This document shows, one piece after another, positions 1 to 46,574 of a stretch of 46,574 nucleotides of DNA. The notes under the pieces are model-generated. The model was given only the letters and a program-made list of their open reading frames with translations. It did not search any database and was not told the DNA's origin. Position 1 is the first letter of the stretch, and each line of letters begins with the position of its first letter. The DNA is from Pseudomonadota bacterium (GTDB lineage: Bacteria; Pseudomonadota; Gammaproteobacteria; Burkholderiales; SG8-39): contig JAQBXT010000011.1 of the NCBI GenBank assembly GCA_027624175.1, forward strand, positions 1 to 46,574, given 5' to 3'. A program made the translations under genes and the position numbers.

Positions 1-39
1 GTGCTCGCCGCGGCGCTGGCCCGCGCACGGCGCCGATGA
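1..39 (+). CDS. 3' end of an upstream gene (partial)
   Basis: A reading frame open from the window edge ends at TGA 37-39 and overlaps the nth start as ATGA. Only 12 residues, rich in Ala and Arg, are visible. In many proteobacteria nth follows rsxB/rnfB of the Rnf electron transport complex, and a basic Ala/Arg tail would fit, but this is inference from context. Too little is present to name the gene. Confidence 0.4.
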   Translation: MLAAALARARRR

Positions 40-668
40 ACCCGGAGCGGCGGCGCGAGATCTACGCCCGCCTGCGCGCGGCCAACCCGCAGCCGCGCAG
101 CGAGCTCGACTACCGCACGCCCTTCGAGCTGCTGGTCGCGGTGGTGCTTTCGGCGCAGGCGACGGACAAGTCTGTAAATCTCGCCACGGCGAAACTGTTC
201 CCGGTCGCCAACACGCCGCAGGGCATCGCGGCGCTGGGCGAAGCGCGCCTGACCGACACCATCCGCACCATCGGGTTATTCCGCACCAAGGCGAAAAACG
301 TGATCGCGCTGTCCAGGCTGCTGCTGGAGCGCCACGGTGGCGAGGTGCCCGCGCGGCGCGAGGCGCTGGAGGCACTGCCGGGCGTGGGCCGCAAGACCGC
401 CAACGTGGTGCTGAACATCGCCTTCGGCGAGCCGACCATCGCCGTGGACACGCACATTTTCCGCGTCGCCAACCGCACCGGCCTCGCGCCCGGCAAGAAT
501 CCTGCGGAGGTGGAGGCGAAGCTGCTCAAGTTCACGCCCGAAGAATTCCGCCAGCACGCGCACCACTGGCTGATCCTGCACGGACGCTATGTGTGCCTGG
601 CACGCACGCCGCGCTGCCCGGAGTGCGGCATCCGCGACTTGTGCGACTTCCGGGGCAAAACGCGCTAG
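36..668 (+). CDS. nth: Endonuclease III (DNA glycosylase/AP lyase)
   Basis: Base-excision repair enzyme that removes oxidised pyrimidines and nicks at the abasic site. The 210-residue protein has the family's usual length. The helix-hairpin-helix LPGVGRKTANVVL carries the catalytic Lys120, the catalytic Asp138 lies in VDTHIFRVANR, and the C-terminal 4Fe-4S ligands are Cys187, Cys194, Cys197 and Cys203 in C-X6-C-X2-C-X5-C spacing, the same spacing as in the E. coli enzyme. The start ATG overlaps the stop of the preceding gene, so the two are probably translationally coupled. Its stop codon (666-668) interlocks with the stop of the convergent cytochrome gene in the tetranucleotide CTAG. Confidence 0.97.
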   Translation: MNPERRREIYARLRAANPQPRSELDYRTPFELLVAVVLSAQATDKSVNLATAKLFPVANTPQGIAALGEARLTDTIRTIGLFRTKAKNVIALSRLLLERHGGEVPARREALEALPGVGRKTANVVLNIAFGEPTIAVDTHIFRVANRTGLAPGKNPAEVEAKLLKFTPEEFRQHAHHWLILHGRYVCLARTPRCPECGIRDLCDFRGKTR

Positions 669-991
669 CGCTGGAAGTGCAGGCTGGACTTCTGGCTCGC
701 AAACCAGGCGGCGAGGTCTTCCATGTCCTGGACGGACAGCGTGGCGCTGAAACCCTTCATGATCGCGTTATTGCGCTTGCCCGCCTTGTAGTCCTTCAGC
801 GCCTTCACCAGGTAGTCCTGGTGCTGCCCGGCGAGGATCGGGTTCTCGGGTGCCGTGGGCTTGTTGCCCTCCGGACCGTGGCAGGCCGCGCACATCTGCG
901 CCGCCTTGGTCTTGCCGGCCGCGGCATTGCCCGCCGCCTGCGCGGTCCCGGAAAACGCCAGCGCCATGGCGACAATAAGGACGCGGGTCAT
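665..991 (-). CDS. Periplasmic monohaem cytochrome c (second of pair)
   Basis: Small class I cytochrome c of 108 residues. An N-terminal export signal of about 20 residues precedes one haem site, CAACH at residues 34-38. Met in the stretch NAIMKGFSATL is the likely axial ligand. It should shuttle electrons in the periplasm; the partner is not known. The start at 991 overlaps the stop of the upstream cytochrome as ATGA. A longer open frame upstream in the same register is the shadow of that cytochrome. The two proteins are alike around both the haem site and the Met ligand, so they look like a tandem duplication. Confidence 0.9.
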   Translation of the reverse strand: MTRVLIVAMALAFSGTAQAAGNAAAGKTKAAQMCAACHGPEGNKPTAPENPILAGQHQDYLVKALKDYKAGKRNNAIMKGFSATLSVQDMEDLAAWFASQKSSLHFQR

Positions 992-1320
992 TTGCCGTTC
1001 CCCCCGTAATAGGCCGCGAGCTCTTCCATCTCCTTGTCGCTCAAGCTCGCCGCGATGCCGCGCATCGAGGGGTGCAGGCGTTCGCCGGAGCGGTAGGCCC
1101 TGAGCGCGTTGACGATGTAGGCCGGGCTCTGCCCGCCGAGTTTCGGCACGTGGTAGACCTCCGGATAGGCGGTCTTGTAGCCGGGGATGCCGTGGCAGCC
1201 ACTGCACACGGACAAGTTGTTCTGCAGGTGCCCGGCGGCGGGCTGCTGTGCCTGCGCGGCGCCACCCGGGGCGAGCAGCGCGACGGCGAGAATGGTGCGG
1301 GCGGGCATGCGTGGGGTCAT
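988..1320 (-). CDS. Periplasmic monohaem cytochrome c (first of pair)
   Basis: A 110-residue cytochrome c with a signal peptide of about 25 residues ending near AQAQQ, a haem site CSGCH at residues 39-43 and a probable Met ligand in HPSMRGIAASL. It is the first gene of a two-cytochrome minus-strand unit, transcribed divergently from the MoxR gene across a 51-bp gap. The pair resembles small c4/c5/c553-type carriers, but the exact class cannot be set from sequence reading alone. The arrangement with the neighbouring MoxR and VWA genes suggests involvement in maturing or serving a redox enzyme; that is inference. Confidence 0.9.
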   Translation of the reverse strand: MTPRMPARTILAVALLAPGGAAQAQQPAAGHLQNNLSVCSGCHGIPGYKTAYPEVYHVPKLGGQSPAYIVNALRAYRSGERLHPSMRGIAASLSDKEMEELAAYYGGNGK

Positions 1321-1340
1321 CAGGTGAAAAAGACCGCGCG

Positions 1341-1348
1341 ATTATAAT
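1341..1348. promoter_or_regulatory. Palindromic -10 element between cytochrome and MoxR genes
   Basis: ATTATAAT is its own reverse complement and gives a perfect TATAAT on each strand (plus 1343-1348, minus 1346-1341). It lies in the 51-bp gap between the divergent genes. The plus-strand copy would give a leader of about 17 nt before the MoxR ATG. No good -35 hexamer was found on either strand. Confidence 0.4.
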
Positions 1349-1371
1349 GCGATTTTCGCCAAGGACTTCGA

Positions 1372-2217
1372 ATGCGTTTCTCAGGTTCCGCCGACTACGT
1401 CTCCACCGAGGACCTCACGCTCGCGGTCAACGCGGCGATCACGCTGCAGCGCCCGCTGCTGGTGAAAGGCGAGCCCGGCACCGGCAAGACCATGCTTGCC
1501 GTGCAGGTGGCAAAAGCGCTCGGCGTGCCGCTGCTCGAGTGGCACATCAAGTCCACCACCAAGGCGCAGCAGGGGCTCTACGAGTACGACGCGGTGAGTC
1601 GGCTGCGCGACTCGCAGCTGGGCGACCAGCGCGTGCACGACATCCACAACTACATCGTCAAGGGCATGCTGTGGCAGGCCTTCTCGCGGGACGAGCCCTG
1701 CGTGCTGCTGATCGACGAGGTGGACAAGGCGGACATCGAGTTCCCCAACGACCTGCTGCGCGAGCTCGACCGCATGGAGTTCTACGTCTACGAGACGCGC
1801 GAGCTGGTGCAGGCCAAGCAGCGGCCGATCGTGTTCATCACCTCCAACAACGAGAAGGAGCTGCCCGACGCCTTCCTGCGCCGGTGCTTTTTCCACTACA
1901 TCCGCTTCCCCGACAAGGAGACGATGGAAAAAATCGTCGCCGTGCACTTCCCCAAGCTGAAGAAGGCGCTGCTGCGCGAGGCGATGGAGGTGTTCTTCGA
2001 GGTGCGCGAAGTGCCGGGCCTGAAGAAAAAACCCTCTACGTCGGAACTGCTGGACTGGCTCAAGCTGCTGTTGGCGGAGGACATCTCGCCGGAGGCGCTG
2101 CGCTCCAATGACCGCAAGACCATTATCCCGCCGCTGCACGGGGCGCTGCTCAAGAACGAACAGGACGTGCACCTGTTCGAGCGGCTGGTGTTCATGACGC
2201 GCGCCAAGGGAGGTTGA
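1372..2217 (+). CDS. MoxR-family AAA+ ATPase
   Basis: Chaperone-like ATPase of the MoxR/NorQ/CbbQ clade, which works with VWA-domain partners to activate or load cofactors into enzymes. Walker A is GEPGTGKT at residues 33-40. Walker B is LLIDEVD at about 112-118. The sensor region ITSNNEKELPDAFLRRC is typical of the clade. Length 281 residues is normal. The VWA gene follows after 4 nt, the classic MoxR-VWA pairing. The client protein is not evident; the neighbouring cytochromes are candidates, by position only. Confidence 0.93.
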   Translation: MRFSGSADYVSTEDLTLAVNAAITLQRPLLVKGEPGTGKTMLAVQVAKALGVPLLEWHIKSTTKAQQGLYEYDAVSRLRDSQLGDQRVHDIHNYIVKGMLWQAFSRDEPCVLLIDEVDKADIEFPNDLLRELDRMEFYVYETRELVQAKQRPIVFITSNNEKELPDAFLRRCFFHYIRFPDKETMEKIVAVHFPKLKKALLREAMEVFFEVREVPGLKKKPSTSELLDWLKLLLAEDISPEALRSNDRKTIIPPLHGALLKNEQDVHLFERLVFMTRAKGG

Positions 2218-2221
2218 CCCC

Positions 2222-3394
<1,173 letters not shown>

Positions 3395-3395
3395 C

Positions 3396-3602
3396 ATGGG
3401 CACGCGCCTCAGCCAGCTGGTATTGAACCTGCGGCGCAACCTGCCGCCCGATCCCTCGCGCAGTTCGCGCCTGGAGCGCATGCTGCGGCGCTTCGCACGC
3501 CTCGCCGGGTGGCTGCGCTGCGACCTCAACCTCCTCGCCGTCCTCTACGGCACCGACAAGTACGGCGAACACGACTACACGCCGGTGTACCAGGAGCTGA
3601 TT
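3396..3602 (+). pseudogene. N-terminal fragment of a probable SAM-dependent methyltransferase
   Basis: About 68 codons follow the VWA stop by 1 nt. The piece LAVLYGTDKYGEHDYTPVY resembles the entry motif (YGTDK, then H-Y-T-x-x-Y) of class I methyltransferases of the small-molecule O-methyltransferase type. The expected next element, leading to the SAM-binding glycine loop, is absent. From about 3597-3605 the DNA instead matches, on the other strand, the GGDEF domain of the next gene. The plus frame stays open to 4403, but that part is only antisense of the GGDEF gene. Either a deletion or inversion removed both 3' ends, or the contig is wrongly joined here. The family call is tentative. Confidence 0.5.
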
Positions 3603-5213
3603 CACGAACGGGCGCTGCAGCAAGTTCTGGATGCGCTGTGCCACCAGCGCCGCCTCCTGCGCGTTCTTCAGGCCGTCCCACAGCAGCACGAACTCGTCGC
3701 CGCCAAGGCGCGCCAGCGTGTCCTCGCGTCGCAGGGTGCTTTGCAGGCGTTCGGCCACCGCGCGCAGCAGCGCATCGCCCGCCCGGTGGCCGAGCGAATC
3801 GTTCACCAGTTTGAAGTGGTCAAGGTCGAACAGCAGCACCGCCAGCATGCCCCGGCTGCGCGCCGCGGCGAGGATCGACTGCCCGGCACGGTCGGCGAGC
3901 AGCGCGCGGTTGGGCAATCCGGTCAGCGCGTCGCGAGTGGCGAGGTACTGGATGCGTTCCTCGGCCTGCTTGCGCGCGCTGACGTCGGCGCCGGTGCCGC
4001 GGTAGCCGACCAGGATCCCGCGCGCGTCGCGCACCGGCATGCCGCTCACCTGCTGCCAGATCACCTTGCCGGACTTGGTGATCGAGCGATGCAGCAGATC
4101 GCGGAACGGCTGCCCCTCGCGCGCATGGCGCTCGAACCATTCGTTCATCGCGCGCCCCTCGCCCAGGGGCATGAACTCGCGCGGCGTGCGTCCCAGCAGG
4201 TCGGCGCGCAGGTGGCCCAGCACCGACTCCACGCGCGCCGACAGGTACGTGTAGCGCCACTGCGCGTCGGTTTCCCAGACATACTCGCCCGAAGCCTCGA
4301 CCACATCGCGGTAGCGTGCCTCGACGTCGCGCAGCGCCAGCTCGGCGCGCTTGCGTGCGGTGATATCGAGGTTGATGCCGGTCATGCGCAGCGCGCGCCC
4401 TGATGCGTCGCGCTCAGTCACCTTGCCGCGCGACAGCAGCCACTTCCAGTCGCGGTCCACGCTGCGGTAGCGGTGCTCCTCGACGTAATCGGTGCGCTCG
4501 CCTTTCACGGCTTCCATCGACACCCTGACCAGGCGCGGCAGGTCATCGGCGTGCACGCGCTGCGTCAATTCCTTGACCGTGGTCACTGTGGGCGCGCGCG
4601 GCAGGCCGAGGAACTCCGCCCAGCCCTCGCTGAGGTACACGTTGCCGCTTTGCAGGTCGGTGTCCCACAGAGCCGTGCCGGAGCCGTCCAGCGCCAACTC
4701 CAGCCGCTCCTTGGCGGAAGCCAGCTCGCGCTCGCCGCGCCGCCGCTCGGTGACGTCGCGCCCCACGCCGCGGTAGCCGAGGAAATTCCCTGCGGCGTCG
4801 TGGCGCGGCTGCCCCGACACCAGATGCGCGTGGCGCAGCCCCCCGGCGTCGGCCCGCGCCAGCTCCAGCTCGTGGAACGGCAGGCGCCGGCGCAATTGCT
4901 CCAGGTGCGCAGTGAACGCACGGCCGTCCAGCTCCACGCCGGGCAGCTCCCACAGCCGCTTGCCGAATGCCAGGCCCGGGCCGAAGAAGCCGAGCACGGT
5001 CGGCCCGCCGGTCAGCCAGGTGATGCGATGCTCGGTGTCGCACTCCCAGAACCAGTCTGCCGACAAGGCGGTGAGATTGCGGAACCGCTCCTCGCTGACG
5101 CGCAGCGTGCGCGTGGCGCGCCGGTCGCGCAGCCGCGCCTGCAGCCACGCGGCGGCCACGATGCCGGCCGCTGCGATCAGCAGCAGCGCTTCGGTCAGCA
5201 GCGTCCAGTCCAT
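3603..5213 (-). pseudogene. Membrane PAS-PAS-PAS-GGDEF protein, truncated inside GGDEF
   Basis: A sensor for cyclic-di-GMP signalling, judged by domains. One N-terminal membrane helix (about residues 5-24) is followed by three PAS domains (about 40-157, 165-290, 297-415) and a GGDEF domain from about 421. The active-site motif GGDEF is intact at 504-508, with FDLDHFKLVND before it. The domain stops being recognisable at residue 536 (QRPF); roughly the last third, including the usual SIGI strand, is missing, and any EAL domain is also absent. After the break the frame runs on as antisense of the methyltransferase and VWA genes to 3348. The start at 5213 lies 11 nt after the ATPase stop, so the two genes form one unit. 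Without its full fold, cyclase activity is doubtful. Confidence 0.8.
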
Positions 5214-5224
5214 GGCGCTCGCGC

Positions 5225-6868
5225 CTAGCTCGTGCCGTCGCGCACCGGCGGCGCCACCTTGAGCACCTCGTCGATGGTGGTGACGCCGGCGGCCAACTTC
5301 ATCGCGCCGCTCACGCGCAGCGGCTTCATGCCTTCCTTCATCGCCTGTTCGCGCACCCTGGCCAGATCGGCGCCGGCGGTGATCATCTGCTTGATCGCCG
5401 GCGTGTGCAGCAGCGTCTCGTAGATCCCCACGCGCCCCATGAAGCCGGTCATGCGGCACTCGAGGCAGCCCACCGGCTTGTACACGCTGGCCGGGCGCGT
5501 CGACTTGAACGGCGCCACCAGCGCGTCCCAGGCGGCCTGGTCCTCGGCGCGGTTCAGTTCCGTGGCCTGCTTGCAGTGCGGGCACAGGGTGCGCAGCAGC
5601 CGCTGGCCCATCACGCCATTGAAGGTGGCGTTGAGCAGGTAAGGCGCAATGCCCAGCTCCAGCAGGCGCGTCACTGCGCTGGGCGCGTCGTTGGTGTGCA
5701 GGGTGGAGAGCACGAGGTGGCCCGTCAGGGCCGACTGCACCGCCATCTCGGCCGTTTCCAGATCGCGGATCTCGCCGATCATGATGATGTCGGGATCCTG
5801 GCGCATCAGCGCGCGCACGCCCTCGGCGAAGCCGAGGTCGATCCCCTGGTGCACCTGCATCTGGTTGAACGAGGGCTCGACCATCTCGATCGGATCCTCG
5901 ATGGTGCACACGTTCACTTCGGGCGTGGCGAGGCTCTTGAGCGTCGAGTAGAGCGTGGTGGTCTTGCCCGACCCGGTGGGCCCGGTCACCAGCACGATGC
6001 CGTTGGGCCGCGCCGTCATCTCGTTCCAGCGCTTGTGGTCGTCCTCCGAAAAGCCCAGCTCGCGGAAATCGCGCACCAGCACCTCGGGATCGAAGATGCG
6101 CATCACCAGCTTCTCGCCGAAGGCGGTGGGCAGGGTCGAGAGGCGCAGCTCGACCTCGTCGCCGTTCGCCATGCGCGTCTTGATGCGCCCGTCCTGCGGC
6201 CGGCGCTTCTCCACCACGTCCATACGGCCGAGGATCTTGATGCGGCTGGTCATCGCCGCCAGCACCGACGCGGGGATCTGGTACACCTGGTGCAGCACGC
6301 CGTCGATGCGAAAGCGCACCAGTCCCACCTCGCGCCGCGGCTCGATGTGGATGTCGCTCGCGCGCTGCTCGAAGGCGTACTGCCAGAGCCAGTCCACGAC
6401 CTTCACCACGTGCGCGTCGTTGGCGTCGAGCGACTTGTTGGCGCTGCCCAGCTCCACCAGCTGCTCGAGGTTCGACAGCCCCGAAGTTCCGCCGGCGTCG
6501 CGGTTGGCGCCCTTGATCGATTTCGCCAGGCTGTAGAACTCGACCTGGCAGCGCTCGATCTCCACCGGGTTGGCGATCACGCGCCGGATCTCGCGCTGCG
6601 CCAGCCACTCGGCCAGCGCCTCCAGTGTCAGCGGCCGGTGCGGCGCGCGCAGATCCTTCCAGACTGCCTCCGCCACCAGCGTGAGCGGATGCTGCGTGCC
6701 GCGCCAGTAGCGGCGCTCCTTCTTCAGGTCTTCCGCCGGCCCGCGCGCGGCCACCCCGTCCTCGACCAGCCAGTCGAGGAGCTCAGTGAGCGTCAGCCGG
6801 CGCTCGGCGGCGGACTTGGCGGCGGCCTGGGCCAAGGGCGCGAACACTATAACGCTAGAATGCGGCAT
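5225..6868 (-). CDS. GspE/PilB-family secretion or pilus assembly ATPase
   Basis: Cytoplasmic hexameric ATPase of the type II secretion/type IV pilus family, 547 residues. An N-terminal domain is followed by the conserved SDIHIEP region, Walker A GPTGSGKTTT (296-305), the Asp box around IEDPIE, Walker B DPDIIMIGEIRD (358-369), the His box HLVLSTLHTND, and a four-Cys zinc site (Cys429, Cys432, Cys468, Cys471). No other secretion or pilus gene is in the window, so it acts alone or serves a machine elsewhere. The ATG at 6868 overlaps the ATG of the divergent transporter. GTG 6847 or TTG 6835 would also be workable starts and would leave room for promoters. Confidence 0.88.
   Translation of the reverse strand: MPHSSVIVFAPLAQAAAKSAAERRLTLTELLDWLVEDGVAARGPAEDLKKERRYWRGTQHPLTLVAEAVWKDLRAPHRPLTLEALAEWLAQREIRRVIANPVEIERCQVEFYSLAKSIKGANRDAGGTSGLSNLEQLVELGSANKSLDANDAHVVKVVDWLWQYAFEQRASDIHIEPRREVGLVRFRIDGVLHQVYQIPASVLAAMTSRIKILGRMDVVEKRRPQDGRIKTRMANGDEVELRLSTLPTAFGEKLVMRIFDPEVLVRDFRELGFSEDDHKRWNEMTARPNGIVLVTGPTGSGKTTTLYSTLKSLATPEVNVCTIEDPIEMVEPSFNQMQVHQGIDLGFAEGVRALMRQDPDIIMIGEIRDLETAEMAVQSALTGHLVLSTLHTNDAPSAVTRLLELGIAPYLLNATFNGVMGQRLLRTLCPHCKQATELNRAEDQAAWDALVAPFKSTRPASVYKPVGCLECRMTGFMGRVGIYETLLHTPAIKQMITAGADLARVREQAMKEGMKPLRVSGAMKLAAGVTTIDEVLKVAPPVRDGTS
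6846..6860. promoter_or_regulatory. Back-to-back -10-like elements between ATPase and transporter
   Basis: On the plus strand TATAAC (6848-6853) and TAGAAT (6855-6860) precede the transporter ATG at 6867. TAGAAT would place the transcript start at or next to the ATG. On the minus strand TATAGT (6851-6846) could serve the ATPase only if its start is the TTG at 6835. No convincing -35 hexamers were seen. Confidence 0.35.
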
Positions 6869-8144
6869 GCAGAAAGCCAGCGCCCTCGCCCCCGAGGTCA
6901 AACTGCGTGAAGTGTGGGCCTGGAGCATGTACGACTTTGCCAACTCGGGCTACACCACGGTGGTGATCACCGCGGTGTTCAGCGCCTACTTCGTCGGCGT
7001 GGTGGCCGGCAAGGCGCCCTGGGCAACCTTCGCGTGGACTGCCGCGCTGTCGGTGTCCTACCTCGCTGTGCTGCTGTCGGCGCCGCTCCTGGGCGCCTGG
7101 GCCGACGCGCACGCGGCGAAAAAGCGCCTGCTGCTCTACGCCACGGTCGGCTGCGTGGGCTTCACCGCGGCGCTCTATTTCACCGGCTCCGGCGCCGTGG
7201 CGCTCGCCGTCGTCCTGGTCGTGCTCTCCAACTTCTTTTTCGCCACCGGCGAGAACCTGATCGCGGCGTTCCTGCCCGAGCTCGCCGACTCGAAGGCCAT
7301 GGGGCGCGTTTCGGGCTGGGGCTGGGCGTTCGGCTACCTGGGCGGCCTCGTCTCCCTCGGCGTATCGCTCCTCTACATCACCTGGGCGCAGGGCGAGGGC
7401 CAGACCGGCGCCCAGTTCGTGCCCGTGACGATGCTGATCACCGCAGTGGTGTTCGCGCTGTGCGCCACGCCGACCTTCCTGTTCCTGCAGGAACGCGCCC
7501 AGCCGCAGACGCGCGAGGGCAAAGCGTGGACGCGGGTCCTCCACACCTTGCACCGCGCCCAGCAGTACCGCGACCTGCGCCGGTTCCTGGTCTGCATCCT
7601 GTTCTACCAGGCGGGCATCATGGCGGTGATCGCGCTCGCCGCCATCTACGCGCAGGAGGAGATGAAGTTCACGCAGACGCAGACCATCGTGCTGATCCTC
7701 GTGGTCAACGTCACGGCCGCGATCGGCGCCTTTGGCTTCGGCTACCTGCAGGACGCGATCGGCCACGTGCGCGCCATGGCGCTGATCCTCGCGGGCTGGA
7801 TCGTCATGATCGCCACCGCCTACGTCGCCGAGGACGCGCCCACCTTCTGGGTCGCCGCCAATCTCGCCGGGCTGTGCATGGGTTCGTCGCAGGCCGCGGG
7901 GCGCGCCATCGTCGGCTACCTTGCGCCGCGCACGCGCGAGGCGGAATTCTTCGGCCTGTGGGGGCTGGCGGTGAAGGCGGCCTCCATTTTCGGCCCGCTC
8001 ACCTACGGCGCGGTGACCTGGATCTTCGAAGGCGACCACCGCCTCGGCATTCTCGCCGTGGGCGCGTATTTCGTGATCGGGCTCGCGCTCCTTCCCGGCA
8101 TCGACGTGGAGCGCGGGCGGCGTGCGGCGCTGCACAGCGCGTGA
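6867..8144 (+). CDS. MFS transporter, UMF1/Atg22-like
   Basis: Inner-membrane protein of 425 residues with about 12 hydrophobic helices. The N-terminus WAWSMYDFANSGYTTV is the hallmark of the UMF1 (unknown major facilitator 1) family, related to yeast Atg22 vacuolar effluxers. The substrate of bacterial members is generally unknown. The start at 6867 was chosen because the family signature begins about 10 residues later; a longer frame reaching back to 6786 is antisense of the ATPase gene. It stands alone between divergent and downstream neighbours, with a 46-bp gap to the peroxiredoxin gene. Confidence 0.88.
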   Translation: MQKASALAPEVKLREVWAWSMYDFANSGYTTVVITAVFSAYFVGVVAGKAPWATFAWTAALSVSYLAVLLSAPLLGAWADAHAAKKRLLLYATVGCVGFTAALYFTGSGAVALAVVLVVLSNFFFATGENLIAAFLPELADSKAMGRVSGWGWAFGYLGGLVSLGVSLLYITWAQGEGQTGAQFVPVTMLITAVVFALCATPTFLFLQERAQPQTREGKAWTRVLHTLHRAQQYRDLRRFLVCILFYQAGIMAVIALAAIYAQEEMKFTQTQTIVLILVVNVTAAIGAFGFGYLQDAIGHVRAMALILAGWIVMIATAYVAEDAPTFWVAANLAGLCMGSSQAAGRAIVGYLAPRTREAEFFGLWGLAVKAASIFGPLTYGAVTWIFEGDHRLGILAVGAYFVIGLALLPGIDVERGRRAALHSA

Positions 8145-8190
8145 GTTATCATTCCCGTCCTCGAAATACTGATCAGCCGGGAGACACCCC

Positions 8191-8700
8191 ATGACCATCA
8201 AAATTGGCGACCAAGTGCCGGACGGCGTGCTGTTCGAGTCCGTCGGCTACAGCGACGAGAACCACTGCCCGGCGCGTCCCGGGCAGGTAAAGATTGCTGA
8301 ACTGCTGAAGGGCAAGCGCGTCGCGATCTTCGGCCTCCCGGGCGCCTTCACCATGACGTGCTCCGGCAAGCACCTGCCGGGCTATCTGGCCGGCTACGAC
8401 AAGTTCAAGCAACACAAAGTCGACGAGATCTGGTGCGTTTCGGTCAATGACGGCTATGTCATGGCCGCGTGGGGCCGCGACCAGAAGACCGACGGCAAGA
8501 TCCGCATGCTGGGCGACGGCAATGGCCAGTGGACCAAGGCGCTGGGGCTGGAGGTGGATGCCAGCGCGGGCGGCATGGGCCTGCGCATGCGGCGCTGCTC
8601 GATGCTGGTCGAGAACGGCGTCGTGAAGCAGCTCAACGTCGAAGCCCCGGGAAAGCTCGAAGTCAGCGACGCGGAAACACTGCTCAAGCAGCTCGGTTGA
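8191..8700 (+). CDS. Peroxiredoxin, Prx5-type
   Basis: Thiol peroxidase of 169 residues that reduces hydrogen peroxide and organic peroxides in the cytoplasm. The peroxidatic site is PGAFTMTCSGKHLPGY with Cys57; the PGAFTxxCS form marks the Prx5/glutaredoxin-linked subgroup. Other Cys (for example 26 and 82) could act in resolution, but none sits in a diagnostic place and no glutaredoxin domain is fused. GGGAGA about 8 nt before the ATG is a good ribosome binding site. The stop overlaps the start of the next small gene as TGATG. Confidence 0.92.
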   Translation: MTIKIGDQVPDGVLFESVGYSDENHCPARPGQVKIAELLKGKRVAIFGLPGAFTMTCSGKHLPGYLAGYDKFKQHKVDEIWCVSVNDGYVMAAWGRDQKTDGKIRMLGDGNGQWTKALGLEVDASAGGMGLRMRRCSMLVENGVVKQLNVEAPGKLEVSDAETLLKQLG

Positions 8701-9020
8701 TGGGGCGCGCGCTTTTCTTCCTCCTGCTCGCCGGCGTCAGCACGAGCCTGCCGGCGCAGTCGCGCACCGAGGCCGGCCGCGCGCAATTCCGCGAGGCCTC
8801 GCGCATCTGCCGCTACGTGCCCCACGCCGAGCAGCGCGCCTGCATGGCGCGCGAGCTGTGCAAGAACAACCGCGACCCCGCGAACTGCGAGGAGCGCTAC
8901 TTCGTCAACGCCGAGCGCCGCGATATCGTGCTCGAGGCCTGCAAGGGCAAGCAGGGCACGGTGCTGCGCGATTGCATGCGCGAGGAATACAAGAAGCTCG
9001 GTCCCGAGCCCAAATCCTAG
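8700..9020 (+). CDS. Small exported Cys-rich protein of unknown function
   Basis: A 106-residue protein not recognised as a family member. It has a clear signal peptide (MGRALFFLLLAGVSTSLPAQ). The mature part is strongly charged with six Cys: one in SRICRY, three in RACMARELCKNNRDPANC and two in LEACKGKQGTVLRDC, spaced as if forming disulfides in the periplasm. The start overlaps the peroxiredoxin stop (TGATG), so the two are probably co-translated; a link to oxidative or envelope stress is inference. A longer frame back to 8469 is a shadow of the peroxiredoxin gene. Confidence 0.75.
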   Translation: MGRALFFLLLAGVSTSLPAQSRTEAGRAQFREASRICRYVPHAEQRACMARELCKNNRDPANCEERYFVNAERRDIVLEACKGKQGTVLRDCMREEYKKLGPEPKS

Positions 9021-9073
9021 CCCGCGCTGAACCTTTGCGCCGCGCGCGGCTCCAACGCCGGTAGCCCGCGCCG

Positions 9074-11764
9074 ATGCCGATGAAAAAACTCTTTGCTTCC
9101 CTCCTGCTGTTGTTCGCGCTGCCCGCACTCGGCGCCGGGCTGCCGCAAAAAGTGGCCGAGGTCGAAGGCGTCTCCGAATACCGGCTGGACAACGGCTTGC
9201 GCGTGCTGCTGGTGCCCGATGCCAGCGCCGACACGGTGACCGTGCACATCACCTACCTGGTCGGCTCGCGCCACGAGGGCTACGGCGAGAAGGGCATGGC
9301 GCACCTGCTCGAGCACATGCTGTTCAAGGGCTCGAAAAACCACCCGGACGTGAAGCAGGAATTCACCCGCCGCGGCGCGCGCTGGAACGGCACCACGTCG
9401 CACGACCGCACCAATTACTTCGAGACCCTGCCGGGCACCGAGGAAAACCTCGAATGGGCGCTGGGGATGGAGGCCGACCGCATGCTGCGCTCGTTCATCC
9501 GCAAGGCGGACCTGGACAGCGAGATGACGGTGGTGCGCAACGAATTCGAGATGGGCGAGAACAGTGCCGCCAGCGTGCTGTTCCAGCGCATGCAGCGGCT
9601 GGCCTACGCCTGGCACAACTACGGCAACGCCATCATCGGCGCGCGCTCGGACATCGAGTCGGTGCCGATCGAGCGCCTGCAGGCGTTCTACCGTACCTGG
9701 TACCAGCCCGACAACGCGCTGCTGACCGTCGGCGGGCGCTTCGACGAGCAGCGCGCGCTCGCACTGGTGGGCAAGCATTTCGGGCCGCTGCCGCGTCCGT
9801 CGCGCCCCCTGCCCGCCCTGTACACGGTCGAGCCGGCCCAGGACGGCGAGCGGTCGGTCACCCTGCGCCGCGTGGGCGATACGCCGATCGTGGCCACGCT
9901 GTATCGCGTGCCCGCGGCCGGGCACCCGGACTACGCGGCCGTCGACGTATTGGTGGAAGCCCTGCGCCGGGCGCCGCAGGGGCGCCTGCACCAGGCGCTG
10001 GTGCAAAAAGGCCTGGCGAGCTGGATCTGGGGCGGCGAGCGCGCCTTGCGCGACCCGGGGTACGTGTATTTCGGCGCCGGCGTACCCAAGGAGGGCTCCC
10101 TCGACGCGGCGCGCGATGCCCTGCTCGCGACGCTCGACGGACTGCGCCGCGAGCCGCTGCGGCAGGACGAGGTCGACGGGGCGCGCACCACCCTGCTCAA
10201 CGAGATGGAAAAGGCGCGCCTCGACGGGCGAGAGCTGGTCAACGCGCTGGCCGAGTATCAGGCGGTAGGCGACTGGCGCCTGTTCTTCCTGTATCGCGAC
10301 CGCCTGCGCGCCGTCACCCTTGCGGACGTGCAGCGCGTCGCCGAAGCTTTCCTGCGGCCCGCCAACCGCGTGCTGGGGCAGTTCATCCCCACGGCGCAAC
10401 CCGAACGGGCGCAAATCCCGGAAACACCGGACCTGCAGGCGGCGCTGCAGGACTACAAGAGCAGCGAAACAGTGGCGGCCGGCGAGGTGTTCGACCCTTC
10501 GCCACAGAACATTGAATTCCGCCTGCAGCGGCGCGAACTCGCCAACGGCCTGCGCACGGCGCTGCTCGCCAAGCGCACGCGCGGCGCGACAGTGGTGGCC
10601 AGGCTCAATCTGCATTGGGGCGACGAGGTCAGCACCGCGGGGCGCAGCACCGCCTGCTCGCTCGCCGGCGAGATGCTGATGCGCGGCACGAAAAAGCATT
10701 CGCGCGCTGAACTGCGCGACGCCTTCGACCGGCTCCAGGCCACCGTCTCGGTGAGCGCCACCGGGGCCACGCTGCAAATGCGGCGCGAACACCTCGCGCA
10801 AACCCTGCGCCTGGTGGCGGAGGTACTGCGCGAACCGTCGTTCCCGGCGACCGAATTCGAGGAGCTGAAAAGGAGCGCGCTCACCAGCGCCGAAGCGCGG
10901 CGCAGCGACCCGGCGGCACGCGCCGAGGAGGAACTGCAGCGCCACCTGCAGCCCTACCCCAAGGGCCACTGGCTGTACACGTTGTCCCTGGAAGAGCGCA
11001 TCGCGGCGTTGCAGTCGGCGACGCTCGAAGACGCCCGGCGCTGCCACGCCGAACTGATCGGCGCGAGCGGCGCGGACTTCGCGGCGGTGGGAGATTTCGA
11101 TCCCGCGGCGCTCGGCGCGCTGCTGGAGGAGTTGTTCGGCCAGTGGAACAATCCCGCCCCCTACGCGCGCATCCCGAGCCGCTTCTTCGAGCGCCCGGCG
11201 CTCGAGCGCGAATTGCGCACGCCCGACAAGGCGAACGCGGTGCTGCGCGCGGGGCTCAACCTGCGCATGCGCGACGACCACCCGGACTTTCCGGCCCTGG
11301 TGCTCGCCAACCACCTGCTGGGCGGTTCCTCCACCGCGCGCCTGCCCGGGCGCATCCGCGAAAAGGAAGGCCTGTCCTACAGCACCTACACCTGGTTCAG
11401 CGCCAGCCCGCTGGACCAGTCGGCGAATTTCTGGGTCTCGGCCATCTTCGCGCCGCAGAACAAGGCGCGCGTCGAACAAGCGATGCGCGAGGAGTTCGCC
11501 CGCGCACTGCGTGACGGATTCGATGCCGCCGAAGTGGAGGCGGGAAAACGCGGATTGCTGGAGGCGCGGCGCCTGGCGCGTACGCGCGACGAGTCGCTCA
11601 ACGCGCGCCTGGCCAGTTACCTGTTCGTCGGGCGCACTTTTGCGTGGGACGTCGAACTGGAGCGGCGCATCGCCGCACTCACGCCCCAGCAGCTGCGCGA
11701 TGCGCTGCGCCGGCACCTGGACACCGCGCGGCTTTCGGTGACCATCGCCGGCGACTTCAAATAG
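9074..11764 (+). CDS. Zinc metallopeptidase, M16 (pitrilysin) family, two-lobed
   Basis: Probable periplasmic peptidase of 896 residues. After a signal peptide (KKLFASLLLLFALPALGA) comes the inverted zinc motif HLLEH at residues 77-81; the third ligand Glu should lie near ENLEWALGMEADRM, as in the family. The protein has two M16 halves: an active N-terminal lobe, and a C-terminal lobe from about residue 480 whose equivalent site is lost but which keeps the clamp feature RIREKEGLSYSTY. This fits the single-chain PqqL/pitrilysin-like architecture. Starts at 9074 and 9080 are equally possible. A short hairpin follows the stop. Confidence 0.92.
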   Translation: MPMKKLFASLLLLFALPALGAGLPQKVAEVEGVSEYRLDNGLRVLLVPDASADTVTVHITYLVGSRHEGYGEKGMAHLLEHMLFKGSKNHPDVKQEFTRRGARWNGTTSHDRTNYFETLPGTEENLEWALGMEADRMLRSFIRKADLDSEMTVVRNEFEMGENSAASVLFQRMQRLAYAWHNYGNAIIGARSDIESVPIERLQAFYRTWYQPDNALLTVGGRFDEQRALALVGKHFGPLPRPSRPLPALYTVEPAQDGERSVTLRRVGDTPIVATLYRVPAAGHPDYAAVDVLVEALRRAPQGRLHQALVQKGLASWIWGGERALRDPGYVYFGAGVPKEGSLDAARDALLATLDGLRREPLRQDEVDGARTTLLNEMEKARLDGRELVNALAEYQAVGDWRLFFLYRDRLRAVTLADVQRVAEAFLRPANRVLGQFIPTAQPERAQIPETPDLQAALQDYKSSETVAAGEVFDPSPQNIEFRLQRRELANGLRTALLAKRTRGATVVARLNLHWGDEVSTAGRSTACSLAGEMLMRGTKKHSRAELRDAFDRLQATVSVSATGATLQMRREHLAQTLRLVAEVLREPSFPATEFEELKRSALTSAEARRSDPAARAEEELQRHLQPYPKGHWLYTLSLEERIAALQSATLEDARRCHAELIGASGADFAAVGDFDPAALGALLEELFGQWNNPAPYARIPSRFFERPALERELRTPDKANAVLRAGLNLRMRDDHPDFPALVLANHLLGGSSTARLPGRIREKEGLSYSTYTWFSASPLDQSANFWVSAIFAPQNKARVEQAMREEFARALRDGFDAAEVEAGKRGLLEARRLARTRDESLNARLASYLFVGRTFAWDVELERRIAALTPQQLRDALRRHLDTARLSVTIAGDFK

Positions 11765-11777
11765 GGCGCTAGCCCTT
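11763..11777 (+). terminator. Short hairpin after the M16 gene
   Basis: AGGGC-GCTA-GCCCT forms a 5-bp stem and 4-nt loop starting at the stop codon of the peptidase gene, followed by TTCTT. The stem is short and the T-tract weak, so termination is plausible but not strong. It also lies 38 nt beyond the stop of the convergent greB gene. Confidence 0.35.
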
Positions 11778-11814
11778 CTTCAGCAGGTCGCGGATTTCCT
11801 CGCGCAGCCAGTGG

Positions 11815-12357
<543 letters not shown>

Positions 12358-12440
12358 GGGGAGGAATTCTACCCGCGCGCCCCTTGCCAGCCTCCGGCGG
12401 AGCGCCGAGAATTCCGCCCTGCGTAGAAGCATTCCAGGGG

Positions 12441-13172
12441 ATGGCCGTGGCGTTATTCCAGAGTTCAGTCGACAAAGACGATCTGCTGACCCGCATGCGG
12501 ATCAAGGAGGTGGCGTTGTTCGGACTGATCGCGCTCACCGCGGTGATGGCAAACCTGCCCGCGGAGGCGATCGCGGAGCTGGGCATCAACCACGACTACC
12601 TGATCGCCGCGCTGGGCAGTTCCGTGGTGATCGGCCTGCTGCTGTACCTGAGGTTCTTCTTCTTCGTCGCCATGGTGCTGCTGATCCTTGGCGCCAACCT
12701 GCCCGACCAGATCGCGGAGCGCTTCGGCATCTCCAAGATCCCCCTGATTCTCGCCCTGGTGGCGATGGTCGGCGTGTCGCTCATCAACACCGTGGTCAAG
12801 CTGCTGCCCACGGGATTGGAGCCCAAGCCCAAGGAAAAAAGCCCGGAAGGCGTGCGCGCCCTGTTCTATGCCATCGAAAAGAACAACGTGGTGTACGCGC
12901 AAAAGGTGCTGTCGATGAACTTCGACCCGAACCTGCACCACGACAATGGTTATACGCCGCTCGCCTATGCCGCGCTGAAGGGCAACCCGCAGATGGTGGA
13001 CATGTTCCTGCGCAACGGCGCCGACCCCGCGCAATCCACGCGCGACGGCGACACTGCGGTGGAACTGGCGCTGCGCATGGGCCACAACGAGATCGCCGAC
13101 AACCTGAAGCGCGCGCGCCAGCAGCGCGAGGCGCCCGCACCGGCCCCTGCGGTCGCCCAAGCCGGTGCCTGA
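12441..13172 (+). CDS. Membrane protein with C-terminal ankyrin repeats
   Basis: A 243-residue protein of unknown specific role. Three or four hydrophobic stretches (roughly residues 22-40, 52-88 and 98-120) are followed by a cytoplasmic part with two ankyrin repeats (NGYTPLAYAALKGNPQMVDM and the following DGDTAVELALRMGHNEIADN) and an Ala/Pro-rich tail. Ankyrin repeats bind proteins, so it is probably a membrane-anchored scaffold. AGGGG directly abuts the ATG at 12441; GTG at 12447 has better spacing and may be the real start. It is divergent from greB across 83 bp and precedes the LexA-box promoter of nrdJ. Confidence 0.8.
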   Translation: MAVALFQSSVDKDDLLTRMRIKEVALFGLIALTAVMANLPAEAIAELGINHDYLIAALGSSVVIGLLLYLRFFFFVAMVLLILGANLPDQIAERFGISKIPLILALVAMVGVSLINTVVKLLPTGLEPKPKEKSPEGVRALFYAIEKNNVVYAQKVLSMNFDPNLHHDNGYTPLAYAALKGNPQMVDMFLRNGADPAQSTRDGDTAVELALRMGHNEIADNLKRARQQREAPAPAPAVAQAGA

Positions 13173-13209
13173 GCGGCGCTTGCAGCCCCGGGGCTTTGGC
13201 GCCACAATA

Positions 13210-13225
13210 CTGTATAAATAAGCAG
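13210..13225 (+). promoter_or_regulatory. Probable LexA (SOS) box before nrdJ
   Basis: CTGTATAAATAAGCAG fits the CTG-N10-CAG LexA pattern of beta- and gammaproteobacteria, with A before and T after it extending the dyad and an AT-rich core in a GC-rich region. It ends 29 nt before the nrdJ ATG. CACAAT (13203-13208) with TTGCAG (13180-13185) at 17-bp spacing is a possible promoter that the box would block from just downstream. No other coding feature explains the AT-rich dyad. Confidence 0.7.
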
Positions 13226-13254
13226 TTTGTTGCAGTTCCACCCTCCTCATCCCC

Positions 13255-16077
13255 ATGTCCGCCCTAGCACCGTCCATCGCGCCGCAAGCCATCTGCCGCG
13301 ACGCCCTGCTGGAGAAGTACGCCAAGGGCTCCGAAGCCTCCATGGGCGAAGTGCGCCGCCGCGTCGCGCGCGCCCTCGCCCAGGCCGAGCCCGAGGCGCG
13401 CCGTGCCCACTGGGAGCGGCGCTTCCTGCAGGCGCAGGAGGACGGTTTCATTCCCGCCGGCCGCATCAATTCGGCCGCCGGCGTGCAATTGCAGGCGACG
13501 CTGATCAACTGTTTCGTGCAGCCGGTGGGCGACTCGATCTCGGAGACCGTGGACGGCAAGCCGGGCATCTACACCGCGCTGCTGGAGGCCGCCGAGACCA
13601 TGCGCCGCGGCGGCGGCGTAGGCTACGATTTCTCCTCGATTCGCCCCAAGGGCGCAGAAGTGAAAGGCACGCGCTCGCGCGCCAGCGGCCCGGTGTCCTA
13701 CATGCGCGTGTTCGACCGCTCGTGCGAAACCGTCGAGTCGGCCGGGGCGCGCCGCGGCGCGCAAATGGGCGTGCTGCGCTGCGACCATCCCGATGTGGAG
13801 GAATTCATCCACGCCAAGGACCGGGGCGACCTCGCGAATTTCAACGTTTCGGTGGGCGTCACCGATGCCTTCATGCAGGCCGTGGAGGGCGACCTCGAAG
13901 TCGAACTGCTGCACAAGGCGAAGCCCTGGCCGGGCGCGGGCGTGCACCAGCGTGCGGACGGACTCTGGGTGTACCGCAGAATCGCGGCGCGCTCGCTGTG
14001 GGACCAGATCATGCGCTCGACCTACGACCATGCCGAGCCTGGAATCCTGTTCCTCGACCGCATGAATCGCGACAACAACCTGAACTACTGCGAGACCATC
14101 GAGGCCACCAACCCCTGCGCCGAGCAGCCGCTGCCGCCCTACGGCTGCTGCTGCCTCGGATCGATCGACCTGACGCGCTTCGTGCGCGACGCCTTCGGCG
14201 CGAACGCGGCGTTCGATTTCGAGGGCTTCGGCAAGGTGGTCGATGTGGCGGTGCGCATGCTGGACAACGTGCTCGAGGTCACCGCCTGGCCGCTCGAAGC
14301 GCAACGCCGCGAGGCGATGGCCAAGCGCCGCGTCGGCCTGGGTTTCACCGGCCTGGGCGATGCGCTCATCATGCTGCGCCTGCATTACGACAGCGATGCC
14401 GCGCGCGCCATGGCGGCCCGCATCTCCGCAGCGATGCGCGACCGCGCCTATCGCGCCTCGGCCGAGCTGGCGCAGGAGCGCGGCGCATTTCCCCTGTTCA
14501 ATGCGGACCTGTACCTTTCGGGCACCAGCCTCGCCGCGCGCCTGCCCGATGACATCAAGGCGCAGGTGCGCGCGCACGGCATCCGCAACAGCCATCTGCT
14601 GTCCATCGCTCCGACCGGCACCATCAGCCTGGCATTTGCCGACAACGCCTCGAACGGCATCGAGCCGCCGTTCTCCTGGACCTATACGCGCAAGAAGCGC
14701 ATGGCCGACGGCAACCTGCAGGAGTTCCCGGTCGAGGATCACGCCTGGCGGCGCTACAAGGCGGCGGGCGGGGACGTGCAGCAGCTCCCGGCCTACTTCG
14801 TGACTGCGCTCGAACTGAGCGCGCAGGCGCACGAGCGCATGGTGGCCGCGGTGGCGCCGTTCATCGACACCAGCATTTCCAAGACGGTGAACGTGCCCGA
14901 GGACTATCCCTACGGCGATTTCAAGGACCTGTACCTCGCCGCCTGGAAGTCGGGGCTCAAAGGGCTCGCCACCTACCGCCCCAACAAGGTGCTCGGCTCG
15001 GTGCTGTCCGTGGAGGCGCCGCAGGATTTCGTCGAAGGCGACGTCAATCGCCGCCTGCGCATCAATTCGCTGCCCGAGCCGGTGCTCGCCAGCCTGCGCT
15101 GGCCGGGTCGGCCGGAATTCTCCTCCGGCAACCTGTCCTGGACCTACATGATCGAACACCCGCGCCACCATTTCGCGGTGTTCGTCGGCGAGTCCGGGAA
15201 CGGCAGTCCGCACGCCTTCGAGGTGTGGGTCAATGGCAGCGAGCAGCCGCGCGGCCTGGGCGCGGTGGCCAAGACGCTCTCCATGGACATGCGCGCCAAT
15301 GACCCGGGCTGGCTGCGCCTCAAGCTCGATACGCTGGCCCGCGCGACCGGAGACGATGCCTTCGACATGGCGTTTCCGCCGCACGGCGAGAAGCGCCGCA
15401 TGCCGTCAGTGGTCTCTGCATTGGCGCAGCTGGTGCGCTGGCGCGTGGAACAGCTGGGTGACCTGGCTGGGGAGAGCCAGGTCGATGCATTCGCCAGCGT
15501 CACGCCGGTGATGGACGCGATGTTCAGCCTGAAGGAGCCCAAGACCGGCACCGACGGCACGATGTCGTGGACGGTGGACGTTCTCAACGCCCGCACCGGC
15601 GATGATTTCGTCCTCGGGCTCAAGGAAATCGCGCTGCCGGATCGCACCACACGGCCGTACTCCCTGTGGCTCTCGGGCGAGTACCCGCGCGAATTGGACG
15701 GCCTGTGCAAGCTGCTGTCCCTCGACATGCGCGTCGTCGACCCGGCCTGGATCGGCATGAAGCTGAAAAAACTGCTCGACTTCGCCGAGCCGCTGGGCGA
15801 CTTCATGGCCTTTGTGCCCGGCGCGAAGAAACAGCAGACCTGGCCGTCCACCGTGTCCTACATGGCGCGCCTGGTGCTGCACCGCTACGCCATGCTCGGC
15901 ATCCTCGACGAGGACGGCGTGCCGCAGCAGCGCATGGGCGTTCTTGAAGCGCCGGGCGCGGGACGCGTGCGGGTGATGCAGGGCGCAAAGTGCCCGGAGT
16001 GCGGCAGCCGCGCGCTGATCCGCAAGGACGGCTGCGACTGGTGCACCGCCTGCGGTTTTACCGGGATCTGCGGCTAG
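13255..16077 (+). CDS. nrdJ: Adenosylcobalamin-dependent (class II) ribonucleotide reductase
   Basis: Makes deoxyribonucleotides using a B12-generated thiyl radical, with or without oxygen. In the 940-residue chain, NCFVQP holds Cys86 of the redox pair, NPCAEQPL (from 286) holds the radical Cys288 and Glu290, and [19 protein letters not shown] is the phosphate-binding region. There is no N-terminal ATP-cone. The C-terminal third holds two related segments (about 597-740 and 755-881) of the TSCPD kind seen in NrdJ proteins, then a Cys-rich tail [15 protein letters not shown] and [11 protein letters not shown] that binds zinc or shuttles reducing power. A probable LexA box lies upstream. Its stop interlocks with that of the Nudix gene in CTAG. 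Confidence 0.95.
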
Positions 16078-16613
16078 TCGGGGAAGGACCTGAGCCAGAG
16101 CAATGCGGCGACGCTCTTGGCGTCGGTGATGCGCCCGTCGTGCACCATGTCCTGGGCTTCGGCGAGCGGCAGGGTGAACACTTCAAGGAACTCCCCTTGT
16201 TCGAGCTTCTGCGCGCGCTGCTCGAGCCCGCGTGCCAGCCACAGTTCGATGCCCTCGTCGCTGTAGGCGATGGCGTTGTGGATCAGGCCGAGCCGCCGCC
16301 ACTCGGCGGCAACGTAACCGGTTTCTTCCAGCAATTCGCGCCGGCCGGTCGCCTCGGGCGATTCGCCCGCATCGCGCTTGCCCGCCGGAAGCTCGATGAA
16401 GTCCCGCGCATGCGGATAGCGGAACTGACGCTCCAGCACCACCCGGCCGTCGTCGTGCAGTGCCAGGATCACCACCGCGCCGGGATGACGGATGTACTCG
16501 CGCACCGCCTCGCTGCCGTCGGGCAGGCGCACGCGGTCGCGGCGCACCTTGAGCAGGCGCCCGGTGAACACCTCTTCGCCTTCCAGGAACGTCTCGCTCA
16601 GGTCCTCGCGCAC
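16074..16613 (-). CDS. Nudix hydrolase, ADP-ribose pyrophosphatase type
   Basis: A 179-residue cytoplasmic hydrolase of nucleoside diphosphate-linked compounds. The full Nudix box is present: G-X5-E-X7-RELLEETGY, starting at GKRDAGE. Upstream features ([28 protein letters not shown]) match the ADP-ribose pyrophosphatase (NudF-like) group, so ADP-ribose is the likely substrate. The start is GTG at 16613, overlapping the nuoN stop as TAGTG, which couples it to the complex I operon. ADP-ribose clearance next to NADH dehydrogenase fits NAD turnover, but that link is inference. The stop overlaps the nrdJ stop in CTAG. Confidence 0.9.
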
Positions 16614-18115
16614 TACCGGGCGTAGGAGTACTGGATGGCTTGCAGGCAGACGTACATCAGCGTCTGCGGCAGGATGCCGATGAGCAGAAGCGACAGGCCG
16701 TTGGCGGAAAGCAGCAGCCGCGCGCCTCCCCGTTGGCCCACCGCGCTCACACCTTGCGCCGGGTCGTCAAAATACATCAGCTTGACCACGCGCAGGTAGT
16801 AGAAAGCGCCGATCAGCGAGAACACCACCGCCGTCACCGCGATCGCGATCTGCCCCGCCTGCACAGCGGCCGACAGCACGGCGAACTTGGCGTAGAAGCC
16901 CGCGGTCGGCGGTACCCCCGCCATCGAGAACATCAGCACCAGCATGAGGAATGCCAGCCAGGGATCCCGGCGATTGAGCCCCTTCACGTCCTCCAGCCGC
17001 TCGCATTCGAAGCCGGCGCGCGACAGGAGCAGCAGTACGCCGAATGCTCCCAGCGACATCAACACGTAGACGATGGTGTAGAACATTGCCGCGCCGTAGG
17101 CGTCGACCGCGCTCAGGCGGTTGCCCCCGACCACGCCGGACATCAGGCCCAGCAGCATGAACCCCATGTGCGCGATGGTCGAATAGGCCAGCATGCGCTT
17201 CAGGTTGGTCTGCGCGATGGCGGTGAGGTTGCCGATGGCCATCGACAGCACGGCGAGGATCGCCAGCATCTGCTGCCAGTCGACCGAGAGCGCGGGCAGG
17301 CCGCCGACCAGCAGGCGCATCGCCATGGCGAACGCGGCGAGCTTGGGCGCGGTGCCGATGACCAGCGTCACCGCAGTGCTCGCGCCCTGATAGACGTCCG
17401 GGATCCACATGTGGAACGGCACCAGGCCGAGCTTGAAAGCGAGGCCCGACACCAGGAACACCAGCCCGAATACCAGCAGCATGCGCGAGCTGCTGGATTC
17501 CGCCGCGAGGCTGGTGGCGCGCGCCGCAATGTCGGAGATCACCAGCGTGCCGGTGGCACCGTAGATCATCGATATGCCGTACAGCAGCAGGCCGGAAGCC
17601 AGGGCGCCCAGCACGAAGTACTTCATCGCCGCCTCGGTGGAGGCCGCCGAATCCCGGTTCAGCGCCACCAGGGCGTACAGGCACAGCGACAGCAGCTCCA
17701 ATCCCAGGTACAGGGTAAGGAAACTGTTGGCGCTGATCATCACCATCATGCCGAGCAGCGCGAACAGGAGCAGCGTGAGGAATTCCCCGCGCAGCAGGCC
17801 GCGATCGAGCAGATAGCGGCGCGAGTAGGCCAGCGCCGCGGACACCGCGCCGTAGGCCACCAGCTTGAGCACGCCCGACATGGCGTCGGACAGGAAGGAG
17901 CGGTCGAACAGCAGCAGGCTCCTGCCGCCATTGACCCACAGGATGAACAGCGTGGCCGCAGCGCAGGCCAGCAGAATGAGCTGCGCCAGCGCGAAGCTCG
18001 CGCGGCGGCCTTCGTCCTTCGCGTACAAGTCGAAGATCATCAGCACGCAGGCGCCGAGGAGCAGCAGCACCTCGGGGAGCACCGGGAGATGGTTGACCAA
18101 GACGAGCATGTTCAC
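16613..18115 (-). CDS. nuoN: NADH-quinone oxidoreductase subunit N
   Basis: One of three antiporter-like proton-pumping subunits of complex I, about 500 residues with 13-14 membrane helices. It shows the conserved charged helix residues typical of the family, for example Lys in [20 protein letters not shown] and [20 protein letters not shown] 18115 overlaps the nuoM stop as GTGA; ATG 18109 is an alternative start two codons later. It is the last nuo gene, and the Nudix gene is attached to its stop. Confidence 0.96.
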
Positions 18116-19584
18116 AGCTTGGGCTGCGCCACGTGGCGCAGCAGCTCATCGACCGAGGCGTGCATCACCTCGGTGAACGGCAGCGGGTACACGCCCATGA
18201 AGAGCACCGCCACCGCCAGCAAGCCGAGCACCAGGGTTTCGCGCGGCTCGAGGTCCTTGAGCGCCGCGACCCGCGCGTTGGCTACGGCCCCGAACATCAC
18301 GCGCTTGTACATCCACAGCGTGTAGGCAGCGCCGAACACCAGGGTGGTGGCGGCGGCGAAGGCGAGCCAGAAGTTCTTCTGCATGGCGCCCATGATCACC
18401 ATGAATTCGCCGACGAAGCCGCTGGTCGCCGGCAGGCCGCTATTGGCCATCGCGAACAGCATCATCAGCGCGGCAAACTTCGGCATGGTGTTCACCACGC
18501 CGCCGTAGTCGGTGATCATGCGGCTGTGCATGCGATCGTAGAGCACCCCCACGCACAGGAACAGCGCGGCGGAGACGAAGCCGTGCGAGATCATCTGCAC
18601 CAGCGCCCCCTCCACGCCCCAGGTGTTGAAGACGAAGAAACCCAGGGTGACGAAGCCCATGTGCGAGACCGAGGAATAGGCGATGAGCCTTTTCATGTCG
18701 GTCTGCACCAGCGCCACCAGGCCGATGTACACCACCGCCACCAGCGACAGCGCGATCATCAGCCAGGCCAGGTCGCGCGAGGCATCCGGCAGGATCGGCA
18801 GCGAAAAGCGCACGAAGCCGTAGGCCCCCAGCTTGAGCATGATCGCCGCCAGCACCACCGAGCCGCCGGTCGGCGCCTCGACGTGGGCGTCGGGCAGCCA
18901 GGTGTGCACCGGCCACATCGGCACTTTCACCGCGAAGGCGAACAGGAAGCCGAAGAACAGCCATTTTTGCGCCGCGAGGCTGAGCGGCAGCTTGTGCCAG
19001 TCGAGGACGGCGAAGCTGCCGCCGGACTTGCCATACAGGTACAGGACCGCCACCAGCATCAGCAGCGACCCGAACAGCGTGTAGAGGAAGAACTTGACGG
19101 CGGCATAGACGCGATTCGGCCCGCCCCAGACGCCGATGATGATGAACATCGGGATCAGCGTGGCCTCGAAGAAGACGTAGAACAGCACGCCGTCGAGGGC
19201 CGAGAACACGCCGTTCATCACCCCCGAGAGCATCAGGAACGAGGCGTAGTACTGCCCCACCCGGCTCTCGATCACGCTCCAGCCCGCGATCACCACCAGG
19301 ATGGTGATGAAGGAATTGAGCAGCAGGAACAGCACCGAGATGCCGTCCACCCCAAGGTGGTAATTGACGTTGAAGGCCTCGATCCAGGGCCGCAGCTCGA
19401 CGAACTGCATGCCTGCCACACCGGTCTCGAAGCCGGCGTAAAGCGGGATCGTCACCACGAACCCGAGCACGGCGCCGGCCAGCGCGATGGCGCGCTGCAG
19501 CGGCGCGTTGCGGTCGCCGCCCGCGGCCAGCACCAGCAGCGCGGCGGCGACCGGGACCCAGATGGCGAGCGAAAGCAGCGGCAT
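18112..19584 (-). CDS. nuoM: NADH-quinone oxidoreductase subunit M
   Basis: Antiporter-like membrane subunit of complex I, 490 residues and about 14 helices. The proton-channel features are present: Glu in [20 protein letters not shown], Lys in [20 protein letters not shown] and [19 protein letters not shown]. The ATG at 19584 lies one base after the nuoL stop. The stop overlaps nuoN. Confidence 0.97.
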
Positions 19585-19585
19585 C

Positions 19586-21454
19586 TCAGGTCCCCAGGAA
19601 CCAGTAGGTCATGAGGACCACACCGAGCAGCATCGCCGAGGCGTAGCGGTAAATCATTCCGGACTGCAGCAGCGAAGCGAGCGCCGAGAACCAGCCCACC
19701 ACGCGCGCCGAACCGTTCACCGCCAGCCCGTCGATGAAGGTCTGGTCGCCCGCCTTCCACAGGCCGGTGCCCAGCATCCGCGCCCCGGCACCGAACAGCC
19801 AAGCGTAGAGCTCATCGAAGCCGTACTTGCGCTCCACCACGGCGTACAGCGGCCCCAGGCGCATGGCGATGCGCTTGGGCAGGTCGGTGCGCAGGCGGTA
19901 CAGGACGTAGGCGACGACGATGCCCGCCAGCGCGAGCCAGAACGGCGGCGACACCAGGCCATGGGCGACGAATGTCCAGGGGCTGCCGACGTCGGCGAAG
20001 TCGCCCACCAGCCAGCCGGCAAACACCGAAGGGATCGCCAGCAGCACCAGCGGCACCGTCACCACTTTCGGGGATTCGTGCGGCGGGTGCGCGGCATCGA
20101 AGCGCGGCAGGCCATGGAAGGCCATGAACACCATGCGGAAGGTGTAGGCGGCGGTAACGAACACGCACAGCAGCACGCTCACGTAGGCGAAGCCCGCACC
20201 GGGGATCATGGCGTGCCTGGCGGCCTCGATGATCAGGTCCTTGGAGAAGAAACCGGCGAAGCCCGGGATGCCGACCGAGGAGATCGCGCCGATCAGCACG
20301 GTCCAGTAGGTGATCGGCATGGTGCGGCTCAAGCCGCCCATGCGGCGCATGTCCTGCTCGTGGTGCAGCGCGATGATCACCGAGCCCGCGCCGAGGAACA
20401 GCAGCGCCTTGAAGAATGCGTGCGTCATCAGGTGGAAGATCGCCACCGAGTAGGCCGAGGCGCCCAGCGCCACCGTCATGTAGCCCAGCTGCGACAGGGT
20501 CGAATACGCGATCACGCGCTTGATGTCGTATTGCGTGAGCGCCACCAGTGCCATGGACAGCGCGGTGATGCCGCCGATCACCAGCACCACCGAGCGCGCG
20601 GTCGGCGAGAGCTCGTACAACGGCGCCATGCGCGCCACCATGAAGATGCCGGCCGTCACCATGGTCGCCGCGTGGATCAGCGCGGAGATCGGCGTCGGGC
20701 CTTCCATCGAATCGGGCAGCCAGACGTGCAACGGGAATTGCGCGCTCTTGCCCATGGCGCCGATAAACAGGCAGATGCAGATCACCGACAGCAGCAGCCA
20801 GCCGCTGCCCGGCAGCACCTCGATCGTTCGCCCGGCGAGCGCCGGCGCCTGGCCGAACACCTGCGTGTAGTCGAGGCTGCCGAAATGCGCCAGCACCAGC
20901 CCGATGCCGAGGATGAAGCCGAAGTCGCCCACGCGGTTGACGAGGAAGGCCTTGAGGTTGGCGTGGATCGCGGTGGGCCGCGTGTACCAGAAGCCGATCA
21001 GCAGGTAGGACACCAGCCCCACCGCTTCCCAGCCGAAGAACAGCTGCAGGAAATTGTTCGCCATCACCAGCATCAGCATGGAGAAGGTGAACAGCGAGAT
21101 ATAGGCGAAGAACCTCTGGTAGCCGGGGTCCTCGGCCATGTAGCCGATGGTGTAGACGTGCACCATCAGCGAGACGAAGGTCACCACCACCATCATCAGT
21201 GCGCTGAGACGGTCGATGAGGAAGCCGATCTCCAGCCGCACGCCGCTGCTCGTCAGCCAGGTGTAGACGCTGCCATTGAAGGTGTTGCCCTGCAGCACGT
21301 CGGCCAGAATCCAGCAGGAGGCGACGAACGACGCCAGCACGCCGACGATGGTGACCGTGTGCGCGCCGGCGCGGCCCAGGGCGCGGCCGAACAGGCCCGC
21401 GAGGATCGCGCCCGCCAGGGGAGCCAGCGGCGCCAGAAGATAGACAGCCTTCAT
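19586..21454 (-). CDS. nuoL: NADH-quinone oxidoreductase subunit L
   Basis: The distal antiporter-like subunit of complex I, 622 residues with about 16 helices, including the C-terminal extension that forms the long lateral helix. Recognisable stretches are [38 protein letters not shown] and [19 protein letters not shown]. Its start overlaps the nuoK stop as ATGA. Length and motifs are normal for the family. Confidence 0.97.
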
Positions 21455-21762
21455 CCCTTCAGGCTGTCCAGGTCTTCGACATTGATGGTGGCGAGATTGC
21501 GGAACAGCACCACCAGGATCGCCAGGCCGATCGCCGACTCCGCGGCAGCCACCGTGAGGATGAAGAACACGAACACCTGTCCCGCCAGGTCGCCGATGAA
21601 ATGCGAGAAGGCGATGAAGTTCAGATTCACCGCCAGCAGCATCAGCTCAATCGCCATCAGCAGCACGATGAGGTTGCGACGGTTGAGGAAGATGCCCACC
21701 ACGCTGATGGCGAACAGCAGCGCGCCCAGCACCAGGAAGTGGTTCAGGGTCAGTGCGCCCAC
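21451..21762 (-). CDS. nuoK: NADH-quinone oxidoreductase subunit K
   Basis: Small membrane subunit of complex I, 103 residues with three helices. The two conserved membrane Glu residues are visible in [15 protein letters not shown] and [14 protein letters not shown]. The start is taken as GTG 21762, giving [20 protein letters not shown] is not available close by. The gene begins 2 nt after the nuoJ stop and ends overlapping nuoL. Longer frames over this gene are shadows. Confidence 0.93.
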
Positions 21763-21764
21763 GG

Positions 21765-22361
21765 CTATTCCTTCTCCGAGGGCATGGAGACCATGCGCAC
21801 GCGGTCCTCGCGCCGCACCGCGACCTGGCGCGCCGGATCCTGGCCCTTGGTGTCCTTGCGCCTGCGCAGGGTGAGCGCGATGGCGGCGATGATCGCCACC
21901 AGCAGGATCACCGCGGCGATCTCGAAGGCGTACACGTACTGCGTGTACAGCACGCGCCCGAGCGCCCGGGTGTTGCTGTAGCCGGCGGGCACCGCGTGCG
22001 TGCTGGTGGCGGAGCCGAAGTACCGACCCGCCAGCACCGCCACCATCTCGAAAGCCATCACACCGCCGACCACCACTGCCAGCGGCAGGTTCTGCCAGAA
22101 GCCCTCGCGCAACTGCTCCAGGTTGATGTCGAGCATCATCACCACGAACAGGAACAGCACCATCACGGCGCCCACGTACACCAGCACCAGCGTGATGGCG
22201 AGGAATTCCGCGCGCAGCAGCAACCAGAGGCCCGAGGCGTTGAAGAACGCGAGCACCAGGTACAGCGCGGCGTGCACCGGGTTGCGCGCCGTGATTACGC
22301 GCAGAGCGGCCACCAGCAGCACGGCCGCGAAAGCAAAGAAGATCCAGGTTTCCAGAATTAT
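21765..22361 (-). CDS. nuoJ: NADH-quinone oxidoreductase subunit J, non-standard start
   Basis: Membrane subunit of complex I, about 198 residues with five helices. The conserved [19 protein letters not shown] lies at the end of helix 1 and start of helix 2. No ATG, GTG or TTG occurs between the nuoI stop (22373-22371) and GTG 22322. Starting at 22322 would remove most of helix 1 ([18 protein letters not shown]). Alignment by eye with known NuoJ starts points to ATA at 22361, then ATT and CTG. So either a rare AUA or AUU start is used or one base of an ATG is miscalled. The rest of the protein is normal. Confidence 0.88.
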
Positions 22362-22370
22362 TGTTGTCGT

Positions 22371-22862
22371 TTAGCGGTAGGCAGCGTCGGCTTCCCGGTC
22401 CTTCGCGATTTGCTCCTCGTAGCGATCCCCCACCGCCAGCAGCATCGGCTTGGTGTAGTACAGGTCGCCGCGCTTCTCGCCGTGGTACTCGAGGACGCGC
22501 GTTTCGACGATCGCGTCCACCGGGCAGGCCTCCTCGCAAAAGCCGCAGAAGATGCACTTCACCAGGTCGATGTCGTAGCGTGTGGTGCGGCGCGTGCCGT
22601 CGGCGCGCGCCTCGGATTCGATGTGGATGGCGAGCGCCGGGCACACCGCCTCGCACAGCTTGCAGGCGATGCAGCGCTCTTCGCCATTCGGGTAGCGGCG
22701 CAGCGCGTGCAGGCCGCGGAAGCGCGGGCTCTGCGGCGTTTTCTCCTCCGGGAACTGCACCGTGATCTTGCGCGCGAACAGGTGGCGCCCGGTGAGCATC
22801 AGGCCGCGCAACAGCTCGAGCAGCAGGAAGGAGCGGAAGAAATCGACCACGCGCGCGATCAT
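22371..22862 (-). CDS. nuoI: NADH-quinone oxidoreductase subunit I (ferredoxin-like)
   Basis: Peripheral arm subunit carrying clusters N6a and N6b. The 163-residue protein has two CxxCxxCxxxCP motifs, [12 protein letters not shown] and [12 protein letters not shown], after an amphipathic N-terminal segment that lies on the membrane. The start at 22862 overlaps the nuoH stop as ATGA; residues ahead of it in a longer frame are antisense noise. It ends in TAA, 9 nt before the proposed nuoJ start. Confidence 0.97.
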
Positions 22863-23896
22863 TTCCACAGGCTCCAGGGCGTTTGCATCCACAGCCCGAT
22901 CACCGCGATCCACACCAGGGTGAGCGGGATGAACACCTTCCAGCCCAGGCGCATGATCTGATCGTAGCGGTAGCGCGGGAACGTGGCGCGGATCCACACG
23001 AACATCGACACCAGCACGAACACCTTGGCCAGCAGCCAGAAGAACGGCGGCACCGCGTCGGCGAGCGCACTGGAGATCGGCGGCAGCCAGCCGCCGAAGA
23101 ACATCACCGCGGTGAGCGTGGCGATGAGGATCATGTTCATGTACTCGGCGATGAAGAACAGCGCGTAGGTCATGCCCGAGTATTCGACCATGTGGCCGGC
23201 GACGATCTCCGATTCGCCCTCGACCACGTCGAAGGGCGCGCGGTTGGTCTCGGCGATGCCGGAAATGAAGTACACCAACAGCATGGGCGCGAGCGGCAGC
23301 CAGTTCCAGGAGAGGAAATTGAGGCCCTTGGCGGCGAACATGCCCCGGTCCTGCTGCTGCACGATGTCGGAGAGATTCAGGCTCCCCGACACCATCAGCA
23401 CCACCACCAACGCAAAGCCCATCGCCAGCTCATAGGACACCATCTGCGCCGCGGAGCGCATGGCGCCCAGGAACGCGTACTTCGAATTGGACGCCCAGCC
23501 GGCGATGATCACGCCGTACACGCCCATCGAGGTGAGCGCGATCACGTACAGCAGCCCCGCGTTGATGTCCGCAAGCACCACCTCCGGCGCGAACGGGATC
23601 ACCGCCCAGGCGGCGAGCGCCGGCATCACCATCAGGACCGGCGCCAGGATGAACAGGCCCTTGCTGGCGTTCGCCGGGACGATGATTTCCTTGAACAGCA
23701 GCTTGATGCCGTCGGCAATCGGCTGCAGCAGCCCGAGCGGGCCGACCCGGTTGGGGCCGATGCGGATCTGCATCCAGCCGATGAGTTTTCGCTCCCACAG
23801 CGTGAGATAGGCGACCGACAGCATCAACGGCACGACGATGGCGACGATGTAGACCAGGTTCCAGGCGGTGTCGACGAGAGCGGCCTGCCAGCTCAT
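22859..23896 (-). CDS. nuoH: NADH-quinone oxidoreductase subunit H
   Basis: Membrane subunit that forms much of the quinone-binding chamber and joins the arms of complex I. It has 345 residues and eight helices. Family signatures are [19 protein letters not shown] near the N-terminus and the acidic loop [19 protein letters not shown]. The ATG directly abuts the nuoG stop with no gap, and the stop overlaps nuoI. Confidence 0.97.
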
Positions 23897-26065
23897 CTAG
23901 GCCACTTTCTCCACCACAATCTTCTCCACGCTGAGGCCGCCGAACATCGCGCCCAGGCCGGCGGTCGAGGCATGCGCCGCCGCGACGCGCACGCAATCCG
24001 CGGGTAGCCGGTCGTCGAGCGCGGCGATGAGTTTTGCACTGCCCTCGCCCTGCCGCACCAGCACCGGCTGACCGGCGGCGACGCCGAGCTTTTGCAGCAG
24101 GGCGCCATTCATCCAGGCCCGGGGGGCGCGCGCGTCGCGCGTCTGCTGCAGCGGAGGCGAGCGGCGCACCAGGGGATCGGCGAAATAGATCGGCACCTCC
24201 GCGATGCGCTGCAGCCCGGACACGCTCCAGGCGGGCGTGGCCACTGCTTCGATACCGTTCGACAACAGCCCAGCGACGTCCCGGCCGCCCAGGCAGGCCT
24301 GCCGCACTTCCTCGAGGGTATCGAATTCGAATCCCGGCCTGCCGAGCAGCGTGCCGAGCACACGCAGCACTTTCCAGGCCGGGCGCGACTCGCCCAGCGG
24401 CTGCACGGCGGCGTGGAAACTTTGCAGGCGGCCTTCGGTGCTGACGAAGCTGCCCGCGGTCTCGGTGAACGGTGCGACCGGCAGCAGAACGTCACCCAGG
24501 CCCGATTTCCAGGCCGTCAGGTTGACCACGAACTTTGCATTGCGCAGCAGCTGCGGGTCGGCGCAATCGAGCTCCGGTTCCACGTTGAGGAGCAGCACCG
24601 CCTCCTTTTGCAGGGCTGCGGGCAGGCCACCGCCGGTCGGCAGGCCGGCGACATAGCCACCCACGGAATTGGCGGCCTCGCCGAGGAAACCCAGCTTGAC
24701 GCCCAGGGCTTGCGCCGCGGCGTGGATCTGCGCCGCCTGCGGGTGCTGCTGCGCGAAATTACCGATCAGCACCGCCGCGTTCTTCGCGCCGGCGAGTTTC
24801 CCCTTGAACGCAGCAATCGCCTGCAGGATCGCCGCAGGCGCGACGATGGTTTTGCTCGCAACCGGCATCAGCCAGTCGTCGTCCACCGAATGCAGCACGT
24901 GGATCTGCGCGCCGCGCTTGGTGGCCTGGCGCAGGCGCTGCGCGATCAGCGGGTGGTCCTTGCGCAGGAACGAGCCGATCACCAGCACGCAGTCGAGGCT
25001 GCCCAACTCCGCGATCGGCATGCCGAGCCACGGAATGCCGGCGCGCTTGCCGTCGGCGGAAAAGTCGCTGTGGCGCAGCCGGAACTCGGCGCGGCCCAGC
25101 TTGCCGGCGAGAAACAGCTCCTCCAGCGTGGCGTGCGGCGAGGCGAGGACACCGGCATCGCGCAACCCGGCTGCGGCGCGCGCCAGCGCCACTTCCCAGT
25201 CCACCTCCTCCAGCCGGCCGTTGTTCCTGACCATCGGCCGCGTCAGTCGGTCCGGCGCGTTCAAGCCCTCGTACGAGAAGCGCTCCTTGTCTGAAAGCCA
25301 GCATTCATTGACCGCTTCGTTTTCCAGCGGCAGAACGCGCATCACCCTGCCCTGCTTGACCTGCACCACGAGGTTCGAGCCCAGCCCGTCGTGCGGCGAC
25401 ACCGATTTGCGCCGTGCCAGCTCCCAGGTGCGCGCGCTGTAGCGGAAGGGCTTCGAGGTCAGCGCCCCGACCGGGCACAGGTCGATCATGTTGCCGGAGA
25501 GCTCCGAATCCACGGACTTGCCGACAAAGGCGACGATTTCGGCGTGCTCGCCGCGGCCGATCATGCCCAGTTCCATCACCCCCGCCACTTCCTGGCCGAA
25601 GCGCACGCAGCGCGTGCACTGGATGCAGCGGCTCATCTCCTCCGCCGCCACCAGCGGGCCGATGTCCTTGTGCAGCACCACGCGCTTTGGTTCCTGATAG
25701 CGCGATGCGGAGCCGCCGTAGCCCACCGCCAGGTCCTGCAACTGGCACTCGCCGCCCTGGTCGCAGATCGGGCAGTCGAGCGGATGGTTGATGAGCAGGA
25801 ACTCCATCACGCCGTTTTGCGCGTTCTTCGCCACCGGCGAATGCGTTCTCACCTTCATGCCCTCGGCGACCGGCGTGGCGCAGGCCGGCAGGGGCTTGGG
25901 CGCCTTCTCCACCTCCACCAGGCACATGCGGCAATTGGCCGCGATGGAGAGCTTCTTGTGGTAGCAAAAGTGCGGCACGTAGATGCCGAGTTTGCCGGCG
26001 GCATCCATTACGGTGGCGCCGTGCTGGACTTCCACTTGCCTGCCGTCAATTTCCAGCTTGATCAT
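23897..26065 (-). CDS. nuoG: NADH-quinone oxidoreductase subunit G
   Basis: Large peripheral subunit of complex I, 722 residues. The N-terminal ferredoxin fold binds a 2Fe-2S cluster (Cys in VPHFCYHKKLSIAANCRMC and PACATP), and the next region binds 4Fe-4S clusters (HPLDCPICDQGGECQLQD, then CIQCTRCVRF and DLCPVGAL). A molybdopterin-oxidoreductase-like domain without cofactor follows. The four-Cys site of the extra cluster N7 found in E. coli-type NuoG is absent: at that place the chain reads SVSPHDGLGSNLVV. This matches the mitochondrial-like form. It lies 0 nt before nuoH and directly after nuoF. Confidence 0.96.
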   Translation of the reverse strand: MIKLEIDGRQVEVQHGATVMDAAGKLGIYVPHFCYHKKLSIAANCRMCLVEVEKAPKPLPACATPVAEGMKVRTHSPVAKNAQNGVMEFLLINHPLDCPICDQGGECQLQDLAVGYGGSASRYQEPKRVVLHKDIGPLVAAEEMSRCIQCTRCVRFGQEVAGVMELGMIGRGEHAEIVAFVGKSVDSELSGNMIDLCPVGALTSKPFRYSARTWELARRKSVSPHDGLGSNLVVQVKQGRVMRVLPLENEAVNECWLSDKERFSYEGLNAPDRLTRPMVRNNGRLEEVDWEVALARAAAGLRDAGVLASPHATLEELFLAGKLGRAEFRLRHSDFSADGKRAGIPWLGMPIAELGSLDCVLVIGSFLRKDHPLIAQRLRQATKRGAQIHVLHSVDDDWLMPVASKTIVAPAAILQAIAAFKGKLAGAKNAAVLIGNFAQQHPQAAQIHAAAQALGVKLGFLGEAANSVGGYVAGLPTGGGLPAALQKEAVLLLNVEPELDCADPQLLRNAKFVVNLTAWKSGLGDVLLPVAPFTETAGSFVSTEGRLQSFHAAVQPLGESRPAWKVLRVLGTLLGRPGFEFDTLEEVRQACLGGRDVAGLLSNGIEAVATPAWSVSGLQRIAEVPIYFADPLVRRSPPLQQTRDARAPRAWMNGALLQKLGVAAGQPVLVRQGEGSAKLIAALDDRLPADCVRVAAAHASTAGLGAMFGGLSVEKIVVEKVA

Positions 26066-27412
26066 TTACGCGGCTTCCTTCACGGCGCGCATCGCGTGCG
26101 CGCCGGACCTGCCCCACTTCGGCTCAGTGTCCGGGCCCTGCACCAGGCAGCGCCGGTGCTCGATGTGATGCTCGAACTCATGGCGGAAATGCTGCAGGAA
26201 GCTCTTCACCGGCAGTGCCGCCGCGTCGCCCAGCGCGCAGATGGTGCGCCCGGCGATGTTGTCGGCCACGTTGTCGAGCAGCGCCAGGTCTTCGGTGCGG
26301 CCCTGGCCGTTCTCGATGCGGTTCACCACCCGGTACAGCCACCCGGTACCCTCGCGGCAGGGCGTGCACTGGCCGCAGGATTCCTCGAAATAAAAGTAGG
26401 ACAGCCGCTCCAGCGCGCGCACCATGCAGGTGGTCTCGTCCATCACGATCACCGCGCCGGAGCCGAGCATCGAGCCTGCCTTGGCAATCGCGTCGTAATC
26501 CATGTCCGTCGTCATCATGATGTCGGCCGGCAGCACCGGCATGCTGGACCCGCCCGGGATCACCGCCTTGAGCTTCCTGCCGCCGCGCATTCCTCCGGCC
26601 ATCTCGAGCAGCTTTGCGAAGGGCGTGCCCAGCTTCACTTCATAGTTGCCGGGCCTGGCCACGTGCCCGGTAACAGAAAATATCTTCGTACCGCCGTTGT
26701 TCGGCTTGCCCATGGCGAGGAAGGCATCGGCGCCGTGGCGCATGATCCAGGGCACCGCGGCGAGGGTCTCGGTGTTGTTGATGGTGGTGGGCTTGCCGTA
26801 CAGCCCGTAGCTCGCCGGGAACGGCGGCTTGAAGCGCGGCTGGCCCTTCTTGCCCTCCATCGACTCGAGCAGCGCCGTTTCCTCGCCGCAGATGTAGGCA
26901 CCGTAGCCGGCGTGCGCATACAACTCGAAGCTGAAACCGGAGCCGAGGATGTTCCGGCCGAGGTAGCCCGCGGCGTATGCTTCCTGCAGCGCTTGCTCGA
27001 ACTGCTCGTACTCCGCCCAGATCTCGCCGTGGATGTAGTTGTAGCCGACGCCCGCGCCCATGGCATAGCCGGCGATGATCATGCCTTCAATCACCGCGTG
27101 CGGGTTGTAGCGCAGGAGGTCGCGGTCCTTGCAGGTGCCCGGCTCGCCCTCGTCGGAATTGCACACCAGGTACTTGGCGCCGGCGTACTGCCGCGGCATG
27201 AAAGACCACTTGAGGCCGGCGGGAAACCCGGCGCCGCCGCGCCCGCGCAGCGCTGATCTCTTCACTTCCGCGATCACCGCGTCCGGGGTGATGTGCGCGT
27301 CGACGATGCGCCGCAGCGCCTGGTAGCCGTCGCGCGCCTCGTAGTCCTTGAGGCGCCAGTTGCGGCCGTCCAGGCCGGCCATCAGGATCGCATCGGGTCC
27401 GTAGTCGAGCAT
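26066..27412 (-). CDS. nuoF: NADH-quinone oxidoreductase subunit F
   Basis: NADH dehydrogenase subunit of complex I: binds NADH, FMN and cluster N3. The 448-residue protein has the FMN/NADH glycine-rich segment [17 protein letters not shown], the region [13 protein letters not shown], and the N3 motif [15 protein letters not shown]. The C-terminal Cys (RTICALGD) completes N3. The start at 27412 follows the nuoE stop by one base. Normal length. Confidence 0.97.
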
Positions 27413-27413
27413 C

Positions 27414-27911
27414 TCAGCCCTTCTTGGACAGCTCGGCGAGCAGCGCGTCGAGCTTGTCGTGGGTCATGAAGTCGCACATGCGCTTGTTGTTCACCAGCAC
27501 CACGGGAGCCATGGCGCACGCGCCCATGCATTCACCTTCCTTCAGCGTGAACCAGCCGTCGGGCGTGGTCTCGCCAAAGCCGATGCCCAGTTTCCTTTTC
27601 AGGTGGTCGGCGGCCTCGAGCGAACCCTGCAGCCCGCAGGGCAGGCAGGTGCAGATGGTGAGCTTGTGCGTGCCGCCGGGCGCGAGGTTGTACATGCCGT
27701 AGAAGCTCGCCACCTCGTACACCGCGACCGGCGGCATGCCGAGGACCTGCGCCACGTAATCCATGGTCCCGGTCGACAGCCAGCCCTTCTCGTCCTGCGC
27801 CACGATGAGCGCGCTCATCACCGCCGATTGCTTCTGCTCGGCGGGGTACTTGGCGACCTCGCGGTCGATCCTGGCAAGTGAATCTGGCGAAAGCATCGCG
27901 CGATCGTTCAT
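27414..27911 (-). CDS. nuoE: NADH-quinone oxidoreductase subunit E
   Basis: Thioredoxin-like 2Fe-2S subunit (cluster N1a) of complex I, 165 residues. Cluster ligands are Cys87 and Cys92 in ICTCLPC and Cys128 and Cys132 in [11 protein letters not shown], the expected C-x4-C and C-x3-C. The start at 27911 overlaps the nuoD stop as ATGA; the very long frame reaching back to 28547 is a shadow of nuoD. Confidence 0.96.
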
Positions 27912-29161
27912 CTGTCTATATCCCCGAACACGATGTCCAGCGTGCCGATGATGGCGACGGCGTCGGCCAGCATGTGGCCCTTCGACAGCTCGCTCATCGC
28001 CGACAGGTGCACGAAAGCCGGCGAACGCAGCTTCATGCGGTAGGGCTTGTTGGCGCCGTCGGAAATGAGGTACACGCCGAACTCGCCTTTCGGATGCTCG
28101 ATCGCGGCGTAGGCCTCCCCTTCGGGCACATGCATGCCTTCGGTGAACAGCTTGAAGTGGTGGATCAGCTGCTCCATGTCGCTTTTCATCGCTGCGCGCG
28201 ACGGCGGTGCCACCTTGTGGTTGTCGGTGATCACCGCACCCGGATTGGCGCGCAACCAGTTCACGCACTGCCTGACGATGCGGTTCGACTGGCGCATCTC
28301 CTCGATGCGCACCAGGTAGCGATCGTAGGTGTCGCCGTTCACGCCCACCGGAACGTCGAACTCCATGCGGTCGTAGACTTCGTAGGGCTGCTTCCTGCGC
28401 AGGTCCCATTCGACGCCCGAGCCCCGCAGCATCACCCCGGAGAAGCCCAGCGCCATGGCGCGCTCGGGCGAGACCACGCCGATACCCACCGTGCGCTGCT
28501 TCCAGATGCGGTTCTCGGTGAGCAGCGTCTCGTAGTCGTCGACGCATTTCGGGAAGCGCGCGCTGAAATCCTCGATGAAGTCGAGCAGCGTGCCCTGGCG
28601 GTTGGCGTTCATCTCGGCAAGCGCGCCGGCGCTGCGCGTGTGCTGCGCCTCATAGTGGGGCATGGAATCCGGCAGGTCGCGGTACACGCCGCCCGGACGG
28701 TAGTACGCCGCGTGCATGCGCGCCCCGGACACCGCCTCGTAGCAGTCGAACAGGTCCTCGCGCTCGCGGAAACAGTACAGGAACACCGTCATCGCCCCGA
28801 GATCGAGGGCCTGGGTGCCGAGGAACAGCAGGTGGTTGAGGATGCGCGTGATCTCGTCGAACATGACGCGGATGTATTGCGCGCGCAGCGGCACCTCGAT
28901 GCCCAGCAGCTTCTCGATCGCCAGCACGTAGGCGTGCTCGTTGCACATCATGGATACGTAGTCCAGCCGGTCCAGGTAGGGCAGCGTTTGCAGGTAGGTA
29001 CGGGTTTCCGCCAGCTTCTCCGTGGCCCGGTGCAGCAGGCCGATGTGCGGGTCGGCGCGCTGGATCACCTCGCCGTCGAGCTCGAGCACCAGCCGCAGCA
29101 CGCCGTGCGCCGCCGGGTGCTGCGGCCCGAAATTGAGGGTGTAGTTGCGGATCTCCGGCAT
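27908..29161 (-). CDS. nuoD: NADH-quinone oxidoreductase subunit D
   Basis: 49-kDa-type subunit that forms the quinone site with NuoB, related to the large subunit of NiFe hydrogenases. The 417-residue chain begins [20 protein letters not shown], the usual start, with the quinone-site His in GPQHPAAHG. Later stretches such as [18 protein letters not shown] and DIVFGDIDR are family-specific. It starts 4 nt after the nuoC stop. It is not fused to nuoC, unlike in enterobacteria. Confidence 0.97.
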
Positions 29162-29165
29162 CGGT

Positions 29166-29756
29166 TTAACCGCGGCCCTCGCCGTAGTGCTCCGAGCGCA
29201 CGATGCGCGGCGTGACCTCGCGCGGCTCGATACTGACCGGTTGATACACCACGCGCCTCTGCTCAGGGTCGTAGCGCATCTCGACATACCCCGAAATCGG
29301 AAAATCCTTGCGGAACGGGTGACCGATGAAGCCATAGTCGGTGAGGATGCGGCGCAGGTCCGGGTGACCGTCGAACACCATGCCGAACAGGTCGAATGCC
29401 TCGCGCTCGTACCAGTTCACGCTCGGCCAGATTTCGACCAGCGACGGCAGCATCGGCATTTCGTCGTCGGTGCAACTGCAGCGCACGCGCAACCGCCAGT
29501 TGTGGGTGATGGACAACAGGTGCACCACCGCGGCGAAGCGTCCGCCCGGCCGAGCGCCCTCGCCGTAGGTCGAATAGTCCACGCCGCACAGGTCCGTCAG
29601 CTGCTCGAAGCGCAAGTCCGCGTCATCGCGCAGTTTCAGGCAGGTCGCCATGTATTCGGCCGCCGGCACCTCGACCGTCAACTCGCCCAGGCGCTCCTGC
29701 GGCGCAAGACCCGCTTGCTGCAACAGGCCCGACAGCTTTTGCAGCTTGAGCGTCAT
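29166..29756 (-). CDS. nuoC: NADH-quinone oxidoreductase subunit C
   Basis: 30-kDa-type subunit of the peripheral arm, 196 residues, with the signature [20 protein letters not shown] and then [19 protein letters not shown]. The start at 29756 overlaps the nuoB stop as ATGA. The longer frame to 30146 is a shadow of nuoB. It has no cofactor and supports NuoD assembly. Confidence 0.96.
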
Positions 29757-30229
29757 CGCGCGATGGTGTTGGTTCTCTTGATCTTGTTCTGCAGCTGCAG
29801 AATGCCGTACAGCAGCGCCTCCGCGGTCGGCGGGCAACCGGGCACGTAGATGTCCACCGGCACGATGCGGTCGGCACCGCGCACCACCGAGTAGGAGTAA
29901 TGGTAATAGCCGCCGCCGTTGGCGCAGGAGCCCATCGAAATCACCCAGCGCGGCTCGGCCATCTGGTCGTAGACCTTGCGCAGCGCCGGCGCCATCTTGT
30001 TGCACAGGGTCCCGGCGATGATCATGACGTCGGATTGCCGCGGGCTGGGGCGGAACACGACGCCGAAGCGATCCAGGTCGTAGCGCGCCGCGCCCACGTG
30101 CATCATCTCGATGGCGCAGCATGCCAACCCGAAGGTCATCGGCCACATCGAGCCGGTGCGCGTCCAGTTGATCAGCTTGTCGGCCGTGGTGGTGACGAAC
30201 CCCTGCTGCAGGACGCCTTCAATGCCCAT
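29753..30229 (-). CDS. nuoB: NADH-quinone oxidoreductase subunit B
   Basis: Carries the terminal cluster N2 that passes electrons to quinone. In the 158-residue protein the N2 ligands are the tandem Cys in [10 protein letters not shown], the Cys in [10 protein letters not shown] and the Cys in [14 protein letters not shown]. The N-terminus [20 protein letters not shown] is typical of betaproteobacterial NuoB. It starts 3 nt after the nuoA stop. Confidence 0.97.
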
Positions 30230-30232
30230 GCA

Positions 30233-30589
30233 TCACTCCCATTCCAGCGCGCCTTTCTTCCACTCGTAGGCGAAGCCGACCACCAGAATGCCGAGGAACA
30301 CCATCATGGCCAGGAATCCCGGCAGGCCGATGTCATTGAGCGCCACCGCCCAGGGAAACAGAAAGGCGATCTCCAGGTCGAACAGGATGAACAGGATCGC
30401 CACCAGATAGTAGCGCACGTCGAACTTCATGCGCGCGTCCTCGAAGGCCTCGAAGCCGCACTCGTAAGGCGACAGCTTCTGCGCATCCGGGCGGCTCGGG
30501 CCGAGCAGCTTGCCGAGCGCCATGGGCACCACACCGACCGCCAGGCCGACGAGGATGAACAGCAGGATGGGATAGTACTCAGCCAGCAT
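30233..30589 (-). CDS. nuoA: NADH-quinone oxidoreductase subunit A
   Basis: First gene of the complex I operon: a small membrane subunit of 118 residues with three helices and the conserved loop [19 protein letters not shown]. The start [15 protein letters not shown] is normal for the family. The ATG lies only 3 nt after the encoded CCA end of tRNA-Leu. Its ribosome binding site, if any, must lie inside the tRNA, and excision of the tRNA would leave an almost leaderless mRNA. There is no room for a promoter between the two genes. Confidence 0.96.
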
Positions 30590-30592
30590 AAT

Positions 30593-30680
30593 TGGTGCCC
30601 ACGAGCAGACTCGAACTGCTACGGCTGATTAGGCCACTAGCCCCTCAAGCTAGCGTGTCTACCAATTTCACCACGTGGGC
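30593..30680 (-). tRNA. tRNA-Leu (anticodon GAG)
   Basis: Folds by eye into a class II tRNA with a long variable arm. The acceptor stem is GCCCACG with CGTGGGC, the D stem GTG with CAC, and the anticodon stem CTAGC with GCTAG around the loop TTGAGGG (anticodon GAG at plus-strand 30644-30646). The T arm is AGCAG-TTCGAGT-CTGCT, followed by discriminator A and an encoded CCA. 88 nt with CCA. It sits between secG and nuoA, as in other betaproteobacteria, but unusually close to nuoA. Confidence 0.96.
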
Positions 30681-30694
30681 GTCGCATGGAGCGA

Positions 30695-30700
30695 ATTATC
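30695..30700 (-). promoter_or_regulatory. Possible -10 element for tRNA-Leu and the nuo operon
   Basis: GATAAT on the minus strand lies in the 29-bp gap between secG and tRNA-Leu and would start transcription about 8 nt before the mature tRNA 5' end. TATAGA just upstream is a second candidate. No good -35 hexamer was found. It is the nearest candidate upstream of nuoA because the tRNA leaves no room downstream. Confidence 0.35.
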
Positions 30701-30709
30701 CTCTATAAA

Positions 30710-31084
30710 TCATTGCGGCACGTCGCGCGCGCGCGAACCTGCGGGCTCCCCCGCCGCAGGCTGTGGGAGCTTGGTCGCCGGCTTGACCGGCTGCACCTTT
30801 TTCGCCGCGTCCATCACCGTGCCGCCTTCGGCCCGCGGCTTGCTGCCGCCGAGATAGGCCAGCCCCAGGCTGCTGACGAAAAAAATCGTCGCCAGCGCCG
30901 CGGTGGCACGCGACAGGAAGTTCGCCGAGCCAGTGGCGCCGAACAGGCTGCCCGAGGAACCGCCGCCGAAGCCCGAGCCCATGTCCGCGCCCTTGCCGTG
31001 CTGGAGCAGCACGAGGCCGATGATGCTGAGTGCCACCAGCACGTGCGCCACGATGATCACACCAGTCCACTGCTGCCAGTCCAT
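30710..31084 (-). CDS. secG: Protein translocase subunit SecG
   Basis: Small membrane component of the SecYEG export channel. The 124-residue protein has two helices (VIIVAHVLVALSIIGLVLLQ and ATAALATIFFVSSLGLAYLG) joined by the typical loop HGKGADMGSGFGGGSSGSLFG. A charged and Pro-rich tail follows. It starts 4 nt after the tpiA stop, so tpiA and secG are co-transcribed. Confidence 0.95.
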   Translation of the reverse strand: MDWQQWTGVIIVAHVLVALSIIGLVLLQHGKGADMGSGFGGGSSGSLFGATGSANFLSRATAALATIFFVSSLGLAYLGGSKPRAEGGTVMDAAKKVQPVKPATKLPQPAAGEPAGSRARDVPQ

Positions 31085-31088
31085 AGTC

Positions 31089-31811
31089 TCATCCCTTGCG
31101 TTGCGCCATCCCGCAGATGGCGATGAAATCCTTGGCGACCAGCGCAGCCCCGCCGATCAGCCCCCCGTCGACGTCCGGCAGGGCGAAGATCGCCGCCGCG
31201 TTGTCCGGCTTGACGCTGCCACCGTAAAGGATGCGCGTCGCAGCGGACATGCGCTTTCTGAGAAATCCATGCACTGCCTGTACCTGCTCCGGGCTTGCCG
31301 TGCGGCCGGTGCCGATCGCCCACACCGGCTCATACGCAAGCACCGCATCGCCAAACTTGCAGCGCCCGAGCACCGCGTCGAGCTGCCGCGCCACCACTTC
31401 TTCGGTGCGCCCCGCGTCGCGCTCCGCGAGCGTTTCACCAATGCAGAAAATCGGCCGCAACCCCGCGCCTTGCGCCGCGGCGAATTTCGCCGCCGCAACG
31501 GCATCGGTTTCGCCGTAGATCTGGCGACGCTCCGAGTGCCCCACCAACACGTAGCGGCAGCCGAACTCCGTCAGCATCGCCGCCGAAACCTCGCCGGTGT
31601 AGGCACCCTGCGCGTGCTCGCTCACGTTCTGCGCGCCCCACGCGATCGCGGTGCCCTTCAGCCGCTCCGCGGCCTGCGCGAGGTATGGAAACGGCACGCA
31701 GACCGCGCTTTCCACGCCCTGCACACCCGCGACGAGCGCACCGAGCAGCGCCCGGTTCGCCGCCAGGCTGCCGTGCATTTTCCAGTTACCGACAACCAGG
31801 GGCGCGCACAT
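31089..31811 (-). CDS. tpiA: Triosephosphate isomerase
   Basis: Interconverts glyceraldehyde 3-phosphate and dihydroxyacetone phosphate in glycolysis and gluconeogenesis. In the 240-residue barrel, Lys11 in GNWKMHG, the catalytic His in VLVGHSERR and the catalytic Glu in [12 protein letters not shown] are all present, with the phosphate loop [11 protein letters not shown] and GGLIGGAAL. The start at 31811 is the only sensible one. The 90-bp gap upstream should hold its promoter; -10-like TAAGAT lies near 31830, but the -35 is unclear. Confidence 0.97.
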
Positions 31812-31891
31812 CTTCCGGGGTTATCTTAAGCCGCTGAATGTTACCGCAATTACCCGGATTGTGCGACGCGGCACGCGGTTCGTCGCCAGCC

Positions 31892-31905
31892 TTGATCTGA
31901 GTCAA
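31892..31905 (-). promoter_or_regulatory. FNR-like dyad upstream of tpiA, at the end of the cytochrome gene
   Basis: On the minus strand TTGAC-TCAG-ATCAA differs from the FNR consensus TTGAT-N4-ATCAA at one base. It overlaps the stop of the cytochrome gene and lies 81-94 nt before tpiA. A near-identical 14-mer (two differences) sits at 33808-33821 on the other side of the flavoprotein-cytochrome pair. It could be a real site, a flanking repeat or chance. Confidence 0.4.
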
Positions 31906-32453
31906 CGCGCGCCGCGACGCCGCCGCAGGAAACGCACCATGAGCAGGGCAAGTGCGAGGAACGCCACCGCTGCTGCCGCGCCCCACTCCGCCCACGCTCG
32001 TGCACCTGCAGCGGGATAGGTCTCGCCGAGGTGCGCGACGATCTGCGCGCGTTCGCCGGGCTCGAGCGCGGCGTCGTTCAGCCATTGCATGCGCAGCACC
32101 ACCCATTGCCAGCCAACCCAGGTGTGGCCTTGCGCCGAATAATGCTCCGCGCCGTGGCAGCGCGTGCAGCGCGCCTCGGTCAGCCTGACGGCATGGGGCC
32201 GCGCGTCGCGCTCCGCCTGCAGGCGGGCGCGCTCGGCTTCTTTGCGCTCGCGCTCTTCGCGCTCGCGCTCCTCGGCGCGACGGCGGTCCTCCTCGAAGCG
32301 CTTGGCGTCGCGAGCGCGCTCTTCGGGGGAAAGCGTGCGGCCGGTCTTCGGCTCATAGGCAGACGCGTCGAGCTCGGCGCGCGCGGCGGGCGCCGCGAAG
32401 CCCAGAAAGCAGGCCGCCGCGCAGCCAAGGAGGAGGACGAAGCGAAGCCTTAG
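31902..32453 (-). CDS. Membrane-anchored monohaem cytochrome c, no clear start codon
   Basis: About 183 residues of cytochrome c. A signal-peptide-like stretch ([18 protein letters not shown]) is followed by a Glu/Arg-rich probable coiled coil (about 45-85), the haem site CTRCH (about 96-100), a likely Met ligand in VVLRMQWLN, and a C-terminal membrane helix (about 158-175) with a basic end. The haem domain should face the periplasm. The frame begins exactly where the flavoprotein stops (CTAA), but no ATG, GTG or TTG exists in frame within more than 60 codons upstream, so either a rare start or an indel is implied. The tight junction suggests a working pair with the flavoprotein. Confidence 0.75.
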
Positions 32454-33772
32454 TCGGGCTGCGAACGTCGAAGCGCCTGCGCCGCGTCGGCGAGCGCGCC
32501 GCCATTGGCCGGATGCCCCCCCTGGGCCACATACTCTATCGCGCTCTGCGCCGCCCGGCGGCCGAACACCAGCAGCTCGGTGAGCGAGTTCGAGCCCAGG
32601 CGGTTCGCACCGTTGATGCTCACGCACGCGCATTCGCCTGCTGCGTACAGACCCGGCAAGGGCGTCGCGGCGTTGATGTCGGTGTGGATGCCGCCCATCA
32701 TGTAATGCACGACCGGGCGCACCGGGACCGGATCCTTCACCGGGTCGACGCCCATGTAGCTGATGGACATGTCGCGCACCAGCGGCAGGCGCTCGTCGAT
32801 CTTCTTTTCGCCCAGGTGGCGCATGTCGAGCAGCATGCACTCGCCCCACTGCGTCGGCACCATGCGGCCCTTTTTCTGCTCCTGCCAGAACGCCTGGCTG
32901 ACCCGGTCGCGCGGGCCGAGTTCCATTGTCTTCAGCTCCGGCTTGCCCAGCGGCGTCTCCGGGCCCATGCCGTAGTCCTGCAGGAAGCGCCGGCCGTCCT
33001 TGTTGAGCAGCACGCCGCCTTCGCCGCGGCAGGCCTCGGTGAGCAGGGTGCCGATGCTCGGCAGTCCGGTCGGGTGGTACTGCACGAACTCCATGTCCTT
33101 CAGCGGCACGCCGGCGCGATAGGCGAGCGCCATGCCGTCGCCGGTCTTGATGGCGCCGTTGGTGGTGAACGGGAACATGCGCCCCGCGCCCCCGCCGGCA
33201 ACGATCACCGCGCGCGCTTCGAATGACCGCATTTGCCCGCTGCGCATCTCGATGGCCACCAGGCCCGCGCAGCGGCCCTCGGCGACCAGCAGCTCGGTCG
33301 CGTAGTACTCGTCGAAGCGCTGGATCGATTCGAACTGCAGCGAGGTCTGGAACAGCGTGTGCAGGATGTGGAAACCCGACTTGTCGGCGGCGAACCAGGT
33401 GCGCTGCTTCTTCATGCCGCCGAACGGGCGCACCGCCACCGAGCCGTCCGCCTCGCGGCTCCAGGGGCAGCCCCAATGCTCGAGCTGGATGAGCTCCTTG
33501 GGCGCCTCGCGGATGAAGAAATCGACCGCGTCCTGGTCCGAGAGCCAGTCGCCGCCGCCGACCGTGTCCTCGAAATGCTGCTCCAGGCTGTCGTCGGGCT
33601 TGATCACGCCCGCAGCGCCGCCTTCCGCCGCACAGGTGTGGCTGCGCATCGGGTAAACCTTGGAGATCAGGGCGATGCGCAGCTTCGGATCGGCTTGCGC
33701 CAGGGCGATGGCGGCGCGAAGCCCCGCGCCGCCCGCGCCGATGATCGCCACGTCCGTGTCGAGGGTTTCCAC
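32450..33772 (-). CDS. FrdA-like fumarate reductase/succinate dehydrogenase flavoprotein, catalytic core only
   Basis: A 440-residue flavoprotein closely resembling FrdA of E. coli over its first 400 residues. It has the dinucleotide fold [12 protein letters not shown], covalent-FAD His45 in [12 protein letters not shown], and substrate and proton-relay residues His233, Arg288, His356 and Arg391 in the contexts [24 protein letters not shown] and [10 protein letters not shown]. Full-length FrdA has about 600 residues; the helical C-terminal domain is missing and the chain ends about 37 residues after [10 protein letters not shown]. No frdB, frdC or frdD is nearby. The start is GTG 33772, matching the family start. 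The core architecture recalls flavocytochrome c fumarate reductases, which also lack that domain. Either a functional split enzyme or a decayed frd remnant. Confidence 0.85.
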
Positions 33773-33807
33773 GCTGCGCCATGCTGCGCCGCCTGGCGGA
33801 CGCGCAC

Positions 33808-33821
33808 TTGACTTGAGTCAA
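33808..33821 (-). promoter_or_regulatory. FNR/DNR-like box upstream of the flavoprotein gene
   Basis: TTGAC-TCAA-GTCAA on the minus strand is a symmetric TTGAC-N4-GTCAA dyad, as bound by Crp/FNR-type regulators of the DNR kind. It lies 36-49 nt before the GTG of the flavoprotein, a position suited to activation if the transcript starts at or very near the GTG. No -10 element is obvious. It sits just after the truncated arsC. Confidence 0.5.
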
Positions 33822-33831
33822 ATGCGGGTCG

Positions 33832-33993
33832 CGCGCCCGGCGGGTGGCTGCCCGCGCTGTAGGCGACGAAGCGTCCCCGGCCGGCGGCGTTGAGGTAGGC
33901 CTCGGCCATGATCGAGCGCGCCGAGTTGCCGGTGCAGAGGAACAGGACGTTGAAGGCGGGGGCGTGGCTCACGCGGTTGAGGGCATCGCTCAC
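33832..33993 (-). pseudogene. arsC: Truncated arsenate reductase (LMW-phosphatase type)
   Basis: About 54 codons of a thioredoxin-linked arsenate reductase of the low-molecular-weight phosphatase fold. The P-loop CTGNSARS with nucleophile Cys20 and Arg26 is intact, followed by [20 protein letters not shown]. The usual protein has about 140-165 residues with further redox Cys and the catalytic Asp-Pro; all this is missing, because recognisable sequence ends at HPPGA and the flavoprotein control region begins. The frame stays open to 33667 but without family similarity. The GTG start at 33993 overlaps the acr3 stop as GTGA, so it was the last gene of the ars operon. Likely inactive. Confidence 0.75.
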
Positions 33994-35015
33994 GCGGCGG
34001 CGGCCTCGTACCAGCGTCGGGAGCGATTGACGATGCACACGACCGAGAGCATCACGGGCACCTCGACCAGCACCCCGACCACGGTCGCCAAGGCGGCGCC
34101 GGAGTTGAAGCCGAACAGCGTGATCGCCGCAGCCACCGCCAACTCGAAAAAATTGCTCGCGCCGATCAGCGCCGAGGGGCCGGCCACGCTGTGCGCAACG
34201 CGCAGGCGCCGGTTGAGGAGATAGGCGAGACCCGAGTTGAAGTACACCTGCACCAGGATCGGCACGGCGAGCATCGCGATGATGAGCGGCTGGGCGAGGA
34301 TCTGGCGCCCCTGGAAGGCGAACAGCAGCACGATGGTGGCGAGCAGCGCCGCGACCGACCAGGGATGGATGCGCGCGAGCATCGCCTGCAGGCGCACCTC
34401 GCCCCCCATCAGCAGGGACGCGCGCCACAATTGCGCGAGGACCACCGGGACGACGATATAGAGCAGCACCGAGATGAACAGCGTGTCCCAGGGCACCACG
34501 ATCGCCGAGAGGCCGAGGAGCAGCGCGACGATCGGCGCGAAGGCGACGATCATGATCGCGTCGTTGAGCGCCACCTGGCTGAGCGTGAAGTAGGGATCGC
34601 CCTGCGTGAGGCGGCTCCAGACGAAAACCATCGCCGTGCAGGGCGCCGCGGCAAGGAGAATCAGTCCGGCGACGTAGCTGTCGATCTGTTCCGCCGGCAG
34701 CCACGGAGCGAACACGCCGCGCAGGAAGAACCAGGCGAGCAGTGCCATGGAAAACGGCTTGACCAGCCAGTTGACGGCGAGGGTCACGCCGATGCCGCGC
34801 CAGTGCTGGCGCACCTGCCCCATCGCCGCGAAGTCGATGCGCAGGAGCATCGGGATGATCATCACCCAGATGAGCAGCCCGACCGGCAGGTTGACCTGCG
34901 CCACCTCCATGCGCCCCAGCGCCTCGAAGGGCGCCGGCAGCGATTGCCCCAGGGCGACGCCCGCGACGATGCACAGGATCACCCAGAGCGTGAGCCAGCG
35001 CTCGAAAAGGCTCAT
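33990..35015 (-). CDS. acr3: Arsenite efflux permease, ACR3 family
   Basis: Inner-membrane carrier that exports arsenite. It has 341 residues and about 10 helices. The essential Cys is at residue 126 in [16 protein letters not shown], the family hallmark, and the conserved NWLVKPF and [14 protein letters not shown] regions are present. The start at 35015 ([15 protein letters not shown]) was chosen over an upstream one because it lies 1 nt after the arsI stop and matches family starts. Third gene of the arsR-arsI-acr3-arsC operon. Confidence 0.95.
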
Positions 35016-35016
35016 C

Positions 35017-35451
35017 TCAGGCGGGCGTCGGCGCGCAGCAGGCTGTCTTGGCTTCCCTCGCCTCGGTGCGGGTGTCGTCACCGTAGCGCGGCGCGGCCTC
35101 CAGGGTGTGGAACGATTCCCAGGCGATGCCCTGCGGGTCGAGCGTCCAGTGCTTGTCGCTCTTCGCGTAGCAGCAGGTCGCGTTCTTCTGGTCCATGATC
35201 GCCACGTCGGCCTGCGCGAGCTGCGTGCGCAGCTGCCCGAGCTCGGCGTCGTCGTCGACCTGGATGCCGAGGTGGTCGAGCCCGCTCTTCGCGCCGCGCT
35301 TCGAGATGGCGAAGTTCACGCGCGGATCCTCCAGCTGCCACTTGGCGTAGTCGTCCTTCTTCACGGTGGGCTCGGCGTCGAACAGCGCCTTGTAGAAGCG
35401 GATGCTCTGCGCGAGGTCATGCACGGCGACGTGTACGTGTAGGCGTTTCAT
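35017..35451 (-). CDS. arsI: ArsI/CadI-type dioxygenase (C-As lyase)
   Basis: Small vicinal-oxygen-chelate protein of 144 residues. ArsI enzymes use Fe(II) and oxygen to break the carbon-arsenic bond of trivalent organoarsenicals such as methylarsenite. Visible here are the likely metal ligands His5, His60 and Glu112 and the substrate-binding vicinal pair Cys93-Cys94 in ATCCYAKSDKHW. A second Cys pair is in the C-terminal tail (TACCAPTPA). GGAGAAGAG ahead of the ATG at 35451 supports this start, which lies inside the 3' end of arsR. CadI-type cadmium-induced proteins share the fold, so the exact substrate is not certain. Confidence 0.85.
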   Translation of the reverse strand: MKRLHVHVAVHDLAQSIRFYKALFDAEPTVKKDDYAKWQLEDPRVNFAISKRGAKSGLDHLGIQVDDDAELGQLRTQLAQADVAIMDQKNATCCYAKSDKHWTLDPQGIAWESFHTLEAAPRYGDDTRTEAREAKTACCAPTPA

Positions 35452-35764
35452 TCTCTTCTCCGGTTGAAGGTTGGCAGGACGCACCGCCGCAGCAGTTCTC
35501 GCTGAGGAAGCCGACGAGCGCGTTCATGGCCTGGAAGTCGGCCGAATAGATCACGAAGCGGCCTTCCTGGCGGCTCTGCGCCAGCCGGGCGCGGTGCAGC
35601 CCGGCGAGGTGGAAGGACAGCGTCGCCGGCGCGAGATCGAGCTTGTCGCCGATCTGGCCGGCAGCCATGCCTTCCGGGCCCGCCTGGACCAGGAGCCGGA
35701 AGATGCCCAGCCGCGTGTCCTGCGCGAGGGCGCTCAGTGCCTGGACGGCCTGCTTCGTTTCCAT
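35417..35764 (-). CDS. arsR: Arsenic-responsive ArsR repressor
   Basis: Winged-helix repressor of 115 residues that releases DNA on binding As(III). The recognition helix is in LAPATLSFHLAGLHRARLA. The probable arsenic site is C-terminal: Cys91, Cys92 and Cys97 in ENCCGGASC, like the Acidithiobacillus-type ArsR rather than the plasmid R773 type. Its end overlaps the arsI start by 35 nt. The start at 35764 immediately follows a dyad operator containing the -10 element, so the mRNA is probably leaderless. Confidence 0.94.
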   Translation of the reverse strand: METKQAVQALSALAQDTRLGIFRLLVQAGPEGMAAGQIGDKLDLAPATLSFHLAGLHRARLAQSRQEGRFVIYSADFQAMNALVGFLSENCCGGASCQPSTGEENETPTRTRRRA

Positions 35765-35800
35765 GTTTCCAATAATATGGAAACGTTAGCCAAATGGCAA
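35765..35800 (-). promoter_or_regulatory. arsR operon promoter and operator
   Basis: On the minus strand, -35 TTGCCA (35800-35795), a 17-bp spacer, then -10 TATTAT (35777-35772), both one mismatch from consensus. A perfect 7-bp inverted repeat, GTTTCCA and TGGAAAC with 6 bp between (35765-35784), brackets the -10 and ends one base before the arsR ATG. ArsR bound there would block RNA polymerase. The expected transcript start is at about 35765, giving no leader. Confidence 0.75.
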
Positions 35801-35807
35801 GAAGCGG

Positions 35808-37145
35808 TCAGCCCACCGCGCGGCGCACCGCTTCCGCAATAGATTTCGCCGCCGCTTCAACCACTTGCCTCGGCTCACCCTCGACCATCACGCGCAGCAC
35901 CGGCTCCGTGCCCGAGGGTCGCAGCAACACCCGCCCCTTGCCGTCGAGGGACTTCTCGGCCTCGGCCTGTGCCGCCGCAATTGCCCGGTCCCTCTGCCAT
36001 TCGAAGCCGCGCGGCACCTGCACGTTGACGAGCACCTGCGGGAACATGACGAGGTCGGCGGTCAGCGCGGCGAGCGACTTGCCGCTAGCGCGCATGGCGC
36101 CGAGCACCTGCAGCGCGGAAATGATGCCATCGCCGGTCGTATGCTTGTCCAGGCACAGCAGGTGCCCCGAGTTCTCGCCACCGAGCAGCCAGCCCTTCTC
36201 GCGCAGCAGTTCCAGCACATAGCGGTCGCCGACCCGGGCGCGCGCGAAGGGCACACCGAGTTTGGCGAAGGCCTGCTCGACCGCGTAGTTGGTCATCAGG
36301 GTCCCGGCAACTCCGGCTACTTTTTCCTTCGATGCGCGATGCTTGACGATGGCATAGAGCAGCTGGTCGCCGTCGTACAGCGTCCCCGCGGCATCCGCCA
36401 TCAACAGGCGGTCGCCGTCGCCGTCGAGCGCGATGCCGAGGTCCGCCTTGTGCAACCGTACCGCGCCCTGCAGCTGCTGCGGGGCGTTGGCGCCGAACAT
36501 GTCGTTGATGTTCAGGCCGTCGGGCGACACGCCGATCGCCACGACCTCGGCACCCAGTTCATGGAAAACATCCGGCGCAACGCCGTAAGCCGCACCATGC
36601 GCGCAATCCACCACCACCCGCAGGCCGCGCAGATCGAGCGCGGCCGGAAAGCAGGACTTGCAGAACTCCACGTAACGGCCGGCCGCATCGTCCACGCCGC
36701 GTGCCTTGCCAAGCTTGGCCGACTCGTTGCAGCCGATCGGGGATTCCAGCGCGCGCTCGATCCCGGCTTCCACCGCGTCCGGGAGCTTGAAGCCGTCGCC
36801 GGAGAAGAACTTGATGCCGTTGTCGGCGTAGGGATTGTGCGACGCGCTGATCACCACCCCGGCCGACAGGTGCAGGACCCGCGCCAGGTAGGCGACGCCC
36901 GGGGTCGGCAGCGGGCCGCACAGCAGCACGTCCACGCCTGCGGCGGAAAAGCCGGCCTCGAGCGCCGCTTCGATCATGTAGCCGGAAATGCGCGTGTCCT
37001 TGCCGATCAGCACCGCGGGATGCTCCGCCTGTCCGGCGAGCACCTTTCCCGCGGCGTAACCCAGGCGCAGGACGAAGTCCGGCGTCATCGGCACTTCGCC
37101 CACCGTGCCGCGCACACCGTCCGTGCCGAAGTACCTGCGCGTCAT
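35808..37145 (-). CDS. glmM: Phosphoglucosamine mutase
   Basis: Converts glucosamine 6-phosphate to glucosamine 1-phosphate for peptidoglycan and lipopolysaccharide precursors. The 445-residue protein has the phospho-serine loop [12 protein letters not shown] with Ser102, the metal loop LDGDGDRLL and the sugar loop [11 protein letters not shown]. The start at 37145 ([16 protein letters not shown]) overlaps the folP stop as ATGA. Its stop lies 44 bp from the arsR start; that gap is filled by the arsR promoter. Confidence 0.97.
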
Positions 37146-37956
37146 GCCTGGCGCCAGGCTTCGAACATCAGAACCGCGTCGCGGGTTTCTTTCACGTCGT
37201 GCACGCGCAGTATTCTCGCCCCTCCGAGGAGCGCGAGCAAAGCCGCGGACAGGCTCCCGGCCAGCCGCTCCCCGACCTCGCGGCCGGTGATGCGACCCAG
37301 GGAGGACTTGCGCGACCAGCCGGCGAGGATCGGCACGCCCAAGTGGGCGAGCTCCGGCAGGCGCTTGAGGAGCGCGAGGTTGTGCTCCAGGGTCTTGCCG
37401 AAGCCGAAACCCGGGTCGGCGACGATGCGGCCGCGCGCGATGCCCGCGTTCTCGCAGGCAGCAACGCGCGCGGCGAGGAACTCGCCGACCTCCTGCACCA
37501 CGTCGACATAGCTGGGGGCCTGCTGCATGGTCCGGGGATCGCCCTGCATGTGCATCAGGCACAGTCCGCAACCGCTCTGCGCCACTGCCTGCATCGCACC
37601 CGGCGCCTGCAGCGCCTCGATGTCGTTGATCATCGAGGCGCCGGCGGCGAGCGCCGCCTGCATCACCTTGGGTCGGCGCGTGTCCACGGAGACGGGAACA
37701 TCGCGCAGCGCCTCCAGCACGGGAAGAACGCGCTGCAATTCCTCGTCCTCGGAAATCGGGGCCGCGCCAGGGCGGGTAGATTCGCCGCCCACGTCCACCA
37801 GGTCGGCGCCCTCATCGAACAGGCGGCGCGCCTGCACGATGGCGCTTTGCGCGTCGAAAAACCTGCCGCCGTCGGCAAAGGAGTCGGGCGTGACGTTGAG
37901 CACGCCCATGACCAGCGGCCGCTCGAGGCTCAGCTCGAAGCGGCCGCAATGCAGGG

Positions 37957-37960
<4 letters not shown>
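37142..37960 (-). CDS. folP: Dihydropteroate synthase
   Basis: Joins p-aminobenzoate to the pterin diphosphate in folate synthesis; target of sulfonamides. The 272-residue barrel has the signatures [27 protein letters not shown] and [13 protein letters not shown]. The start is TTG at 37960, which overlaps the ftsH stop as TTGA; no ATG or GTG fits. The ftsH-folP-glmM order is widely conserved in proteobacteria. Confidence 0.95.
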
Positions 37961-39849
<1,889 letters not shown>

Positions 39850-39928
39850 GGACTTGCTCCTTTTGGGGGCGGCGCGGCAGAAAACGAGTTTACGCCGTTT
39901 TGAATAGATTGCGGCGCAACTCCCAGGT

Positions 39929-40531
39929 TCAATGCCTTTTCAAGCCCCGTGCGAGCAAATAGTTCTCGCGGGACTCGCCCCGGGAGGCGGCAGGCTTCCT
40001 CACCCCGACTGTTTGAAACACCACCTTCAGCGCCTTCAGCACCTCGTCGAACGCGCTGCCGTGGAACACCTTCAACAGCAACGCCCCGTCGGGCTTCAAC
40101 GACTTCATGCACAGGTCGATGACAGCCAGCGAGATCTCCTCGGCGCGCGCCTGGTCCACCAACGGCACCCCGGTGACATTGGGCATCATGTCGGACAGCA
40201 CCACGTCGGCCCTGCCGCCGAGGGCGCCGTGGAGGTCCGCTTCGCGGAAGTCGCCTTTGAAGACCGTCACGCCGTGAATCGGCTCGACCTCGAGCACGTC
40301 CACCGCCACCACTTTTCCGTTGGGCTTCACCGTCTCTGCTGCCACCTGCGACCAACCGCCGGGGGCGGCACCAAGGTCAAGGATCAGCATCCCGGGCTTG
40401 ATGAGCTTGTCCTTGGCGATGAACTCCAGCAGCTTGAAAGCGGCGCGCGAGCGGTACCCGGCCTCCTTCGCCTGCCGCACGTAGGTGTCGGTGACGTGGC
40501 GGCGCAGCCAGGCTTTGTTGGACTTTGCCAT
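39929..40531 (-). CDS. rlmE: 23S rRNA 2'-O-ribose methyltransferase RlmE (FtsJ)
   Basis: Methylates U2552 of 23S rRNA late in large-subunit assembly. The 200-residue protein has the SAM loop [14 protein letters not shown] and the catalytic K-D-K-E set: Lys in [10 protein letters not shown], Asp in VLSDMMPN, Lys in LLLKVFHG and Glu in [11 protein letters not shown]. The start MAKSNKAWL at 40531 is 24 bp from the divergent yhbY start. A longer frame to 40918 is a shadow of yhbY. Confidence 0.96.
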
Positions 40532-40543
40532 CGCCGCTGATCT

Positions 40544-40549
40544 TATACT
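40544..40549 (+). promoter_or_regulatory. -10 element of yhbY, implying a leaderless mRNA
   Basis: TATACT lies in the 24-bp gap between the divergent rlmE and yhbY genes. A start 7 nt after it falls exactly on the A of the yhbY ATG at 40556, and no ribosome binding site precedes the ATG. The -35 region is inside rlmE and is weak (TTGGAC at 40518-40523, spacing too long). Confidence 0.45.
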
Positions 40550-40555
40550 CGCGTC

Positions 40556-40981
40556 ATGAACGACATGACTGCCGCACAGAAAAAGGCCCTCAAGGCCCGC
40601 GCCCATGCCCTCCATCCGCTTCTGCAGCTGGGCGAAAATGGCCTCACCGACGCCGTGATCGCCGAAATCGACCGCGCGCTCGGTGCGCACGAACTGATCA
40701 AGATCCGCGCCGCCACGCTCAACCGCGACGAGCGCGAGGTGGCACTGGCCAGCATCTGCGAACGCACGGGTGCCCACGCGGTGCAGCACATCGGCAAGAT
40801 GCTGGTGGTTTTCCGGCAGAAGCCTCGTCAAGAGGCGCCCTCGGGACCCAAACCTCGCCTTCCCAAGCGCGCCACCTCGGGTTGGCCCGACCGTAAGGCA
40901 ATCCGCAAGCCTTCGCACCGCAGGAAATCAGCGGGGCCGCAACGCCCGCAGCGCCGGCGGCCTCGCGACGCGCGGCGCTGA
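40556..40981 (+). CDS. yhbY: YhbY-type CRM-domain RNA-binding protein
   Basis: Ribosome-assembly-associated RNA-binding protein. Residues 1-95 form the CRM domain (LHPLLQLGENGLTDAVIAEI, ELIKIRA, IGKMLVVFRQ). The rest, about 45 residues, is a very basic Arg/Lys/Pro tail, so the 141-residue protein is longer than E. coli YhbY (about 97). Placement opposite rlmE is typical and fits a shared role in large-subunit maturation. It converges on greA with 3 nt between stops. Confidence 0.92.
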   Translation: MNDMTAAQKKALKARAHALHPLLQLGENGLTDAVIAEIDRALGAHELIKIRAATLNRDEREVALASICERTGAHAVQHIGKMLVVFRQKPRQEAPSGPKPRLPKRATSGWPDRKAIRKPSHRRKSAGPQRPQRRRPRDARR

Positions 40982-40984
40982 GCC

Positions 40985-41457
40985 CTACTCGTAACGCACG
41001 TCCAGAATCTCGTATTTCTTCACGCCGCCCGGGGTCTGCACGCTGACCTCGTCGCCGGCTTCCTTGCCGATCAGGGCGCGCGCGATCGGCGAACTGATCG
41101 AAATCCTGTGCGCCTTGATGTCGGCTTCATCCTCGCCGACGATCTGGTAGGTAATCGGCTTGCCGCCCTTTTCCTCCAGGTCCACGGTCGCGCCGAACAC
41201 GCAGCGTCCATCGGCATCGAGCAGCTTTGGATCGATCAAATTGGCATTGCCGAGCTTCGCCTCGATCTCGGAAATTCGCCCTTCGATGAAGCCCTGGCGC
41301 TCGCGCGCCGCGTCGTACTCGGCGTTCTCGGAGAGGTCGCCGTGCGCCCGCGCCTCGCCGATCAGCTTGGACGTGGCTGGGCGCTCGATCGCCTTGAGCC
41401 GGTGCAACTCCGCGCGCAACGCCTCGGCGCCGCGCAGGGTCATGGGTGTCTTGGCCA

Positions 41458-41458
<1 letters not shown>
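40985..41458 (-). CDS. greA: Transcription elongation factor GreA
   Basis: Stimulates cleavage of backtracked transcripts. The 157-residue protein has an N-terminal coiled coil with the acidic tip [21 protein letters not shown] (tip residues DLSENAEY) and a C-terminal domain with [20 protein letters not shown]. The start at 41458 overlaps the carB stop by one base (TAATG), so it is coupled to carAB. Confidence 0.96.
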
Positions 41459-44692
<3,234 letters not shown>

Positions 44693-44709
<17 letters not shown>

Positions 44710-45832
44710 CGCTCATCATTTTCGTGAAGCGATCGAACAGGTAGGCCATATCGCGCGGCCCCGGACTGGCTTCCGGGTGCCCCTGGAAACAGAATGCCGG
44801 CCGGTCGGTGCGCGCGAGTCCCTGCAGGGAACCGTCGAACAGGGAAATGTGCGTGGGCTTGAGCGTCGAGGGCAAGCTGCTGGCGTCCACCGCAAAGCCG
44901 TGGTTCTGGCTGGTGATCAACACCTGCCCGGTGTCGAGGTCCTTGACCGGGTGATTGGCGCCATGGTGCCCGAACTTCATCTTCACCGTCTTGGCGCCGG
45001 AAGCAAGCCCCATCAACTGGTGCCCGAGGCAGATGCCAAACACCGGCACGCGAGTCGTGTCGAGGATCTCGCCGATGGATTCAATGGCGTAGTCGCAGGG
45101 CTGCGGGTCGCCCGGGCCGTTGGACAGGAACACGCCGTCGGGCTGCATGCGCAGCACCTCGCGCGCCGGGGTCTGCGCCGGCACCACGCTGACGCGCGCA
45201 CCGCGCTCGGCGAGCAGCCGCAGGATATTGCGTTTGATGCCGTAGTCGTAGGCCACGACGTGGAACGGCGTGCTGGCGACCTCACGATAGCCCTTGCCCA
45301 GCGCCCAGGATCCTTCGCGCCATTCGTACGCCTGCTCGGTGCTCACCACTTTGGCGAGGTCCATGCCGGCGAGTCCGGGAAAGGCGCGTGCGGCAGCCAG
45401 CGCCTTGTCGAGCTCGATCTTGCCGGCCATCAGGCAGCCGTTCTGCGCGCCCTTTTCGCGCAGCATGCGCGTGAGCATTCGCGTGTCCAGGTCGGCGATC
45501 GCCACCACGTTGCCCTCGACGAGGTACTGCGACAGGGTTTTCTGCGCGCGCCAGCTGGACATCAGTGCGGGCACGTCCCTGACGACCAGGCCGGCCGCGT
45601 AGATCTTGCGCGCCTCGTCGTCCTCGGCGTTGATGCCGGTATTGCCGATATGCGGATGGGTCAGCGTGACGATCTGCCCGCAATAGGACGGATCGGTAAG
45701 GATTTCCTGGTACCCGGTGATGGCGGTGTTGAACACCACTTCGCCGGCGGAGAGCCCGGGCGCGCCCACGCCGCGGCCCCGAAACACCGTCCCGTCGGCG
45801 AGGACGAGGACGGCGGAATCGAGCGCAGGCAC
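44693..45832 (-). CDS. carA: Carbamoyl-phosphate synthase small subunit (glutaminase)
   Basis: Hydrolyses glutamine and channels ammonia to CarB. From the GTG at 45832 the protein has 379 residues, the family norm. The glutaminase triad is the Cys in [16 protein letters not shown] and His/Glu in [23 protein letters not shown] is also typical. GTG 45832 is preferred because GGGAG precedes it by 7 nt and the protein then begins [14 protein letters not shown]. The frame is also open up to GTG 45880, which would add 16 residues encoded across the leader hairpin. That in-frame leader may take part in control. Confidence 0.94.
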
Positions 45833-45855
45833 GGCGAACTCCCGGATTAGATGTG

Positions 45856-45886
45856 AAAAAGCGGAAGAGGCTTGCGCCACTCCCGC
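45856..45886 (-). terminator. Intrinsic terminator in the carA leader (possible attenuator)
   Basis: On the minus strand an 11-bp stem (GCGGGAGTGGC with GCCTCTTCCGC, one mismatch and one G-T pair) closes a GCAA tetraloop and is followed at once by TTTTT. This is a textbook Rho-independent terminator. It lies 24 nt before the carA GTG and after a probable promoter at 45902-45930. It could end dapB transcripts, attenuate carAB, or both. Confidence 0.75.
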
Positions 45887-45901
45887 TCGTTAGGGCAGAG
45901 A

Positions 45902-45930
45902 ATTATACTGCGCCGGTTACTTCAGGCCAA
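45902..45930 (-). promoter_or_regulatory. Probable carAB promoter
   Basis: TATAAT (minus, 45907-45902) is a perfect -10, with TTGGCC (45930-45925) as -35 at 17-bp spacing, partly inside the end of dapB. Transcription would begin near 45895, giving a leader of about 63 nt that contains the terminator hairpin. Confidence 0.6.
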
Positions 45931-46574
45931 GTACGTCGAACATGTCGTACAGACCTGGGCCGCGCCCCTTGAGCCACGTGGCCGCGCGCAGCGCGCCCGC
46001 GGCGTAGGTCAATCGGCTCTGCGAGCGCACCGCCACCTCCACCCGCTCGCCGGCGCCAGCGAAGATCACCGTGTGCTCGCCAACGATGTCGCCGCCGCGA
46101 ATGGCGTGGAAGCCGATCGCCTTTGCCGGCCGCTCGCCGGTCTCGCCTTCGCGGCCGTGGGTCGCGACCTCCCCGAGCTTTCGTCCCAGCGCGCCCGCCA
46201 CCAGCTCGCCCAGTTTCAGCGCCGTGCCCGAGGGTGCATCCACCTTGTGCCGGTGGTGCGCCTCGACGATCTCCACGTCATAGGCGTCGCCGAGCGCCCT
46301 GGCGGCCGTCTGCGCGAGCTGGAACACGACGTTGACGCCGATCGCGAAATTGGGCGACAGCACGATCGGGATGCGCTTTGCGCCTGCGGCGATGCGCGCC
46401 TTCTGCGCTTCGCTGAACCCGGTGGTGCCGATCACCATGGCCTTGCCCTGCTTGAGGCAGGCGTCCAGGTGCGCCAGCGTGCCTTCGGGGCGCGTGAAGT
46501 CGATCAACACGTCCGCCGCGGCCAGTGCGCCGAGATCCGCCCCGACCTTCAACGGGCCCGCCGCGCGACCGAGC
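45917..46574 (-). CDS. dapB: 4-hydroxy-tetrahydrodipicolinate reductase (N-terminus beyond window)
   Basis: NAD(P)H-dependent reductase of lysine and diaminopimelate synthesis. About 218 C-terminal residues are visible, with the conserved [23 protein letters not shown], the catalytic region [19 protein letters not shown], and [17 protein letters not shown]. The nucleotide-binding GxxGxxG start lies beyond 46574, so the gene is cut by the window edge, not broken. It is followed by the carA promoter. Confidence 0.95.

Follow-up and report, generated by a model that had tools for sequence, protein, structure and literature searches.

A probable local deletion that clipped the 3′ ends of two convergent genes in an uncultured betaproteobacterium

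Two convergent genes, one for a methyltransferase-like protein on the plus strand and one for a PAS-GGDEF protein on the minus strand, lose their family similarity at the same few bases of the contig studied here. This raises the question of whether a single event in the cell removed both of their 3′ ends, or whether the joint between them was made during assembly. The window, that is, the whole stretch of DNA analysed (46,574 nucleotides, G000:C32:1-46574), comes from an uncultured betaproteobacterium, whose assembly (G000) comprises 2,328,392 bases in 115 contigs and is 88.67% complete and 0.64% contaminated. The joint was compared with the same locus in two congeners, G002 and G003, and G018 was used as the outgroup at site 4312. 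The methyltransferase was sought in 61 genomes (the own genome and 60 relatives), and the joint in 98 genomes of the family (the own genome and 97 others).

First of all, the position of the cut is confirmed. The initial annotation placed it near 3597-3605 in both genes, and DNA similarity to both congeners ends on the left side at window position 3601 and restarts on the right side at 3606, the ends of similarity of both genes thus lying at about 3601-3606. The residues agree as well: methyltransferase similarity, which was said to be lost after about 68 residues, covers residues 1-67 of 268, and for the PAS-GGDEF protein, said to lose similarity after residue 536, the last conserved residue aligned to both congeners is F536 in "LLQRPF". 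Further, neither gene was said to have a stop of its own close by. This holds for the plus frame, whose stop lies about 800 nt on, but not for the minus frame, which stops 258 nt past the joint (the features are collected in Table 1). Past the joint each frame continues as antisense of the opposite gene, as had been proposed. Such run-on frames are to be expected, because in both G002 and G003 the intact GGDEF-EAL gene, read in the equivalent antisense frame, is open across all of the 500 codons examined. That is to say, judged from the sequence, the run-on frames appear to be unremarkable antisense in GC-rich DNA and would not represent a new C-terminus.

Table 1. Features at and around the joint, in window coordinates.
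Feature	Position	Strand	Remarks
VWA_CoxE-like gene, intact left neighbour	2222..3394	+	Pfam PF05762; 84-90% DNA identity over ~1.17 kb in several relatives
Methyltransferase-like frame	ATG 3396 to stop 4403	+	335 aa
Methyltransferase gene, 5′ remnant (~first 67 codons)	3396..3602	+	Methyltransf_24-like region of the congeners missing
Putative deletion joint	3601..3606	.	1568 bp (vs G003) or 2419 bp (vs G002) missing
PAS-GGDEF frame	5213 to stop 3348	-	
PAS-PAS-GGDEF remnant (residues 1-536)	3606..5213	-	GGDEF end and all of EAL missing
PAS-region length difference	4296..4350	-	375-379 bp (125 residues, in frame) fewer than in G002 and G003
PilB/GspE-like ATPase	5225..6943	-	64 residues of the Pfam MshEN domain lost in frame (192 bp, ~6592-6604)

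The same locus in the congeners shows what the joint has brought together. In G003, the methyltransferase gene (L025 3688-4497, plus strand, 269 aa) is convergent with a PAS-GGDEF-EAL gene (L025 4494-7436, minus strand, 980 aa), with an overlap of 4 bp. In G002, the PAS-GGDEF-EAL gene (L024 2922-5864) is intact with 980 aa, and one TylF-like methyltransferase gene (L024 ~2068-2934, minus strand, PF05711) is located between it and the methyltransferase gene. The PilB-like ATPase gene and then a transporter gene come next in order in both congeners, as in the window. To the question of whether the two halves are ever adjacent in relatives, the answer is that G002 and G003 both carry them as neighbours with unchanged orientation. 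Measured against either congener, one contiguous local block is missing in the window, and the suggestion that one deletion removed both 3′ ends is supported by this finding of the same convergent pair with one block missing. An inversion, which had been suggested as well, is not needed and was rejected, since both sides of the joint keep the order and orientation of the congeners. At window position 3395, a cobalamin-independent methionine synthase-like (metE-like) gene (PF01717) is absent, which in G002 lies between the vWA gene and the methyltransferase gene.

Matches to the methyltransferase were found in 10 of the 61 genomes, and they are near full length only in G002 (268 of 268 positions) and G003 (266 of 268). 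In the congener protein, a Pfam Methyltransf_24 match covers residues 89-179 with 24.6 bits, just under the Pfam cut-off of 26.3. The Pfam scan of the window methyltransferase frame gave no match; only residues 1-67 are left, so the Methyltransf_24-like region of this class I methyltransferase type is absent. As part of the single-deletion explanation, the methyltransferase has probably lost its last ~200 residues. The dN/dS ratio on the branch of this remnant is 0.59 (0.29-1.16), an estimate from just 65 codons.

The PAS-GGDEF-EAL orthologues of G002 and G003 share the neighbours of the window gene, and their identity to the window protein is 76% and 73%, respectively, but they are intact at 980 aa, with 125 more residues in the PAS region and with full GGDEF and EAL domains. 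Relative to the 980-aa congener protein, residues ~662-980, which include the end of GGDEF and all of EAL, are missing from the window. The GGDEF motif itself is kept, at residue 504 of the window protein; the GGDEF profile (PF00990) is matched at positions 1-117 of 161, against 1-160 in the G002 protein, and the EAL profile (PF00563), matched at positions 3-236 of 236 in the G002 protein, is absent from the window protein. For the diguanylate cyclase, two outcomes had been suggested, a dead enzyme or a novel end. The former is likely, with the GGDEF domain incomplete and the EAL domain absent, and the truncated cyclase is most likely dead as far as its sequence indicates. The latter is unsupported: the tail has no Pfam match, and the AlphaFold2 model of the fused frame, built from two sequences and reaching a mean pLDDT of only 36.4, is uninformative about it. 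In addition, the PAS-region stretch of 375-379 bp is also absent in G018, and as this outgroup agrees with the window, the length difference at 4312 may be a loss or a gain.

The codons of the PAS-GGDEF remnant are still under purifying selection. The dN/dS ratio on its branch is 0.25 (95% 0.16-0.34) over 535 codons with 0 stops, an estimate that overlaps those for G002 (0.20) and G003 (0.36). Since the remnant is still constrained, either the deletion is recent or the joint is an assembly artefact. A rough model that lets selection end with the truncation puts the time since then at no more than about one fifth of the G000 branch. The dN/dS pattern is the same under a recent deletion and under an assembly artefact, and it cannot separate the two.

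The best explanation, and a probable one on these sequence comparisons, is a recent, local, repeat-free deletion that clipped two convergent genes. A single local deletion on the G000 lineage would have removed the shared 3′ region of the pair and, depending on the ancestral state, perhaps also the TylF-like gene between them. We infer that it took place in the cell and not in the assembler, that the ends were joined over no more than a few homologous bases, and that both gene products would be non-functional. Such a single deletion fits a genome that is losing DNA, G000 being estimated at 2.63 Mb (size divided by completeness) and three congeners at 3.44, 3.30 and 3.47 Mb; it is most likely ordinary gene loss. 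As for the joint itself, no direct word longer than 6 bp (G002) or 5 bp (G003) is shared at a distance of up to 20 bp from the breakpoints, random pairs averaging 5.6, and no 16-mer from 3500-3720 is repeated within the window. A repeat-mediated deletion is unsupported, the shared words being no longer than chance. Because the joint is without a repeat, there is nothing at it to mediate recombination or to mislead the assembler.

The last point also bears on a local assembly artefact, according to which both genes are complete in the cell and ~1.6-2.4 kb was skipped by the assembler or in a chimeric read. This explanation, the main rival of the deletion, is rather unlikely, although several observations agree with it: the reading frames of both remnants are uninterrupted, with normal constraint on the PAS-GGDEF part; the assembly is fragmented and incomplete; and it contains other odd joins, such as a kinase-EAL fusion on contig C52, the sides of which lie on different G002 contigs. 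Moreover, no single match across the joint was found in the 97 other family genomes among the matches listed, of which those left off are weak whereas a joint in common would stand close to the top, G002 and G003 matching its two sides separately; the same joint in related strains, which the initial annotation had named as evidence against misassembly, is therefore lacking among those matches. On the other side, there is no repeat at the joint for the assembler to collapse on, and the remaining losses on the contig are in frame or intergenic. The skipped parts of the methyltransferase were also found on no other contig. In the own genome the methyltransferase query found the remnant only and the TylF-like protein query found no match, each of the two queries matching G002, and the missing-region DNA as query found weak matches only, the best being 64% identical and in the EAL/GGDEF-coding part; at 88.67% completeness, the failure to find the missing parts is no proof of absence.

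It is very improbable that the fused PAS-GGDEF frame with its antisense tail of ~85 residues functions with a new end, or that the PAS part works alone. The frame is indeed open down to its stop and the remnant is under purifying selection, but a recent deletion explains the selection equally well, and in the congeners the equivalent antisense frame is open in any case; the tail, which has no Pfam match, is what results from reading methyltransferase codons and the end of the vWA gene on the opposite strand. Finally, a chimeric contig uniting two remote loci, which the initial annotation suggested and which would also make two genes stop at one point, is very unlikely, since the two congeners with the methyltransferase both have the halves as neighbours, equally oriented and with shared gene order on either side.

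Beyond the joint, the probable deletion can be seen against the length differences along the contig. At all of the seven sites with a difference of at least 100 bp to both congeners (~3601, 4312, 6596, 8160, 11808, 32100 and 40975), it is the window that is shorter; this count was read from the alignment table, and it excludes both 35035-35625, which the G003 loci compared do not cover, and the metE-like gene absent at 3395, inside which the G003 contig starts. At 35035-35625 the window is longer, by 598 bp relative to G002 and by 745 bp relative to G018. None of the seven sites falls within 16115-31799, which contains nuo operon genes and a triosephosphate isomerase gene (P = 0.056); that length changes spare the nuo operon is only suggestive and not significant.

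One of these sites lies in the neighbouring ATPase gene, which is otherwise conserved, with a branch dN/dS of 0.18. The MshEN domain (PF05157) is present in the G002 ATPase and absent from the window ATPase, and the numbers of PF05157 matches per genome are 0 in G000, 4 in G002, 4 in G003 and 0 in G034, which is another small genome. The loss of a c-di-GMP receptor through this deletion is not claimed: as read here, the congener N-terminus does not contain the RLG...LxxxLxxQ pair that PMC5013675 describes, and the stretch where that pair would lie comes before the start of the 64 lost residues. The available portion of PMC5013675 draws no link between PF05157 and this motif. A tentative and unlikely reading is that the lineage is dismantling a c-di-GMP/pilus regulatory module, in which the catalytic half of the PAS-GGDEF-EAL protein and most of the MshEN domain of the ATPase were lost while the ATPase core stayed under selection; it is put forward because G000 has no MshEN match, against four in each of two congeners, and because two further EAL genes are cut. 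If this were true, the death of the neighbour enzyme would have gone along with the release of the ATPase from its N-terminal input domain.

Other altered genes were observed elsewhere in the assembly. On contig C52 (L164), in a gene at 1313-2203 on the minus strand, the end of a histidine kinase continues in frame into the last 30 EAL positions at ~1453-1462; the two sides of this fusion match the G002 contigs C20 and C204, and there is little common sequence where they meet. On contig C85 (L165), a GGDEF-EAL gene at 3823-5058 on the minus strand stops at EAL position 219 of 236, where similarity to the G002 and G003 orthologues ends. On contig C87 (L168), a PilT/PilU-like ATPase gene at ~2440-3663 on the plus strand is apparently in two frames near 3070-3090, through a frameshift or a sequence error. 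The numbers of EAL matches per genome (5 in G000, 10 in G002 and 4 in G003) do not make a contraction of the EAL set clear.

Truncation of c-di-GMP genes as such has already been described. In the portion of the review PMC10333796 that was available, truncations and domain swapping in c-di-GMP turnover genes are presented as ongoing, for example in ycgG and YciR. The probable deletion in the window resembles those cases in that it takes part of a multi-domain GGDEF/EAL protein. In YciR, however, the cut is just C-terminal of GGDEF and leaves the cyclase, whereas the cut in the window is inside GGDEF, and unlike the cases in that portion of the review, the deletion in the window would also hit a convergent methyltransferase gene.

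The identity of both cut genes is thus settled, and the joint needs only a local deletion. Since the joint can be explained in this way, both frames should be annotated as partial, and the fused frame should not be taken for a new cyclase. Should the deletion be real, the contig would illustrate on a small scale how a shrinking betaproteobacterial genome loses genes.
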